Source: Blastococcus litoris (GTDB taxonomy: Bacteria > Actinomycetota > Actinomycetes > Mycobacteriales > Geodermatophilaceae). From it: a stretch of DNA of 64,000 nt. Shown here piece by piece: positions 1 through 64,000 of the stretch. Every line of letters starts with the position of its first letter. Positions within the stretch are counted from its first letter, which is position 1. Below the pieces are notes generated by a model. The model had not been told where the DNA came from. It did no database searches and saw only the letters and a program-made list of their open reading frames with translations. A program made the translations under genes and the position numbers. The stretch spans positions 186,001 to 250,000 of the forward strand of contig NZ_QCZF01000004.1 in NCBI RefSeq assembly GCF_003075095.1, read 5' to 3'.

Positions 1-1059
1 CGCTCCGTCCTGCACTTCCGCGACGTCGGCCTCGGCGACGTCGCGACCGTCGGCGGGAAGGGCGCCAGCCTCGGCGAGCTGCTGCGCGCCGGCATCCGCG
101 TGCCGACCGGCTTCGCCGTGACGACGGCGGCCTTCAGGCAGACAGTCGAGCACCTGACCGTCGGCGGCGAGCCCGTCCCGGCCCGGGTGACCGCCCTCGA
201 CCCCGGGGACGCCGCGCGGCTGGCCGCCGCGACGGCGGAGATCCGGGCGGTCCTGGAGTCCGCCCCGCCGCCGGCCGACGTCGCGGCGGCCGTGACGGCC
301 GCGTACGCGGCCTTGTGCGAGGAGTGCGGTGACCCCGAGCTGCCCGTCGCCGTCCGGTCGAGCGCGACCAGCGAGGACAGCGCGGAGGCCAGCTTCGCCG
401 GACTGCAGGACACCTACCTGTGGGTGCGCGGGGCCGACTCGGTGCTGGAGCACGTCCGCCGCTGCTGGGCCAGCCTGTACAGCGTCGAGTCGGTGACCTA
501 CCGGCTGCGCCGCGGCATCCCCGAGACCGATCTGGGGATGGCCGTCGTCGTGCAGCGGATGGTGGGCGCCCGCAGCTCGGGGGTGATGTTCACCCGGAGC
601 CCGAAGAGCGGCGACAAGTCGGTGGTGGCCATCGACGCCAGCTGGGGCCTGGGCTCGGCCGTGGTCAGCGGCGACGTCACACCGGACTCCTTCGTCGTCA
701 GCAAGGTGACCGGTGAGATGAAGCGGACCGTGGCCACCAAGACCCGCTGGCACCGCCCCGGTCCGTCGGGCGAGGGCGTGGTGGAGACCGACGTGCCGGC
801 GGAGCTGCAGGACCGGCCGTCGGTGTCCGACGAGGAGATCGCCGTGCTGGTGGCCACCGCGCGCCGCGTCGAGGCGCACTACGGCTGCCCGCAGGACATC
901 GAGTGGGCGGTGGACGACGCCGGCGAGGTGTTCCTGCTGCAGAGCCGGCCCGAGACGGTGTGGGCCGACAAGGACCACGCGGCGAAGGCGGCACCGGCCG
1001 CGCGACCGTTCGACCACGTCTTCAACCTGCTGGGCGGCAAGCGCCCGTCCGGGGGCTGA
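1..1059 (+). CDS. PEP-synthase-type ATP/pyruvate-binding domain protein (5' end outside window)
   Basis: The frame is open from the first base. The visible 352 residues match the N-terminal ATP-grasp-like half of PEP synthase/pyruvate phosphate dikinase: VGGKGASLGEL near the start, RSSATSED followed by ASFAGLQDTYL, the SGVMFTRSP segment, SWGLGSAVVSGDVTPD, and the closing FLLQSRPETVW. Only a few N-terminal residues can be missing. The protein stops after this domain, so the phosphohistidine swivel domain and the PEP-binding barrel of full-length PEP synthase are absent. A separate swivel subunit may lie upstream, as in split enzymes such as phenylphosphate synthase. The next gene starts 5 nt after the stop, so it is co-transcribed with the biotin-dependent carboxylase genes. 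The family is clear; the substrate phosphorylated is unknown. Confidence 0.85.
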   Translation, partial: RSVLHFRDVGLGDVATVGGKGASLGELLRAGIRVPTGFAVTTAAFRQTVEHLTVGGEPVPARVTALDPGDAARLAAATAEIRAVLESAPPPADVAAAVTAAYAALCEECGDPELPVAVRSSATSEDSAEASFAGLQDTYLWVRGADSVLEHVRRCWASLYSVESVTYRLRRGIPETDLGMAVVVQRMVGARSSGVMFTRSPKSGDKSVVAIDASWGLGSAVVSGDVTPDSFVVSKVTGEMKRTVATKTRWHRPGPSGEGVVETDVPAELQDRPSVSDEEIAVLVATARRVEAHYGCPQDIEWAVDDAGEVFLLQSRPETVWADKDHAAKAAPAARPFDHVFNLLGGKRPSGG

Positions 1060-1064
1060 CCGCG

Positions 1065-1532
1065 GTGGAGCTGACCCCCGACGACGTCCGCGACGTCCTG
1101 CGGGTCCTCGACTCCAGCGGCCTGGACGAACTGCACCTGGAGCTCGCCGACTTGACCCTGACCGTCCGGCGCGGGGGCGCCGCCGGCTGGACGGCGGAGC
1201 AGCAGGTGCGACGGGCGCCGCAGCTGGACCAGCCCGCCGCGGCGGCGGTCTCCGCCGAGGCACCGGTGACCGCCGCGGAGGTGGGGGAGGGGCTGGTGGC
1301 GGTGCACCCGCCGCTGCTCGGCACCTTCTACCGGGCACCGCAGCCGGGCGCCCCGCCGTTCGTGGACGTCGGCGACCGGGTCGACGAGGAGACCGTCGTC
1401 GGGATCGTCGAGACCATGAAGATGATGACGCCGGTGCACGCCGGCGTCCGGGGGACCGTGGTGGAGTTCCGGCTGGGCAACGGCGAGTTCGCCGCGGCGG
1501 AGTCGGTGCTGCTGGTGGTGGAGCCCGCATGA
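1065..1532 (+). CDS. Biotin carboxyl carrier protein (AccB-like)
   Basis: This 155-residue protein carries the biotin that shuttles carboxyl groups between the two enzymes encoded next. The N-terminal 35 residues (DVRDVLRVLDSSGLDELHLE) match the AccB N-terminal helix. A low-complexity Ala/Pro linker follows. Residues 78-155 form the biotinyl domain, with GTFYRAPQPGAPPF (the AccB thumb region) and the attachment motif ETMKMM, Lys119 being the predicted biotin site. The GTG at 1065 is chosen because it starts at the family N-terminus, 5 nt after the previous stop. The 3' end overlaps the biotin carboxylase start by 4 nt (ATGA), which suggests translational coupling. The ETMKM form in place of the usual EAMKM is a mild variant. 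Confidence 0.9.
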   Translation: MELTPDDVRDVLRVLDSSGLDELHLELADLTLTVRRGGAAGWTAEQQVRRAPQLDQPAAAAVSAEAPVTAAEVGEGLVAVHPPLLGTFYRAPQPGAPPFVDVGDRVDEETVVGIVETMKMMTPVHAGVRGTVVEFRLGNGEFAAAESVLLVVEPA

Positions 1533-2890
1533 GGAGGATCCGCCGGCTGCTCATCGCCAACCGGGGGGAGATCGCCGCCCGGGTGATCCGGAGCTGCCGC
1601 CGGCTGGGCATCGAGCCGGTCCTCGCCGCCTCCGACGCCGACCTGGAATCGCTCCCCGCGCGCCTGGCCGACCGGGTCGTCCGGCTCGGTCCGGCGGACG
1701 CGGGGCGCAGCTACCTCGACCCGGCGGCCGTCGTGCGGGCGGCGCAGGCGGTGGACGCGGACGCCGTCCACCCCGGCTACGGCTTCCTGTCCGAGAACCC
1801 CTCGCTCGCGCGGGCGTGCGCCGCAGCCGGGATCGTCTTCGTGGGCCCCGCCCCGGAGTCGCTCGAGGCGGTGGGCGACAAGCTCACCGCTCGGTCACAC
1901 GCGCTCACCGCCGGGCTGCCCGTCGTGCCCGGCGGGGAGGCCGGGGGCCTGGACCAGGCACGGGCGGTGGCGGCCGAGGTCGGCTACCCGCTGCTGGTCA
2001 AGGCGGTCGGGGGCGGTGGCGGCCGGGGCATGAAGCTGGTCGCGGGGCCGGAGGACCTCGCGCACACCCTGGACCTCGCCGTCTCGGAGGCCGCGGCGGC
2101 GTTCGGCGACCCACGGGTCTACCTGGAGCGCTACGTGTCGTCAGGTCGACATGTCGAGGTGCAGGTCCTCGGTGACGGCGAGCGGGCCGTCGCGCTCGGC
2201 GACCGCGACTGCTCGGTCCAGCGCCGGTACCAGAAGCTGTTCGAGGAGGCGCCGGCGCCGCTGCTGCCGGATGCGCTGCGCGCCCAGATGGCCGCCGCGG
2301 CCCTGGCGCTGGCCGAGCACCTGCGCTACCGCGGCCTGGGCACCGTCGAGCTGCTGGTCGACCGCGAGCGCGGCACCTTCTACTTCCTGGAGATGAACGC
2401 CCGCATCCAGGTCGAGCACCCGGTCACCGAGATGGTCACGGGCCTGGACCTGGTGGCCGAGCAGCTCGCCGTCGCGGAGGGCCAGCCGCTTCGGCTGCGG
2501 CAGGAGGACGTCGTCCTCGCCGGCCACGCCGTGGAGTGCCGGATCAACGCCGAGGACGCCGCCCTGGGCTTCCGGCCCTCGCCCGGGCGGATCGACCGCG
2601 TCGTCCTCCCGGTGGGGGACGGCATCCGGGTGGACACCCACGTGCAGGGCGGCTCCGTCGTCCCGCCGTACTATGACTCCCTGCTGGCGAAGGTGATCGT
2701 GCACGGCGTGGACCGTGCGGACGCCCTCGCCCGGGCCCGGGCCGCCCTGGAGCTGCTCCGCATCGAGGGTGTGGCGACGACGGCGCCGGTGCACCGGGCG
2801 CTGCTCGCCGATCCGGAGTTCGCCGCCGGGGGAGTGGACACGGCGTTCTTCGAGCGCTTCCTCGCGAGCGCCCTGGTGGGGGTGCCCTGA
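1529..2890 (+). CDS. Biotin carboxylase subunit (AccC/PycA type)
   Basis: This enzyme carboxylates carrier-bound biotin with bicarbonate and ATP. Its 453 residues match a free-standing biotin carboxylase. It opens with LLIANRGEIAARVIRSCR, has HPGYGFLSEN, the glycine-rich ATP loop KAVGGGGGRGM, GDRDCSVQRRYQK, and the signature EMNARIQVEHPVTEMVTG with the catalytic Arg and Glu. The C-terminal SLLAKVIVHG segment is also typical. It lacks fused carrier or transferase domains, so the function is split among adjacent genes. Start and stop overlap the neighbours (4 nt with the carrier gene, 1 nt with the carboxyltransferase gene), so this is one transcription-translation unit. The usual NTR before IQVEHP is NAR here. 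It is not AccA3-like, because those are fused to a carrier domain in actinobacteria. Confidence 0.93.
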   Translation: MRRIRRLLIANRGEIAARVIRSCRRLGIEPVLAASDADLESLPARLADRVVRLGPADAGRSYLDPAAVVRAAQAVDADAVHPGYGFLSENPSLARACAAAGIVFVGPAPESLEAVGDKLTARSHALTAGLPVVPGGEAGGLDQARAVAAEVGYPLLVKAVGGGGGRGMKLVAGPEDLAHTLDLAVSEAAAAFGDPRVYLERYVSSGRHVEVQVLGDGERAVALGDRDCSVQRRYQKLFEEAPAPLLPDALRAQMAAAALALAEHLRYRGLGTVELLVDRERGTFYFLEMNARIQVEHPVTEMVTGLDLVAEQLAVAEGQPLRLRQEDVVLAGHAVECRINAEDAALGFRPSPGRIDRVVLPVGDGIRVDTHVQGGSVVPPYYDSLLAKVIVHGVDRADALARARAALELLRIEGVATTAPVHRALLADPEFAAGGVDTAFFERFLASALVGVP

Positions 2891-4374
2891 TGGCCGACGT
2901 GGGACTCGTCGACGTCTCCATCCGCGACGGCAACCAGAGCCTCTGGGGCGCGACCGGGCTGCGGACCGGGCACGTCCTCCAGGTGGCGCCGCTCCTGGAG
3001 CGGGTGGGTTTCCGGGCCCTGGACTACAGCTCCAGCACCGCGATGGGGGTCGCCGTCCGGAACCACCAGGAGGACCCGTGGGAGCGGCTGCGGCTGACCC
3101 GGGCGGCCATGCCGACGACGAAGCTGCAGTTCATCGGCACCGGTTTCCGGTTCATCAGCTGGCAGAACTCCCACCCGGAGACGATGCAGCTGGTCTACGA
3201 CCGGCTCGTCGTCAACGGGATCGACCGGGTCGTCGTCCTCGACCCGATGCACGACATGGACGCGGCCCGGGAGACCGCGCGGCGGCTCAAGCAGGCTGGA
3301 GTCGACGAGGTGATCGGCGCGCTCACGTTCACGATCAGCGTGGTGCACGACGACGCCTTCTACGCCGACCTGGCCGGGCAGTACGCCGCCGACGCGAACG
3401 TCGACCGGGTCTACGTGAAGGACCCGGCCGGGATCCTGTCCGCCGAGCGCGCCCGCACGCTGCTCCCGGCCATCGTCGCCCGGCTCGGGGGCACGCCCCT
3501 CGAGCTGCACTCGCACGCCACCATCGGGTTCTCGCCGCTCACCTACTCGATCGCGCCCGAGCTGGGCGTCGAGGTGGTGCAGGTGGGCAGCGGGGCCCTG
3601 GGCAACGGGTCGTCACTGCCGGAGGCCCGGCGGACGGTCGCCAACCTGCGGGAGATGGGGCACCGGGTGGACGTCGACGACCGGGCGCTCGGCCTGGTCT
3701 GCGACTTCTTCGACGGGCTCGCCGAGGCCGAGGGGCTGCCCGTGGGCCGGCCGCAGGACTTCGACGCGGCGTTCCTGCACCACCAGATCGCCGGCGGCGT
3801 CATGACGACGACCCGCCGGCAGCTGCGCGAGATCGGGATGGAGCACCGCTTCGAGGCGCTGGTCGAGGAGGTCGGCGTCGTCCGGGCCGAGCTCGGCCAC
3901 CCGATCATGGTCACGCCGTTCCCGCAGATGGTCGTCTCGCAGGCGCTGTTCAACGTGATCGGCGAGGAGCGCTACGGCAACGTGCCCGACCAGGTCATCC
4001 GCTACGTGCTGGGCAGCTTCGGCAAGCCGACGGCCCCGATCGACGCGGGGGTGCAGGACCGGATCCTCGACCGGCCGCGGGCGCGCGAGCTGGCCGCCGA
4101 GCCGCCACCACCGACGCCGGCGGAGCTGCGCAGGCAGTTCCGGCGGGGGATCAGCGACGAGGAGCTGCTGCTGCGCGCGCACATGCCGGAGGAGCAGGTC
4201 GACGCCATGCTCGCCGCCGGACCGGCGCCGCGGCACTTCAACCCGTCCCTGGCCCCGGTGCTCACGCTGCTGCAGGAGCTGGGGTCGCGGACGTCGGTCC
4301 ACGACCTCGCCGTCACCACGCCCGGGCTGCGGTTGTCGGTCCGCCGCGCTCCCGGAGGTGCACCCGTTGCCTGA
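2890..4374 (+). CDS. Carboxyltransferase of OadA/pyruvate carboxylase type, acceptor unknown
   Basis: This 494-residue HMGL-like TIM-barrel protein transfers the carboxyl group from biotin to (or from) an acceptor. Metal and catalytic residues of the family are in place: Arg12, Asp13 and Gln16 in RDGNQS, Lys177 in VKDPAG (the carbamylated ligand in pyruvate carboxylase), His207 and His209 in LHSHAT, and Thr306 in GGVMTTT. The C-terminal PYC/OADA conserved domain is recognisable from about residue 330 (GHPIMVTPFPQ, then GERYGNVPDQV). The family segment WGGATFDVA...RGANxVGY, which holds a pyruvate-binding arginine, is replaced by SSSTAMGVA and FIGTGFRFISW (residues 47-55 and 81-91). I infer a related biotin-dependent reaction on a different ketone or oxo-acid. 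ATG start overlaps the preceding stop (TGATG). Confidence 0.85.
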   Translation: MADVGLVDVSIRDGNQSLWGATGLRTGHVLQVAPLLERVGFRALDYSSSTAMGVAVRNHQEDPWERLRLTRAAMPTTKLQFIGTGFRFISWQNSHPETMQLVYDRLVVNGIDRVVVLDPMHDMDAARETARRLKQAGVDEVIGALTFTISVVHDDAFYADLAGQYAADANVDRVYVKDPAGILSAERARTLLPAIVARLGGTPLELHSHATIGFSPLTYSIAPELGVEVVQVGSGALGNGSSLPEARRTVANLREMGHRVDVDDRALGLVCDFFDGLAEAEGLPVGRPQDFDAAFLHHQIAGGVMTTTRRQLREIGMEHRFEALVEEVGVVRAELGHPIMVTPFPQMVVSQALFNVIGEERYGNVPDQVIRYVLGSFGKPTAPIDAGVQDRILDRPRARELAAEPPPPTPAELRRQFRRGISDEELLLRAHMPEEQVDAMLAAGPAPRHFNPSLAPVLTLLQELGSRTSVHDLAVTTPGLRLSVRRAPGGAPVA

Positions 4375-5209
4375 CACCGCCGCCCTCGACCGGCTCCGAC
4401 GCGTGCGCGGGTTCGTCCTCGACATGGACGGCACGCTGGTGATGGGCGACCGCAACAACCAGGGCATGGTCGCGCTGCCCGGCGCGGCGTCGCTGCTGGA
4501 GAGCCTGGCCGACCGCGGGACGGGGTTCTGCATCTACACCAACGGCACCGTCAAGACCCCGGACCAGATCGCCGAGGTGCTGCAGGGGATCGGGCTGCCG
4601 GTCGCTCCCGACCAGGCGCTGACCCCGGCGTCCACGGCGGTCGACGTGTTCCTCGAGCGCGGCCACCGACGCGTGATGGTGCTCGGCGGCAAGGGGATCA
4701 CCGAGCCGTTGGAGGCGGCCGGCATCGAGACCGTGCCCCCGCTCCGGGGCACGCCGTGCGACGCGGTGATGGCCGGCTGGTTCCGGCAGGAGCTGACCTT
4801 CGACGCGCTGGAGGCCGCCGTCTTCGCGGTCTTCGACGGAGCGCCGATGTACAGCGCGTCCCAGTCCCTGTTCTTCGCGACGGCGGAGGGGCGCTCGCTG
4901 GGGACGTCGCGGGCGATCAGCGCCGTCGTCCGCGACATCACCGGCCGTGAGGCGACCGTCGTCGGGAAGCCCTCGGCGGCCGCGCTCCGGACGGCGGGGC
5001 GGCGACTGGGGCTCGCGCCGGAGGAGCTGTCCGTGGTGGGCGACGACCCGGAGCTCGAGGTGCCGATGGCCCACGGGAGCGGCGCGTTCGCCGTGGCGGT
5101 GCACACCGGCATCGGGCACGCGGAGTCCTTCAGCGACCTACCGGCCGACCGGCGCCCCCACCTCGACCTCGCCGACGTCGGCGTCCTGGCGGAGCTGCTG
5201 CGCGGCTGA
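4367..5209 (+). CDS. HAD-IIA family phosphatase (NagD/4-nitrophenylphosphatase-like)
   Basis: About 280 residues. HAD motif I is LDMDGTLVMGD, motif II lies in IYTNGT, motif III is the Lys in VGKPS, and motif IV is GDDPELEV. The cap between motifs II and III is the C2a type of NagD, phosphoglycolate and 4-nitrophenyl phosphatases. A TTG at 4367 is preferred as start, because GGAGG at 4354-4358 sits 8 nt upstream; a GTG at 4358 is inside that Shine-Dalgarno. The gene overlaps the carboxyltransferase stop by 8 nt. Membership in this operon suggests it removes phosphate from an intermediate or dead-end product of the PEP-synthase-like step, which is inference. Confidence 0.82.
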   Translation: MPDTAALDRLRRVRGFVLDMDGTLVMGDRNNQGMVALPGAASLLESLADRGTGFCIYTNGTVKTPDQIAEVLQGIGLPVAPDQALTPASTAVDVFLERGHRRVMVLGGKGITEPLEAAGIETVPPLRGTPCDAVMAGWFRQELTFDALEAAVFAVFDGAPMYSASQSLFFATAEGRSLGTSRAISAVVRDITGREATVVGKPSAAALRTAGRRLGLAPEELSVVGDDPELEVPMAHGSGAFAVAVHTGIGHAESFSDLPADRRPHLDLADVGVLAELLRG

Positions 5210-5210
5210 T

Positions 5211-5248
5211 GTGCCCGCTCGTGCGTGGCGCGGCCGCCCAGCGGGCAC
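5211..5248 (+). terminator. Hairpin closing the carboxylase operon
   Basis: The perfect 9-bp inverted repeat GTGCCCGCT / AGCGGGCAC (5211-5219 and 5240-5248) begins directly after the phosphatase stop codon. There is no T tract, as is common in high-GC actinobacteria. It would separate the carboxylase operon from the FNT channel gene. Confidence 0.55.
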
Positions 5249-5289
5249 TACGGGCATCCGACTGACGGTCCGAGCCGCAGGGGGCGCCG

Positions 5290-6132
5290 GTGTCCGCGCG
5301 AGAGCCAGCAGAGATGGCCCAGGTCGCCGCCGAGACCGGGGCGAAGAAGACCCGCCGGACGTGGGACCGGGTGCTGGTCAGCGCCTTCCTCGCCGGCGCC
5401 TACATCTCGTTCGGCGCGCTCGTCGCCATCACGGTGTCCTCGGGTCTCGACCCCTCGACGTGGGGCACGCTGCCGACCCTGTTCATGGGCGCGGCGTTCA
5501 CCCTCGGGCTGGTCCTCGTGCTCATCGCCGGCTCGGACCTGGCCACCGGCAACATGATGCTGGTCCCGCTCGGCGCGATGCGCGGGAAGATCACCGGCGG
5601 CGACGTCGCCAAGAACCTGACGCTGGTCCTGCTGGGCAACCTGATCGGGGCGCTGTTCGTCGCCTTCTTCCTCGCGGTGCAGACGAAGGTCGTCGGCGAT
5701 GCCGACTCCGAGGGCAGCGCGCTGCTCACCTACGAGCGGCTGGTGTCGATCGCCGAGGGCAAGACCGGGCACACCGCGTGGGAGACGTTCCTGCGCGGCG
5801 TCGGCTGCAACTGGCTGGTCTGCCTGGCGGTCTGGATGTCGCTGGCGGCGCAGTCGGTGTCGGGCAAGATCCTCGCCGTCTTCTTCCCGGTGATGGCGTT
5901 CGTCGCGATGGGCTTCGACCACGTCGTCGCCAACATGTTCTTCGTCCCGGCGGCGATCTTCGCCGGCGTGCCGGACATCGGCTGGGGCGACGCGCTCTAC
6001 AACTGGCTGCTGGCCGGCGCCGGCAACCTCGTCGGCGCGGTCGTCTTCGTCGCGACGAGCTACTGGTACCTGTTCCTCAAGGACCACCCCGAGACGCCGG
6101 CTGCCGCGGAGGAACCCGCCGAACGCGCCTGA
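5290..6132 (+). CDS. Formate/nitrite transporter (FNT) family channel
   Basis: A 280-residue integral membrane protein with about six hydrophobic segments. The family pattern is clear: SAFLAGAYISFGAL in the first helix, GSDLATGNMM (equivalent of ELFTGN), and FDHVVANMFFVP with the re-entrant loop near the middle of the second half. FNT pentamers pass small monocarboxylates or nitrite (formate, acetate, lactate, nitrite). The GTG at 5290 follows a purine-rich AGGGGGC; an ATG at 5314 is possible. It lies 80 nt downstream of the carboxylase operon across a hairpin. A link with that pathway, for instance uptake or release of a carboxylate, is only suggested by proximity. The substrate cannot be read from sequence. 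Confidence 0.85.
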   Translation: MSAREPAEMAQVAAETGAKKTRRTWDRVLVSAFLAGAYISFGALVAITVSSGLDPSTWGTLPTLFMGAAFTLGLVLVLIAGSDLATGNMMLVPLGAMRGKITGGDVAKNLTLVLLGNLIGALFVAFFLAVQTKVVGDADSEGSALLTYERLVSIAEGKTGHTAWETFLRGVGCNWLVCLAVWMSLAAQSVSGKILAVFFPVMAFVAMGFDHVVANMFFVPAAIFAGVPDIGWGDALYNWLLAGAGNLVGAVVFVATSYWYLFLKDHPETPAAAEEPAERA

Positions 6133-6138
6133 GCCCCT

Positions 6139-6197
6139 GACAGGGGGCGCGGATGCGCAGTTCCGCACCGGAGTCCTGCGCATCCGCGCCCGCTGTC
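6139..6197 (+). terminator. Long perfect hairpin after the FNT gene
   Basis: A 15-bp perfect stem, GGGCGCGGATGCGCA (6145-6159) with TGCGCATCCGCGCCC (6177-6191), has a 17-nt loop. A further 5-bp GACAG/CTGTC pair outside one mismatch extends it to about 21 bp. It starts 7 nt after the FNT stop and precedes the next gene by about 110 nt, consistent with a terminator. Its length and symmetry would also fit a dispersed palindromic repeat. Confidence 0.7.
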
Positions 6198-6307
6198 CGG
6201 GTGCCGGGCGGGACGAACGGTCTGCCATCCCGGGACCAAGGCCGATGGCTGCCCACCGGCCCTCCGACGAGCCTCGGGGAGAGCCGTTCCCGGACCCAGG
6301 AGGCGTC

Positions 6308-6778
6308 GTGACCCCCGTCAAGCAGGCCGCTCAGGACTTCCTGTCGCACAAGCGCATCGCGGTGACCGGGGTGTCACGGTCGCCCAAGGACCACGGCGCG
6401 AACGTCGTCTACACCCGGCTGCGCGACCGCGGGTACACGGTGTTCGCCGTCAACCCGAACGCCGACAGCGTCGAGGGCGACCAGTGCTTCCGCGACCTGG
6501 CCTCAGTCCCCGGCGGCGTGGACGGCGTGGTGATCGCCACGAGCCCCGCCAACGCCGGACCGACGATGCGCGAGTGCGTCGACCTCGGCATCCCCCGTGT
6601 GTGGATGCACCGCGGGCCGGGCGTCGGCAGCGTGTCCGACGACGCCGCGGCGTATGGCCGGGAGCACGGCGTGCAGGTGATCGCCGGTGGCTGCCCGCTC
6701 ATGTTCGACCCGACCGCGGACACCGGGCACAAGATCATGCGCCGGCTCGGTGTCGGGCACATGCCCAAGGAGGTCTGA
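6308..6778 (+). CDS. CoA-binding domain protein (YccU-like)
   Basis: A 156-residue single-domain Rossmann protein resembling the CoA-binding domain of succinyl-CoA synthetase alpha. It has RIAVTGVSRSPKDHGANVV at the nucleotide/CoA loop, GYTVFAVNPNADSVEG, DGVVIATSP, and the conserved Trp-Met-His and GCPLMFDP segments of stand-alone YccU-type proteins. The GTG at 6308 is chosen for the AGGAGG at 6298-6303; the frame is open upstream to an ATG at 6245 without a better ribosome site. The role of these free-standing domains is not established. Confidence 0.82.
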   Translation: MTPVKQAAQDFLSHKRIAVTGVSRSPKDHGANVVYTRLRDRGYTVFAVNPNADSVEGDQCFRDLASVPGGVDGVVIATSPANAGPTMRECVDLGIPRVWMHRGPGVGSVSDDAAAYGREHGVQVIAGGCPLMFDPTADTGHKIMRRLGVGHMPKEV

Positions 6779-6811
6779 CCGCGGGCCCGCGACCTGGACG
6801 GCGGGCGGCCC

Positions 6812-7044
6812 GAGGCGCCACCTGCGGACGTGGATGCACCGGGGCGGCCACCCGCACGGCGTCGCCCGGGTGCTCGACCGCCTGGACGCCGTGGTCATCG
6901 GCAGCGCGCGGGCACATCGCGGTCGACCGGCACGAGCCGGTCGCGGCGTTCGAGCCGATCGCGGGGGACCACCCCGTCTTCCGCATCCGCCCGCTGCCGG
7001 GGACCGCTTCCTCGGAGGTCAGGCCGGCTCGATCGACAGGGTGA
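6812..7044 (+). pseudogene. Decayed deazaflavin (F420)-dependent reductase-like gene
   Basis: Two pieces of one protein family lie end to end in different frames. The first, from about 6812 to 6908, reads LRTWMHRGGHPHGVARVLDRL, the usual N-terminus of DUF385/F420H2-dependent quinone reductase-like proteins. The second, about 6905 to 7000, reads HIAVDRHEPVAAFEPIAGDHPVFRI, the usual C-terminus. The roughly 80-100 residues between them, which bind the deazaflavin, are missing and the join is out of frame. I infer an internal deletion. It converges on fbiC, whose product makes the F420 chromophore, and overlaps that gene's 3' end by about 25 nt. Confidence 0.65.
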
Positions 7045-9625
7045 GCCGGCGGCGGCCCTCGTCGGAGCGGGCGGTGGCCATCCGCTCGGGCGACGGCGTC
7101 CCGTACTCCGTCGTCCGCTGCCGGGCGGGACGGCCGATCGCGGCGGCCATCGCCTCCAGCTCGGCGATGGTCTTCAGCGAGCCGTTCTCGCTGCCCGCCA
7201 TCCGGCTGATCGTCTCCTCCATCAGCGTGCCGCCGAGGTCGTTCGCCCCGCCCTGGAGCACGGCCTTCGTCCCGGCGTCGGCGAGCTTCACCCACGACGT
7301 CTGGATGTTGGGGATCCGGCCGTGCAGCAGCAGCCGCGCGACCGCGTGGATCGCACGGTTCTCGCGCACCGTCGGGCCCGGTCGGGCGACGCCGGCCAGG
7401 TAGATGGGGGAGTTGTGGTGGACGAACGGCAGCAGCACGAACTCGGTGAAGCCGCCGGTCTCGTCCTGCAGCGCGGCCAGCGTCCGAAGGTGCCCGACCC
7501 AGTGGGCGGGGGTGTCGACGTGGCCGTACATCATCGTCGACGTCGTCGGGATCCCGACCTCGTGCGCGGTGCGGATGATCTCCAGCCAGGTCGCCGTCGG
7601 AAGCTTGCCCTTCGTCAGCACCCAGCGGACGTCGTCGTCGAGGATCTCCGCCGCCGTGCCGGGGATCGAGTCGAGCCCGGCGGCCTTCGCCTCGGTCAGG
7701 AAGTCGCGGAAGGACAGCCCTGTGCGGGCCGCGCCGTTGACGATCTCCATCGGGCTGAACGCGTGCAGGTGGATGCCCGGCTGGCGCTCCTTCACCTCGC
7801 GGGCGAGGTCGAAGTACGCCGTGCCGGGCAGATCGGGGTGGATCCCGCCCTGCATGCAGATCTCGGTCGCCCCCGCCGCCCACGCCTCGTCGACCCGGTC
7901 ACCGACCTGCGCCATCGACAGCGTGTAGGCGTCGGCGTCGGTGCGGCGCTGGGCGAACGCGCAGAAGCGGCAGCCGGTGTAGCAGACGTTGGTGAAGTTG
8001 ATGTTGCGGTTGACGACGTAGGTGACGTCGTCACCGTTGACGTCGGCCCGGACCGCGTCGGCCAGCGCGCACAGGTGCTCGAGGTCGGTGCCGTCGGCCC
8101 CCAGCAGCGCGAGGTACTCGGCGTCGGAGAGCCCGGCCGGGTCCTGCTCCGCGTGCAGCAGCGCGGCCAGCACCGCCGGATCGCCCGCCGTCAGCGCGGT
8201 CGAGTGGCCGTCGCGGGCGGAGACGGTGCGGTCGCGCAGCTCGGACCAGTCGCCGTAGACCGCGTCGAAGTCCGACCGGCGGTCCGAGGACCGCCCGACG
8301 GTGTCGACCTCCACGTGCAGGTCGACCCGGCCGGTGGACGTCCACGCCTCGTCCGGCTCCTGCCACGGCAGCCCGACGGGGCTGCGGCCCTCGACGGCCA
8401 GCCCGTCCGGTCCGGCCAGCGCGGCGACGTGCGGGCGCACCCGCGGGTCGAGCCACGGCTCCGGGGAGAGCACGTACGGCGGCTGGGCGGCCAGCCGCTC
8501 GCGCAGCTCGAACCCTGCCTCGGCCGACAGCGCGGCGAGCTTGTCGATGTTCGGCCACGGCCGCTCGGGGTTGACGTGGTCGGGCGTCAGCGGCGAGACG
8601 CCGCCCCAGTCGTCGACGCCGGCCCGCAGCAGCAGGCCCAGCTCGGTGGAGTCCGACAGGTTCGGCGGAGCCTGGACGCGCGCCTTGGGGCCCAGCAGCA
8701 GCCGGCTGACGGCGACGGCGGCCACGTACTCCTGCAGCTCCAGGTCGTCGTGCGCCTGCATCGCCGTCCGCGGCTTGGCGCGGAAGTTCTGGACGATGAC
8801 CTCCTGCACGTGCCCGTGCCGCTGCGCCGACGCCTTGATCTGCAGGATCGCGTCGACCCGCTCGGCGTAGTCCTCGCCGATGCCGAGCAGCACACCGGTG
8901 GTGAACGGGACGGCGGAGCGGCCGGCGTCCTCGAGCACGCGCAGCCGGACGGCGGGCTCCTTGTCGGGCGACCCGAAGTGCGGGCCGCCGGGCTCCGACC
9001 ACAGCCGGGTGGCCGTCGTCTCGAGCATCATGCCCATCGACGCGGAGACCGGCTTGAGCCGCTGGATCTCCTCCCACGTCAGCACGCCGGGGTTGAGGTG
9101 GGGGAGCAGCCCGGTCTCCTCCAGCACCCGGACGGCCATCGCGCGCAGGTAGCCGAGCGTCGAGTCGAAGCCGTGCGCCTCCAGCCACGAGGCCGCCACC
9201 GGCCAGCGGTCCTCGGGGCGGTCGCCGAGGGTGAACAGCGCCTCCTTGCACCCCATCGCCGCGCCCGCGCGGGCGATGTCGAGCACCTCGTCGGGGGAGA
9301 GGAACGGCGCCTTGCCCTGCGCCCGCAGCTGCCCGGGCGTCGTCACGAAGGTGCAGTAGTGGCAGCGGTCGCGGCACAGGTGGGTGAGCGGGATGAACAC
9401 CTTGCGGCTGTAGGTGACCACGCCCGGTCGCCCGGCCGAGGCCAGCCCGGCGTCGCGGACCCGGCCGGCGGCGGTCAGCAGCCGGTCCAGCGGCTCGCCC
9501 TCACCCAGCCCGCGGGCGTGCAGCAGCGTCTCCGCCTCGACGGCGTCGAGGGTCGCGCCGCGCTCGGCGCGCACCAGGGCACGGCGGACGGCGGACTCGG
9601 CCGGAGGTCCGGAAAGCGAACTCAT
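7019..9625 (-). CDS. fbiC: Bifunctional FO synthase (CofG-CofH fusion)
   Basis: This 868-residue protein makes 7,8-didemethyl-8-hydroxy-5-deazariboflavin, the chromophore of coenzyme F420. It is the actinobacterial fusion of two radical-SAM halves. The CofG half has the 4Fe-4S motif CRDRCHYC (Cys84, 88, 91) after VFIPLTHL. The CofH half has [10 protein letters not shown] after NRNINFTNV. Both cysteine triads are intact and the length is normal for FbiC. The ATG lies at 9625-9623. It stands alone in its orientation, with the metS gene 69 nt upstream. Presence of FbiC implies that the host makes F420 and uses F420-dependent reductases. Confidence 0.97.
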
Positions 9626-9694
9626 CGCCGCGACGCTAGTCCCGCGACCTGACAGGGGCGTCCGCGGGCCGGGCGAAGCGCAGGGACGACCCCG

Positions 9695-9829
9695 TCAGAG
9701 GTCCCGCGGGCGGTTCTCCGCGCGGTCCTCGACCGCGCCGTGGCGCACCAGGCTGGCGATGGCGAGCGCGAGGCCACCCCAGATCACCAGCATGGCGATC
9801 ACCATCATCACGATCGCGTCGGTGCTCAT
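9695..9829 (-). CDS. metS: Small subunit of NSS-family methionine/alanine transporter
   Basis: A 44-residue protein: one transmembrane helix (about residues 5-27, VMMVIAMLVIWGGLALAIASL) followed by a charged tail. Its start overlaps the stop of the large transporter gene by 4 nt. In Corynebacterium the MetP transporter needs such a small MetS partner, and the helix followed by LVRHG fits that family. It is easily missed because of its size. Confidence 0.85.
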   Translation of the reverse strand: MSTDAIVMMVIAMLVIWGGLALAIASLVRHGAVEDRAENRPRDL

Positions 9830-11424
9830 CGGCGTCCTCCCTCGTCCGTGCCGGACGTGACGTCCGACGGCGTCTCCGGATCGGAGCCCGGTGGCGGGCC
9901 GTCCAGGTGGGTCCCGGGGCGCCAGGGGAGCCGCCCCAGGAGGAAGCCGACGAGCGGCAGTGCGACGACCAGTCCCCAGCCGAAGACCAGCAGCAGCCAG
10001 GCGGGGTAGTCCTCGTACGGCGCGGTCAGGTCGTCCCGGAGGGCGAAGACCAGCACGAGGGCCAGGCCCACCGGGGCGACCAGGCTGGTCAGCACCCGCC
10101 ACCCGGCCCCGACCCGGGGACGGCCGTGGACGTTGAGGTGGTCACCGAGGCGGGTCAGCGCCCGCAGCACCCAGGAGACGACGAGCATGCTCACCAGCGC
10201 CACGATGAGGATGCCGTACTGGTTGACGAAGTGGTCGACGACGTCGAGGACGTAGATACCGCTCGTCGTGCTGAAGAGGACCAGGCTCAGCACCGCGGCG
10301 GGGACTCCGACCAGGAGCGTCGCGGTCAGGCGGCCGGTGTCGAGCTTGTCGCGGACCGCGGAGATCACGACCTCGATGACGCTGACCAGCGAGGTGATGC
10401 CGGCGATGACCAGGGAGCCGAAGAACAGGACGCCGATGAGGGCGCCGGCGGGTGCCTCGCTGATGATCGTCGGGAAGGCGATGAAGGCCAGCCCGATCCC
10501 GTCGCTGGCCACCTCGCCGACCGGGACGCCGCCCGCCTGCGCCATGAAGCCCAGGGCGGCGAACACGCCGATGCCCGCGAGCAGTTCGAAGCCGGAGTTG
10601 GAGAAGCCGACGACGAGGCCGGAGCCGATCATGTCCTCGCGACGGCCGACGTACGAGGCGTACGTGATCATGATGCCGAAGCCGATCGACAGCGAGAAGA
10701 AGATCTGGCCGAAGGCCGCGGCCCAGACGGGTGCGGACGCGAGCGCCGACCAGTCGGGCGTGAACAGCGCGTCGAGGCCGCCCCCGGCCCCCGGCAGCAG
10801 CAGCGCCTGCACCACGAGGGCGACGAAGGCGAGCACCAGGATCGGGATGAAGACCAGCGAGGTGGCGCCGATGCCGCGCTGCACACCGAGGGCCATGATC
10901 AGCAGCACCGCCACCCAGACCAGCGCGAGGGGCACGAGGACCCCGGGCACCACGTCCGCGGTCACCTGGACGTCGCCGGCCTGGAGGAACTCGCCGAAGA
11001 AGAAGCCTTCCGGGTCGTCGCCCCACGCCTCGTCGAGCGAGAAGAACGTGTAGCGCAGCGCCCAGGCGATGACGGCCGCGTAGTAGACGGCGATCACGAA
11101 GCAGATGCCCACCTGCCACCAGCCGAGGCCCTCGGTGCCGCGGCGCAACCGCGCGAACGAGAGCGGTGCGGAGCCGCGGTGACGGTGCCCGATCGCGTAG
11201 TCCAGCAGCAGGAACGGGAGGCCGGCCGTCAGCAGCGCGACCAGGTACGGCACCACGAAGGCACCGCCGCCGTTCTCGTAGGCGACGTAGGGGAACCGCC
11301 AGATGTTGCCGAGCCCGACCGCCGACCCGATCGCCGCCAGGATGAAGACCCGCCGGGAGCTGAACCCGCCGCGGCGACGTTCCTGCTCGGCCTGTCCCGT
11401 GGCTCCTCCGGCCGTCGCGCTCAT
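9826..11424 (-). CDS. metP: Sodium-dependent methionine/alanine symporter, NSS (SLC6) family
   Basis: A 532-residue membrane protein with about twelve hydrophobic helices. The NSS signature is at the N-terminus: AAIGSAVGLGNIWRFPYVAYENGGGAF, the Na+ and substrate-binding unwound part of TM1. FSLSIGFGIMITYASY corresponds to TM6 and GLAFIAFPTII to TM7-8. It imports amino acids with Na+; the methionine/alanine assignment comes from its pairing with the MetS-like subunit. The ATG is at 11424-11422, followed by a Gln/Arg-rich cytoplasmic segment. Confidence 0.9.
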   Translation of the reverse strand: MSATAGGATGQAEQERRRGGFSSRRVFILAAIGSAVGLGNIWRFPYVAYENGGGAFVVPYLVALLTAGLPFLLLDYAIGHRHRGSAPLSFARLRRGTEGLGWWQVGICFVIAVYYAAVIAWALRYTFFSLDEAWGDDPEGFFFGEFLQAGDVQVTADVVPGVLVPLALVWVAVLLIMALGVQRGIGATSLVFIPILVLAFVALVVQALLLPGAGGGLDALFTPDWSALASAPVWAAAFGQIFFSLSIGFGIMITYASYVGRREDMIGSGLVVGFSNSGFELLAGIGVFAALGFMAQAGGVPVGEVASDGIGLAFIAFPTIISEAPAGALIGVLFFGSLVIAGITSLVSVIEVVISAVRDKLDTGRLTATLLVGVPAAVLSLVLFSTTSGIYVLDVVDHFVNQYGILIVALVSMLVVSWVLRALTRLGDHLNVHGRPRVGAGWRVLTSLVAPVGLALVLVFALRDDLTAPYEDYPAWLLLVFGWGLVVALPLVGFLLGRLPWRPGTHLDGPPPGSDPETPSDVTSGTDEGGRR

Positions 11425-11561
11425 GAGACCCCCTCTGCCGTGATCCGCGGACCCGGCGGGCACGTCGAGCACCGGTCGACGACCGCCGTTGGGGAGAGGA
11501 TGGCAGGGATCGGGCTCCTCGGCTGTCGGAGCACCGGGCCTCCCCGCCGTCGCGGGGCGCG

Positions 11562-12410
11562 CTAGACGTCGCGGCGGGAGAAGGACAGCGCGGTCAGCCC
11601 CCAGATCACCGCGATCCACACCGCGGCCCAGACGAGGTAGGCCGGTGCCAGCGGGCCCTCGCTGAGGAACGGGAAGCCGCCCTCGCCGGGGCCCATCTGC
11701 ACCAGGGCGAACGGGTCCTGGAACGCGTTCATCGCGCCGCGCCACAGGCCGTCGGTCGGCAGGATGATCCGCGAGACGGTGCCCACCCGCTCGACGCCCT
11801 CGTTGCCCAGCGCGCCGCCGATCCCGCCGACCACGCCCGCGACCCAGGTGGCCCCGAACAACCCGACCGCGATGATCCCCGAGGCCATCGGGGAGACCAC
11901 GCTGGACAGCAGCAGGGCGAGGGTCAGCAGGACGACGGTCTGCGCGGCCAGCAGGGCGAGGCCGGCGGCCGGGGACGGCGGCCAGTAGCCCACCGTGACG
12001 CGGACGACGACGATCTCGCCCAGCCCCGCGAGGACCACGTAGCCGGCGCCGAAGCCGATCAGCCCGAGCCACTTGCCCAGCAGGACCGACGACCGGCGGA
12101 CCGGGCGCGCGAGGACGGCCAGTGCCTGCCCCGACTCCACCTCGCCGGCGAGCGTGGGCCCGGCGAGGAACGCGGTACCGATCGCCGCGATCAGGCTCAG
12201 CCCGAACATGATCAGGTTGAGCAGCAGCGACGCCACCAGGCGCGCCTCGCCGCTGGTCATCGTGCCCAGGTCGGTGTCGAGGCCGACCAGCTTCGTGAAC
12301 CCCCAGGCCGACAGCGCGAGCAGCACCACGGTCAGCGCGAGCAGCGCCCAGACGACCCGTCGGCGCGCCGCCTCGCGCAGCGTCAGCCCGGCGACGGTCA
12401 GCGCCGTCAT
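11562..12410 (-). CDS. ABC transporter permease (ABC-2 type)
   Basis: A 282-residue membrane protein with six predicted helices. Helix 1 starts at about residue 17 after a short cytoplasmic LREAARRR stretch. The ESGQALAVLARPVRRSSVLLGKWLG segment between helices 2 and 3 is typical of ABC-2 permeases of NosY/CcmB-like efflux systems. It overlaps the upstream ATPase gene by 4 nt and forms its membrane partner. The cargo is unknown; the upstream sigma/anti-sigma pair suggests envelope-stress-controlled export. Confidence 0.85.
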   Translation of the reverse strand: MTALTVAGLTLREAARRRVVWALLALTVVLLALSAWGFTKLVGLDTDLGTMTSGEARLVASLLLNLIMFGLSLIAAIGTAFLAGPTLAGEVESGQALAVLARPVRRSSVLLGKWLGLIGFGAGYVVLAGLGEIVVVRVTVGYWPPSPAAGLALLAAQTVVLLTLALLLSSVVSPMASGIIAVGLFGATWVAGVVGGIGGALGNEGVERVGTVSRIILPTDGLWRGAMNAFQDPFALVQMGPGEGGFPFLSEGPLAPAYLVWAAVWIAVIWGLTALSFSRRDV

Positions 12411-13384
12411 CGGGCTGCCTCCTCGTGCCGCAGGATGCCGAGCAGCCGCTCCTCCAGGCTGATCCGCACCGGCTCGACGGCGTGCACCCGGACGCCCATG
12501 CCGACCAGGTCGCGGACGAGGTCGGGCACCGTGGCGCCGTCGTCCTCGGTGGCGAGCCCCACGGTGAACCAGTCGCCGCTGCGGGCCAGCGAGCCGGCGG
12601 CGCGCAGCCGCTCCTCGACGCGGCCGTCCACCTCGCCCAGCCGCAGGCGGACCTCGTGCTGCCCGAGCAGCTCGGCGAGCGTGCCGGAGGCGGCGACCTT
12701 CCCCTGGTCGAGGATCACCACGCGGTCGCACACCCGCTCCACCTCGCCGATGAGGTGCGAGTTGAGCAGCACGGCGACGCCCCGGGACTTCAGCGAGAGC
12801 ACGAGGTCGCGCACGTCGACCCGGCCGATCGGGTCGAGCGCGCTTGTGGGCTCGTCCAGGACGACGAGCTCCGGACGGGCGACCAGCGCGACCGCCAGGC
12901 CGAGCCGCTGCTGCATGCCCTTGGAGAACCCGCCGACCCGGTCGCCGGACCGCTCCGCGAGGCCGACCAGCGCCAGGCACTCGCGGCGCTCCTCGACCGG
13001 CACGTCGGCGCGGGCGAGCCTGACGTGCAGGTCGAGCACCTCGGTGGGCGTCAGCCAGGGCTGGTAGCGGAACAGCTCGGGCAGGTACCCGACGGCTGCC
13101 CGGGAGCGGGGGTCGGACGAGCGCCGACCGAGCAGCAGCACCTCGCCGGCGTCCGGCCGGACCAGGCCCAGCAGCATCTTGATGACGCTGGTCTTCCCGG
13201 CGCCGTTGGGCCCCAGCAGGCCGAGCACCTCACCGCGGCCGACGGTGAACGAGACGTCGTCCACGGCGGTGCGGCGCCCGTACCGCTTGCGCAGTCCCGA
13301 GCACCACACCGCCGGGGACGGCGGGAGGTCCGCGAGCGCTCCGGAGGTCACCCCGCGGACGGTAGTGGCGTCAGCGGAGGCCAC
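12407..13384 (-). CDS. ABC transporter ATP-binding protein (CcmA/NatA type)
   Basis: A 325-residue ATPase with Walker A GPNGAGKTS, the signature FSKGMQQRLGLA and Walker B LVVLDEPTSALDP, then a C-terminal extension (about 100 residues) common in drug- or copper-exporter ATPases. The ATG at 13384 overlaps the anti-sigma gene by 14 nt; a GTG at 13360 would remove the overlap and either is possible. It is translationally coupled to the permease gene. The substrate cannot be assigned. Confidence 0.9.
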   Translation of the reverse strand: MASADATTVRGVTSGALADLPPSPAVWCSGLRKRYGRRTAVDDVSFTVGRGEVLGLLGPNGAGKTSVIKMLLGLVRPDAGEVLLLGRRSSDPRSRAAVGYLPELFRYQPWLTPTEVLDLHVRLARADVPVEERRECLALVGLAERSGDRVGGFSKGMQQRLGLAVALVARPELVVLDEPTSALDPIGRVDVRDLVLSLKSRGVAVLLNSHLIGEVERVCDRVVILDQGKVAASGTLAELLGQHEVRLRLGEVDGRVEERLRAAGSLARSGDWFTVGLATEDDGATVPDLVRDLVGMGVRVHAVEPVRISLEERLLGILRHEEAAR

Positions 13385-14444
13385 GGGCGACCGACAGCAG
13401 CTCGTCGGCGTCGAGCGTGCCGGCGACGCCGGTCATCACACCGTCCCGCACCCACACCACCCCGGCGAACAGGCCGTTGCGGGAGGTGAGCACGGTCGCC
13501 TCGGCGCCGTCGACGTCGGCGGTGGAGCTGGTCACCAGCTCCGCCGGCACCGGCAGGGGGAGCGTCGACCCGTCGTCCGAGAGGTCCTCCAGCTGCTGGG
13601 CCAGCCCGTCGGGGATGCCCGGCAGGGAGAGCAGGTAGTCCCGCGCCGTCTCGAACCGGACACCGGAGGACTCGACGCGCGGGGCGCCGACGCGGGCGAC
13701 GACCAGCGTGGGCACACCCGAGGGCTGCGACCACACGGCCGCGACGCCGGGACCCGCGGTGATCCGGAACGAGCTCCCGTCGAGCTGCGCGGGCGGCGGC
13801 GGCAGCGTTTCCCCCTCCGCCGCGGCCGCGGCAGCCGCCTTCTCCGCGGAGAACGTGAACGTGGCGCTCATGACGCCCGCCGCCTGGTACGCCGGGTCGC
13901 CGGTCACGCCCTCCGGCGGCGAGACGACCTCGGGCACCTCGAGGCCGGTCAGCTCCTCCGCCGTCGCCACGTCGGGCACCTCGCGCGGGTCGGGCTCCTG
14001 CGTGACCTCCAGGTCGCCGTACGCGGACAGGTCGGGCACCTGGACGAGGTCGGTGGCGCTCACCTCGACGGGGTCCACGCTCTCGGTCCGGAAGATGGGC
14101 AGCCAGTCGTTGGCCGCGGCCACGCCCGCGCCGGTCACCAGGACCACGGCGCTCATGGCCGCGACGACGGGCCGGCGCAGCGCGGGACGCCACCTGGCCC
14201 GTGCCGGCGCCCGGTCGGGGAGCACCCGCGGTGCGCTCGCCGTGAACCGCGCCCAGGCAGCGTCGGTGTCGACGTCCGCGGGACCGGAGGAGAGCGCCGA
14301 CCCCACGAGCTGCGCGTCGGCCCGGGCCGACTCGAGCGCCCGCGTGCAGGTCGCGCAGCCCGCGACGTGGGCGCGGTCGTCGTCGGTGACGCCGGCCGGC
14401 TCGTCGACCAGGCGGCGCAGGACTCCGTCACTGGGGTGACGCAT
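13371..14444 (-). CDS. Membrane-anchored anti-sigma factor with a large extracytoplasmic domain
   Basis: A 357-residue protein. The N-terminus has an anti-sigma zinc-finger-like pattern, HVAGCATC at about residues 26-33. One transmembrane helix (about residues 92-112, PVVAAMSAVVLVTGAGVAAA) follows. The remaining 240 residues lie outside the membrane, include an Ala/Glu-rich stretch and have a fold reminiscent of RseB-like sensor domains. It overlaps the sigma-factor gene by 17 nt, the usual arrangement for a sigma and its own inhibitor. Release of the sigma factor would depend on a signal sensed outside the cell. Confidence 0.85.
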   Translation of the reverse strand: MRHPSDGVLRRLVDEPAGVTDDDRAHVAGCATCTRALESARADAQLVGSALSSGPADVDTDAAWARFTASAPRVLPDRAPARARWRPALRRPVVAAMSAVVLVTGAGVAAANDWLPIFRTESVDPVEVSATDLVQVPDLSAYGDLEVTQEPDPREVPDVATAEELTGLEVPEVVSPPEGVTGDPAYQAAGVMSATFTFSAEKAAAAAAAEGETLPPPPAQLDGSSFRITAGPGVAAVWSQPSGVPTLVVARVGAPRVESSGVRFETARDYLLSLPGIPDGLAQQLEDLSDDGSTLPLPVPAELVTSSTADVDGAEATVLTSRNGLFAGVVWVRDGVMTGVAGTLDADELLSVARGLR

Positions 14445-14961
14445 GGCGGTTCAGCTCCTCGAGCAGAAGGGATTCGGCGCGGCGGACGGTGGTGCCCACG
14501 CTGCCGGGGGACATGTCGAGCGCGGCCGCGACCTCGGCGTAGCTCAGGCCGCTGTGCCGCAGCACCAGGGCGGCCGCCTGCTTGTGCGGCAGCCGGGCGA
14601 GGGCGGCGCGGACGGTGCTGCGCTCCTCGCGGGTGACGACCAGGTCCGCGACGTCGGGCGCGGGGGTCGCGGGCTCGGCGGCGATCTCCTCCCGGGCGGT
14701 GCGGCGGCGGCCCGACCGGAGCAGGTTCAGGGCGGTGTGGGTCGCGGCGACGGTCAGCCACCCGACCGCCTCGGCCGCCGGGACCGCGGACCGGGCGTAG
14801 GAGAGGAAGACCTCCTGCGCGACGTCCTCGGCCTGGTCGCGGGAGCCGAGGACGCGGGCGGCCACGGCGACGACATGGGCGTAGTGCGCGCGGAAGACGG
14901 CGGCGAGCTCGGGGTTCGCGACGCCGACGGGCGCTCGGTCGGACGCCGGCACGCGAGCCAT
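14428..14961 (-). CDS. ECF-family RNA polymerase sigma factor
   Basis: About 177 residues with regions sigma2 (FRAHYAHVVAVAARVLGSRDQAEDVAQEVFL) and sigma4 (LARLPHKQAAALVLRHSGLSYAEVAAALDMSPGSV). The start at 14961 (MARVPASD) is chosen for a GGGCAGG directly upstream; the frame is open to an ATG at 15039. It heads a four-gene set with its anti-sigma factor and an ABC exporter, so it probably controls this operon. It is divergent from the AfsR-like regulator, with about 180 nt between the starts. Confidence 0.9.
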   Translation of the reverse strand: MARVPASDRAPVGVANPELAAVFRAHYAHVVAVAARVLGSRDQAEDVAQEVFLSYARSAVPAAEAVGWLTVAATHTALNLLRSGRRRTAREEIAAEPATPAPDVADLVVTREERSTVRAALARLPHKQAAALVLRHSGLSYAEVAAALDMSPGSVGTTVRRAESLLLEELNRHASPQ

Positions 14962-15140
14962 CCTGCCCGTCCGGCCCATCACCGCCGCGGGTGACGGCAT
15001 GCCGATCCCTGGCGCACGGGCACGTCCCACGAGGTCCACACCTACTCAGCACCGCGGCACGCCCGGATGTGACACGGCCTCGACCGGGGACGGCGAAACC
15101 CCTCGATCCGGAGGTCCTGGTGCCGCTAGGTTCCGGCGTC
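14962..15140. promoter_or_regulatory. Divergent promoter region between sigma gene and AfsR-like gene
   Basis: These 179 nt separate two divergent regulators and should hold both promoters. I could not assign -35/-10 boxes or direct repeats with confidence. Confidence 0.4.
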
Positions 15141-18011
15141 GTGCGGGACGGGGCGGGCGGGGTGGCGGTGGGCCTGCTCGGCCCGGTGACGGCGTGGCTG
15201 GACGGGGCCCCGGCGCCGCTGGGTGGCCCGAAACCGCGAGCCCTGCTGGCCCGTCTCGCGATCGCCCGCGGCCGGGTGCTGACCGACTCCGCCCTCATCG
15301 AGGACCTCTGGGGCGACGAGCCGCCGCGGTCGGCGCTCACGACCCTCCAGGGCTACGTCGCCGGACTGCGGCGGTCGCTCGAGCCGGGGCGCGGTGCCGC
15401 CGAGGCCGCGGTCCTGGTGCGGCAGGGACCGGGGTACGCCCTCTGCCTGGGTGCGGCGGCGGTCGACGCCGACCGCTTCGCCGACCTGACGGCACGGGCC
15501 ACCGACGACCTGGCGGCCGGCGACGCGGCAGCCGCGGAGCGCGCGGGACTGGAGGCGCTGGGGCTGTGGCGCGGGCCGGCGCTGGCCGGCTGCGGGGACC
15601 GGGAGTTCGCCCTGGCCGCGGCCGCGCGGCTCGACGACCTGCGCGAGGGCCTCCGGGAGACGGTGTGGTCGGCCCAGCTGGCGCTGGGCAGGCACCACGA
15701 GGTCGCGGCCGAGCTGGGCGACTTCACGCGCGAGCACCCGCTGCGGGAGCGCGGGTGGGAGCTGCTCGCGCTCGCCCACTACCGGGCAGGGCGCCAGGCG
15801 GACGCGCTGGCGTCCCTCCGTGCCGCGCGCGACGTCCTCGAGGAGGAGCTCGGTGCCGACCCCGGACCCGGGTTGACGTCCCTCTCCCGCGCCATCCTCC
15901 GGCAGGACCCTGCCCTCGACCTCCCCGCGCCCGCGGACAGGCGACCCGCCCGTTCCGCCGTCGTCCCGGAGCCGGAGCCGCCGGCCCCTCGCCGGCCGGG
16001 TCCCGGCGCGGCGGCGCTCCCGGTCCCGACCACACCGTTCCTCGGCCGCGGGGACGACGTCGACGCCGTCGGCCGCCTGCTCGACCAGCACCGCCTGGTG
16101 ACGCTGGCCGCCGCCGGTGGCATGGGCAAGACCCGGCTCGCCCTCGCGGTGGCCGGCGCCCGGGACCGCGCCGACGGTCCCTGGTTCGTCGACCTCGCGC
16201 CCGTCCAGGACGGCGACCGGGTGGTCGACGTCATGGCCACGACGCTGGGGTCGACGGGAGCGGGCACGCCCGCGGAACTGGCCGCCCTGCTGGGCGAGCG
16301 GCACGTCCTGCTGGTCCTCGACAACTGCGAGCAGGTGATCGCGGCCGTGGCCGCCGTGGTGACGGACGTGCTCGCACGGTGCCCGGGCGTCACGGTGCTG
16401 GCCACCAGCCGCGAGCCGCTGCTGGTGCCCGGCGAACGGGTCCACTGGCTCGGCCCGCTGCCCCGGGAGGAGGCGGTGACGCTGTTCCGGGAGCGCGTCG
16501 CCGCCTTCCGCCCGGACTGGCGACCGGACGCCGAGGAGGAATCGGCCGTCTCCGGGCTCTGCGACCAGCTCGACCGCATGCCGCTCGCCCTGGAGCTGGC
16601 CGCCGCCCAGTGCCGGCTGCTGTCGGTGCACCAGGTCGCGGCACTGGTGGGCGACCGGATGGCGCTGCGGTGGACGGGGAACCGGGGCGGAGGACGGCAC
16701 GCGACCATGCGGACCGCGATCGCCTGGTCGGTCGAGCAGCTCGAGCCCGAGGAGCGGGCGGTGTTCGCCGAGCTCGGGGTGTTCGCGGGCGGGTTCGACC
16801 TCGACGCGGCGGCGGCGGTGACCGGCCGGCCCGACGTGCTGCTCACCCTCGGCGGGCTGGTCGACAAGTCGCTCGTGGTGGTCGAGGGCGGCCACCCCGC
16901 CCGGTACCGGGTCCTCGAGGTGCTCCGGCAGTACGCCGCCGAGCTGCGCGACCCCGAGCAGGACCGGGTGCTGCGCGACCGCCACGTGGCCTGGGTGCGG
17001 TCCTTCACCGATCACGCCGACCGGGCGCTGCGTGGTTCGGACTCCGCGGCGTGGATGCGCCGTCTGGCGACGGAGTCGGCGAACGTGCGCTCCGCCCTGG
17101 ACCACTGCGCCGGGGACCCGGCCACGGCCCTCGAGATCGCCGCCGGGATGTACTGGTTCTGGTTCCGCCGCGGACCGGTCGTCGAGGGGCTGCAGCGGCT
17201 CTCGGGGGCGGTGGCCGCGATCGGCGCGACCCCCGTCCCGCACAGCACCCTCGTGCGCGCGGCCGTGGGGACCGCGCTGCTCAGCTACCTGCGCGGGGAC
17301 CTGGCCGGCCTCCTGGGCGCCCTGGAGCGCGTGGGCGTCCTCGGGGCGTCCGCCGTCGAGCCGGCCGACCGGGCCTACGCCTTCGCCACCCTGGCCTTCT
17401 TCGAGGCGTCGGCGGGATCGACCGGCCCCGCCCGCGAGCACGCCGGCATCGCACTGGCGGTGGCCGACGAGCTGGACCTCGACCACATCCGCGCCGAGGC
17501 GCTCATGTGCCTGGGGACGGCGTCCTTCCGCGAGGGCGACCACACCGCGGCGGCGGAGCAGCTGCAGGCGTGCCTGCGGGCGGCGCAGCGGGGCGGCTAC
17601 ACCTGGTGCGCGGTGTCCGCCGCGTGGCTGCTGGCGAAGTCGCGCATCGCCGCCGGGGAGCCGCTCCCCGGGATCGCGGTGGAGCTGATCGCCGCCGCCG
17701 ACGCGTGCGTCCTGGACGAGGACGTCACCTCGTGGCTGGTGGTGCTCGCGACCCTCGCCTACGTCGCCTTCCGCGGGGGGCTCGTGGACGACGCGCTCCT
17801 GCTGTCCGGGGTCGTCGCCCGGTACGGCGAGGAGGTGGGCTTCGTGCCCGAGGCGATGGACGCCGTCGAGCTGGCCCGCTACGGGGCGGAGATCCGCGAG
17901 GCCGTGCCCGCCGACGACCACGCCGACGGGCTCCGCCGCGGCCGCGCCCTCCCGGACCGGGAGGTGGAGGCCCTGGTGCGGGCCCTCCCGGCGGCTCTCG
18001 CGCGCGGGTAG
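15141..18011 (+). CDS. AfsR/SARP-family transcriptional regulator with NB-ARC ATPase
   Basis: About 956 residues in three parts. Residues 1-95 are an OmpR-like winged helix (LLGPVTAWLDG, then VLTDSALIEDLWG). Residues 100-250 are the bacterial transcriptional activation domain (REHPLRERGWELLALAHYRAGRQADAL). From about residue 300 comes an NB-ARC/STAND ATPase with Walker A AAGGMGKTRLALA and Walker B LLVLDNCEQV. TPR-like helices fill the C-terminus. SARP regulators usually activate neighbouring secondary-metabolite genes, and the next genes, on the opposite strand, are the RiPP cluster. The GTG at 15141 is chosen because it fits the family N-terminus. Confidence 0.88.
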   Translation: MRDGAGGVAVGLLGPVTAWLDGAPAPLGGPKPRALLARLAIARGRVLTDSALIEDLWGDEPPRSALTTLQGYVAGLRRSLEPGRGAAEAAVLVRQGPGYALCLGAAAVDADRFADLTARATDDLAAGDAAAAERAGLEALGLWRGPALAGCGDREFALAAAARLDDLREGLRETVWSAQLALGRHHEVAAELGDFTREHPLRERGWELLALAHYRAGRQADALASLRAARDVLEEELGADPGPGLTSLSRAILRQDPALDLPAPADRRPARSAVVPEPEPPAPRRPGPGAAALPVPTTPFLGRGDDVDAVGRLLDQHRLVTLAAAGGMGKTRLALAVAGARDRADGPWFVDLAPVQDGDRVVDVMATTLGSTGAGTPAELAALLGERHVLLVLDNCEQVIAAVAAVVTDVLARCPGVTVLATSREPLLVPGERVHWLGPLPREEAVTLFRERVAAFRPDWRPDAEEESAVSGLCDQLDRMPLALELAAAQCRLLSVHQVAALVGDRMALRWTGNRGGGRHATMRTAIAWSVEQLEPEERAVFAELGVFAGGFDLDAAAAVTGRPDVLLTLGGLVDKSLVVVEGGHPARYRVLEVLRQYAAELRDPEQDRVLRDRHVAWVRSFTDHADRALRGSDSAAWMRRLATESANVRSALDHCAGDPATALEIAAGMYWFWFRRGPVVEGLQRLSGAVAAIGATPVPHSTLVRAAVGTALLSYLRGDLAGLLGALERVGVLGASAVEPADRAYAFATLAFFEASAGSTGPAREHAGIALAVADELDLDHIRAEALMCLGTASFREGDHTAAAEQLQACLRAAQRGGYTWCAVSAAWLLAKSRIAAGEPLPGIAVELIAAADACVLDEDVTSWLVVLATLAYVAFRGGLVDDALLLSGVVARYGEEVGFVPEAMDAVELARYGAEIREAVPADDHADGLRRGRALPDREVEALVRALPAALARG

Positions 18012-18023
18012 CGACCGAGGCGG

Positions 18024-20267
18024 TCAGCCGTCCTGGTGCGCCACGAGTGCGGCGTACCTGCCGCCCAGCGCCAGCAGTTCCGGGTGCGTCCCCTGCTCGA
18101 CGACGCGGCCGCCGTCGAGCACCAGGATCCGGTCGGCGCCGCGGACGGTGCTCAGCCGGTGGGCGATCACGATCCGGGTCTGCCGGAGCCCGGCGATGTT
18201 GGCGGCCACCACGGCCTCGGTGGCGGTGTCCAGGGCGCTCGTGGCCTCGTCGAGCAGGAGCACGCGCGGCCGCCCCAGCAGCGCCCGTGCCAGCGCGACC
18301 CGCTGGCGCTGGCCGCCGGAGAGACCCGTCCCCTCGCGGAGGACCGTGTCGTAGCCCATCGGCATCGCCGCCACCTCGTCGTGCAGGGCCGCCAGCCGGG
18401 CGGCAGCCTCGACGTCGGCCCGGCTCGCATTCGGCCGTCCCAGGGCGATGTTGTCGGCGATCGTCCCGGTGAACAGCACGCAGTCCTGGCTGACGACCCC
18501 GAGTTGGCGCCGCAGGCCGGGCAGGGCCACCTCCCGGGCACGGACACCGTCGAAGAGCACCTCGCCCTCGGTCGGCTCGTGCAGACCCAGCAGGACGCGG
18601 GCGAGGGTGGACTTGCCCGAGCCCGAGGGGCCGACGAGTGCCACCGTGCTGCCCGCGGGGACGTCGACGTCGACGTCGCGGACCACCCACGGGGAGCGCT
18701 GGTCGTAGCGGAAGCCGACACCCCGGACGGTGAGCCCGCCGCTGAGCGGCGGCGCCTCGGGCAGCTCCGGGTCGTCCTGCTCCGGCTGGGCCGCGAGGAC
18801 GTCCCCGAGCCGGCGGAGGTGGGCCGCTCCGGCCTGCAGCCGCGCGGCGCTGCCGAGGAGCGAGCCGATCGGGACGAGGGCGGTGACCGCCAGGGTCGAC
18901 AGGGCCAGGGCCGACCCCAGGGACAGGTCGCCGGTCACCGTCGCGTGCACACCGACCCACATCAGCACGCCCGGGCCGACCAGCCGCAGCGCCCCCAGGG
19001 CGGCGTCGACCGAGGTCTGGAGCGCCGCGCTGCTCGCGGAGTCGGCCAGCGCGACGTCGAAGTGCCGCCGCCACGCGCCCACCAGCGCGGGCTCGCTGCC
19101 GCCGGCCTTCACCGTCTCCATCCCCGAGACCGCCTCCAGGAGCAGCCCCTCCGCGGCGGCCGAGGTGGCGAGCTCCCGCTCGGCGAGGTCGCGGATCCGG
19201 CGGCGCGGCACCAGCACGACGGCGGCCTGCAGCGCGGCCAGCACGAGCAGCGCCGCGCCGAGCCGGAGGTCGGCCCACAGGACCGCGACCAGGTACACCG
19301 CGGCCATCGGGGCGTCGATCACCGCCGCGACCACCTGACCGCTGACCAGCTCGCGGAGGCTGGACAGGCCGTTGACCCGGGACACCACGTCCGCGGTCCC
19401 GCGCCGGGTGAACCAGGAGTACGGCAGCGCGAACAGGCGGGTGACGACGTCGGGGGTGAGCGACGCGTCGATCCGGCGGCGCAGGGCGACCAGGACCCTG
19501 GCCCGGAGCAGCGCGACCGCCGTCCACGCGCAGGTCACCGCCGCGAGCAGCCAGCCGAGCACGGCCAGCAGGCCCGTGTCGCCGTCGGGGACGACCCGGT
19601 CCACGAGCAGGGCGGAGAACAGCGGGACGGCGGCGCCGATGCCCTGCAGCAGCAGCGAGGCGACGACGGCGCCGGCCAGCGGGAGCCGGCCCGCGCGCAG
19701 CGCCTGCGCGGCCAGCGGCCGGCGCCACGCGGTCTGCTGGGCCGGGATCGGCGTCACGGGCCGGTCGGACGGTGCGGTGAAGGTCAGGACGACCCCGGTG
19801 GCGCCGGCCGCGAACTCCTCGGCGGGGAGGACGCGACGTCCGCGCGCCGGGTCGTGCACGACCACCCCGCGCCGGGTGGTGCCCGTGACGACGACGAAGT
19901 GGGACCCCGCCCAGTGGACGACGAGCGGGGCGGGAGCCGTCCGCGCCGGGGACAGCAGCTCGACCAGCGTCGCCGGGTCGATGCGGAAGCCGCGGGCCGT
20001 GAACCCGAGCGCCCGGCCCGCGTCGAGGAGCGCAGCGGCCGACAGCCCGTCGCGACCCACGTCGAGAACCGCGGCGACCTCGGCCGCACCCACCCGGACC
20101 CCCGCGTGCCCGAGCACCATGGCCAGGCAGGCGGCGCCGCAGTCGGCGGTGCCCTGCTGCGGGACGAACGGGACGCGCCGGCCACGTCGCGGGCCGGCGG
20201 CCCGCGGGACGCCAGCGTCCGCCGCCGTGCGGGTCTCCTGACCCGTGCCCGCCGTGGACACGGTCAT
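18024..20267 (-). CDS. Peptidase C39-containing ABC transporter (RiPP leader protease and exporter)
   Basis: This 747-residue PCAT protein cleaves double-glycine leaders and exports the mature peptide. The N-terminal C39 peptidase is intact: Cys43 in QQGTADCGAACL, His123 in GSHFVVV and Asp139 in VVHDPARG. Six transmembrane helices lie at about residues 175-430. The ATPase domain has GPSGSGKSTLARVL, LSGGQRQRVALARALL and LLLDEATSALD. The ATG at 20267-20265 overlaps the stop of the PpiC-like gene by 4 nt. It is the last gene of the RiPP operon and converges with the AfsR-like gene, 12 nt away. The precursor at 22438-22596 has a matching double-glycine leader. Confidence 0.95.
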   Translation of the reverse strand: MTVSTAGTGQETRTAADAGVPRAAGPRRGRRVPFVPQQGTADCGAACLAMVLGHAGVRVGAAEVAAVLDVGRDGLSAAALLDAGRALGFTARGFRIDPATLVELLSPARTAPAPLVVHWAGSHFVVVTGTTRRGVVVHDPARGRRVLPAEEFAAGATGVVLTFTAPSDRPVTPIPAQQTAWRRPLAAQALRAGRLPLAGAVVASLLLQGIGAAVPLFSALLVDRVVPDGDTGLLAVLGWLLAAVTCAWTAVALLRARVLVALRRRIDASLTPDVVTRLFALPYSWFTRRGTADVVSRVNGLSSLRELVSGQVVAAVIDAPMAAVYLVAVLWADLRLGAALLVLAALQAAVVLVPRRRIRDLAERELATSAAAEGLLLEAVSGMETVKAGGSEPALVGAWRRHFDVALADSASSAALQTSVDAALGALRLVGPGVLMWVGVHATVTGDLSLGSALALSTLAVTALVPIGSLLGSAARLQAGAAHLRRLGDVLAAQPEQDDPELPEAPPLSGGLTVRGVGFRYDQRSPWVVRDVDVDVPAGSTVALVGPSGSGKSTLARVLLGLHEPTEGEVLFDGVRAREVALPGLRRQLGVVSQDCVLFTGTIADNIALGRPNASRADVEAAARLAALHDEVAAMPMGYDTVLREGTGLSGGQRQRVALARALLGRPRVLLLDEATSALDTATEAVVAANIAGLRQTRIVIAHRLSTVRGADRILVLDGGRVVEQGTHPELLALGGRYAALVAHQDG

Positions 20268-21319
20268 GCGACGGCCGCCGTGCCGGTGGCCGCGTCGGTG
20301 GACGCGGTGTCGCCCCAGCCCCAGCGGACGGACGCGCTCCGGCGCCGGTCGGCGAGCCAGGCGGCGAACAGCGCGTCCCGCGCCTCCCGCCGCGCCGCCG
20401 CCGGCGACGCCTCGAGCACCTCCGTGACCTCGACGACCACCGCCCCGTCCGGCGCGGGGGCGCACCAGACGAGACCGGGGGCGAGCGCGCCCGGCGCGCC
20501 GGGCAGGTCGGCAGCGGCCACCTCGCCGGTCGTGACCGTCAGCGCCGTCCCGGCAGCCAGCTCGGCGGCCGCGGCAGCCACCAGCGAGCCGCTCCGGGCG
20601 GCGGCGGCCAGCCGCTGGGCGAGCGCGGGGTGGGCCACCGTCACCTCGGTCCGGCGCACCCGGCCGCCCGCACGGGGGTGCTCGGCGAGCCAGGCGTCGA
20701 CGCCGGGGGCCGTGACCCGGTCGCGCAGGCCGGCCAGCTCGGCCTCCCACCGGGCCATGTCCTCGAGGCCCTGGGCGGTCAGGCCGCGGTCGCCGAGCCA
20801 GCGGACGGTGTCCTCGGCGGTGAGCAGCCCGCGGGCGCGCCGGAACGCGTCGACGGCCGCCTGCAGGTCGGCCGGGCCGAGCTCGACGGGGTCCTCGGCC
20901 AGCACCCGCCGGACGAGGCAGGCGTTGACGAGCCGGTCGAGCAGGGCCGTCTCCTGCCACAGGACGTCCAGCAGCGCGACGCCGTCCTCGACGCTCAGGG
21001 GCACGCCGTCGACGGTCAGGAGCACCGACTCCTCGACGCGCTGCGCGCCGCGCATGACCCACGGGACGGTGGAGGGAGGCGTCCAGGAGAGGGAGACCGC
21101 ACCGCCGTCGGCGCCGGTGAGCAGCAGGGCCCGGGCCACCGACCCATCGAGGGACTCGCGCTGGTGGAGGAGGCGCACGCGCCGGCCGGGGTGGGCGGCC
21201 CGCAGCGCGCGCAGCTCGCCGGTCTCGTCGGCGCGGTCGGGGCCCGCGGCGTCCAGCCGCAGGAGCGCGGCCAGCGCGGCGTCGAGCATGCCGGCCTCGG
21301 GCAGGGGCGGGAGCGTCAT
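20264..21319 (-). CDS. PpiC/SurA-like putative peptide maturation protein
   Basis: A 351-residue protein without obvious enzyme motifs. The middle part (about residues 120-205: LVNACLVRRVLAEDPVELGP, then FRRARGLLTAEDTVRWLGDRGL) resembles the helical chaperone part of PpiC/SurA foldases, and the C-terminus ends in a PpiC-like portion. This matches the uncharacterised PpiC-related maturation proteins found in predicted peptide-modification clusters. It is coupled by 4-nt overlaps to the ATP-grasp gene upstream and the transporter gene downstream. I infer it binds or presents the precursor. No signal peptide is seen, so it probably acts in the cytoplasm. Confidence 0.7.
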   Translation of the reverse strand: MTLPPLPEAGMLDAALAALLRLDAAGPDRADETGELRALRAAHPGRRVRLLHQRESLDGSVARALLLTGADGGAVSLSWTPPSTVPWVMRGAQRVEESVLLTVDGVPLSVEDGVALLDVLWQETALLDRLVNACLVRRVLAEDPVELGPADLQAAVDAFRRARGLLTAEDTVRWLGDRGLTAQGLEDMARWEAELAGLRDRVTAPGVDAWLAEHPRAGGRVRRTEVTVAHPALAQRLAAAARSGSLVAAAAAELAAGTALTVTTGEVAAADLPGAPGALAPGLVWCAPAPDGAVVVEVTEVLEASPAAARREARDALFAAWLADRRRSASVRWGWGDTASTDAATGTAAVA

Positions 21320-22344
21320 CGCAGGGCTCCGATCGGCGGGAGGTCGTGGGCGGGTGCCGGCGCGGCCAGTCGTTGCAGCTCGTCGGCGATCGCCGCGGAG
21401 ATGGGCAGGCCGGTGGCGTCTTCGATCCACAGCCACTGCCCGTTGGGGTTGATCTCGAGGAAGACGTAGCGGCGGTCGGGCGTGAGCACCAGGTCGATCG
21501 CGCCGTAGCGCAGCCCCAGCTCGGACACCAGGCGCAGGCACCGGTCCCGCACCGGTCCGGGCAGGTCGTGGACGGCGTGCCGCGTGGTCGCGCCGTCGTA
21601 GCACCGCCAGTCCAGGCGGGTGTGGTTGGACTGCTGGCTGTGGATCTCCGCGGCGAAGACCTGCCCGCCGACCACGGTCACCCGCAGCTCGACGTGCTTG
21701 GGCACGTAGGCCTGCACGATGACGGGGCACAGGACGGCCGAGGCGGCGGCGGTCACGTCGTGGACGGTGACCGGTTCGGCCTTGCGGGTCAGGGCGCCGC
21801 CGTCGTCCTCCCGGAGCCAGGGGCGCTCCAGGGGCTTGCTGATCACCGCTCCCTGGTGCTCGTCCCAGAAGTCGAGCAGGGCGTCGGGATCCGTGGTCAC
21901 CAGCGTGGGCGGCAGCTCGAAGCCGAGCATCCCGGCCAGCCGGAGCTGGCCCAGCTTCTGGCCGGCGAGGCGGATCGTGTCCCGGGTCGCCGGGAGCGTG
22001 GGGCGGTCGATGCCGGCCCACACGTCGTCGGCCAGCCGGGCGAGCTCCGCGGTGGCGAGCGCTGCGACGGGGCCGGTCAGGGCGGGGTCGGACCCCACGG
22101 CCCCGGGCTTGCGCACCCACACGGCGGTGACGTCGGCGAGCTCCACCCGCTCCTCGCCACGGTGCAGGACGTGCGCGAACCGGCCCTGCGCGTCGCAGCC
22201 GGCGCTGAGACGGGCCCGCACGGGCAGGTCGGCCGGGTCGAAGACGGTGACCCGCACGCCCCGGTCGGTCAGCATCGTGCAGACGCGGCGGGCGTGCTGG
22301 TCGCCGGGGGCGGTGAGGACCAGGACGTGGGGCTGGGCGGGCAC
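21316..22344 (-). CDS. ATP-grasp ribosomal peptide maturase (MvdD/graspetide-ligase-like)
   Basis: A 342-residue RimK-like ATP-grasp ligase. Visible features are an N-terminal VLVLTAPGDQHARRV pre-ATP-grasp segment, GAVISKPL, VIVQAYVPKHVELRVTVVG, the maturase-specific HSQQSNHTRLDWR, and the metal-binding signature FLEINPNGQWLWIE. Enzymes of this group join Ser/Thr or Lys side chains of a precursor to Asp/Glu carboxylates using ATP, giving omega-ester or omega-amide rings. The start is GTG with GGAGGA upstream. It lies 93 nt downstream of the 52-residue precursor gene, so the peptide substrate is very probably that product. Confidence 0.9.
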   Translation of the reverse strand: MPAQPHVLVLTAPGDQHARRVCTMLTDRGVRVTVFDPADLPVRARLSAGCDAQGRFAHVLHRGEERVELADVTAVWVRKPGAVGSDPALTGPVAALATAELARLADDVWAGIDRPTLPATRDTIRLAGQKLGQLRLAGMLGFELPPTLVTTDPDALLDFWDEHQGAVISKPLERPWLREDDGGALTRKAEPVTVHDVTAAASAVLCPVIVQAYVPKHVELRVTVVGGQVFAAEIHSQQSNHTRLDWRCYDGATTRHAVHDLPGPVRDRCLRLVSELGLRYGAIDLVLTPDRRYVFLEINPNGQWLWIEDATGLPISAAIADELQRLAAPAPAHDLPPIGALR

Positions 22345-22390
22345 GGGGTCCTCCGGTCTCGGGACGGTCGGTCGGGGGGAAGGCTGCGGG

Positions 22391-22424
22391 GAGGGGGCGC
22401 GGCCGGGAAGGGTCGCGCCCCCTC
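22391..22424 (-). terminator. Attenuator-like hairpin between RiPP precursor and maturase genes
   Basis: An 11-bp perfect stem, GAGGGGGCGCG (22391-22401) with CGCGCCCCCTC (22414-22424), has a 12-nt loop. It lies 13 nt past the precursor stop and 47 nt before the ATP-grasp start. Such partial terminators often keep precursor mRNA more abundant than that of the modifying enzymes. Confidence 0.6.
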
Positions 22425-22437
22425 GCCCCGGGGGTGA

Positions 22438-22596
22438 TCAGAAGTCGGCGTCGGTGCCGCACCAGCCCCCGGCGATGTCGATGACCTGGCTCGAGGTGCC
22501 CTGGTTGGCGCGGCGGCCACCCACGACCTCGGTGAGGGTCTCGACCTCGAGCTCCTCGCCGGCGGCGGCGATGTCGGCGATCACGGTGCTGTTCAT
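22438..22596 (-). CDS. RiPP precursor peptide with double-glycine leader
   Basis: A 52-residue peptide starting MNSTVIADIAAAGEELEVET. It has an excellent ribosome site (AAGGAG, 7 nt before the ATG). Residues 14-27 form a canonical C39 leader: Leu16 at -12, Leu21 at -7, Val24 at -4 and Gly26-Gly27 at -2/-1 (VVGG). Cleavage would release a 25-residue core, residues 28-52. Possible ester donors are Thr34, Ser35, Ser36 and Thr48; acceptors are Asp40, Asp49 and Asp51. The core also has Trp45 and Cys46 and ends in TDADF. A second Gly-Gly is at 43-44. Position directly upstream of an ATP-grasp maturase, a PpiC-like protein and a C39 exporter makes this the substrate. The core does not resemble a graspetide class known to me. 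Confidence 0.88.
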   Translation of the reverse strand: MNSTVIADIAAAGEELEVETLTEVVGGRRANQGTSSQVIDIAGGWCGTDADF

Positions 22597-22616
22597 GGCG
22601 GTTCTCCTTGGTGTCG

Positions 22617-22634
22617 TGTCGGCTTGTTCCGACA
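22617..22634 (-). promoter_or_regulatory. Small inverted repeat upstream of the RiPP precursor
   Basis: TGTCGG (22617-22622) and CCGACA (22629-22634) form a perfect 6-bp inverted repeat with a 6-nt spacer, 20 nt upstream of the precursor start codon. It could be an operator or a leader stem-loop. The 139-nt gap to the flavin reductase gene should also hold the RiPP promoter, which I cannot place. Confidence 0.35.
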
Positions 22635-22735
22635 GGGAGAACCGTGCCCGCCACCGCTGGAGGCCTGGTGGGAGTTCGCTGGGGACGCGTCCCCCGGCGC
22701 TGGGAAGCTGCTGGAGGGGGCGACGTCCGCGCAGG

Positions 22736-23248
22736 TCAGGCGCGCGCGGCGGGATTCCCGGACTCGTCGACGTACCGGCCCCGCAGGCGCAGCAGGGGCC
22801 GCCCCAGCGGGTTCAGCGCGACCACGGCGTCCACGGCGAGCAGCGCCACGACGTGGTCGCCGGCCCCCACCAGCTGCTGCAGGCGGCAGTCGAGCGTGGT
22901 GAGGCCGTCGTCGAGCACGATCGCCCCGCTGCCGGGGGCGCGGGACCACGGCACCGACTCCAGCAGGTGGCGGGCGCTCGGGCGGCCGGCCGACGAGAAC
23001 CGGGAGGCCACGATCGCGTGCTGGGCGGCCAGCACGGTCAGCCCGCACGAGCCGACCTCCTCGAGCACCTCGGCGGGGTAGCCCGACGCCGTCAGGCCCA
23101 CGGCGACCAGCGCCGGGTCGGCCGACACGCTCATCACCGAGGTGACCGTCGTCCCGACGTCGTCGATGCCGTCGCGCACGGTCAGCAAGCAGACCCCTGC
23201 GGCGTACTGCCCCAGGGCGGCGGCGAAGTCCGAGCGGTCGACCGGCAT
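22736..23248 (-). CDS. Flavin reductase-like (FMN-binding split barrel) protein
   Basis: A 170-residue protein. It starts in the typical way for NAD(P)H:flavin reductases (DRSDFAAALGQYAAGVCLLTV), with the FMN-loop TTVTSVMSVSADPALVAVGL and the C-terminal DHVVALLAVDAVVALNPLGRPLL. Such enzymes supply reduced FMN to monooxygenases or act as small FMN oxidoreductases. It is divergent from the FAD oxidoreductase gene, 35 nt apart, and upstream of the RiPP operon on the same strand. A role in the RiPP pathway is possible but not indicated by the sequence. Confidence 0.82.
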   Translation of the reverse strand: MPVDRSDFAAALGQYAAGVCLLTVRDGIDDVGTTVTSVMSVSADPALVAVGLTASGYPAEVLEEVGSCGLTVLAAQHAIVASRFSSAGRPSARHLLESVPWSRAPGSGAIVLDDGLTTLDCRLQQLVGAGDHVVALLAVDAVVALNPLGRPLLRLRGRYVDESGNPAARA

Positions 23249-23283
23249 GGCGGCCAGTCGACCACACCGGGGAGGATGCCGAG

Positions 23284-24702
23284 GTGAGCGCAGCGGAGAA
23301 GACCTATGACGTCGTCGTCCTCGGAGCCGGATCGACGGGGGAGAACGTCGCCGACATCGCCGTCCGGGGCGGGCTGACCGCCGTCCTGGTCGAGAACGAG
23401 CTGGTCGGCGGGGAGTGCTCCTACTGGGCCTGCATGCCCAGCAAGGCGCTGCTGCGCGGCACCGAGGTGCTCGCCGAGGCGCGTGCGGTGGACGGCGCGA
23501 AGCAGGCGGTGACCGGAGAGCAGGACGTCGCCGCGACCCTCGCCCGCCGGGACGGCTTCACCGCGCACTGGGACGACTCCGGCCAGGTGCAGTGGGTCGA
23601 GGGCGCCGGCATCGACCTGGTCCGGGGCACGGGCCGGCTCACCGGCGAGCGCACGGTGGTCGTCACCGGGGCCGACGGCACCGAGACGCGGCTGACCGCG
23701 CGGCACGCCGTCGCCGTCTGCACGGGATCGGTGTCGGCGATGCCGCCGATCGAGGGGCTGGCCGACGTCGGTGCGTGGTCGCCCCGCGAGGCGACGAGCG
23801 CGAAGGAGGCGCCGGGCCGACTGCTCATCCTCGGCGGCGGCTACGTCGGGTGCGAGATGGCGACGGCGTGGCAGGCCCTGGGCGCGCAGGTGACGCTCAT
23901 CCAGCGCGACCACCGGCTGCTGCCCAACGCCGAGCCGGTGGCCGGCGAGGCGGTCGAGAAGTCGCTGCGGGACCGGGGCGTCGACGTCCGGCTGGAGACC
24001 GACGTCATGGCCGCCCGTCGGGAGGACGGCGAGGTGGTGCTCAGCTGCACCGGCGGGGAGGTCCGCGGCGACGAGGTGCTGGTGGCGGTCGGCCGGGCGG
24101 CCCGCACCCGCGACCTGGGGCTCGACGCCGTGGGCCTGGAGCCCGGCGCCTACCTCGACGTCGACGACACGCTGCAGGTGCGCGGCCTCCCGTGGCTCTA
24201 CGGCGTCGGTGACGTGAACGGGCGGCGGCAGCTGACCCACATGGGCAAGTACCAGGCCCGGCAGGCCGGCGCGGCGATCGTCGCGCGCGCGAACGGGCAG
24301 GACGCCGACACCTCCGACTGGTCGCCGCACGTGGCCACCGCCGACGTGCACGCCACGCCCTCGGTCGTCTTCACCATCCCGCAGGTCGCGAGCGTGGGCC
24401 GGACCGCGGCGGAGGCGGAGGAGGCGGGCATCGCCCACAGGGTGGTGCAGATCCCGCTCGCCGTCGCCGGTTCGCGGCTGTTCGCCGACGACTACGAGGG
24501 CACGGCGGTCGCCGTCGTCGACACCGACCGGGAGGTGCTGATCGGGGTGACCTTCGTCGGTCCCGCCGTCGCCGAGCTCGTCATGGCCGCGACCATCGCC
24601 GTCGTCGGCGAGGTGCCGATCGGCCGGCTCTGGCACGCCGTCCCCGCCTACCCGACGGTCAGCGAGATCTTCCTGCGGTTGCTGGAGGCCTACCGCGGCT
24701 GA
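23284..24702 (+). CDS. FAD-dependent disulfide oxidoreductase-like protein (Lpd/Mer family)
   Basis: A 472-residue two-dinucleotide-fold protein. It has FAD motif VVLGAGSTGENVA, the redox-active pair Cys45/Cys50 in GGECSYWACMPSK, NAD(P) motif LLILGGGYVGCEMA, the second FAD motif LYGVGDVNG, and a C-terminal dimerisation domain. In dihydrolipoamide and glutathione reductases a His-Pro-Thr motif near the C-terminus provides the catalytic base; here the aligned segment is PAYPTVSE, with Tyr in place of His. Similar Tyr/Phe forms are common in uncharacterised actinobacterial members and in mercuric reductases. I would not call it dihydrolipoamide dehydrogenase. The GTG follows GAGGATGCCGAG. Confidence 0.85.
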   Translation: MSAAEKTYDVVVLGAGSTGENVADIAVRGGLTAVLVENELVGGECSYWACMPSKALLRGTEVLAEARAVDGAKQAVTGEQDVAATLARRDGFTAHWDDSGQVQWVEGAGIDLVRGTGRLTGERTVVVTGADGTETRLTARHAVAVCTGSVSAMPPIEGLADVGAWSPREATSAKEAPGRLLILGGGYVGCEMATAWQALGAQVTLIQRDHRLLPNAEPVAGEAVEKSLRDRGVDVRLETDVMAARREDGEVVLSCTGGEVRGDEVLVAVGRAARTRDLGLDAVGLEPGAYLDVDDTLQVRGLPWLYGVGDVNGRRQLTHMGKYQARQAGAAIVARANGQDADTSDWSPHVATADVHATPSVVFTIPQVASVGRTAAEAEEAGIAHRVVQIPLAVAGSRLFADDYEGTAVAVVDTDREVLIGVTFVGPAVAELVMAATIAVVGEVPIGRLWHAVPAYPTVSEIFLRLLEAYRG

Positions 24703-24727
24703 CGGGCGGCTGCCACCCTCTCCCGGC

Positions 24728-25705
24728 ATGAGCCAGCCGACGGACCCCCAGGTCCTCGAGGTCGTCGACCGCTACCGGACCTGCGAGTTCGCGACCCTCA
24801 CGAGGTCCGGCGTCCCGATCGCCTGGCCGACGGCGGCGCTCCTCCGCGACGACGGCACGTTCCTCGTCACCACGTCGATCGCGCTGCCGCAGAAGGCCTA
24901 CAACATCCGCCGGGACGACCGCGTCGCGATGCTGTTCAGCGAACCCACCGCCAGCGGGCTCGTGGGCGCGCCGCAGGTCCTGGTGCAGGGCCGGGCCGGC
25001 TGCCCGGACGAGATCGTCACGGACGTGTCCGGCGACGTCGAGTACTGGCGGCGGCTGCACGAGCGGCAGCCGTTCAACGCCCTCTACTCCCGCAACGCGC
25101 TCACCCGCCGGTTCTTCGACTGGTACTACATGCGGCTGCACATCACGGTCACCCCGACGTCGTGGACCACCCGGCCGCCGCTCCCCGCGGGCCGGCCCCC
25201 GGCGGCGGGCTCCCCGGACGGTCTCGCCGGCCGGGCGCTCGCGCAGCTCGCGGGCTACCCCAGCGCCGTCCTCGCGACCCGCACCGACGACGGGATGCCG
25301 AGCCTGCGGCGGGTGCACGTGACCGGGCCCGGGGCGGCCGGCCGGCTGCGGCTCGACGTCCCGCCGGACGAGCAGCTGCGCGAGGGACCGGCGAGCCTGC
25401 TCGCGCACGGGCACGACGAGCAGCTGTGGTCGCTGCGCAGCGTCGTCGTCACCGGTGAGCTGATCCCGGCCGACGTCTGGACCTTCCGGCCCGAGCGGAT
25501 CGTCGGCGCCGGCGATGCGAGCCCGGTCGGGATGCTGCGCGAGCTCGGCCGGCTGCGCCGGACGGCGAAGGGCTACCTGGAGAAGCGCTCGCTGCCGCGC
25601 CCCTCGATCGCCTGGAGCAGCGTGCGCGCACTGGGGGACGACGTCAGGGCAGGGGGAACGGGGCGTCGTCCGGAGCCGGGAGCGGTCCGTCCGTCGTCGC
25701 GGTGA
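24728..25705 (+). CDS. Pyridoxamine 5'-phosphate oxidase-like protein, two split barrels
   Basis: A 325-residue protein with two PNPOx-like split-barrel halves. The first (residues 10-140) has CEFATLTRSGVPIAWPTAALL and KAYNIRRDDRVAMLF, the usual FMN- or F420-binding layout. The second (from about residue 165) has GYPSAVLATRTDDGMPSLRRVHV. It follows the FAD oxidoreductase gene by 25 nt in the same direction and may share its transcript. Its last 62 nt overlap the 3' end of the opposite transglutaminase gene, so the last 20 residues are low-complexity. The cofactor and substrate are unknown. Confidence 0.75.
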   Translation: MSQPTDPQVLEVVDRYRTCEFATLTRSGVPIAWPTAALLRDDGTFLVTTSIALPQKAYNIRRDDRVAMLFSEPTASGLVGAPQVLVQGRAGCPDEIVTDVSGDVEYWRRLHERQPFNALYSRNALTRRFFDWYYMRLHITVTPTSWTTRPPLPAGRPPAAGSPDGLAGRALAQLAGYPSAVLATRTDDGMPSLRRVHVTGPGAAGRLRLDVPPDEQLREGPASLLAHGHDEQLWSLRSVVVTGELIPADVWTFRPERIVGAGDASPVGMLRELGRLRRTAKGYLEKRSLPRPSIAWSSVRALGDDVRAGGTGRRPEPGAVRPSSR

Positions 25706-26429
25706 CCGTCATCGTCTCGAAGCGCGCGATCCGCCCGAACAGCGAGAGGAAGGCCGTGTCGGCGGCGTCCCGCCCCGAGCAGATCCGCACCAGCGAGCTC
25801 GTGGGCGCCAGCCGGGTGGGGTCGACCACCGACCAGACCCCGTCCACGTCGGCCTCGACGACGGCGTGGAAGTCCATCGGCGAGAGCCCCGGCGCGTAGA
25901 CCGCCACGAGCCTGGCCGGGATCTCCAGCGCGCGCAGCAGCGTGATGGTCAGGTGCGCGTAGTCCCGGCAGACACCCTGGCCGGCGAGGAGCGTGTCGAC
26001 GGCGGTGTCGACCGGCCGGCTGGAGCCGGACGTGTAGACCAGCCGGCGGTGGACCCAGGCCGCCACCGCGGGGACGAGCTCGGCCGCCGGGAGGTGCGGG
26101 TCGAACTCGGCGGTCGCGAACCCCTCCAGCTGGTCGGACGGGCAGTACCGGCTGGGGCGCACCGCCTCGGCCCACTCCGCCGGCGTGACCTTCCGCGGCG
26201 GGCCGCCCAGCTCGGCCGACGCCGAGTACGTGACCGTCGTGCCGCCCTCCTGCAGCTGCAGCCGGTGCACGCGCGCGCCGTCGACCTCGATCTCCTCGGG
26301 CTCGATCGCGACCCCGCCGGAGACCACGGTCAGCTGCTCGGCGACCGGCGCCGCCACGGCGATCTGCAGCAGCGCGGTCGCCGGCTCCGGAGAGGACATG
26401 GTGAGCGTCGCGGCGACGTCGGTGCGCAT
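25644..26429 (-). CDS. Transglutaminase-like cysteine peptidase family protein
   Basis: About 261 residues. The C-terminal half holds a transglutaminase core with its triad: Cys in GQGVCRDYAHL, His in MDFHAVVEA and Asp in VVDPTRLAP. The N-terminal half is a beta-rich transglut_N-like domain. There is no signal peptide, so it is cytoplasmic. Start at 26429 is preferred, because GAGG lies 9 nt upstream; an ATG three codons earlier is too close to it. Substrate unknown; many actinobacterial homologues are of unknown function. Confidence 0.83.
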   Translation of the reverse strand: MRTDVAATLTMSSPEPATALLQIAVAAPVAEQLTVVSGGVAIEPEEIEVDGARVHRLQLQEGGTTVTYSASAELGGPPRKVTPAEWAEAVRPSRYCPSDQLEGFATAEFDPHLPAAELVPAVAAWVHRRLVYTSGSSRPVDTAVDTLLAGQGVCRDYAHLTITLLRALEIPARLVAVYAPGLSPMDFHAVVEADVDGVWSVVDPTRLAPTSSLVRICSGRDAADTAFLSLFGRIARFETMTVTATTDGPLPAPDDAPFPLP

Positions 26430-26525
26430 GCGGCACATCCTCGCCCACCTGCGGTTTCCTCCGCATGACGGTGATCACGCCGGACCCGACGGCGCGCGGG
26501 CGCCCCGTCGTGCTGGAGTGGAGCC

Positions 26526-27311
26526 GTGCACTCTCCCTGGCGGCGCTACATCGCGCTCGGCGACTCCTTCACCGAAGGTCTGAGCGACCCCGATCCCGGG
26601 CGACCGGGGGAGTACCGCGGCTGGGCCGACCGGCTCGCCGCCCACCTCGCCGCCGCCACGCCCGACGCCGACGTCGAGTACGCCAACCTCGCCATCCGGG
26701 GCCGGTTGCTCCGGCAGGTGGTCGAGGAGCAGGTGCCCGTGGCACTCGAGGCGGAGCCGGACCTGGTCAGCCTGGTGGCGGGCGGCAACGACCTCATGCG
26801 TCCCGGTGCCGACCCCGACCTCCTGGCCGCGACCCTCGAGGATGCCGTCCGCCGTCTGCGGGCCGCCGGTGCCGACGTGCTGCTGGCGACCGGCGTCGAC
26901 ACCCGGCTGACGCCGATCCTCAAGCGCGTCCGCGGCAAGGTGGCGGTCTTCAACGCGCACGTCTGGTCGATCGCGGCACGCCACGACGCCGTCGTCCTCG
27001 ACCAGTGGGGCGCCGACTGGATCCTCGACTGGCGGCTGTGGGACACCGACCGCATCCACCTCACCGCCGAGGGGCACCGGCGGATCGCCCTGGCCGCCGC
27101 GGCGGCCCTGGGCCTGCCGGAGGAGGACGGCGACTGGCGCACGCCTCTTCCGCCGGCGGACCCGCGGCCGTTCCGGACCGCGGTGGCCGAGGAGGCAGCC
27201 TGGGTGCGCGGCTTCGTCGCGCCGTGGATCGGCCGTCGGCTGCGCGGGCGCTCGTCGGGCGACGGCCGGGCGCCGAAGCGCCCGGTGCCGCTGAGCCTGC
27301 CGCGGGCCTAG
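26526..27311 (+). CDS. SGNH/GDSL hydrolase family protein
   Basis: A 261-residue esterase-like enzyme. Block I is YIALGDSFTEG with the nucleophilic Ser; block II has the conserved Gly at NLAIRGR; block III is VAGGNDLM; block V is DRIHLTAEGH with the catalytic Asp and His. No signal peptide is present. The C-terminus (about 45 residues) is basic and rich in Arg. The start is GTG with GGAG about 8 nt upstream. The substrate (a lipid, acylated sugar or similar ester) cannot be assigned. Confidence 0.9.
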   Translation: MHSPWRRYIALGDSFTEGLSDPDPGRPGEYRGWADRLAAHLAAATPDADVEYANLAIRGRLLRQVVEEQVPVALEAEPDLVSLVAGGNDLMRPGADPDLLAATLEDAVRRLRAAGADVLLATGVDTRLTPILKRVRGKVAVFNAHVWSIAARHDAVVLDQWGADWILDWRLWDTDRIHLTAEGHRRIALAAAAALGLPEEDGDWRTPLPPADPRPFRTAVAEEAAWVRGFVAPWIGRRLRGRSSGDGRAPKRPVPLSLPRA

Positions 27312-27327
27312 TGCCCCTTCCCCGGTT

Positions 27328-27393
27328 GATCATCGCCTCCGCGCAGGTCCGCGCGGCAGGTTCTGCCGTGTCGCGGACCCGCAGCCGATGATC
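27328..27393. terminator. Extended palindrome between two converging genes
   Basis: An imperfect 66-nt palindrome. The outer arms are GATCATCG (27328-27335) and CGATGATC (27386-27393), the middle arms GGTCCGCG (27346-27353) and CGCGGACC (27372-27379), the inner arms CGGCA and TGCCG, with loop around 27359-27363. It lies between the 3' ends of the SGNH and GGDEF-EAL genes, so a bidirectional terminator is the simplest reading. Confidence 0.6.
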
Positions 27394-27409
27394 GTCGCCC
27401 GGGACGGCG

Positions 27410-29362
27410 TCAGTGCTCGTCGGGCTCCGCGGAGTCGTCGAGGAGGGCGCCGGTGGCGAAGGCCCCGGTGTCGTCGAGGTCGGTGGTCCGCAGGGTCGGC
27501 TCGCTGCGCTGCTGCGGGAGCGGCGGGGTCTCGCGGTCCTCGGGCAGCAGCTCGCCGGCGACGTCCTCGGCCGGTGCGTCGGTCATCTCGCCGATGAACA
27601 CCTCGGCGGGGTTGGGCAGCGGGGCGGGACGGCCGAAGGCGTAGCCCTGCGCCATCGCGCAGCCGTGCCGCAGCAGCCAGTCGGCCTGGTCGAGGTCCTC
27701 GATGCCCTCGGCGATGACCTGCAGCCCCATGCCGCGGCCGAGCTGCAGCAGGCCCTGGACGAGCGCGGCGGTCGACGGCTCGGTGACCACGTCGGCGACG
27801 AAGGACCTGTCGATCTTCACCGTGTGGATCGGCAGCCGGTGCAGCGCGGTGATGGCGGAGTAGCCGGTGCCGAAGTCGTCCAGCGCGAGGGTGACGCCCT
27901 GGTCGGTGACGACGGCGACCGAGTGGAGCGTGGCCTCGGCGGCGAACAGCGCCGTCGACTCGGTGATCTCCAGCTCCAGCCGGTGCGGGGCCAGCCCCGA
28001 CTCGGCCAGCGCCGCGGCGACGAGCTCGCTGAACCCCTCCTCGGCCAGGTGCCGGGCGGAGACGTTGACGTGGACGCGCAGCTCCTCGGGCCAGGTCGCG
28101 GCGTCGTTGCACGCTCGGCGGAGCACCCAGGCGCCCAGCTTCGAGGTCAGCCGGTTGTTCTCCGCGGCGTCGAGGAACGCCGCCGGGGGGAGCAGGCCGC
28201 GGGTCGGGTGCTCCCAGCGGACCAGCGCCTCGTAGCCGAGCAGCGTCTCGTCGCCCAGGTGCACGATCGGCTGGTAGAAGAGCCGCAGCTCCTCGTTGTC
28301 CAGGGCGTGCCGCAGGTCGGTCTCCAGCTGCAGGGCGTCGACGTCGCCGCGGGTCAGGGCGCCCTCGTGCACCTCGATGCGCGCCCGGCTGCCGTCGGCC
28401 TTGGCCCGGGTGAGCGCGCTCTGCGCCTGGCGCAGCAGGTCGTCGGGGGTGGTGTCCGACCCGAGGGTCAGGCCGACGCTGGCCGACAGGTTGATCTCGC
28501 GGTCCTGGACGACGAAGGGCTCGTCCAGCACCGCGAGGAGGCGGTCGGCGAGCGCGCGCAGGCCGTCGAGGTCCTCCACGTCCTCGGCCACGACCAGGAA
28601 CTCGTCGGCGCCCAGGCGGACGGCGGTGTCCTCGACCCGGGTGCTCCAGCGCAGCCGGTCGGCCACCTGGCTCAGGAGCAGGTCGCCGGCCTCGTGACCC
28701 AGGGAGTCGTTGACGGCCTTGAAGCGGTCGATGTTGAGGTGGACGAGGCCGACCTGCAGGCCCCGGCGGCGGGACAGCGCGACGGCGTGCCGCAGGCGGT
28801 CGGTCAGCGCCCGCCGGTTGGGCAGCCCGGTCAGCGGGTCGGTGAAGGCACGGCGGACCAGGTCCTCCTCGGCGCGACGGCGGTCGGTGACGTCGACCAG
28901 GGAGAGGACGACGAACTGCGCCTCGCCGTCGTTGCGGCGGACGATCTCGTGCGACTGGACGACCCACAGCTCGGTGCCGTCGGAGCGGCGCAGCCGGCGC
29001 TCGCCGTCGAGCAGCAGGTTCGGGTCGAGGGAGGCGGGCTCGCCGGGCGCGGCCACCAGGCCGAGGTCGGCGACCGGCGGGTCGTCCGGGTGCGCGAAGA
29101 GGTCGACGTGCCGGCCGGACAGCTCGTCCGCCGTCCGCCCGCTGAGCGCGCACAGCATCGGGTTGGCGACCAGGATGTGGCCGTCGAGCTGCACCAGCGC
29201 CTTGGGGATCGGTGCGGACAGGAACAGCGCCTGGAACAGCTGGCCGCGATCGGCGAGCAGGGTGTCGATGGCCCGCATGCGCTGCCCGCCCGCGCCGGCG
29301 GGACCGGCGGGCGTCCGGGGCACCTCTGAGGCGGGAAGGCTCACCTGCACAGGGTCACCCAT
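27410..29362 (-). CDS. PAS-GGDEF-EAL cyclic-di-GMP signalling protein
   Basis: About 650 residues: a PAS sensor domain (about residues 45-165, ALFLSAPIPKALVQLDGHILVAN), a GGDEF domain and an EAL domain. The EAL phosphodiesterase part looks active: YEALVRW, NVSARHL, ELEITES, LDDFGTGYS, KIDRSF and AEGIED are all present. The diguanylate cyclase loop reads RLGADEF in place of GGDEF, so cyclase activity is doubtful. It probably breaks down c-di-GMP in response to a signal bound by PAS. There are no membrane helices. The start at 29362 (MGDPVQV) is likely; an upstream ATG at 29416 is in frame. Confidence 0.93.
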   Translation of the reverse strand: MGDPVQVSLPASEVPRTPAGPAGAGGQRMRAIDTLLADRGQLFQALFLSAPIPKALVQLDGHILVANPMLCALSGRTADELSGRHVDLFAHPDDPPVADLGLVAAPGEPASLDPNLLLDGERRLRRSDGTELWVVQSHEIVRRNDGEAQFVVLSLVDVTDRRRAEEDLVRRAFTDPLTGLPNRRALTDRLRHAVALSRRRGLQVGLVHLNIDRFKAVNDSLGHEAGDLLLSQVADRLRWSTRVEDTAVRLGADEFLVVAEDVEDLDGLRALADRLLAVLDEPFVVQDREINLSASVGLTLGSDTTPDDLLRQAQSALTRAKADGSRARIEVHEGALTRGDVDALQLETDLRHALDNEELRLFYQPIVHLGDETLLGYEALVRWEHPTRGLLPPAAFLDAAENNRLTSKLGAWVLRRACNDAATWPEELRVHVNVSARHLAEEGFSELVAAALAESGLAPHRLELEITESTALFAAEATLHSVAVVTDQGVTLALDDFGTGYSAITALHRLPIHTVKIDRSFVADVVTEPSTAALVQGLLQLGRGMGLQVIAEGIEDLDQADWLLRHGCAMAQGYAFGRPAPLPNPAEVFIGEMTDAPAEDVAGELLPEDRETPPLPQQRSEPTLRTTDLDDTGAFATGALLDDSAEPDEH

Positions 29363-29579
29363 CGTCGGCGTGAAGTGACGGAACCTGGTCACGGAGAGTC
29401 GTGTTCGTGCCGTCACGGTGCGTTAGTTAGGACGGTTCCGCGGGCGTCTTCTGCCAACGGCCGCGGACCGGCCCGTCACATCACGACTGATCCGCTGATC
29501 GCGGCCGGGAAGTGACCGCATGGCGCGGGAGGGTCGTCCCAACCGGCCCGAGGGGTCGGTCCGACCGAGAGGAGGCCCC

Positions 29580-29951
29580 GTGGACTGGAAGCTGGAGCTG
29601 GTGGCGGTCCCGGTGACGGACGTCGACCGGGCGATCGCGTTCTACGTGGAGAAGGCGGGGTTCGTCCTCGACCACGACCACCGGGTGAGCGACGAGCTGC
29701 GCTTCGTCCAGCTGACGCCGCGCGGTTCCGCCTGCTCGATCGCGCTGGGCACCGGGTTGCTGAGCACCCCGCCGGGATCCGCGCAGGGTCTCCAGCTGGT
29801 GGTGCCGGACATCGAGGCTGCCCGGGACGAGCTGGTCTCCCGCGGGCTGGACGTCGGGGAGATCGACCGGCAGCCCTGGGGCGCGTTCCTGTACTTCACC
29901 GACCCCGACGGCAACGGCTGGGCCGTGCAGGAGATCCCTCCGCGGGGGTGA
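29580..29951 (+). CDS. VOC (glyoxalase/bleomycin-resistance) family protein
   Basis: A 123-residue single VOC protein. It starts with the usual ELVAVPVTDVDRAIAFYVEKAGF, has a central LQLVVPDIEAARDELVSRGLDV, and ends with FTDPDGNGWAVQEI, whose final Glu is the usual metal ligand. The GTG at 29580 follows GGAGG. It could be a small-molecule-binding or detoxifying protein; no substrate can be named. Confidence 0.88.
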   Translation: MDWKLELVAVPVTDVDRAIAFYVEKAGFVLDHDHRVSDELRFVQLTPRGSACSIALGTGLLSTPPGSAQGLQLVVPDIEAARDELVSRGLDVGEIDRQPWGAFLYFTDPDGNGWAVQEIPPRG

Positions 29952-30074
29952 GCGGCCGAGAGCTCAGTCGTGGTCGCCGACCTCGGCGCGTCGGCGCGTG
30001 TCGACGACCACAACTGCCTTCTCGCGAACAGGGGCCCGGGGAACAGCAGGGAGCGCTCCGGTGCTGGACCGACC

Positions 30075-31109
30075 GTGGAGAAGAAGATCGGGTTCCTGTC
30101 CTTCGGGCACTGGCAGCCCATCCCCGGATCGCAGGTGCGGACCGGCCGGGACGCCCTGGTGCAGAGCGTCGAGCTGGCCGTCGCGGCGGAGGAGCTCGGC
30201 GTCGACGGCGCATTCGTGCGGGTGCACCACTTCGCCCGTCAGCTGGCCTCGCCGTTCCCGCTGCTCGCGGCCATGGCGGCCCGCACCAGCCGGATCGAGA
30301 TCGGCACCGGCGTCGTCGACATGCGGTACGAGAACCCGCTGTACATGGCCGAGGAGGCGGCGGCGACGGACCTGCTGTCCGACGGCCGGCTGCAGCTCGG
30401 CGTCAGCCGGGGGTCGCCGGAGACGGCGCTGCGCGGCTCGGAGGCTTTCGGCTACGTGCCGCCGGAGGGCAGCACCGACGCGGACCTGGCCCGGGACAAG
30501 ACGGGGCTGTTCCTCGCCGCGCTCGAGGGGCAGACCGTCGTGGAGGCCGACCCGCGGATGACCGGGGGCACGCGAGGCCGGCTGGCGATCCAGCCGCACG
30601 CGCCGGGGCTCCGCGACCGCATCTGGTGGGGCTCGGGGACCCGGGCGACGGGGGAGTGGACCGCGCAGCAGGGGATGAACCTGATGAGCTCCACCCTGCT
30701 GGTCGAGGACACCGGCGTGCCCTTCGACGAGCTGCAGGCCGAGCAGATCGCCCGGTACCGGACGGCGTGGGCCGAGGCCGGCTGGGAGCGCGAACCGCGC
30801 GTGTCGGTCAGCCGCAGCGTGCTGCCGATCGTCAGCGACGAGGACCGCGCCTACTTCGGCAGCGAGCGGTCGAGCGAGGACCAGGTCGGCATCCTCGAGG
30901 GGGTCCGGGCGCGGTTCGGGAAGAGCTATGTGGGCGAGCCGGACGCGCTGGCCGAGGAGCTGGCGAAGGACGCCGCCGTCCGGGAGGCCGACACCCTGCT
31001 GATCACGGTGCCCAACATGCTCGGCGTCGACTACAACGCCCGGCTGCTGGAGAACGTGGTCCGGCACGTCGCCCCGGCGATCGGCTGGCGTCACCCGTCC
31101 CAGCGCTGA
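30075..31109 (+). CDS. Luciferase-like flavin-dependent monooxygenase
   Basis: A 344-residue LLM-class enzyme with a bacterial-luciferase TIM barrel. Typical features are KIGFLSFGHW at the first strand, AVAAEELGVDGAFVRVHHF, SPFPLLAAMAARTSRIEIGTGV, and the conserved GRLQLGVSRGS. Cofactor may be FMNH2 or F420; the fbiC gene in this window makes F420 plausible but the class cannot be settled. The GTG at 30075 is chosen from family length; its ribosome site is weak and the frame is open upstream to 29970. Confidence 0.85.
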   Translation: MEKKIGFLSFGHWQPIPGSQVRTGRDALVQSVELAVAAEELGVDGAFVRVHHFARQLASPFPLLAAMAARTSRIEIGTGVVDMRYENPLYMAEEAAATDLLSDGRLQLGVSRGSPETALRGSEAFGYVPPEGSTDADLARDKTGLFLAALEGQTVVEADPRMTGGTRGRLAIQPHAPGLRDRIWWGSGTRATGEWTAQQGMNLMSSTLLVEDTGVPFDELQAEQIARYRTAWAEAGWEREPRVSVSRSVLPIVSDEDRAYFGSERSSEDQVGILEGVRARFGKSYVGEPDALAEELAKDAAVREADTLLITVPNMLGVDYNARLLENVVRHVAPAIGWRHPSQR

Positions 31110-31158
31110 CCGCCCGATCCCGGCCGCGGCGCACGAACGGCAGCCCCGGGAGACGAGG

Positions 31159-31188
31159 AAGGCCCCCGCGTGACCGCGCGGGGGCCTT
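31159..31188. terminator. Bidirectional intrinsic terminator
   Basis: A perfect 12-bp stem, AAGGCCCCCGCG (31159-31170) with CGCGGGGGCCTT (31177-31188), has a 6-nt loop and is followed by TTC. It lies between the converging monooxygenase and secreted-protein genes and can serve both. Confidence 0.85.
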
Positions 31189-31203
31189 TCTCGTGCGGGT
31201 GCC

Positions 31204-31689
31204 TCAGTTCAGGGTGCAGCCCGCGTTGTTCGCGTCGTCCAGCGTGGTCGCCAGCGCCAGGATGACCGAGCGGTCGCCGGTCCGGAGGGCGGCGTTCACG
31301 TCGGCGATGATCCGGCTGCTGGTGAACGCGTAGTCGACGTCGTCGTCCGCCGCGTTCAGCACGGCCGCCGTGGCCGCGCGGAGCAGGATCCGGCTCGCCC
31401 CGTCGACGCCGTTGCCGCCCTTGGAGGACAGCGCCTGGAGCAGCGTCGCCGAGCCGAGGTCGCCGGTCGCCGCGCTGAAGACCGACCGCACGGAGCTGCT
31501 GGGGGCGTAGCGCTCCCAGCTGTCGGTGTGGTTCTTCCAGTAACCGGGAGTGCAGCCCTCGCCGCCGGTCTGCTCGTACGGCGGCGGCGGGTAGGACGGG
31601 GTGTCGTACGCGCTGGCCACACCGGTCGACAGGGACAGCGGCACGGCTGCTGCGACGGCGATCGCGGCGAACCGGAGACGGGTCTTCAC
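31204..31689 (-). CDS. Small secreted protein with GCTPGYWKNH motif
   Basis: A 161-residue protein with a clear Sec signal peptide: KTRLRF, a hydrophobic stretch AAIAVAAAVPLSLSTGV and an ASA cleavage site near residue 27. A Pro/Tyr-rich linker (SYPPPPYEQ) leads to GCTPGYWKNHTDSW, a motif seen in a family of secreted or surface bacterial proteins of unknown function. The rest is helical with a single Cys near the C-terminus, which could pair with the Cys of the motif. The start is GTG with GGAGG 9 nt upstream. It stands alone, bounded by terminators. Confidence 0.75.
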   Translation of the reverse strand: MKTRLRFAAIAVAAAVPLSLSTGVASAYDTPSYPPPPYEQTGGEGCTPGYWKNHTDSWERYAPSSSVRSVFSAATGDLGSATLLQALSSKGGNGVDGASRILLRAATAAVLNAADDDVDYAFTSSRIIADVNAALRTGDRSVILALATTLDDANNAGCTLN

Positions 31690-31862
31690 TCGGCGTTACC
31701 TCCAGGTGTGCGGGGTGGTCCGGCACTGGACCACGCACCGCGGACGCTAGGAAGACCCGCCGGGAGCCGCCGTCCGGGAGGCGGGTGAACCACCACTCGT
31801 GGGGGACACGGGCGAGCCGCCTGCCGGTGCGTCGTCGCGGAACGCGACCGGGTGGGAACGCG

Positions 31863-31882
31863 GCCCGATCACCCGATCGGGC
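31863..31882 (-). terminator. Terminator of the nad operon
   Basis: A perfect 8-bp stem, GCCCGATC (31863-31870) with GATCGGGC (31875-31882), has a 4-nt loop, 3 nt beyond the nadC stop codon on the minus strand. Confidence 0.6.
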
Positions 31883-31885
31883 GGC

Positions 31886-32782
31886 TCATCCGCGCAGGTC
31901 GAACCCGAGGTCCAGCACCGGTGCGCTGTGGGTCAGCGCACCCACCGCCAGGTAGTCGACGCCGGTCGCCGCGACCTCGGCGGCTCGGTCGAGCGACAGC
32001 CCGCCGCTGGCCTCCAGCCGGACACCCGACCCGCGGACGAGGTCCACCGCCGTCCGGGTGTCGGCGAGCGAGAAGTTGTCGAGCAGGACGAGCTCGACGC
32101 CCGCGGCCACCGCCTCGCGCACCTGGTCGAGGGTGTCGCACTCCACCTCGAGCGGGACTCCGCGAGCCGACGCCCGGACGGCCTCGACGGCCGCCGTGAT
32201 CCCGCCCGCGGCGGCGACGTGGTTGTCCTTGACCAGCGCGGCGTCGCCCAGGGCCATCCGGTGGTTGACCCCGCCGCCGCAGCGGACGGCGTACTTCTCC
32301 AGCGCCCGGAGCCCCGGCGTCGTCTTGCGCGTGTCCCGGACGGCGGCACCGGTGCCGGCGACCGCATCGACCCACTGCCGCGTCAGGGAGGCGACGCCGG
32401 AGAGGTGGCCGACCAGGTTCAGCGCGGTCCGCTCGGCGGTGAGCAGGCAGCGCGCCGGCCCGCTGACGGTCAGCGCCGTGCGGCCCGGCTGCGCGGCGTC
32501 ACCGTCGGCGGCGTGCAGCGAGACGTCGACCCGCGGCCCGCCCACGAGGTCGAACACGGCCGCCGCCACGGGCAGGCCGGCGAGCACACCGGGGACCCGG
32601 GGCACGACGTCCCCCGTGGCCCGGGCGCCCTCCGGCACCGTCGAGTTCGTGGTCACGTCGGGGCCGAACGCGAGGTCCTCCTCGAGCGCCCGCCGGATCA
32701 CCCGCACGACCTCGGCAGGGTCCAGCCCGGCGTCCTCGAGCGCTGCCGCGAGCGCGGGGCGCAGCACGCCTTCGCCGGTCAT
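31886..32782 (-). CDS. nadC: Nicotinate-nucleotide pyrophosphorylase (quinolinate phosphoribosyltransferase)
   Basis: A 298-residue type II phosphoribosyltransferase that makes nicotinate mononucleotide from quinolinate and PRPP. It has DVTTNSTVP near the N-terminus, the substrate-binding DTRKTTPGLRALEKYAVRCGGGVNHR, and LVKDNH, ECDTLDQ and LLDNF in the barrel. It is the last gene of nadA-nadB-nadC and overlaps nadB by 4 nt. Confidence 0.96.
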   Translation of the reverse strand: MTGEGVLRPALAAALEDAGLDPAEVVRVIRRALEEDLAFGPDVTTNSTVPEGARATGDVVPRVPGVLAGLPVAAAVFDLVGGPRVDVSLHAADGDAAQPGRTALTVSGPARCLLTAERTALNLVGHLSGVASLTRQWVDAVAGTGAAVRDTRKTTPGLRALEKYAVRCGGGVNHRMALGDAALVKDNHVAAAGGITAAVEAVRASARGVPLEVECDTLDQVREAVAAGVELVLLDNFSLADTRTAVDLVRGSGVRLEASGGLSLDRAAEVAATGVDYLAVGALTHSAPVLDLGFDLRG

Positions 32783-34458
32783 GCGACCACCTGCGCGGCG
32801 GGGGTCAGCGGCCGGACGGGCTGGGTCCGGGTGTGCACGAGGCCGGTGCGGTCGATCCGGTGGACCAGCCGCACCTGCCACTCGGGACGGGTCTCCGGGG
32901 CGTCGAGCCGCCGGTGGCAGCCGCGGCTCTCGGTCCTGGCACCCGCGGCGGCGGCCAGCAGCGTGGCCACGGTGTGCAGGGCCGTCGTCTCGACGGCGGT
33001 GACGTCCAGGACGGCGTCCGCACCCACGCGGGGCGCCGCGCACAGCAGGCCGGCCAGCTCGGCGAGCCCCGCGGCGTCGCGGACGACCCCGGCGTTCCGG
33101 GTGGCCGCCGCCGCGATGCCGGTGCGCACGGACGGGTCGATCGCCGCGGGCGCGCCGGTCGCGGGCGCGGGCTCCCCGCCCCCGGGCAATTCGGCCGCCA
33201 GCAGCGCGGCGCACCGGCGGGCGGCGACGAGCCCCTCGGTGATGGAGTTCGACGCCAGCCGGTTCGCGCCCTGGACGCCGGTGCACGCGACCTCGCCCAC
33301 GGCGAACAGGCCGGGCACGGTGGTGCGCCCGTCGAGGTCGGCCACGACCCCGCCGCAGGTGTAGTGGGCGGCCGGCGCGACGGGCACCGGCTCCCGGCCC
33401 AGGTCGAACCCGGCGGCCGCGCAGGCGGCGGTGATGCCCGGGAAGCGGTGGGCGACGGCGTCGGCACCGAGGTGGGTCGCGTCGAGGAAGACGCAGTCCG
33501 CCCCGGTGGCGCGCAGGTGCGCGGCGATCGTGGCCGAGACGACGTCGCGGGGCGCGAGGTCGGCCAACGGGTGCGCGCCGAGCATGATCCGGCGGCCGCC
33601 GGCGTCGACGAGCACGGCGCCCTCGCCGCGCACCGCCTCCGAGACGAGCACCTGCTGGCCTCGGGCGGCCGGTCCGGTCCACAGCACCGTGGGGTGGAAC
33701 TGCACCATCTCGACGTCGGCGACCTCGGCGCCGGCCCGCAGGGCGAGGGCCAGACCGTCGCCGGTCGCGCCGGCCGGGTTGGAGCTGGCGGCGTAGAGCT
33801 GCCCGAACCCACCGGTCGCCAGGACGACGGCGGGGGAGCGCAGGTCACCGGCGTCGACCAGCGCGCCGTTCTCGATGCGCGCCACCCGCAGCCCGGCGAT
33901 CCGGCCGTCGCGGGTGAGCAGCGCGTCGAGCGCTACCGTGCGCTCCAGCACCTCGACTCCCCGCGCGCGCAGCGCGTCGCCGAGGGTGCGGGTGACCTCC
34001 GCGCCGCTGGCGTCGCCCCCGGCGTGCACGATCCGGTCGCGGCTGTGCCCGCCCTCCCGGGTCAGGGCCGGGCGGCCGTACCGGTCCAGGTCGAGCCGGG
34101 CGCCGAGCTCCCGCAGGAGCGCGACGGCCAGCGGGGCCTCCTCGACGAGGGTGCGCACGGCCTCCTCGTCGCACAGCCCGGCGCCGGCCACGAGGGTGTC
34201 GCGCACGTGCAGCTCGGCGTCGTCGTCCGCTCCGAGCACTGCCGCCAGGCCGCCCTGGGCCCACGCGGTGCTGCCGTCGCCGAGCGCTCCCTTCGTGACC
34301 ACGGTGACCGCGCGGCCGGCGTCGGCCAGCGCGACCGCGGCCATGAGCCCCGCCGCGCCGGTGCCCACGACGACGACGTCGGTCGCCCGGCTCCAGCCGG
34401 CGGTGGGCAGCGGAAGCGCCGGGACCACCCGGCCGAGACCGGCACTCACGTCACTCAC
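32779..34458 (-). CDS. nadB: L-aspartate oxidase
   Basis: This 559-residue FAD enzyme oxidises L-aspartate to iminoaspartate, the first step of de novo NAD synthesis. It has the FAD motif [19 protein letters not shown], the family segment [19 protein letters not shown], the active-site region [26 protein letters not shown], and a C-terminal helical domain. It belongs to the fumarate reductase/succinate dehydrogenase flavoprotein family, but operon context settles its identity. It overlaps nadA by 8 nt and nadC by 4 nt. Confidence 0.96.
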
Positions 34459-35464
34459 CGACCGGCGACGGCGTGCCGATGGCGACCATCGCCTCCACGG
34501 CGGCGCGGGCGCGGGCGGCGACGGCCGGGTCGACGGTCACCTCGTCGCGCCCCTCGCGCAGCGCGCGCAGCAGCTTCTCGGGCGTCGACATCTTCATGTA
34601 GGGGCAGGCGGCGCGGGAGTTGACCGGCTGGAAGTCGGTGACCGGGTTCGCCTGGCGCAGCTGGTGCAGCATGCCGATCTCGGTGGCGACCAGCACGCGC
34701 TTCGCCGTCGTCCGGCGGGCCTCGTCGAGCATCCCCCCGGTGGAGAGGATGTGGACCCGCTCGTCCGGGAGCTGACCGTCCGAGACCATCCAGAGCGCGC
34801 TCGTCGCGCAGCCGCACTCGGGGTGCACCAGCAGCTCGGCGTCCGGGGCGGCCTCGACGCTCGCGCGCAGGTCGGTGGGGGAGATGCCGGCGTGCACGTG
34901 GCACTCGCCCATCCAGATCCGCATGTTCTGCCGCCCGGTCACGCGCTGGACGTGCGCGCCCAGGAACTGGTCGGGGAGGAACAGCACCTCGCGATCGGCC
35001 GGGATCGACTCGACCACTTCGACGGCGTTGGACGACGTGCAGCAGATGTCGGTCTCGGCCTTCACCTCGGCGGAGGTGTTGACGTAGGAGACGACGACCG
35101 CGCCGGGGTGCTCGGCCTTCCACGCCCGCAGCTGGTCGGCGGTGATGGTGTCGGCGAGCGAGCAGCCGGCGGCCGCGTCGGGCACCAGCACGGTCTTCCC
35201 GGGGCTGAGGATCTTCGCCGTCTCGGCCATGAAGTGGACGCCGGCGAAGACGATCGTGGACGCGTCGCTGGCCGCCGCGATGCGGGAGAGCGCGAGCGAG
35301 TCACCGACGTGGTCGGCGACGTCCTGGATCTCCGGGGCCTGGTAGTTGTGCGCCAGGACGACGGCGTCCCGCTCGCGGGCGAGGCGGCGGACCTCGTCGC
35401 GCCAGTCGTCCCACTGGTCGTCCGTCCAGGCGGTGGCGGCGGGGACGGGCAGCGTTGCGGTCAC
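34451..35464 (-). CDS. nadA: Quinolinate synthase
   Basis: This 337-residue 4Fe-4S enzyme condenses iminoaspartate with dihydroxyacetone phosphate to quinolinate. It has [20 protein letters not shown], the [15 protein letters not shown] motif, and cluster cysteines in [16 protein letters not shown] and [10 protein letters not shown]. The start is GTG. It is the first gene of the nad operon and divergent from the NrtR-type regulator, with a palindrome between them. Confidence 0.97.
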
Positions 35465-35486
35465 GGGGACCTCCCGAGGAGTGGGG

Positions 35487-35506
35487 TTTCGTACTCACAG
35501 TCGAAA
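35487..35506. promoter_or_regulatory. Probable NrtR-type operator in the nadA promoter
   Basis: A 20-nt near-palindrome, TTTCGTACTCACAGTCGAAA, has matching ends TTTCG/CGAAA and a central ACT-CAC-AGT. It lies 23 nt upstream of the nadA start and 31 nt upstream of the regulator start. NrtR-family repressors are known to bind palindromes before NAD-synthesis genes, so this is the likely binding site for autoregulation and nad repression. Confidence 0.65.
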
Positions 35507-35536
35507 ACCTGCGGGACGGACCATAGCATTCCCGCC

Positions 35537-36268
35537 GTGCCCTCCGTGTGGTCCTCGCCGGACCGTCCCGCCTATCCGCACCACGCGCTCGCAGCCGTGC
35601 TGCAGGTCCGATCGGCGCGGCTGCACGTGATGTTGTGGGAGCGGGCGAACGACCCGTTCGCCGGAGCCTGGGCGCTACCGGGCGGACCGCTGCTGGCCGG
35701 CGAGACGCTCGGCGCCTCGGTGGCGCGCCAGCTGGCGAGCAAGGTCGAGGTCACCCACCTGGCCCACCTCGAGCAGCTCGAGACCCGGAGCGACCCGGCT
35801 CGCGACCCGCGGGGGCGGACCGTCGCGACCGCCTACCTGGGACTCGTCCCGTCGGACCTCGACCCGGCGCTGCCCGACGACACCGGGTGGCACCCCACCG
35901 ACGCGCTCCCCGCGACGGCCTTCGACCACGGCTCGATCGTCGAGTCCGCGCTCGCGCGGCTGCGGGCGAAGCTGTCGTACACCAACGTCGGCTTCGCGCT
36001 GGCGCCGCCGGCGTTCACGATCGCCGAGCTCCGCGACATCTACGTCGCCGCCCTCGGCTACGAGGTGACGGCGACCAACCTCCAGCGCGTGCTCCTGCGC
36101 CGGGGCGTGCTGGAGTCGACCGGCGAGCTGGCGCCCCCCGGACGTGCCGGGGGGCGGCCGGCCGCCCTCTACCGCTTCGCGTCGGACGGGCTGGAGGTCA
36201 CCGACCCGTTCGCCGTGCTGAAGCCGCCGTCGGCACGGTCACGGGCAGACGGGCAGGTTCGGGAGTAG
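35537..36268 (+). CDS. nrtR: Nudix-related transcriptional regulator (NrtR family)
   Basis: A 243-residue protein: an N-terminal Nudix-like domain (about residues 10-140) and a C-terminal winged helix (from about residue 155, PPAFTIAELRDIYVAALGYEVTATNLQRVLLRRG), the NrtR layout. The Nudix box is degenerate, with no intact GX5EX7REUXEE, so it should bind an NAD-related ligand without hydrolysing it. Divergence from nadABC, with a palindrome between, makes it the repressor of that operon. The start is GTG; the last 30 nt overlap the opposite transglycosylase gene. Confidence 0.88.
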   Translation: MPSVWSSPDRPAYPHHALAAVLQVRSARLHVMLWERANDPFAGAWALPGGPLLAGETLGASVARQLASKVEVTHLAHLEQLETRSDPARDPRGRTVATAYLGLVPSDLDPALPDDTGWHPTDALPATAFDHGSIVESALARLRAKLSYTNVGFALAPPAFTIAELRDIYVAALGYEVTATNLQRVLLRRGVLESTGELAPPGRAGGRPAALYRFASDGLEVTDPFAVLKPPSARSRADGQVRE

Positions 36269-37621
36269 CGGCGCGCCGAGCGGGCTCAGCAGGGTGCAGG
36301 TGACCCCCGGGACGAGCTCGGGTGGCGGCGGGGGCAACGGGTTGCTCGGCGGAGGCGGCGGCGGGGGAGCCGGCACCGGGACCGGGACCGGGACGGGCAG
36401 CGGCGCGGGAGCCGGTGCCGGTGCGGGCGCCGCCGGCTGGCCACCCGACGTCGCGGGCGGGGGCTGGCTGCCCGAGCCCGCCGGCGTGCCGCCCTGCGGA
36501 GGCGGCGCCGCTCCGGCCCCACCACCGCTGTCGGCGGGCTGGGCCGGCTGCCCACCTCCGGATTCCGCCGGCTGGCCGGCCGCGGGTGCGCCACCGGAAC
36601 CCGGTGCGGGGGAGTAGGCGACCGTCTGCCCCGGCGGCGACGACGTGGTGTCGCGGAGGCCGATGGCCGGTCCCGGCGCCGCGGGCGCCCCGTAGAAGGC
36701 GGACGGCGGGGGCACGGCACCGCTGGTGTTGCCGACGATCGGCAGGTCGGCGACCGGCATGCCGGTGGCGTAGGCGCGGGCGAGCGCCAGGACCTCGTCG
36801 GCGTACTCGTCGGAGTGGTTGTACGCGAGCACGGCCTTCCGCTGGCCGCCGTCGGTCCGGAGGTTGCCCCCGGCCACGCAGAGGTAGTTGGCCGCGGCGA
36901 GGGCGGCGTCGTTGATGTTGAAGGGGTCGGTGACGCCGTTCTCGTCGGCGTCGATGGCGTAGGAGCGCCACGTGGTCGGGATGAACTGCATCGGTCCCAT
37001 GGCGCGGTCGTAGCTGGTGTCGTTGTCCCACATGCCGTTGTCGCTGTCGCCGATGTAGGCGAACTGACCGCCGTCCAGCGCCGGGCCGAGGATCTTCGGC
37101 GTGGCCGAGCCGTCGGGCCCGAGGACCGCGCCGCCGTAGCGCCCGTGGTTGGACTCGACCCGGCCGATGCCGGCCAGCAGCGACCAGTCGATGCCGCACT
37201 CGCCCTTCACCGTCGCCATGCGGGCGGCGGCGACGCGATAGGCGTTGAGGGCGACGTTGGGGATGCCGTTGGCCGCGAGACCGGTGACGACCGCCTCGGG
37301 CGCGGGCGCCTGCGGCCCGGCGGCTCGCGCCGGGACAGCGGTCAGCGTGGTGGCCCCGCGAGGTGCCCCCTCGGACAGCGCCGGGATCGCCCACCGGGCG
37401 GCGAGCGTGCGCGGGACGGCGAAGTCGTCGGCGTGGCCGACCGCCTGGAGGTCCTGCGACTGCGCGGGCGGCGCGACCATCGCGGTGAACGCGGCGAGCA
37501 CGCCGGCCACCACGAACCACCGCTTGTGCCCCGGCACCCGCCGTCTCCGGCGCGGATCGAGGGAATGCGCTCCGCCGGTGCTGGGCGGCTCGAACTGACT
37601 CGAGGAACTCGACTGACCCAC
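36239..37621 (-). CDS. Secreted or membrane-anchored lytic transglycosylase with Pro/Ala-rich tail
   Basis: About 460 residues. A basic cytoplasmic segment and one hydrophobic helix (WFVVAGVLAAFTAMVAPPA, about 40 residues in) export it. The catalytic domain is MltB/SLT_2-like: LLAGIGRVESNHGRYGG with the catalytic Glu, GPMQFIPTTW, INDAALAAANYLC, and AVLAYNHSDEYADEVL. The last 150 residues are low-complexity, with PAPAPAPAPLPVPVPVPVPAP and polyproline runs, probably spanning the cell wall. It cleaves peptidoglycan. The GTG at 37621 has GGAG 5 nt upstream; the frame is open to ATGs at 37708 and 37729, so the start is uncertain. The 3' ends of this gene and nrtR overlap by 30 nt. Confidence 0.88.
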   Translation of the reverse strand: MGQSSSSSQFEPPSTGGAHSLDPRRRRRVPGHKRWFVVAGVLAAFTAMVAPPAQSQDLQAVGHADDFAVPRTLAARWAIPALSEGAPRGATTLTAVPARAAGPQAPAPEAVVTGLAANGIPNVALNAYRVAAARMATVKGECGIDWSLLAGIGRVESNHGRYGGAVLGPDGSATPKILGPALDGGQFAYIGDSDNGMWDNDTSYDRAMGPMQFIPTTWRSYAIDADENGVTDPFNINDAALAAANYLCVAGGNLRTDGGQRKAVLAYNHSDEYADEVLALARAYATGMPVADLPIVGNTSGAVPPPSAFYGAPAAPGPAIGLRDTTSSPPGQTVAYSPAPGSGGAPAAGQPAESGGGQPAQPADSGGGAGAAPPPQGGTPAGSGSQPPPATSGGQPAAPAPAPAPAPLPVPVPVPVPAPPPPPPPSNPLPPPPPELVPGVTCTLLSPLGAPLLPNLPVCP

Positions 37622-37766
37622 TGTCACTCCAGACGATCCACCGTTGGCTCGTTGGTCCCCCGTGACCTGGCTGGGGGCGTCTACCCCGGCCAGAGGCGCG
37701 CGATGCATGAACCTGCGACGCGCTATCACGGATAACGACGACGGGATCGTCGGGTGACGGTCGAGG

Positions 37767-37839
37767 CGCGCCCGGCAGGGATCGAACCTGCGACCAAGTG
37801 CTTAGAAGGCACCTGCTCTATCCGCTGAGCTACGGGCGC
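37767..37839 (-). tRNA. tRNA-Arg (anticodon UCU)
   Basis: A complete 73-nt cloverleaf on the minus strand. The acceptor stem is GCGCCCG with CGGGCGC, the D arm has AGCTCAGCGGATAGAGC, the anticodon loop CTTCTAA gives UCU, and the T arm has GGTTCGATCC. The discriminator is G and CCA is not encoded. It reads the rare AGA codon of this GC-rich genome. Confidence 0.95.
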
Positions 37840-38042
37840 TCGGTCGCCGATCATCGCATCGCCGGGTGTCCGGGACGCGGTGGTCGACGGCGCGCTCACG
37901 CCGGCGGGTGAGCGTCCACAGGGATCGCGGCCGTCCACAGATGACGTGCGGGGCCGCCGTCCGGGGCGCCGTGGAGCCAGGGTCGTCGGCACACCGGCAG
38001 GTCGCCGGTCGCGCCGCAGGCGCAGCAGACCCGAGGAGCACC

Positions 38043-38558
38043 GTGAGCAACAAGGTCACGTTCACCGGCAACGTCGTCAACTCACCGTCCCGCAACCGCA
38101 CCCAGAACGGCAGCGTCACCAACTTCCGGCTGGCCTCCACCGAGCGCCGCTTCGACACCGGTTCGCAGACCTGGGTCGACGGCTCCTCCTTCTTCGTGGA
38201 CGTCGAGTGCTGGGGCGAGCTGGGCGGCAACGTCTCGCACAGCGTCAGCAAGGGCGACCCCGTCGTCGTCGTGGGCACCATCCGCACGCACTCGTGGGAC
38301 TCCGAGGAGGGGCGCCGCAGCCGGCCGCAGATCAAGGCGGAGGCCGTGGGGCCCAACCTCGCCCGCGGCACCGCCGAGTTCCGTCGGCCGGCCCGCGCGG
38401 CGGCCGCCGCGTCCGACGAGCCGGTTCCGCCGTCGGAGGAGGAGGCGCCGTCGACGTCGGACGGGCTGTCGGAGTTCCTCGAGGGGCGGGACTACGAGGT
38501 GGGGGACGGGACGTTGGGAGAGGTGAACCCCTCCGACCTGGAGCCCGCGCACGTCTAG
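38043..38558 (+). CDS. ssb: Single-stranded DNA-binding protein, SsbB-like paralogue
   Basis: A 171-residue SSB. The OB fold (residues 1-115) is recognisable: VTFTGNVVNSP, VTNFRLASTERRFD, DGSSFFVDVECWGELGGNVSHSV, GDPVVVVGTIRTHSWDSEEG. The tail is acidic, but the standard DDDIPF C-terminal tip that recruits partner proteins is missing; it ends DLEPAHV. This fits a second, accessory SSB, not the replicative one. The GTG follows GAGGAG. Confidence 0.85.
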   Translation: MSNKVTFTGNVVNSPSRNRTQNGSVTNFRLASTERRFDTGSQTWVDGSSFFVDVECWGELGGNVSHSVSKGDPVVVVGTIRTHSWDSEEGRRSRPQIKAEAVGPNLARGTAEFRRPARAAAAASDEPVPPSEEEAPSTSDGLSEFLEGRDYEVGDGTLGEVNPSDLEPAHV

Positions 38559-38658
38559 TTGCCCGGGCTGGGAGGATCGGGGGCGAGAACGCACGGGGTG
38601 GGGCCGCATCACGCGGTCCCGCCCCCGCTCGCGAGACGACGGAAGGCTCCGAAGCCCA

Positions 38659-40329
<1,671 letters not shown>

Positions 40330-40341
40330 CGCGCCTGCCAC

Positions 40342-40374
40342 CGGGCCGCCCCAGCAACCCGCTGGGGCGGCCCG
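40342..40374 (+). terminator. Intrinsic-type terminator after ettA
   Basis: A perfect 14-bp stem, CGGGCCGCCCCAGC (40342-40355) with GCTGGGGCGGCCCG (40361-40374), has a 5-nt loop. It starts 13 nt after the ettA stop codon. Flanking CCAC/GTGG bases could extend it. Confidence 0.75.
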
Positions 40375-40400
40375 TGGTGTCCCTAGGGCAAGGTGGCAGC

Positions 40401-40814
40401 GTGAGACACACGGTGCACGTGCCGATGCGCTGGTCGGACACGGACGCCTACCAGCACATCAACAACGTGGCGTTCCTGGGCTACTTCGAGATGGCCCGCG
40501 TGAACCTGTTCTTCGAGCACCCGACGCACGACGAGCGGACCGGCATGCGCCGCGGCCTCGTCGTCCACTCGCACGAGATCTCCTACAAGCGCTCGGTGCT
40601 CTACGACGCCGAGCCGCTGGAGGTCCAGATCTGGGTGTCGGGCATCCGGGCGGCGTCCTTCACCTGCCACTACGAGCTGTTCGACCACGGGCGCCTGGCT
40701 GTCACCGGCAGCACCGTGCTCGTGCCCTTCGACTTCGCCCTCGAACGCCCGCGGCGGATCACGCCCGAGGAGAAGGCGTTCCTGCTGCGCTACGCCGACG
40801 AGCCGGCCGCCTGA
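40401..40814 (+). CDS. Acyl-CoA thioesterase (4-hydroxybenzoyl-CoA thioesterase-like hotdog)
   Basis: A 137-residue hotdog-fold protein. The family motif is at the N-terminus: VPMRWSDTDAYQHINNVAFLGYFEMAR, in which the Asp of SDTDAYQHINN is the catalytic residue. The central strand HSHEISYKRSVLYDAEPLEVQIWV is typical. It hydrolyses a small acyl-CoA, which is not identifiable. The GTG at 40401 follows AAGGTGG. It lies between two terminators, so it is probably transcribed alone. Confidence 0.9.
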   Translation: MRHTVHVPMRWSDTDAYQHINNVAFLGYFEMARVNLFFEHPTHDERTGMRRGLVVHSHEISYKRSVLYDAEPLEVQIWVSGIRAASFTCHYELFDHGRLAVTGSTVLVPFDFALERPRRITPEEKAFLLRYADEPAA

Positions 40815-40844
40815 GCGGCCGGGAGGCGCACCCCCGGAACGCGA

Positions 40845-40877
40845 CGACCCCCTGACGCCGGGGGCGCCAGGGGGTCG
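40845..40877. terminator. Bidirectional terminator between thioesterase and bioY
   Basis: A perfect 10-bp stem, CGACCCCCTG (40845-40854) with CAGGGGGTCG (40868-40877), encloses a GC-rich loop. It lies between converging genes. Confidence 0.7.
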
Positions 40878-40891
40878 GGGAGCGGACGGGG

Positions 40892-41488
40892 TCAGGCCCG
40901 ACGGGTCAGCTTCCAGGCCGTCCCGAGCACCGCGGCCGCGACGGCGGCCTTCACGATGCCGCCCAGGATGAACGGGTAGAACCCGGCGTCGAGGGCCTGG
41001 CCCGCCGTGAGGCCGGCGCTCAGCGCCAGCCACGGCACGCCCACCGCGAAGATGACCGCCTGGCCGGCGACGAACAGCGGCACCGACTTCAGCGGGTTGC
41101 GGTCGGCGCCGTGCTTGGCGGCCAGGCCGATGAGGAACGCGGCCGGGATGAAGCCGACGACGTAGCCGCCCGTGGCGCCGAAGACGACGTCGAACCCGCC
41201 GCTGGCCTCCGAGTAGAACGGCAGCCCGACGAGCGCGGCCAGGATGTAGAAGACCTGCACCGCGACCCCGCGGACCGGGCCGAGCGCGGCGGCGGTGAGG
41301 ACGACGGCCAGCGTCTGGCCGGTGATCGGCACGGGCGAGCCCGGTACGGGCACCGACACCTGCGCGAGCAGCGCCGTGACGAGGACGCCCAGCGCCACGA
41401 GGACGACGTTGCGGGCGCGGACCGCCGGGACGAGGTCGGCGAGGACGAGCGGGCGCGCCGGCAGCGCGGGCATCGAAGCGGTGGCCAC
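40892..41488 (-). CDS. bioY: Biotin transporter substrate-binding component BioY
   Basis: A 198-residue, six-helix S component of an ECF-type vitamin transporter. It has VPVPGSPVPITGQTLAVVLTAAALG, which contains the family biotin-site motif, and FGATGGYVVGFIPAAFLIG. No dedicated BioM/BioN genes are adjacent, so it would act alone or share an energy module. It suggests that the cell takes up biotin, which the carboxylase at the window start needs. Confidence 0.93.
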   Translation of the reverse strand: MATASMPALPARPLVLADLVPAVRARNVVLVALGVLVTALLAQVSVPVPGSPVPITGQTLAVVLTAAALGPVRGVAVQVFYILAALVGLPFYSEASGGFDVVFGATGGYVVGFIPAAFLIGLAAKHGADRNPLKSVPLFVAGQAVIFAVGVPWLALSAGLTAGQALDAGFYPFILGGIVKAAVAAAVLGTAWKLTRRA

Positions 41489-41652
41489 AGAACCTCCTGG
41501 AGCGACTGGTCGGCGCCCGCCGAGCCGGGCTGGGCGCCGCTGATCACCGGTGAGTCTGCACTACCGCGCCGGCGGCTTCCTGGGCTGGTCGGCGTCGCCG
41601 CACCGGGCGCGCTTCGGTGCAGCCGCTGCACCGAGCGCGACGCCCGCCGGCT

Positions 41653-42084
41653 CTACGGGGAGAGGTCGCCGGCCGCGTCGTCGGGGAACCGGTTCTGCAT
41701 GCTGCGCGCAGCCATCTCCAGGTAGCCCCAGAGGGTCGCGTCCTGCTCGGGGGTGAGGCCCAGCGAGTCGACGGCCGCGCGCATGTGGGTCAGCCACGCG
41801 TCCCGCTCCGCCGGCCCGATGGCGAACGGCGCGTGCCGCATCCGCAGGCGGGGGTGGCCGCGCTGCTGCGAGTAGGTGGTCGGCCCGCCCCAGTACTGCT
41901 CCAGGAACGACCGCAGGCGCACCTCGGCGCCCTCCCAGTCGTCCTGGGGGTACAGCGGCGCGATCACCGGATCGGTCCGCACCGCCGCGTAGAAGTGGGC
42001 GACGAGCCGGGTGAAGGTCGGGGCGCCGCCGACCTCGTCGTAGAAGGTGCGCGCCGAGGGCAGGGGCCGGCTCGACTCGCTCAT
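41653..42084 (-). CDS. glbO: Truncated haemoglobin, group II (GlbO type)
   Basis: A 143-residue two-on-two globin. GlbO hallmarks are [50 protein letters not shown] with the proximal His, and ERDAWLTHM with the group II Trp. It binds oxygen and may detoxify NO or handle peroxide. Its start overlaps the stop of the MFS gene by 4 nt, so it is the last gene of a MscS-MFS-GlbO operon. Confidence 0.95.
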
Positions 42085-43391
42085 GCTGCCGATGGTCCCT
42101 CACCGGCGGGCGCTCCCGCCACGGAGGTCTGGGTGCGCCGGTACGCGACCAGCGCGGGAGCCACCGCGAGGAGACCGACACCACCGGAGAGGGCGAGCAC
42201 GCCGCTGGCCGACACCCCCTCCGCGACGAGGCCGGCCGCCAGCGCCCCCAGGGCCTGGACGCCGTAGAGCCCGCTGACGGCGACGCCGAAGGCGCGGCCG
42301 CGGAAGGCTGCCGGCACGGCGCGCACGAAGGACACGTTCAGCGGGATCAGCCACGACGACCCGAGCCCCGAGACGAACAGCAGCGCCACGACGACGGCGA
42401 AGGGCATCGTCCCGGGTCCGGTGAGGACCGCGAACACGCCCGCGGCGAGCAGCGGCGTCAGGGAGAGCACGACCAGCGGGACCACCAGCCGCTCCCGCCG
42501 GTCGGGTGCCACCAGGCGGGCGATCACCAGACCGCCGACGGTCACGCCGAGCGGGTTGGCCGACAGCAGCACGCCGATGGCCGCCGTCGCGTCGGACCCC
42601 AGTTCGTGCACCAGCGGCGCGGCGACGCCCTCGGAGGCGTAGGTGAACAGCGTCGCCACCCAGAGCACGCCCATGATCGCGACCAGCCGCGGCGACCGGC
42701 CGATCAGGCGCAGGCCGGCCCCGGTGTCCCGCCACACCGACCGGGGGCCCTCGTCGCCGACCGGGGCCGGGCGCCGTTTCAGCCCCGCCCACAGCCACAG
42801 CGCCGACACCACGAACGTCCCGGCGTCGATGAGCAGCGCCCCCGACGGGCTGAGGACGGTGACCAGCGCCCCGGCCGCGAGGAAGCCGACCACCTGGGCC
42901 AGCTGGAGCGTGATGTTGGTCAGCGAGGTGGCGACGGCGTAGCGGTCCCCGTCGAGGACGTCGGCCATGAGCGCCGACCGCGCCGACTCGAACGGCGGCG
43001 CGCACAGCGACACCAGGAACAGCAGGGCGAGGAGCACGGGTAGCGGCGTCCCGGGGATCGCCATGCCGGCGAGGACGACGGCGCGGGCGACGTCCGCGGC
43101 GATGAGCACGCGGTGCCGCGGCAGCCGGTCGGCGATGGTGGCGAGGAACGGTCCGCCGAGCAGCCAGGGCAGGTGCCCGATCGCGAAGGTGAGCGCCGAG
43201 AGCAGCGGCGAGGAGGTGCGCTGGTAGACCAGCACCGTCAGCGCCACGCGGGCCAGCTCGTCGCCGGCGGTGGAGAGCAGGAAGGTCCCGAACAGCGGTC
43301 GGAACTCGCGGACGGCGAAGACCTCGCGGAAGGTCGCCTGCCGCTCGGGGGCGCCGGTCGGGGAGATCCCCTCGGGCGCGGCCGCGGTCAG
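42081..43391 (-). CDS. MFS transporter, probably starting at CTG
   Basis: A 436-residue, 12-helix major facilitator of the enterobactin-exporter-like/DHA3 type: an N-terminal [66 protein letters not shown] (motif A) and a long central loop. No ATG, GTG or TTG in this frame fits between the end of mscS and the first helix. A CTG at 43391 overlaps the mscS stop as CTGA, in the way that ATGA overlaps couple the other genes here, and GGGGG lies just upstream. I infer a CTG start by translational coupling. The exported compound is unknown. Confidence 0.8.
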
Positions 43392-44398
43392 CGGACCCCC
43401 GAACCGTTGCCGGTGGCGCCGGCGAGCAGCGGCAGGGGCGTGCGGATGCCCTCGGCGACGAACCGCTCCTTGAGCCGCAGGCGCAGCTCCCGGCCGACCC
43501 GCCACTGGTCGGCGTTCGTGCTGCGGACCTGCACGCGCAGGAAGACGCCTTCCGCGGTGATCTGCTCGACGCCGAGCGACTCGGGCTCGGCGAGCAGCAC
43601 CGCCGCCCACTCCTCCTCGGCGTACATCGCGTCGGCGACCTCCTGCATCACCGTGCGCGCCCGCTCGAGGTCGGTGTCGTGCGCGACCGGCATGTCGATG
43701 ACGACCTGCGCGAAGCCCTGGCTCTTGTTGCCCACCCGCAGGACCTCGCCGTTGCGGACGTACCAGACCACGCCGTTGACGTCGCGCAGCCGCGTGATCC
43801 GCAGCCCCACGGCCTCGACGGTGCCGCTGGCCTCGCCCAGGTCGACGACGTCGCCGACGCCGTACTGGTCCTCGAGGATGATCCCGATCCCGGCGATGAA
43901 GTCCTTGATCAGGTTCTGCGCGCCGAAGCCGAGCGCGACGCCGACGACGCCCGCGCTGGCCACGATGGGCGCGAGGTTGATGCCCAGCTCGCCGAGCACC
44001 AGGACCACGGCGATCCCCAGGACCACGATCGAGGCGAAGCTGCGCAGCACCGAGCCGATCGCCTCGGCCCGCTGGGTGCGGCGCTCGGTGATCTGCCCGT
44101 CGGCGTCGTGCTGGGCGACCCGGTTGCGCAGCGGCCGCAGGATCGTGGGCATGGCGCCGGTGGCGGTGCGGTCGGTGAGCCGCCGGATGGCCCGGTGCGC
44201 CAGCGCGCGGGCGACCACGGCCACCAGGACGACCAGCAGGATCCGGGCGGGGGTCGCGACGAGGACCCGCGCGTTCTCGGCCAGCCAGTCCAGGCCGAAC
44301 CAGTCGTAGAGCTTCTGGCACAGCCAGTAGTCCGCGCAGTCGGGCATGCCCGTGGACGGATCGTCCACGGCCAGCACGGTTAGTGATCGACTCATCAC
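43388..44398 (-). CDS. Small-conductance mechanosensitive channel (MscS family)
   Basis: A 336-residue MscS-type channel that releases solutes during osmotic downshift. It has three or four N-terminal helices and the pore helix with the Gly/Ala pattern SAGVVGVALGFGAQNLIKDFIAGIGIILEDQYGVGD. The beta domain includes GTVEAVGLRITRLRDVNG, and a C-terminal alpha/beta cage follows. It begins ATGATG, with GGAGG about 10 nt upstream. It is the first gene of a coupled three-gene operon. Confidence 0.93.
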   Translation of the reverse strand: MMSRSLTVLAVDDPSTGMPDCADYWLCQKLYDWFGLDWLAENARVLVATPARILLVVLVAVVARALAHRAIRRLTDRTATGAMPTILRPLRNRVAQHDADGQITERRTQRAEAIGSVLRSFASIVVLGIAVVLVLGELGINLAPIVASAGVVGVALGFGAQNLIKDFIAGIGIILEDQYGVGDVVDLGEASGTVEAVGLRITRLRDVNGVVWYVRNGEVLRVGNKSQGFAQVVIDMPVAHDTDLERARTVMQEVADAMYAEEEWAAVLLAEPESLGVEQITAEGVFLRVQVRSTNADQWRVGRELRLRLKERFVAEGIRTPLPLLAGATGNGSGVR

Positions 44399-44417
44399 CG
44401 GAAATCCTCCCAGGTGA

Positions 44418-44444
44418 ACCCCCGCATGTCAGCGATGCGGGGGT
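44418..44444 (-). terminator. Hairpin between prolyl oligopeptidase and mscS
   Basis: A perfect 10-bp stem, ACCCCCGCAT (44418-44427) with ATGCGGGGGT (44435-44444), has a 7-nt loop. It lies 7 nt downstream of the oligopeptidase stop and just upstream of the mscS ribosome site, so it should separate the two transcripts. Confidence 0.7.
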
Positions 44445-44450
44445 CGCGTC

Positions 44451-46523
44451 CTACCGAAGGGCCAGGCCGGTGTGCTCGGCGAGGAAGGCCAACTGGTCCG
44501 CGGCGAGGCCGACGGTGCGGCTGACCGCCCGCGCGCCGTGCCCGACCGAGGTCTCCCGGCGCAGCACGATCGGCGCGTCCGACGTCGTGGCGTGCTGCAG
44601 CGCGGCGGCCAGCTTCCGGCCGTGCAGCGGGTGCACCCGGGTGTCGGACTCGAACGTCGTGAACAGGACCGCCGGGTACGCCGTCCCCTCCCTGACCGCG
44701 TGGTATGGCGAGTAGCCGAGCAGCCAGCCCAGCTCCGTGGGGTCCTCGGCGGTGCCGTACTCGTCGTTCCAGGTGCGGCCCAGGCCGAACAGCTCGTACC
44801 TGACCATGTCGAGCAGCGGGGCGCTGCAGACGACGGCCGCGGCCAGGTCGGGACGCTGGGTGAGCGTCGCCCCCACGAGCAGCCCGCCGTTCGAGCCGCC
44901 GAAGATCCCGAGCTGGCGGTGCGTCGTCCACCCCTGCGCGACCAGGTGCTCGCCGGCCGCGGCGAAGTCGTCGAACACGTTCTGCTTGCGCTCGCGCATC
45001 CCGGCGCGGTGCCACTCCTCGCCGTGCTCGGAGCCGCCGCGCAGGTTCGCCACCGCCCAGACCCCGCCGGCGGCCACCCAGGAGAGCGCCTGCGCGCTGT
45101 AGGCGGGTGTCACCGAGACGTTGAAGCCCCCGTAGCCGTAGAGCACGGTCGGCCGCGGGGTGTCCGGCGCCCCTGACAGGGACAAGACGAACAGGTGCAC
45201 CGGCGTGCCGTCGGCCGACGTCGCGTGCGTCTCGACGACTCTCAGGTCCGGCACGTCGCCGGCGACGGCCGCCCGCTCCCAGCTCTCCAGCGCGGTCGGG
45301 GAGCCCGCGTCCCAGACCAGCACCGAGGGCGGTGTCGCGTAGTCGGTGTACCCGACCCACGCCCGGCCGCCGCCCTCGGGCGGCGAGCTGACGCCGGAGA
45401 TGCTGCCGGCGCCGAGCCCCTCGACGTCGCCCAGCCGGCCGGAGCCGTCCGCGGCCCACAGCGACAGCCGGTCGGTCGCGTCCACGGCGTGCACGGCCAG
45501 GACCTGCAGGGATCCGTCCGGGGCGTCGACCAGCGCGACGTCGGAGAGGACGGCGTCCGGGAGCTCCGGGACGACGTCGCGCCAGGCCTCGGGTGCCCAG
45601 GTGGCCGGGTCCCCGGGGTCGGCGACGGCCAGCCGCCAGCGCGGCGTGCCGCGGTCGGACATCAGCCACAGCCGCCCGTCGCGCGCCACCCAGGCCGCCG
45701 TCTGCGCGTCGACGCCCACCTGGAAGTCGCGGAGCGCGCCGTCCCCGGCCAGGTCGGCGATCCAGACGTCGTCGCGCGGGGCGGTCCCGGCCGCGCCGGA
45801 GACGACGAGCCAGCGGCCGTCCCGGCTGGTGTGGACGCCGAAGTAGGTGGTCGGGTCGCTGCCCTCGCCGTGCACGAGCAGGTCGTCGTCCGCGCGCGTG
45901 CCGACCCGGTGGCGCCACACCCGGCGGTGGAACTGCTCCTCGCCGGCCGGCACCTGGTCGGGGGCGAGGCGGCGGACGTAGAAGAGCTCCTCGCCCCCGG
46001 GCAGCCAGGCGACGGGGGAGTAGCGGCAGCGGTCGATCGGGCCGTCGACCACCTCGCCGGTGGCGACGTCGAGGACGTAGAGCTCCGATTCCTCGTCGCC
46101 GCCCGTGGACAGCTGGTAGGCCAGCCGGTCGCCCTCCCACGAGGGCGACCACGCGTCGAGCGTCGTCGTCCCCGCCGGGTCGAGAGCGGTCGGGTCGACG
46201 AGCACCCGCACGGTGCCGTCGGCCTCCCGCACCCGCAGGACCGCGTGCTCCTGGCCGGGGTCGCGGCGGGTGGAGAAGGCGCGGCCGCCCCGCCAGACCG
46301 GGACGCCGACGGCGCCGGAGTGCACCAGCTGCTCCAGGCGCCCGGCGAACGCCGGCCGCATCGGCAGCCCGGCGAGGAGCTCGCCGGCGAGGGCGTCCTG
46401 GGCCTCGCTCCAGGCCCGGGTGCGCGGGTCGGCGTCGTCCTCGAGCCAGCGGTAGGGGTCGGCGACGCGGTGTCCGTGCAGGTCCTCGACGAGGTCGAGC
46501 CGGGGGGCCTCGGGGTAGCGCAT
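44451..46523 (-). CDS. Prolyl oligopeptidase family serine peptidase (S9A)
   Basis: A 690-residue cytoplasmic peptidase. The N-terminus is typical (LVEDLHGHRVADPYRWLEDDADPRT). A seven-bladed propeller spans about residues 70-400. The alpha/beta hydrolase domain has GGSNGGLLV with the nucleophilic Ser, FESDTRVHP with the Asp, and SVGHGA with the His. It cleaves peptides after proline. The ATG at 46523 fits the family N-terminus; the frame runs open upstream without a convincing ribosome site. Confidence 0.95.
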   Translation of the reverse strand: MRYPEAPRLDLVEDLHGHRVADPYRWLEDDADPRTRAWSEAQDALAGELLAGLPMRPAFAGRLEQLVHSGAVGVPVWRGGRAFSTRRDPGQEHAVLRVREADGTVRVLVDPTALDPAGTTTLDAWSPSWEGDRLAYQLSTGGDEESELYVLDVATGEVVDGPIDRCRYSPVAWLPGGEELFYVRRLAPDQVPAGEEQFHRRVWRHRVGTRADDDLLVHGEGSDPTTYFGVHTSRDGRWLVVSGAAGTAPRDDVWIADLAGDGALRDFQVGVDAQTAAWVARDGRLWLMSDRGTPRWRLAVADPGDPATWAPEAWRDVVPELPDAVLSDVALVDAPDGSLQVLAVHAVDATDRLSLWAADGSGRLGDVEGLGAGSISGVSSPPEGGGRAWVGYTDYATPPSVLVWDAGSPTALESWERAAVAGDVPDLRVVETHATSADGTPVHLFVLSLSGAPDTPRPTVLYGYGGFNVSVTPAYSAQALSWVAAGGVWAVANLRGGSEHGEEWHRAGMRERKQNVFDDFAAAGEHLVAQGWTTHRQLGIFGGSNGGLLVGATLTQRPDLAAAVVCSAPLLDMVRYELFGLGRTWNDEYGTAEDPTELGWLLGYSPYHAVREGTAYPAVLFTTFESDTRVHPLHGRKLAAALQHATTSDAPIVLRRETSVGHGARAVSRTVGLAADQLAFLAEHTGLALR

Positions 46524-46642
46524 CGCTCCCACGGTAGTTGCCGGGCGCTTTCCCACTACGCCGAACGGCCGTCCGCGGGTCAGAATGGGGCAGCCCGCGG
46601 GTCTCGGAGCCACCGGCGGTCCGGGGCGACCGGAGGTGAGCC

Positions 46643-47251
46643 GTGCCGCGAGCCGCGTCCGGGTCGACGACGGTGGGTCATCCAGGCCCCCGCCGCGACC
46701 CACACCACCCATCGCTGCTGCCTGTCCCGTCCCCGGGCACGACGAGCGCGACACTGCTCCTCAACGCGACGTACGAGCCGCTGTGCGTCGTCTCGAGCCG
46801 GCGGGCGATCGTGCTCGTCCTGGCGGAGAAGGCCGAGCCGGTCGACTCCGCCGCGGACGTCGTCCACGCCGAGCGGGTGAGCCTGCCCGTGCCCGTCGTC
46901 GTCCGGCTGACCAGGTACGTACGGGTGCCCTACCCCGCGTCCGTGCCGCTGTCGCGCCGCGCGGTGTTCACCCGCGACGGGCAGACGTGCGTGTACTGCG
47001 GGAGCTCGGCGACGAGCATCGACCACGTGGTCCCCCGCAGCCGGGGCGGCACGCACACCTGGGACAACGTGGTGGCCGCCTGCCGGCGGTGCAACCACAC
47101 CAAGGCCGACCGCTCGCTGGCCGAGATGGGCTGGGCGCTGCCGCACCCGCCCCGGACGCCGAGCGGCGCCGCCTGGCGGCTGCTGGGCACGCGGACCGTC
47201 GACCCGCGGTGGCGGGACTGGCTGGGCGTGCCCGAGAGCGTGAGCGCGTGA
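46643..47251 (+). CDS. HNH endonuclease family protein
   Basis: A 202-residue HNH protein of the kind conserved in actinobacteria. It has LNATYEPLCVVSSRRAIVLVLAEKAE, a zinc-binding CVYCG with CRRCN, and the catalytic SIDHVVPRSRGG with a later Asn-His pair in NHTKADRS. The start is GTG with GGAG upstream. The C-terminal region is Pro/Arg-rich. Its biological role is unknown. It overlaps the next gene by 4 nt (GTGA). Confidence 0.9.
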   Translation: MPRAASGSTTVGHPGPRRDPHHPSLLPVPSPGTTSATLLLNATYEPLCVVSSRRAIVLVLAEKAEPVDSAADVVHAERVSLPVPVVVRLTRYVRVPYPASVPLSRRAVFTRDGQTCVYCGSSATSIDHVVPRSRGGTHTWDNVVAACRRCNHTKADRSLAEMGWALPHPPRTPSGAAWRLLGTRTVDPRWRDWLGVPESVSA

Positions 47252-48114
47252 GCTCTCCGGGCGCCGCTCGGAGGCTGTGGGCGCTCGCCGAGCCCTTCCA
47301 CGCCCTGACCTATTTCGCCCAGGAGTGCCGCGACGCCGCGGAGCAGGCCGGGCTGGGAGGTTTCTGGAACGGCTACTTCGCGCAGCGCGCCGCCCCGATG
47401 GGAGCGGTCGGCGCCGAGGTGGTGACGGCGGTCTTCTACAACTTCGCGCCGGACTTCGTGGCCCGCCGGGTGCCCGCCGTCTGGTCGGCCGCCTCGCCGG
47501 ACGCCGCGCTGTCCGCCCGGCTCGCGGGGGTGGGTGCTGCCGTCCGGCGGGTGCTGGGCGAGGAGTGGGTCCGGTCGGACGACGCCGCGGAGGCGGCGGA
47601 CCTCGCCGCGACGGCCGCGGCGGCGGTCGACCTGCCCGGCCGGCCGCTCGCCGCGGCGAACACCGCTGTGGCCGTGCCCGACGAGCCGCACCTGCGCCTG
47701 TGGCAGTCGCTCACCACGCTGCGCGAGCACCGTGGCGACGGGCACACGGTCGCCCTGGTCCAGCGCGAGGTCGACGGCATCACCGCCCACGTGCTCGCCG
47801 CAGCGGCGGGCCGGTCGGACCGCGAGTGGCTGCTGCGGGCCCGCGGCTGGGACGACGCCGCCTGGGACGACGCGACGGCGCGGCTGGTGGAGCGGCGCTG
47901 GATGGACGAGGGCGAGCTCACCGCCGAGGGGCTGGCGATGGTCGCCGCGATCGAGGCGGACACCGACCGGCTGGCGCTGGCGCCGTGGCAGGCGCTGGGC
48001 GACGCCGGGTGCGACCGGCTGGCGGGACTCCTGGCGCCGGTCCGGCGGGCGGTCGTGGCGGCGGGGGACTGGCCGGCCGGGAACCCGATCGGGGTGCCCG
48101 AGAGCGAGGTCTAG
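47248..48114 (+). CDS. SCO6745-family helical protein of unknown function
   Basis: A 288-residue, all-helical, Ala-rich protein. It opens with ARRLWALAEPFHALTYFAQECRDAAEQAGLGGFWNGYFAQRAAPMGAVGAEVV, which is the conserved start of an actinobacterial family named after Streptomyces SCO6745. The C-terminal half has a winged-helix-like RGWDDAAWDDATARLVERRWMD. No catalytic motif is visible. It is coupled to the HNH gene. Confidence 0.75.
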   Translation: MSSPGAARRLWALAEPFHALTYFAQECRDAAEQAGLGGFWNGYFAQRAAPMGAVGAEVVTAVFYNFAPDFVARRVPAVWSAASPDAALSARLAGVGAAVRRVLGEEWVRSDDAAEAADLAATAAAAVDLPGRPLAAANTAVAVPDEPHLRLWQSLTTLREHRGDGHTVALVQREVDGITAHVLAAAAGRSDREWLLRARGWDDAAWDDATARLVERRWMDEGELTAEGLAMVAAIEADTDRLALAPWQALGDAGCDRLAGLLAPVRRAVVAAGDWPAGNPIGVPESEV

Positions 48115-48124
48115 CGTCGGCGCC

Positions 48125-49558
48125 GTGACGCAGCTGCACGACCTCACCGCGCTCGAGCAGGCCGCCGCCGTCCGCGCGAAGGAGGCGAGCCCGACGGAGC
48201 TCGTCGAGCACGCGCTCGGCCGGATCGAGGCCCTCGACCCGGGGCTGGGCGCCTTCCTCACGGTCACCCCCGAGCGGGCGCGCGAGGCCGCCGTCAGGGC
48301 CGAGGCGGTGCTCCGCGAGGGCGGCGAGCTACCGCCGCTGCTCGGCGTCCCGACGGCGATCAAGGACCTGAACAACACCGCCGGCGTCCGGACGACTTTC
48401 GGCTCGGCGGTCATGGCCGACTTCGTGCCCACCGTCGACGACGCCGTCGTCACGAAGCTGGCCGCGGCCGGGACGATCAGCGTGGGCAAGACGAACACCC
48501 CGGAGTTCGGCTTCCCCTGCTACACCGACAACGAGCTGGCCGGGCCGGCCCGCTGCCCGTGGGACCCGACGCGGCTGGCCGGCGGTTCCAGCGGCGGCGC
48601 GGCGGTCGCCGTGGCGGCGGGGATGGTGCCGTTCGCGCAGGGCAGCGACGGCGGCGGATCGATCCGCATCCCGGCGTCCATCAACGGCATCTACGGCATC
48701 AAGCCCACCCGCGGAAGGGTCAGCAACGCCCCCTTCGGCAGCGAGGTCACCGGCCTGGGCACGAACGGGCCGCTCGCCCGGACCGTCCGGGACGCCGCCG
48801 CGATGCTGGACGCGATGGCCGGGCCGGTGCTCGGCGACCCCGCCTGGGCGCCGCCGCTGCCGCCGGGGGAGACCTTCGCCGGCGCCGCGGACCGCGACCC
48901 CGGCCGGCTGCGGATCGGCCGGTTCCGCGAGACCCCGATGCCCGACGTCGTCCTGGACCCGGAGGTGCTGGCCGCGTTCGAGGACGCCTCGGCGCTGCTG
49001 GCCTCCCTCGGCCACGAGGTCGAGGACGTGCCGGAGGGGCTGCTCGGGCCCGACGTCCTGCCGTCGTTCGAGCAGGTGTGGGCCCTGTCCGGAACGACGC
49101 TGCCGGTTCCGCCGGGGCGGGTGGGCGAGCTCCGTCCCCTGACCCGGGAGCTGCGGGCACGCGGGCTGGCGATGTCCGCGCAGACGGCGATGGAGTCGAT
49201 GTTCGCCCTGCGGGTGTTCTCCCGGCGCTTCCTGCACGCGACCCGGCAGTACGACGTCCTGCTGGCCCCCGTCGTCACCATGACGCCGCGGCCCCTGGGC
49301 TGGTTCGACGCCGACGGCGACGGCGCCGAGGACTTCGAGCGCAACAAGCGCTACGCCGCGTTCACCGCGCTGTTCAACGTCACCGGGCAGCCCGCCGTGA
49401 GCGTTCCGCTGCACTGGACCGACGACGACCTGCCCGTGGGCAGCATGCTGGTGGGGCGGCCCGCGGACGAGGTCACGCTCATCTCGCTGTCCGCCCAGGT
49501 GGAGGCGGCGCGCCCGTGGGCGGGACGGCACCCCGCGTCGTGGCAGCAGGGAGGCTGA
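48125..49558 (+). CDS. Amidase signature family enzyme
   Basis: A 477-residue amidase with an intact Ser-cisSer-Lys triad: Lys in [15 protein letters not shown], cis-Ser in [10 protein letters not shown] and the nucleophile in [13 protein letters not shown]. It hydrolyses an amide that cannot be identified; GatA is unlikely because no gatB/gatC is near. The start is GTG, 10 nt after the previous stop, so it may be co-transcribed with the SCO6745-type gene. Confidence 0.93.
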
Positions 49559-49588
49559 AGACCGGGGCGTGCCGGTAAGTTGTCGCGC

Positions 49589-49972
49589 GTGAACACCGTC
49601 GAGGTCCTCCTCATACTCGTCGGCATCCCGCTGGCCGTCATCGTGGTGCTGGCGCTGCTGACCCTCCCCGGCGGGCGCAAGCGCTCCCGCTACAAGCCCG
49701 GCCAGCCGTGGGAGCACGCGCCGGTCTGGTACGAGCCCCACCCCGAGGGCGGGAGCTCGGGCGGTCACGGGCCGGCCCCCGCGCACGGCCCGGCCGCGGT
49801 GCCCGGTGCCTCGACCGCCGCGCTGGGCTCGTCGGTGTACCCGGAGCAGCCGGGGGAGCGGAACACCGATGCGGGCAGCGGGGCCGGTCCGGTCGCGCAC
49901 AGCGGCTCCACCAGCGGCGGCTACGCCTCGGTCGACGCCGGCCCGCTCGGCGGCGCCCGCGGGACCTGGTGA
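49589..49972 (+). CDS. ctaJ: Probable aa3-type cytochrome oxidase subunit CtaJ
   Basis: A 127-residue protein with one N-terminal helix (VEVLLILVGIPLAVIVVLALLTL), a basic stretch, the segment YKPGQPWEHAPVWYEPHP and a Gly/Ala-rich tail ending GGARGTW. This layout matches CtaJ, a small accessory subunit of the mycobacterial III-IV respiratory supercomplex, which has a similar PWTHAPV segment and a closing GGASG-W. The next gene is DUF5130, the usual neighbour. The assignment is by pattern memory, so moderate confidence. Confidence 0.7.
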   Translation: MNTVEVLLILVGIPLAVIVVLALLTLPGGRKRSRYKPGQPWEHAPVWYEPHPEGGSSGGHGPAPAHGPAAVPGASTAALGSSVYPEQPGERNTDAGSGAGPVAHSGSTSGGYASVDAGPLGGARGTW

Positions 49973-50014
49973 CCCGATGACCCACTCCACGACGACTGTC
50001 CCGGGAGGACGGCG

Positions 50015-50485
50015 ATGACCTCCGCGCTCGAGACCGAGTCGCACGACACGGCCACCCGGCACACCGCCACCTCGCGGACGGAGGAGGCGGAGCAGTCCCG
50101 GCTCGACGAGATCTTCACGTTCCAGGAGCTCGCCCGGCTCGACGAGGCGCTCACCATGTCCTCCCGGGAGACCGGGCTGCGGTTCACGCTCTACATCGGT
50201 GACCTCGGCAAGCGGACCCGCATCCAGGCCGAGGAGCTGCACGCCCGCTCCGGGGTCAACCCGACCGACTCGGTGCTCCTCGCCGTGTCACCGGGCCAGA
50301 AGGTGGTCGAGGTCGTCACGGGTGCCGGCGCCGGTCGCCGGCTGCCCGACCGCGCCTGCGCGCTGGCGGTGCTGTCGATGACGACGTCGTTCGCCAACGG
50401 CGACCTGGTCGGCGGCATCATCAACGGGCTCCGCCAGCTGTCGGACCAGGCCGGCCACCCGGCGTCCCTGCGCAAGGCCCACTAG
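50015..50485 (+). CDS. DUF5130 family protein
   Basis: A 156-residue soluble protein. It resembles the DUF5130/TPM-like fold: FTFQELARLDEALTMSSRETGLRFTLYIGDLG, then VLLAVSPGQKVVEVVTGAGAGRRLPD and a long C-terminal helix. The function is unknown. It is found next to ctaJ-type genes in actinobacteria, so a link to respiratory-chain assembly or regulation is plausible. ATG start, with GGGAGG upstream. Confidence 0.8.
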   Translation: MTSALETESHDTATRHTATSRTEEAEQSRLDEIFTFQELARLDEALTMSSRETGLRFTLYIGDLGKRTRIQAEELHARSGVNPTDSVLLAVSPGQKVVEVVTGAGAGRRLPDRACALAVLSMTTSFANGDLVGGIINGLRQLSDQAGHPASLRKAH

Positions 50486-50603
50486 AACACCGCGGTCCTC
50501 CGTACAGCACCGCGGCCAGGTGCCGTACCCGACCAGGGCTGAGCCGCTGCCCTTGTCCCGATCGGGAAGCCTCCAGCCCCCGCGATCGGTCCACGCACGA
50601 ACA

Positions 50604-50643
50604 GCAGAGGCGCCGCATCCCACGAGGGGTGCGGCGCCTCTGC
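50604..50643. terminator. Bidirectional terminator
   Basis: An 18-bp stem with one G-U pair: GCAGAGGCGCCGCATCCC (50604-50621) with GGGGTGCGGCGCCTCTGC (50626-50643), loop of 4 nt. It lies between the converging DUF5130 and pepN genes. Confidence 0.85.
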
Positions 50644-50651
50644 CGTTCGAC

Positions 50652-53204
50652 TCAGAGGTTCGCGTCGGCGTCCCGCTCGCGGGCGCGAAGCGCGCGGGCG
50701 ATGCCGTCCCGGCCCTCCGACACCAGCCGGCGCAGCGGGGCCGGCTGCTCGGTGTCGGCCAGCCACCCGTCGGCCGCCGCGATGGTGCGGGGCTCGACGA
50801 CCGGCGGGAACAGGTACTGGACGGCGTTCTTCGCGATCTCGCCCGGTCGGCGGTCCCACATCGGGCGGATCTCGGCGAAGTACCGCTCCACGTAGCCGGC
50901 GGTGAGCTCGCGCTGCGCCGGGTGCCAGAAGCCCTGCAGGATCGCCTCGTGCACCGCGTTGGGCACGGTCTCGTCGCGGAAGACCCGCTCCCAGGTCTCC
51001 TCCTTGGACTCCGCCGTCGGCCGCAGTGCCCGCGCGGTGGCCGCGCGCCGGATGCCGGTGGCGGTGGCGTCCCGCTCGGCCTCGGCGTCGATCTCGGCGT
51101 CACCGGCGGCGCCGATCGCGACCAGCCCGGAGAGGAACGCCCAGCGCGCGTCGGCGTCGACCTCGAGGCCCTCGACCGTGCGCGAGCCGTCGAGCAGGCC
51201 GCGCAGCACCGCGGCGTGCTCCTCGGTCCGCGCGGCGGCCGCCAGCGTGCGTGACCACTGCAGCTGCATGTCGCTGCCGGGGGGTGCGGTCTGCAGCGCG
51301 CCCATCGCGTGGTCGGCCAGCGCCGTCCAGCCGGTGGGCGCCCAGGTCGGGTCGGCGTAGGACGACAGCGCGGTCTGCACCCGGGCGAGCAGCGCCTGGA
51401 CGACGCTGATCTCGGTCTCCGCGTCGACGCCGGCCAGCACGAGCTGCACCCACTCGCGGGCGGGCAGCTCGGCGTCGCGGGTCATGTCCCAGGCGGCCGA
51501 CCAGCACAGCGCGCGGGCCAGCGGGTCGGGCATCGCGCCGATCCGCGTGCGCAGCGTGCCCAGCGACCGCTCGTCGAGCCGGAGCTTGGCGTACGTGAGG
51601 TCGTCGTCGTTGACCAGCACCAGGTCGGCGGCGGGGTGGCCGACCAGCTCGGGCACCTCGGTGCGGGCGCCGGCGACGTCGAGCTCCACCCGGTCGCTGC
51701 GCGTCAACCCGCCGGGGCCCTCGCTGTAGAGGCCCACGGCGAGGCGGTGGTTGCGCAGCACCGGGTGCTCGGCGACGGCGGTCTGCTCGATGGCGAAGCT
51801 CTTGTAGCGGCCGTCGTTGGTCAGCTCGAAGACCGGGCGCAGCGTGTTGACCTGGCTGGTCTTCAGCCACTGCTCGACCCACTCGGACAGGTCGCGGCCG
51901 GAGCTCTCCTCCAGCGGGGCCAGCAGGTCGGCGAGCGTGGTGTTGCCGAACTCGTGCTTGCGGAAGTACCGCCGCACGCCGGCGAGGAACTCGTCGCGGC
52001 CGACGTAGGCCACCAGCTGCTTGAGCACCGAGGCGCCCTTGGCGTAGGTGATGCCGTCGAAGTTGACCTCGACCGCGGCGACGTCGGGGATGTCGGCGGC
52101 GATCGGGTGGGTCGAGGGCAGCTGGTCCTGCGCGTACGCCCATGCCTTCTCGGTGTTGGCGAACGTCGTCCACGCGGTCGTGTACTCGGTCGCCTCGGCC
52201 TGGCAGAGGGTGCTGATGTAGGTGGCGAACGACTCGTTGAGCCAGAGGTCGTCCCACCAGCGCATGGTCACCAGGTCGCCGAACCACATGTGGCCGAGCT
52301 CGTGCAGGATCGTCTCCGCGCGGCGCTCGTACCGGGCCCGGCTGACCTTCGACCGGAAGACGTAGTCCTCGAGGAAGGTCACCGCCCCCGCGTTCTCCAT
52401 CGCACCGGCGTTGAACTCCGGCACGAAGAGCTGGTCGTACTTGTCGAACGGGTACGGGTAGTCGAACACCCGGTGGTAGAAGTCGAAGCCCTGCTTCGTG
52501 ACGCGGAAGAGCTCGTCGGCGTCGAGGTGCTTGGCCAGCGACGCCCGGCAGTAGAGCCCCAGCGGGATGCCCTCGTGCGAGTCGGTGACCTTGGCGTACG
52601 GGCCCGCGATCAGCGCGACCAGGTAGGTCGAGATGCGCTTGGTCGGCTCGAAGTGGGCCAGCTGCGACCCGGCGGGACCGGCCTCGATGGTCCGGCCGCC
52701 GGTGTTCGAGACGACCTGCCAGTCGAACGGCGCGACGACGTGCAGCGTGAAGGTGGCCTTGAGGTCGGGCTGGTCGAAGCAGGCGAACATCCGCTTGGCG
52801 TCGGCCGGCTCGAACTGCGTGTAGAGGTAGACCTGCCCGTCCTCGGGGTCCTCGAAGCGGTGCAGGCCCTCACCGGAGTTCGAGTACCGGCAGTCGGCGG
52901 TGACGACCAGGGTGTTCTGCTCGGCCAGGCCGGGCAGCGGCAGACCGCCGTCCTCCGTGTAGGTGCTGACGTCGAGCTCGGCGCCGTTGAGCGTCGCGGA
53001 GTGCACGGTCTCGGCGACCAGGTCGATGAACGTGCTCGCCCCGGCCTCGCGCGCGGTGAACTCGACGGTCGTGACCGACCGGAACGTGCGCTCGCCGGGG
53101 TGCCCGTCGCCGTCGGTGACGTCGAGCTGGAGGTCGTAGCTCTGCACGGCCAGGAGCTCGGCGCGGGCAGCGGCATCGGTGCGGGTCAGGTTGGGAACGG
53201 CCAC
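50652..53204 (-). CDS. pepN: Aminopeptidase N (M1 metallopeptidase)
   Basis: An 850-residue zinc aminopeptidase of the actinobacterial PepN type. The substrate-anchoring [11 protein letters not shown] and zinc site [24 protein letters not shown] are intact, and the ERAP1-like C-terminal helical domain is full length. The GTG at 53204 fits the family N-terminus; the frame extends upstream without support. It removes N-terminal residues from peptides in the cytoplasm. Confidence 0.96.
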
Positions 53205-53353
53205 ACAGGCCAGCTTCCCATGCGGGGACGACAGGATTTCTCCCGCTCCACCGCGTCGACCTGCCGCGGGAGGGAACAAGCCGGTGGCGATCCGGATTGG
53301 TGAACTGCGGGACCGGCCAGGCCGGCGCGACGACGAACGCAGAGGAGCACCAC

Positions 53354-54019
53354 ATGACCGAGGCAGTGCAGAGCGCCCCCACGAAGGCCCGGGTGGACTT
53401 CTGGTTCGACCCGCTGTGCCCCTGGGCCTGGCTGACCAGCCGCTGGGTGCTCGAGGCGGCCAAGGTCCGCGACATCGACCTGCACTGGCACGTCATGTCC
53501 CTCGCCGTCCTCAACCGCGGCCGGGACCTGCCGGAGGAGTACCAGGAGATGATGAAGCAGGCGATCGGCCCGGTCCGCGTCGCCATCGCCGCCGCCCAGC
53601 AGCACGGGAACGAGGTCCTCGGTGACCTCTACACCGCCATGGGCACCCTCCGGCACCACGAGGGCAAGGAGCTCGACGAGCTGACCGTCCCGGCTCTGGA
53701 GCGCGCCGGCCTGCCGGTGGAGCTGGCCGAGGCCGCCACCTCCACCGAGTACGACCAGGCGCTGGAGAAGAGCCACCACGAGGGCATGGACCCGGTCGGC
53801 GACGACGTCGGCACGCCGGTCATGCACATCGACGGCGTCGCCTTCTTCGGTCCGGTCATCAGCAAGGTCCCGACCGGTGAGGACGCCGGCAAGGCGTTCG
53901 ACGGCGCCGTCCTGCTCGCGAACCTCCCCGACTTCTGGGAGCTCAAGCGCACCCGGCTCTCCGGCCCCGACATGGACTCCGTCCCGGCCGACGCCCTGGA
54001 GCTCACCGGCCGCCGCTGA
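53354..54019 (+). CDS. DsbA-like mycothiol-dependent reductase (Rv2466c homologue) with CPWA active site
   Basis: A 221-residue thioredoxin-fold/DsbA-type protein. It closely follows M. tuberculosis Rv2466c, a mycothiol-dependent reductase: [58 protein letters not shown] and [10 protein letters not shown]. Rv2466c has a CPWC active site. Here the second Cys is Ala (Cys22-Pro-Trp-Ala25), so only a monothiol mechanism with mycothiol seems possible. AGAGGAG precedes the ATG. The last 17 nt overlap the opposite MFS gene. Confidence 0.88.
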
Positions 54020-55655
54020 CCTCGCCCTCGGCCCGGTCGCCCGCCGGGGGTCCCGCCTGGGGCGGGATCTCCGGCGGTTCGCCCGTGGTAGCCCCCTCGG
54101 CCAGCGCCGCCGCCTGCCCCGGCGTGACGTCGGTGGCCAGGTCCTCGTGCCTGATGTTCAGGCCGACGAGGATCACCACCGCGACGGCGACCATCATCCA
54201 GATGGCCACCGTGAACGCCTGCGACGTCCCGTACGCCTGGGCGTCCAGGGCGGCCGCCGGGCCAGGGGGACCCGAGGCGGCGAGCTGGGCCAGGCGCTCG
54301 CTGATGCCGTTCGCGAACACGGTGCCGAGGACGGCGATGCCGACGGCGCCGCCCACCTGCTGCACCGTGTTCAGCACGGCCGAGCCGACGCCGGCGTCGT
54401 TGGGATCCACCCGGCTCACCGCCGTGAGCGTGAGCGGCACGAACAGCAGCCCCATGCCGACCGCCTGGACGACGATCCACGGCAGGAGGTCGGAGGCGTA
54501 CCCGGCGTCGACGTCCATCCCGCTGTAGCCCCACATGGCGAGCACCGACAGCCCCGCGCCCGCGCCGGCGATCCACCGGGGGTCGACCCGTGAGGCGAGC
54601 GTCGAGGCGATCTGCGCGGCGACGACGATCCCGACGGTGAACGGCAGGAAGGCGATGCCGGCCTCGAGCGGGCTGTAGCCGAGCACCTGCTGCACGAACA
54701 GCGACACGAACAGGAACATCGAGAAGATCGCCGCGCCGATGACCAGCATCGCCACGAAGCTCACCGCGCGCGTCCGGTCGGCGATCACCCGCATCGGCAG
54801 GAGCGCGTGCGACGAGCGGGCCTCGATCACGAAGAAGGCCACGAGCAGGACGACCCCCGCGATGATCGGGCCGTACACCAGCGTGTCCGACCACTCCTGC
54901 GGGAGGCCCGTGTCGAGGTCGGTCTGCGCCTTCCGGTTGAACCCGTAGACGATCGCGGCGAGCCCGGTGGTCCCGGTCAGCGCGCCGGGCAGGTCCCACC
55001 TTCCGGACTGCGGAGCGGACTCCGCCAGGAAGCGCGGCGCCAGGAAGGCCGCGAGGAGACCGATCGGGACGTTGATCAGCATCGTCCAGCGCCAGGAGGC
55101 CTCGGTGAGCGCGCCGCCGAGGATGAGCCCCACGGCCGCGCCCGCGCCGGACATGGCCGCGTAGACGGCGAAGGCCCGGTTGCGCTGAGGGCCGGCCGGG
55201 AAGGTCGTGGTGATCAGCGCCAGGGCGGTCGGGGACGCCGCTGCGGCACCCGCCCCCTGCAGCGCGCGGGCCCCGAGCAGTTGCCACTGCTCCTGGGCGA
55301 CGCCCGCGAGCAGCGACCCCACGGCGAACAGCAGCACGCCCGCGAAGAAGACCTTGCGCCGGCCGATGAGGTCGCCGAGCCGGCCGCCGAGCAGCAGCAG
55401 GCCGCCGAAGGCGATCGCGTAGGCGGTGACCACCCAGGTGAGGTCGGCGTCGCTGATGGCGAGCTCGTCCTGGATGCGCGGGAGCGCGATGTTCACCACC
55501 GAACCGTCGAGCACGACCATCAACTGCACCGTGCAGATGAGGACGAGGGCGACCCACAGCGGACGTCCGCCGGGGCCGGTGGGCCTCTCGACGGTGCGCG
55601 CCGGCTGGTCGGGTGGCCGGCGCGGGCCGGGGACGGGCGGGCGATCGGTGGTCAT
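54003..55655 (-). CDS. DHA2-family MFS multidrug efflux transporter (14 helices)
   Basis: A 550-residue EmrB/QacA-like drug/H+ antiporter. It has [19 protein letters not shown] (motif D1), [15 protein letters not shown] (motif A) and [35 protein letters not shown] (motif C and the following family signature). The C-terminal tail is Pro/Gly-rich. The ATG at 55655 has GGAGGAG upstream. No regulator gene is adjacent, so control is not visible. The exported compounds cannot be predicted. Confidence 0.93.
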
Positions 55656-55843
55656 GGGATCTCCTCCGGGGTGCACATGGATGCGCGGACGTGCGGGGCC
55701 CGAGCGGCGCCGGCCGGGACCTCGACCTGAGACCGCGCGGGACGCTAGTCAGGGGGACGACGCGGCGGGCCGGGCCGTGACACGTGAGAGCGGTCTCCCG
55801 GCGCGTGCTGCTGCCCCGCGGTCGGCCGGTCACGGCGGGTTCC

Positions 55844-55869
55844 CGCCGGCAGGGCCGGAGGTCCCTGCC
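55844..55869. repeat. Inverted repeat upstream of the SDR gene
   Basis: CCGGCAGGG (55844-55852) and CCCTGCCGG (55861-55869) form a perfect 9-bp inverted repeat with an 8-nt spacer, 25 nt before the SDR start. It lies in the 239-nt divergent gap between the efflux gene and the SDR gene. It may be an operator or a leader hairpin. Nothing else is recognisable in the gap. Confidence 0.45.
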
Positions 55870-55894
55870 GGGCGGGGTGCGGCATGCTGTCGCG

Positions 55895-56656
55895 GTGCCG
55901 AACCCCGTCCGCCAGCGCATCTTCATCTCCGGCGCGAGCGCCGGGCTCGGCGAGGGCATGGCCCGCCGGTTCGCCGCCATGGGCCGCGACCTGGCGCTGG
56001 CCGCCCGCCGCACCGACCGGCTGGACGCGCTCCGCGAGGAGTTGCTGGCCGCGCACCCGGGGATCCGGGTGGTCACCGGCGCCGTGGACGTCGACGACCC
56101 GGACTCCGTCGCTACCGGAATGCGCTCGCTCGCCGAGCAGCTCGGCGGCTTCGACCGGGTGATCGCGAACGCCGGCATCGGGCGGGGAGCGTCCATCGGC
56201 ACCGGTCACGCCGCCGAGAACCGCGCCATCCTGCTGACCAACGTCCTCGGCACGCACGCCCAGTGCGAGGTCGCCATGGAGCTCTTCCGCGACCAGGGCG
56301 CCGGGCACCTCGTGCTGATCAGCTCGGTGGCCAGCGTCCGCGGGATGAAGGGCAGCCGCACCGCCTACGGCGCCAGCAAGGCGGCGCTGAACTCGCTCGC
56401 GGAGGGCATCCGCTCCGACGTCCTGGGTTCGCCGATCGTGGTGTCGGCGATCCTGCCGGGCTACATCGAGACGGCGATCAACGAGGGGCGCCGCGGCCCG
56501 CTGACGGTCGGGCTGGACGAAGGCGTCCGCGCGCTGGTCGACGTCGTCGAGCGGGAGCCGGCGCGGGGCTACGTGCCGGAGTGGCCGTGGCGACCGGTCG
56601 CCGGTCTGCTGCGGGTGCTGCCCATGGGCGCCGTGCGCCGGCTCACCGGCGACTGA
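55895..56656 (+). CDS. Short-chain dehydrogenase/reductase
   Basis: A 253-residue classical SDR. It has the cofactor motif FISGASAGLGEGMA, an NADP-preferring basic AARRTDRL, NAG in VIANAGIGRG, the catalytic Ser in LISSVAS and Tyr-x3-Lys in TAYGASKAAL. The C-terminus ends in a hydrophobic segment (YVPEWPWRPVAGLLRVLP), common in acyl-lipid-associated SDRs. Substrate unknown. Confidence 0.92.
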   Translation: MPNPVRQRIFISGASAGLGEGMARRFAAMGRDLALAARRTDRLDALREELLAAHPGIRVVTGAVDVDDPDSVATGMRSLAEQLGGFDRVIANAGIGRGASIGTGHAAENRAILLTNVLGTHAQCEVAMELFRDQGAGHLVLISSVASVRGMKGSRTAYGASKAALNSLAEGIRSDVLGSPIVVSAILPGYIETAINEGRRGPLTVGLDEGVRALVDVVEREPARGYVPEWPWRPVAGLLRVLPMGAVRRLTGD

Positions 56657-56812
56657 TCACCAGCAGATCCGCATCGGGCGACCGCGGGAGCACCTCCACG
56701 TCGCGGGACGGCGAGGAGGGACGCTGCAGTGGCAGCACCGAGAACGCCACGGACCGGCCAGCCGCGCAGCGAACCAGGCGCCCTTCCAGCGGTCGACCCC
56801 CAGCACCGCCAC
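56657..56812 (-). pseudogene. Frameshifted remnant of a DUF429-like protein N-terminus
   Basis: The minus strand of this gap reads VAVLGVDRWKGAWFAARLAG in one frame, then RSVAFSVLP in the next, then PDADLLVIS, together resembling the first 50 residues of DUF429 (RNase-H-fold) proteins. Frames change at least twice, and the gene is cut where the SDR gene begins. I read it as a decayed fragment; moderate confidence, as the match is by eye. Confidence 0.4.
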
Positions 56813-56838
56813 GCCCGGAGCCTGACAGACTCGCGCCC

Positions 56839-57357
56839 GTGCGCGTCTTCATCGGTACCGACCACGCAGGCCTCGAGTTCAAGGAGCACCTGAAGCAGGC
56901 ACTCACCGACGCCGGTCACGAGCCGGTCGACTGCGGCGCGTTCGAGTACGACGCGCAGGACGACTACCCGCCCTTCTGCTTCGAGGTGGGGGAGCGGACC
57001 GTCACCGAGCCGGGATCGCTCGGCGTCGTCATCGGTGGATCCGGCAACGGCGAGCAGATCGCGGCGAACAAGGTGCCCGGCGTCCGGGCTGCCCTGGTCT
57101 GGAACACCTCGACGGCGCAGCTGGCACGCCAGCACAACGACGCGAACGTCGTGGCGGTCGGCGCCCGCCAGCACAGCCCGGAGGAGGCGACCGAGCTGGT
57201 GCTCGAGTTCCTGCGCACGCCGTTCAGCGAGGACGAGCGGCACGTCCGCCGGATCGGGCTGATCAGCGACTACGAGCGCGACCGGCACCGCCCCGCCGGT
57301 GGGCTGCCCACAGAGCCCGAGCTTCCGCTGAGGGCTCACCGGCCGCCTAGAACGTGA
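56839..57357 (+). CDS. rpiB: Ribose-5-phosphate isomerase B
   Basis: A 172-residue RpiB that interconverts ribose 5-phosphate and ribulose 5-phosphate. It has VFIGTDHAGLEFKEHL, IGGSGNGEQIAANKVPGVRAAL and HNDANVVAVGAR. As in M. tuberculosis RpiB, the E. coli active-site Cys position is filled by Ser/Gly, and Glu in NGEQIAANK acts as base. The C-terminal 15 residues extend past the core. Start GTG; the 3' end overlaps the opposite DUF2855 gene by 11 nt. Confidence 0.95.
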   Translation: MRVFIGTDHAGLEFKEHLKQALTDAGHEPVDCGAFEYDAQDDYPPFCFEVGERTVTEPGSLGVVIGGSGNGEQIAANKVPGVRAALVWNTSTAQLARQHNDANVVAVGARQHSPEEATELVLEFLRTPFSEDERHVRRIGLISDYERDRHRPAGGLPTEPELPLRAHRPPRT

Positions 57358-58429
57358 TGACGTGGCCGGTGCGGGGGTCCGCGCGGCCGGCCAGCACGTC
57401 CTGCCAGACCCGCTCCAGTTCGTCCGGCCCGGCCGAGACGACGACGTCGACCCACTGATCGGCGAGCGGGGCGAAGGCACGCCAGGCGTCGGCGAAGCGG
57501 CTGTCGAGCCCCTCGCGCCCCCACTCGCCGATGCGCTTGCGCATCTGGTCGGGGGCGAAGAACATCGCCGGCCCCGTGTCGGCGAGGGTGCCCGCGGTGG
57601 CGGCATCTTGGTGCGTCACGCCGACGACGACCTCGTGCAGCAGGGACGAGCCGAGCTGGACGCGGACCCGTGCCGTCAGGGCGGGATCGCCGGCGAGGTC
57701 TGCGTACAGCGTCGGCACATCGGGGGACAACTGGTCCAGCGCGTCGTAGGGCAGCACCGCGTCGTAGCAGCCCAGGCCCTCGGTGTAGGCGACATTGCGG
57801 GGGGACGTGAGCCCGACGACCTCCCGGCCCAGGCGGTGCAGCTCGAACGCCGTCCCGTAGGCGGTCTTGCTCGAGGCCGAGGACAGCACGATCCGCTCGG
57901 CGCCCATGGCGTCGGAGTCGTCCAGCCAGTCGGCGAGCATGAAGGACGTGAAGAACAGCGGGCGGAAGAGGACCTGGAGATCCTCCCGGTCGGCCTCGTA
58001 GGCCGGGTGGCCGGTCGTCGCGGCGTAGGCGTTGTACGGCGAGGGCAGCGTCGCCCGGTGGTCGCTCGTGTCCCGGAACCCGCGCTCGCCGACGCGGCCG
58101 GGACGGACGAGCAGGTGGCTCCCGAAAGGCAGGTACCCGTACACACGGGTGCCCTCGGCGAGCCCGTCGACCCGGGACTCCGCCACCTCCGCGAAGCCCC
58201 AGAGCGGGACGACGCCCCACCCGGGCTCGGTCGGGAAGAACTCCCAGTAGCGGAAGGAGTCGCCCAGGACGGCGTAGGTGACGTTGTTGGCCGTCAGGCC
58301 GACCCGCTGGACCCGGAGCACGGCCTCCCCGGGTGCGGGGTCCGGGACCGGCGTGGCCAGGCGGCGCGTGCGGGCGAGGTCCGAGCGGTCCACCGCGAGG
58401 GTCCAGGAGTTCCTGCCGGAGTCGCCCAT
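57347..58429 (-). CDS. DUF2855 family protein (MDR-like)
   Basis: A 360-residue protein of the DUF2855 family, distantly related to medium-chain dehydrogenases. Typical segments are GLTANNVTYAVLGDSFRYWEFFP, GVVPLWGFAEV, RVYGYLPFGSHLLVRP and RIVLSSASSKTAYGTAF, the last resembling a Rossmann dinucleotide site. The reaction is unknown. The ATG start is 13 nt upstream of the next gene's stop on the same strand side, so it may share a transcript with the DinB-like gene. Confidence 0.85.
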   Translation of the reverse strand: MGDSGRNSWTLAVDRSDLARTRRLATPVPDPAPGEAVLRVQRVGLTANNVTYAVLGDSFRYWEFFPTEPGWGVVPLWGFAEVAESRVDGLAEGTRVYGYLPFGSHLLVRPGRVGERGFRDTSDHRATLPSPYNAYAATTGHPAYEADREDLQVLFRPLFFTSFMLADWLDDSDAMGAERIVLSSASSKTAYGTAFELHRLGREVVGLTSPRNVAYTEGLGCYDAVLPYDALDQLSPDVPTLYADLAGDPALTARVRVQLGSSLLHEVVVGVTHQDAATAGTLADTGPAMFFAPDQMRKRIGEWGREGLDSRFADAWRAFAPLADQWVDVVVSAGPDELERVWQDVLAGRADPRTGHVITF

Positions 58430-58450
58430 GCGGCCGACCGTAGCGCCCGG

Positions 58451-59059
58451 TCAGAGCACCGAGAAGCCGCTCGGCAGGCCGGTCCGTCCGGTCGCGGCCA
58501 GCAGCAACGGGCCGGCGCGCCCGCCGCTGACGGCGAGCTCGGCGACCAGGGCGAGCGCCTGGGCCGCTGCGCTCGGCGGGACGTCGGCCGGGAGGTCGAG
58601 CGCGGCGCAGAGGTCGGCGGTGTGCACGACCAGCTCGAAGGTCCGCGTCGGGAGGTAGTCGGCCAGGCGCATGCCGCCGGCCACCGTGGTCAGCAGCTCG
58701 TCGCCGGTCCGTGCGCCCACCAGCGGGACCACCCGGGCGGCGATCGCTGCGACCGCGGCCGGCGGGTCGTCCCCGAGAGCCGCACCCGCCTGCCGTCCGC
58801 GTTCGGCCACGGCAGGACCTGCGGACATCGTGCTGGTGGCGCGGAAGTACCCGGCGGCCGAGTCGATCTCCGCGGACTCCGCCGGCTGGGCCAGGTAGGC
58901 CTCGACGGTCAGCAGCGAGCGGCTGGTGTGGCCGACCAGGGCTTGGATGTCCCACTCACCGAGGCCCGGCTCCGCCCACCGTTCGCCGACCAGGGCGGTC
59001 GTGCCCACGAACCACCGGGCGGCGTCGGCGAAGGCCTCGCGCGAGGCGTCCCACGTCAT
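58451..59059 (-). CDS. DinB-like/mycothiol-dependent maleylpyruvate isomerase-type protein
   Basis: A 202-residue four-helix-bundle protein. Metal-site pattern: His in GHTSRSLLTVEAYL and Glu/His in TFELVVHTADLCAAL, as in the maleylpyruvate isomerase N-terminal domain family (TIGR03083-like). Members use mycothiol or remain uncharacterised. It ends 21 nt upstream of the DUF2855 start and starts 9 nt after the acetyltransferase stop, so these three genes form one run. Confidence 0.8.
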   Translation of the reverse strand: MTWDASREAFADAARWFVGTTALVGERWAEPGLGEWDIQALVGHTSRSLLTVEAYLAQPAESAEIDSAAGYFRATSTMSAGPAVAERGRQAGAALGDDPPAAVAAIAARVVPLVGARTGDELLTTVAGGMRLADYLPTRTFELVVHTADLCAALDLPADVPPSAAAQALALVAELAVSGGRAGPLLLAATGRTGLPSGFSVL

Positions 59060-59068
59060 GCGGCGGCC

Positions 59069-60313
59069 TCAGAAGTCGTCCGGGCACCACGGGGTGACCG
59101 GCCAGCCGAACGCGGTGGAGGCGTGGGTGACCGCGCCGGGGCTGATCTCGCTCACCCTGCCGGCGGCCTGCAGCGTGGCCAGCGACGTCCCGCCCAGGTA
59201 GGCCGCGGACAGCTCCTCGATGCCGAGGGCGATGTCCGGGTCGCGGTCGGTGCGCTCGCAGAAGGCGCCGGAGGGGTGGCCCCAGACGTGCCAGCGCCCG
59301 TGGTTCCACTCGCAGAACGGGTCGCGGACGTCGAAGACCAGGTCGATGCGAGCCGGGTACCGCCGGGCGGAGAGCGCCCGGCCGACGTCGACCAGGCGGA
59401 CCCACAGTCCGTCGCGCGGAGGGCCGGTGAGGGCCCGGGCGTCGGTGACCATGGAGCGGATCGGGTCGTCGGGGTGGGCGCGCTGCAGCCGGACCGTGCT
59501 GACCAGGTCGACGGAGAGCAGCACCTGCCAGAGCGAGGCGTAGGCGGGCGTGCTGAGCCCGCGCACCTCCTCGACGGTCAGCGTCCCCTCCGGGTGCCCG
59601 GTCTCGGTCCAGCTCTCCTTCATCCGGTAGGCGGCGTACCCGGTGACCGTGCCGTCGGTCTCGGTGTGCAGGAGGTACCGGCGGGCGGTGGCGCCGTGCC
59701 GGTGCTCGGGGAGGTCGGCCATCTCCCGGTCCCACCAGCGGTCGTCGCGGGCCAGGTTGCCCGGCACGGCGCGGCGCACCACGTCGTGCACGGCGGCGGC
59801 GGCGGGGCGGTAGGCGGCCTCGTCGACGATGGAGACGCGGCCGGTGCCGAGATCGACGTCCGGGCGCAGCCGCAGCCGTGCCACCGGACCGGAGAGCGGC
59901 GCCCGGACGGTGGCGGGCGCGTAGCCGAACCGGCCGTAGATGGGGTGCTCCGACGCCCAGAGCGCCGCGACCGGCTCGCGCTCCTGCTCGTGGAGCTCGG
60001 TGAGCTGGCGCCGCATCATCGAGGTCAGGACACCCCGGCGGCGGTGGGTCGGGGCGACGGTCACCCACGTGACGCCGGCGCACGGCACCAGCGCTCCCGG
60101 CACTGTCAGCTCCCGGCTGTAGATGCCGGAGGTGGCGACCACGCGGCCGTCGTCCCAGAGGCCCAGCGACCGGTCCAGCTCGGCGACCGGTGACGGGGTG
60201 TCGACGTAGGGCCCGACCGGCGTCTCGCCGAAGGCGCCGGCCATCGTCGCGAGGAACTCGGGCCACTCCTCGGCGGTCGCGGGGCGGAGCTGGTCGTAGA
60301 TGTCGTCGGCCAC
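59069..60313 (-). CDS. Eis-like GNAT N-acetyltransferase
   Basis: A 414-residue protein of the enhanced-intracellular-survival family: tandem GNAT domains followed by an SCP2-like C-terminal domain. The acetyl-CoA loop is VTVAPTHRRRGVLTSMMRRQL, followed by ALWASEHPIYGRFGYAPAT. The protein ends in Phe with a free carboxylate, as in Eis, where the C-terminus takes part in catalysis. Eis proteins acetylate amines, including those of aminoglycosides; the native substrate here is unknown. Confidence 0.92.
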   Translation of the reverse strand: MADDIYDQLRPATAEEWPEFLATMAGAFGETPVGPYVDTPSPVAELDRSLGLWDDGRVVATSGIYSRELTVPGALVPCAGVTWVTVAPTHRRRGVLTSMMRRQLTELHEQEREPVAALWASEHPIYGRFGYAPATVRAPLSGPVARLRLRPDVDLGTGRVSIVDEAAYRPAAAAVHDVVRRAVPGNLARDDRWWDREMADLPEHRHGATARRYLLHTETDGTVTGYAAYRMKESWTETGHPEGTLTVEEVRGLSTPAYASLWQVLLSVDLVSTVRLQRAHPDDPIRSMVTDARALTGPPRDGLWVRLVDVGRALSARRYPARIDLVFDVRDPFCEWNHGRWHVWGHPSGAFCERTDRDPDIALGIEELSAAYLGGTSLATLQAAGRVSEISPGAVTHASTAFGWPVTPWCPDDF

Positions 60314-60360
60314 GGACGTTGTCTACCGGGCGGGTCCGACGGTCCGCCAACCAGTTCCGG

Positions 60361-61005
60361 TCAGCCGCGCAGGTAGGCCAGCGTGGCCATGACCCGCCGG
60401 TGCTGGTCGTCGTCCTGGGCGAGGCCGAGCTTGGCGAAGATGTGCTGGGTGTGCTTCTCGACCGCGCCGGGGGTGACGACGAGGATCCGGGCGATGGCGG
60501 CGTTCGAGTGGCCCTCGGCGATGAGGCCGAGCACCTCCCGCTCGCGCGGGGTGAGCCGCCGGACCGGGTCGTCGGCGCGGCGCCGGGCGAAGAGCTGGGC
60601 GACGACCTGCGGGTCGAGCACGGTGCCTCCTCCGACGACGTCCTCGAGCGCGGACAGGAAGGTGTCCACGTCGGCGACCCGGTCCTTGAGCAGGTAGCCG
60701 ACCCCGCCGGCGCCGTCGGCGAGCAGCTCGTCGGCGTAGGCGACCTCGACGTACTGGGAGAGGACGAGCACCGCCGTCCCCGGCACCTCCCGCCGGGCCT
60801 CGACGGCTGCGCGCAGGCCCTCGTCGGTGTGGGTGGGCGGCATCCGGACGTCGACCACGGCGACGTCCGGGCGGTGCTCGCGCACCGCCCGGACGAGCGA
60901 GGGGCCGTCGCCGACGGCGGCGACCACCTCGGTGCCGGCCTCCTCGAGGAGGCGGACCAGGCCCTCGCGGAGGAGGACCGAGTCGTCGGCGATCACGACG
61001 CGCAC
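60361..61005 (-). CDS. NarL/LuxR-family response regulator
   Basis: A 214-residue regulator. The receiver domain has DD at VVIADDSVLLREGL, the phosphorylated Asp in VAVVDVRMPP, and Lys in LLKDRV. The DNA-binding HTH is LTPREREVLGLIAEGHSNAAIARILVVTPGAVEKHTQHIFAKLGL. The GTG overlaps the kinase gene by 13 nt, forming a two-component pair. Targets are unknown. Confidence 0.95.
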   Translation of the reverse strand: MRVVIADDSVLLREGLVRLLEEAGTEVVAAVGDGPSLVRAVREHRPDVAVVDVRMPPTHTDEGLRAAVEARREVPGTAVLVLSQYVEVAYADELLADGAGGVGYLLKDRVADVDTFLSALEDVVGGGTVLDPQVVAQLFARRRADDPVRRLTPREREVLGLIAEGHSNAAIARILVVTPGAVEKHTQHIFAKLGLAQDDDQHRRVMATLAYLRG

Positions 61006-62318
61006 GGCAGCTCCGCGGTCAGCCGGGTGGGTCCGCCGCGCGGGCTGTCCACGGTCAGGACGCCGTCCACCGCCTGCAGGCGGTCGGCCAGGCCCGCGAG
61101 CCCGTGACCGGACGCGATCACCGCGCCGCCGGCGCCGTCGTCCTCGACGACGACGCGCAGCCGGTCGCCGGCGCAGCGGACCTCGACCCGGCTGGTGGTC
61201 GCGTCGCTGTGCTTGGCGATGTTGGCCAGCGCCTCGCTGACGACGAAGTAGGCGGTGTTCTCGGTGACCGGTGCCAGCCGGTCCGCGGGCAGGTCGACGG
61301 CGAGGTCGACGGGCACGGGGGAGCGGGCGGCGATCGCGGCGAGCGCTGCCGCCAGGCCGCGGTCGGCGAGCACCGGCGGGGCGATGCCACGGGAGAGGGC
61401 CCGCAGGTCCTCCAGCGTCTCGCGAGCCAGGCCGGCCGCCTCGCCGAGCGCCGCGTGGGCGGCGGCCGGGTCGCGCTCGAGCTGCCGCTGGGCGCGGGCG
61501 AGGTCCATGTTCAGCCGGACCAGCTGCTGCTGCGGCCCGTCGTGGATGTCGCGCTCCAGCCGCCGCAGCGCGACCGCCTCGGCGGCGACGGCGGCGTTGC
61601 GGCCCTCGGTGAGCCGGCCGAGCTCGGCCTGGGTCGCGGCCCGGGAGGTCAGCATCACGCGGCCCAGCTGCGCCTGGAGCAGCGCCATCCCGCGGACGGC
61701 GAAGGGCAGCAGGACGGCGAAGACGATGCCGATGGCGGTGGAGAGGGCGATCCGGGCACCGGCCGAGCTCTCGAAGCCGAGCAGCTCGAGCAGGTCCATG
61801 TTGTCCGGGTCCGTGGAGGCGTCGGGCAGCGCCCAGTCCCAGGCGCCGTAGGTGATCCCCCCGAGGGCCGCCGACCAGAACGTCACCGTGACGACGAAGG
61901 AGGCGATCGCGAGGGGGAAGCGGACCAGGCCGTGCAGTGCGTCCAGCCAGGTCTGCGGGTCGCGCAGCGGGGTGATCAGCTTCCGGACGGCGCTCCCCTC
62001 GGGCACCCGGTAGGCGGGGCTCGGGACCGGGCGGCCGAGGACGTTGGGCAGCCAGGCGCGCTCGATCGCGGCGAAGCCGCGCGCCGCGACCAGGGTGGCG
62101 GCCAGGACCGCCACGCCCACCCAGATCACGAGCAGGCCCGCACCGAGGCTGAGACCGGTCACGACGACGACGAACGCCGCGATCGCGACCGGGAAGCTGA
62201 CGAGGGTGTAGGCGGAGTCGATGCCGAGCTGGCGCACGACGCCGAGCCGGTCCGGCCGGGCCGGCGGGTCGGGCGTCTCGAAGGCCATGGTCGGCAGTAC
62301 TGCGGTGTCTGTGGTCAT
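60993..62318 (-). CDS. Sensor histidine kinase (HisKA_3/NarX-type)
   Basis: About 441 residues. The sensor part has two similar membrane segments (DSAYTLVSFPVAIAAFVVVV at about residue 30 and HGLVRFPLAIASFVVTVTF at about 130), the putative Sensor domain of actinobacterial kinases. The phospho-acceptor His is in LERDIHDGPQQQLV; the ATPase has NIAKHS and EDDGAGG, then GHGLAGLADR. It passes phosphate to the adjacent regulator. The ATG at 62318 is chosen; a second Met ten codons later is possible. Confidence 0.93.
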   Translation of the reverse strand: MTTDTAVLPTMAFETPDPPARPDRLGVVRQLGIDSAYTLVSFPVAIAAFVVVVTGLSLGAGLLVIWVGVAVLAATLVAARGFAAIERAWLPNVLGRPVPSPAYRVPEGSAVRKLITPLRDPQTWLDALHGLVRFPLAIASFVVTVTFWSAALGGITYGAWDWALPDASTDPDNMDLLELLGFESSAGARIALSTAIGIVFAVLLPFAVRGMALLQAQLGRVMLTSRAATQAELGRLTEGRNAAVAAEAVALRRLERDIHDGPQQQLVRLNMDLARAQRQLERDPAAAHAALGEAAGLARETLEDLRALSRGIAPPVLADRGLAAALAAIAARSPVPVDLAVDLPADRLAPVTENTAYFVVSEALANIAKHSDATTSRVEVRCAGDRLRVVVEDDGAGGAVIASGHGLAGLADRLQAVDGVLTVDSPRGGPTRLTAELPCAS

Positions 62319-62563
62319 GCCGTCGAGCCTGGTGCCGGACGGCGCCCGGACCCATCCCGCTGGCTGGCCGACTGGAGGTCGGGCTGGCCCGACCACGGGG
62401 AACGTGTCATCTCGGACGGAATGCTGGCGGCCGCCCCGTACGAAGTCCAGCAGCCGCGGCCCCGACCGGGTGAGGACGGGCGCACCTGCGTCCGGGGACT
62501 GCCGAACTGTCGGTGACCTGTGATGTGCTGCTCGGCACATCGACTTCCGAGGAGTGGTCACAG
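62319..62563. promoter_or_regulatory. Divergent intergenic region between kinase and sigma genes
   Basis: These 245 nt must hold promoters for the kinase-regulator pair and the sigma gene. I see no clear boxes, repeats or small coding frame in them. Confidence 0.35.
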
Positions 62564-63556
62564 GTGACCAGCGTCGCGATCGGCCCGGCGGACCAGCTCG
62601 ATCCCCGGCTGCTCGAGCACCGCCGTGAGCTGACCGGCTACTGCTACCGGATGCTCGGCTCGTCCTTCGACGCCGAGGACGCGGTGCAGGAGACCATGGT
62701 GCGGGCGTGGCGCGGGCTCGGTGACTTCGAGGGCCGGTCGGCGCTGCGGTCCTGGCTGTACCGCATCGCCACCAACGTCTGCCTCGACCAGCTGTCCGGC
62801 CGGCAGCGCCGCGCCCTGCCGATGGACCTGGCCGGCTCGCCCTCGCCTCCGGTCGAGTCCTCGCTCGCCGCCCGCCGGCCGGGGACGGCGTGGATCGAGC
62901 CGGTGCTCGACCGCCAGGTGCTGCCCGAGGACGGCGACCCGGCGGAGCGCGCGGTCGCCAAGGAGTCGATCCGGCTGGCGTTCGTCGCGGCGCTGCAGCA
63001 CCTGCCGCCGCGCCAGCGGGCGGTGCTGATCCTCCGCGAGGTGCTGCGGTGGAAGGCCGACGAGGTGGCCCAGCTGCTCGACACCACGGTGGCCTCGGTG
63101 AACAGCGCGCTGCAACGGGCCCGGGCCACGCTGGCGGCCTCCGGCGGGGTGCCCGAGCCGCGGCGGGAGCTGGACGCCGAGGACCGCCAGCTGCTGGCCC
63201 GGTACGTGGACGCGTTCGAGCGCTACGACATCGACGCCTTCGTGCGGCTGCTGCACGAGGACGCGACCCAGCACATGCCTCCGTTCGAGATGTGGCTGCG
63301 CGGTCGCGAGGACATCGGTACCTGGATGCTCGGCCCGGGCGCGGCCTGCCGTGACTCCGTGATCATCGAGGCCCCGGCCAACGGCACGCCGGCCTTCGCG
63401 CAGTACAAGCCGCGCAAGGAGGGCGGTGGTCGCGAGCCCTGGGCGTTGCACGTGCTCGAGGTGGAGGACGGGCGGATCGCCCACATCTCGAGCTTCCTCG
63501 ACCTCGACGGCAACCAGCTGTTCGCGAGGCTCGGCCTGCCGACGCTGGTCGACTGA
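62564..63556 (+). CDS. sigG: ECF sigma factor of SigG type with C-terminal SnoaL-like domain
   Basis: A 330-residue sigma-70 family protein. Region 2 is YCYRMLGSSFDAEDAVQETMVRAWRGL with the WLYRIATNVCLD extension; region 4 is LPPRQRAVLILREVLRWKADEVAQLLDTTVASVNSALQRAR. From about residue 205 comes a SnoaL/NTF2-like domain (LARYVDAFERYDIDAFVRLLHEDATQHMPP), the layout of the SigG/TIGR02960 group, where it probably regulates activity in place of an anti-sigma factor. A VOC gene follows, as often seen with this group. GTG start with GAGGAG about 9 nt upstream. Confidence 0.88.
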   Translation: MTSVAIGPADQLDPRLLEHRRELTGYCYRMLGSSFDAEDAVQETMVRAWRGLGDFEGRSALRSWLYRIATNVCLDQLSGRQRRALPMDLAGSPSPPVESSLAARRPGTAWIEPVLDRQVLPEDGDPAERAVAKESIRLAFVAALQHLPPRQRAVLILREVLRWKADEVAQLLDTTVASVNSALQRARATLAASGGVPEPRRELDAEDRQLLARYVDAFERYDIDAFVRLLHEDATQHMPPFEMWLRGREDIGTWMLGPGAACRDSVIIEAPANGTPAFAQYKPRKEGGGREPWALHVLEVEDGRIAHISSFLDLDGNQLFARLGLPTLVD

Positions 63557-63628
63557 CGCCGGGCGCCGCCGATGATTCCCGGGCGGCCGACGGGTCCTAG
63601 GAGCAGGACCTTCGAGAGGGGACATCTC

Positions 63629-64000
63629 ATGCTCGGCGACAGCCCTGCCTTCAGCGGTTTCTCGGTCAGCGACCCGGTGGCCGCGCGCCGCTTCTACGAG
63701 GAGACCCTGGGCCTGCGCGTCTCCGACGAGGAGATGGAGGGCATCATGCGGCTCCACCTCGGCGGCGGCACCGACGTGCTGGTGTACGGGAAGCCGAACC
63801 ACGCGCCGGCCACGTTCACGGTGCTCAACTTCCCGGTGGCCGACGTCGAGAAGGCCGTCGACGAGCTGACCGCGCGCGGCGTCCGGTTCGAGCAGTACGA
63901 GAACCCGCCCACCGACGCCAAGGGGATCATGCGCGAGGGCGGCCCGCTCATCGCCTGGTTCACCGACCCGGCGGGCAACGTCTTCTCGGTGATCGAGGAG
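63629..64000 (+). CDS. VOC family protein (3' end outside window)
   Basis: The frame runs off the window after 124 residues. It is a single glyoxalase/dioxygenase-fold module: [24 protein letters not shown] at the start, [21 protein letters not shown] in the middle and [14 protein letters not shown] at the end, whose Glu is the usual metal ligand. Almost the entire protein is present. GAGAGGGG precedes the ATG. It lies 72 nt after the SigG-type gene and may be its target. Confidence 0.88.

What the first reader, a model, noticed from the sequence alone, without database searches (positions are those of the whole stretch)
18024..22596. Compact RiPP cluster: 52-residue double-glycine precursor, ATP-grasp ligase, PpiC-like protein and C39 exporter
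Seen in sequence: four genes in one direction. The last three overlap by 4 nt each, and all conserved catalytic residues are present in the ligase and the C39 peptidase. The precursor is too short for standard gene callers and carries a canonical leader (Leu -12, Leu -7, Val -4, Gly-Gly). Known: ATP-grasp maturases of the MvdD type make omega-ester or omega-amide rings, and C39 ABC transporters cut double-glycine leaders. Inference: a graspetide-like secreted peptide. Pairing a graspetide-type ligase with a PpiC-like maturation protein and a C39 exporter is, to my knowledge, not a characterised combination.
Basis: partly seen in the sequence, partly recalled or inferred. Interest (0 to 1): 0.88.

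Follow-up and report, generated by a model that had tools for sequence, protein, structure and literature searches.

The report
Rosaritide-type graspetide gene cluster
Four adjacent genes very probably make and export a small ring-closed peptide of a type characterised in 2026 (rosaritide), here in a version whose ring-forming residues differ from the known peptide.

Summary
In detail: on the minus strand lie a 52-aa double-glycine precursor, an ATP-grasp ligase, a PpiC-related protein and a C39 exporter, the last three overlapping by 4 nt each. The claim that this combination is uncharacterised does not hold. It is the gene content and order of the rosaritide (mir) cluster, graspetide group 21 (PMC13097080, March 2026), where the PpiC-type protein is a required partner of the ligase. 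NCBIfam already models precursor (TIGR04497) and partner (TIGR04500); both are met above cut-off. TIGR04500 exceeds its cut-off in 77 of 337 genomes drawn from one related family, but in the own family only in the window's genome (1 of 112). What I add: (1) cluster plus a SARP regulator fill a block of about 7.8 kb missing at the same site in 8 of 8 congeners examined; (2) the core keeps Ser8/Ser9 and the Asp-x-Asp-Phe end but lacks Thr11 (Val) and one C-terminal Asp, as in Streptosporangium subroseum, so a two-ring variant is plausible but untested; (3) a hairpin follows the precursor gene here and in 46 of 69 relatives (loop limit loosened). New member of a known kind.

The parts
22438..22596 (-). 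Precursor peptide, 52 aa; leader 22516-22596 (27 aa, ends Gly-Gly), core 22441-22515 (25 aa)
   Evidence: TIGR04497 GRASP_targ_2, 54.9 bits, cut-off 32; core pattern shared with L003, L139-L141 and L144-L147
22604..22609 (-). Shine-Dalgarno-like AAGGAG, 7 nt before the precursor ATG
   Evidence: sequence
22388..22428 (-). Hairpin with an 11-bp perfect stem between precursor and ligase genes
   Evidence: longest stem p = 0.003 against shuffles with loops up to 20 nt; not significant with loops up to 10 nt; folding energy z only -1.19
21316..22344 (-). ATP-grasp graspetide synthetase, 342 aa, GTG start
   Evidence: best NCBIfam TIGR04187 (236.6 bits, below cut-off 350); PF21068 29.8 bits, cut-off 27; only one match in the own genome
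20264..21319 (-). PpiC-related partner protein (MirC-like), 351 aa
   Evidence: TIGR04500 256.2 bits, cut-off 180; SurA-like by profile and fold
18024..20267 (-). C39 peptidase-containing ABC exporter, 747 aa
   Evidence: PF03412, PF00664, PF00005; best NCBIfam TIGR03796 (539.6 bits, below cut-off 853.3)
14991..18011 (+). SARP/AfsR-type regulator (true start uncertain), tail to tail with the exporter gene, in the same inserted block
   Evidence: PF03704, PF00486; no match in the 8 congener loci
14900..22740 (.). Block absent at the same site in 8 of 8 congeners examined (approximate limits)
   Evidence: nucleotide matches over 150 nt stop at 14873-14926 and resume at 22733-22765

Best explanation
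This is a rosaritide-type (group 21-like) graspetide cluster. The PpiC-like protein, more likely a SurA-like chaperone than a working prolyl isomerase, forms a complex with the ATP-grasp synthetase and is needed for its activity. The ligase uses ATP to activate the C-terminal Asp side chains (D22, D24 of the core) and joins them as esters to Ser8/Ser9 (perhaps Thr7), making two or possibly three macrolactones. The C39 domain of the exporter then cuts after Gly-Gly and exports the 25-residue product. The adjacent SARP regulator probably switches the cluster on, and the hairpin after the precursor gene probably lets more precursor than enzyme be made. Shown: the genes, families, order, core pattern, the block missing in congeners, the stem. 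Inferred by orthology with rosaritide: partner dependence, macrolactones, cleavage. Inferred only: ring number, SARP control, hairpin role, acquisition by transfer. The biological activity of the product is unknown; rosaritide lacking its first three core residues showed no growth inhibition in the published panel.
For: Precursor and PpiC-like protein exceed NCBIfam cut-offs for TIGR04497 and TIGR04500. Same gene order A-B-C-D in L139, L140, L141, L144, L145 and L146, loci of the family of G315; the core of L146 agrees with each of the 14 core residues that PMC13097080 section 8 names for MirA (compared by eye). The window core shares SSxxID and the DxDF end with them. Ligase 45-56% and exporter 39-52% identical to L003, L139, L146, L147, L192 and L213, the PpiC-like protein 38-50% over 166-189 residues. 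Requirement for both MirB and MirC shown in PMC13097080. The best Foldseek hit of the modelled PpiC-like protein is 3rgc (Cj1289), the nearest structure reported for MirC as well.
Against: The ligase scores 236.6 bits on TIGR04187, below the cut-off of 350; but L139, L080, L147 and L003 score 236-252 too. The core lacks Thr11 and one of the three C-terminal Asp, so rosaritide's connectivity cannot be copied directly. In the tree the window ligase groups with 33 ligases from Streptosporangium-type and G1399-family loci, most with other core types, rather than with the rosaritide-type loci of the G315 family. The PpiC model is modest (pLDDT 70.2, pTM 0.55; TM 0.27/0.34 to 3rgc). In 26 of 100 related neighbourhoods no leader-like ORF was recognised upstream of the ligase, among them 2 of the 9 of the G315 family (L142, L143).
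Confidence: 0.88

Rival explanations
1. Two-ring variant (a sub-case of the best explanation): one donor (Thr11) and one acceptor were lost, leaving Ser8/Ser9 esterified to the two remaining C-terminal Asp (mass loss 36 Da).
For: The 7 rosaritide-type cores found in the G315 family have SSxT with three C-terminal Asp; the window and S. subroseum (L003, same place as L261) have SSxV with two.
Against: Only two distinct sequences show the loss, so it may be one event. Thr7 and Asp13 could supply a third pair. In rosaritide Thr11 pairs with Asp24, Ser9 with Asp26 and Ser8 with Asp22, so the residues lost are not each other's partners.
Confidence: 0.5
2. Three-ring variant (also a sub-case) in which Thr7 and Asp13, or another pair, replace the lost donor and acceptor (mass loss 54 Da).
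For: Thr7, Ser8, Ser9 and Asp13, Asp22, Asp24 are available in the core.
Against: In rosaritide, Ala replacement of the internal Asp residues did not stop triple dehydration (PMC13097080 section 8).
Confidence: 0.33
3. Inactive or decaying cluster: genes present, no mature product.
For: Within the family only this genome of 112 has a TIGR04500 match, as for a recent, possibly unselected acquisition.
Against: All four frames are open, the 4-nt overlaps and Shine-Dalgarno are intact, and the ATP-grasp and C39 domains are complete by profile.
Confidence: 0.08

Closest known systems
Rosaritide (mir) cluster of Micromonospora rosaria, graspetide group 21 (PMC13097080)
   Same: Same four gene types: precursor, TIGR04187-type ligase, TIGR04500 PpiC-type partner, C39 transporter; the order A-B-C-D is that of loci with matching cores; SSxxID and DxDF in the core
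   Different: Ligase 45-47% identical to L146/L139, which carry rosaritide-type cores (MirB itself was not held); Thr11 replaced by Val, two instead of three C-terminal Asp, no Pro and one Cys in the core; adjacent SARP regulator
Streptosporangium subroseum locus L003 (no paper found pairing graspetide with Streptosporangium)
   Same: SSxVID...TDADF core and the same four genes; ligase 53%, exporter 49% identical; a SARP-like match about 1.4 kb beyond the exporter
   Different: Longer core (29 residues) with other internal residues; SARP match in the same direction as the cluster, not opposed
Microviridin-type ligases MvdC/MvdD and solved ATP-grasp ligases 5ig8, 5ig9, 7m4s, 7mgv
   Same: Same ATP-grasp ligase superfamily
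   Different: Far below their equivalog cut-offs (MvdD 193.8 of 475, MvdC 188.9 of 425); no PpiC-type partner there (recalled)

Membership tests
Graspetide group 21 (rosaritide type) | TIGR04500 PpiC-type protein next to the ligase | tested here: met
   256.2 bits, cut-off 180
Graspetide group 21 (rosaritide type) | TIGR04187-type graspetide synthetase | tested here: inconclusive
   best NCBIfam hit but 236.6 bits against cut-off 350; L139, L080 and L147, with rosaritide-type cores, are likewise below it
Graspetide group 21 (rosaritide type) | Double-glycine precursor next to the ligase | tested here: met
   TIGR04497 54.9 bits, cut-off 32
Graspetide group 21 (rosaritide type) | C39 peptidase-containing transporter | tested here: met
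   PF03412 E 1.3e-27 with ABC domains; TIGR03796, named for MirD, is the best hit but below its cut-off (539.6 of 853.3)
Rosaritide itself | Three donors S8, S9, T11 and three acceptors D22, D24, D26 | tested here: not met
   S8 and S9 kept, T11 is Val, two of three C-terminal Asp kept. The published groups are drawn from a ligase similarity network (passages), so this bears on rosaritide rather than on the group
Graspetide group 21 (rosaritide type) | Place in the published ligase similarity network at its alignment score | not testable with these tools
   network and its sequences not held
Graspetides | Ester or amide links made by the ATP-grasp ligase | not testable with these tools
   needs mass spectrometry
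PpiC/parvulin prolyl isomerase | Recognisable parvulin domain | tested here: inconclusive
   Rotamase_2 13.7 bits, cut-off 27, E 0.11 for the window protein; 6 of 12 aligned members match at E up to 1, best 1.8e-4, and Nitroreductase does as well (6 of 12, best 1e-4); the profile matches SurA (2pv3, E 5.7e-7)

The most novel reading that the evidence does not exclude
A rosaritide-type system in which one donor and one acceptor were lost, giving a two-ring product and showing that the partner-dependent ligase tolerates a changed ring number; it travels as a block with its own SARP regulator and belongs to a wide group of TIGR04500/ATP-grasp/C39 systems with one kind of leader and very diverse cores.
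Probability: 0.4. Interest if true: 0.45.

Novelty: new member of a known kind. Interest (0 to 1): 0.3.

Why it matters
It extends partner-dependent graspetides of the rosaritide type beyond the one characterised example, gives a natural test of how the ligase-partner complex sets ring number, and points to a large set of related clusters with a common kind of leader and diverse cores that could be mined for new peptides.

Tried and rejected
Rejected: an uncharacterised combination (PMC13097080 characterises it). Rejected: the flavin reductase upstream (22736-23248) as a cluster member; it is present in 8 of 8 congeners examined at 75-86% identity, and in each its nearest neighbour on that side, among the window genes searched, is the sigma factor gene. 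Not supported: insertion by a tRNA-linked element; the only tRNA found in the window is at 37765-37839, and the repeat search over 14800-23300 showed only weak GC-rich matches (20 of 30 direct families and 25 of 41 inverted pairs were displayed).

Led nowhere: pattern searches for a precursor in L142 and L143 found none. The promoter/terminator scan of 22300-22800 found nothing. Searches pairing graspetide with Streptosporangium, graspetide with SARP, and an omega-ester peptide with peptidylprolyl isomerase found no papers. The 2021 graspetide survey was not held. Composition did not mark the block as foreign (GC3 0.958-0.974 for SARP, exporter, partner, ligase and precursor; five flanking genes 0.936-0.982).

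Hairpin test: the first version allowed loops up to 10 nt and gave 33 of 69 loci at p<=0.05 against 2 of 69 controls, with the window not significant (p 0.807). Having seen that the loop in the window is longer I allowed 20 nt: 46 of 69 against 4 of 69, window p 0.003. That change was made after the first result. The 69 are the 74 loci with a leader-like ORF less five places fetched twice, which I left out by name.
Full report
Observation. The precursor matches NCBIfam TIGR04497 above cut-off and the PpiC-like protein matches TIGR04500 above cut-off; the best match of the ligase is TIGR04187, below cut-off; the exporter carries a C39 peptidase and ABC domains. The last three genes are joined by two ATGA overlaps. 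The own genome holds one match to this ligase.

What it is. A literature search led to PMC13097080 (ACS Chem Biol, March 2026; abstract and passages seen, sections 8 and 9 read). It describes rosaritide from group 21: MirA precursor, MirB (TIGR04187), MirC (TIGR04500) and MirD (a peptidase-containing transporter, TIGR03796). Coexpression of MirA with MirB or with MirC alone gave no mass shift; all three gave up to -54 Da, three macrolactones S8-D22, S9-D26 and T11-D24. MirB and MirC copurify as an active complex. PMC8939145 (passages) lists TIGR04500 among 18 families associated with ATP-grasp loci (40 occurrences). So the combination is known. In the library two papers hold the term TIGR04500, these two; one holds rosaritide and none holds TIGR04497.

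Relatives. A scan of genome contigs with the ligase gave 77 loci, 11 of them 49-53% identical over most of its length, named Streptosporangium, Microtetraspora, Planobispora, Planomonospora or Planotetraspora (a few others show higher identity over short ends only). TIGR04500 over cut-off: 1 of 112 genomes in the own family, the window's; 2 of 396 in a draw from the phylum; 8 of 354 in the family of G315; 3 of 397 in a draw from the order; 77 of 337 in a draw from the family of G1399. TIGR04497 over cut-off: 8 of 394 in a draw from the class. The draws share some genomes. I examined 100 neighbourhoods: 11 of the 77 loci, the 9, and 80 that I chose from the listed matches, whose list was itself cut. 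All were chosen for the PpiC-like gene or the ligase. The window's ligase matched in 93 of 100, its PpiC-like protein in 100 and its exporter in 73 within the stretch held. A leader-like ORF lay upstream of the ligase in 74 of 100, with 2 further hits elsewhere, and 0 hits among 1835 ORFs of the 8 congener loci. The leader model was seeded with 17 leaders, the window's and others from these same loci, so the count leans upward; for the 7 loci without a ligase match the position was estimated from the PpiC-like gene.

Core. A pattern search of the 100 loci and the window found rosaritide-type cores in L139, L140, L141, L144, L145, L146 and L147 (7 of the 9 loci of the G315 family), in L003 with its duplicate L261, and in the window. 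The seven have SSxT and three C-terminal Asp; the window and L003 have SSxV and two. The pattern did not itself require Thr or a third Asp. L146 agrees with each of the 14 residues that the paper names for MirA (by eye; the paper numbers the two internal Asp once as 13/14 and once as 12/13). L142 and L143 had no recognisable precursor. The loss of one donor and one acceptor may be one event, so it is a hypothesis, not a tested covariation. L192 and L213 have a related but different ending, RDRDDFTGA.

Ligase. Eleven ligases aligned share D245-W246-R247 (window numbering) along with K170, E219, D284, E297 and N299 (which of these bind ATP or metal is recalled). Among 89 ligase rows the first match to D-[FWYILMV]-R was DWR 61, DLR 10, DYR 9, DFR 7, DVR 2; the paper calls the motif DFR. 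The next node, of 47 rows (SH-aLRT 100), adds rosaritide-type loci (40 of the 47 names were printed). Distances are long (1.29 or more), and a quick tree is weaker evidence than a careful one.

PpiC-like protein. The window protein and 11 relatives gave an AlphaFold model of modest quality (pLDDT 70.2, pTM 0.55). The profile finds SurA (2pv3, E 5.7e-7) and the best Foldseek hit is Cj1289, 3rgc (E 1.5e-5, TM 0.27/0.34, rmsd 13.3), the closest structure reported for MirC as well; PrsA foldases follow. Rotamase_2 is not significant for the window protein (E 0.11). A chaperone role is therefore more likely than prolyl isomerisation; the core also has no proline.

Genomic block. In 8 of 8 congeners examined (8 of the 15 same-genus genomes listed) the flavin reductase and the sigma factor gene lie close together: about 200 nt between the aligned flanks in six, about 1.1-1.3 kb in two, and no match to precursor, ligase, partner or SARP was found in the 17.5-18 kb read (tblastn E 1e-8). 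The exporter query does match there, at 31.6-34.5% identity over its ATPase part, but on the neighbouring ABC gene (12407-13384 in the window), not on an exporter of this kind. The window carries about 7.8 kb between these flanks. Acquisition by transfer is the likelier reading; loss in the congeners is not excluded. SARP-like matches occur near the cluster in 5 of 108 loci searched (the 100 plus the 8 congener sites, which have none), two of the five being the same S. subroseum place, so SARP linkage is not general.

Hairpin. The 93 nt between precursor and ligase fold into a stem with 11 perfect pairs. Folding energy is not exceptional for such GC-rich DNA (z -1.19), but the stem length is (p 0.003). 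Over 69 distinct loci 46 reach p<=0.05 against 4 of 69 control stretches inside the ligase gene (after loosening the loop limit, where the counts were 33 and 2 and the window failed). Of the seven rosaritide-type loci of the G315 family only three reach it (L144, L145, L147); L139, L140, L141 and L146 do not (p 0.135, 0.075, 0.555, 1.0). A role in giving more precursor than enzyme transcript is inference.

Verdict. An intact rosaritide-type graspetide cluster, probably acquired with its SARP regulator, with a core that predicts two or three ester rings. New member of a known kind.

Noticed in passing
L005, L006, L007, L009, L011, L069 (about 70-900 nt upstream of the ligase): Two to four tandem precursor ORFs per cluster in these Planobispora/Planomonospora loci, with similar leaders and cores ending in [DNS]PPG.C. 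Such cores lack the rosaritide donor/acceptor pattern; the one tried did not match TIGR04497.
   Followed up: partly
L252-L259, L262, L264, L265; L234, L236, L240, L244, L246, L248; L260, L263, L267: Other core types behind similar leaders: AKSQVIVIHGGHTHTSGDSN-like, RPMERCYHTNGTEGRPSDGWVSDY-like, and cores ending in VPYEWWL, beside a TIGR04500 gene and a ligase.
   Followed up: partly
L012, ORF ending at 8408 (+); L243, ORF ending near 2316 (-): Leader-like precursor ORFs not upstream of the ligase: in L012 after the PpiC-like gene, in L243 about 3.9 kb downstream of the ligase start.
   Followed up: no
L142, L143: Clusters of the G315 family with ligase, partner and exporter but no recognisable precursor in 9 kb.
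   Followed up: partly
window 25644-26438 (-): Transglutaminase-core protein (PF01841), also matched in 7 of 8 congener loci near the flavin reductase, so not part of the cluster.
   Followed up: partly
window 7019-9625 (-): Radical SAM protein with a CofH-type C-terminal region; by recall this looks like FbiC of F420 biosynthesis.
   Followed up: no
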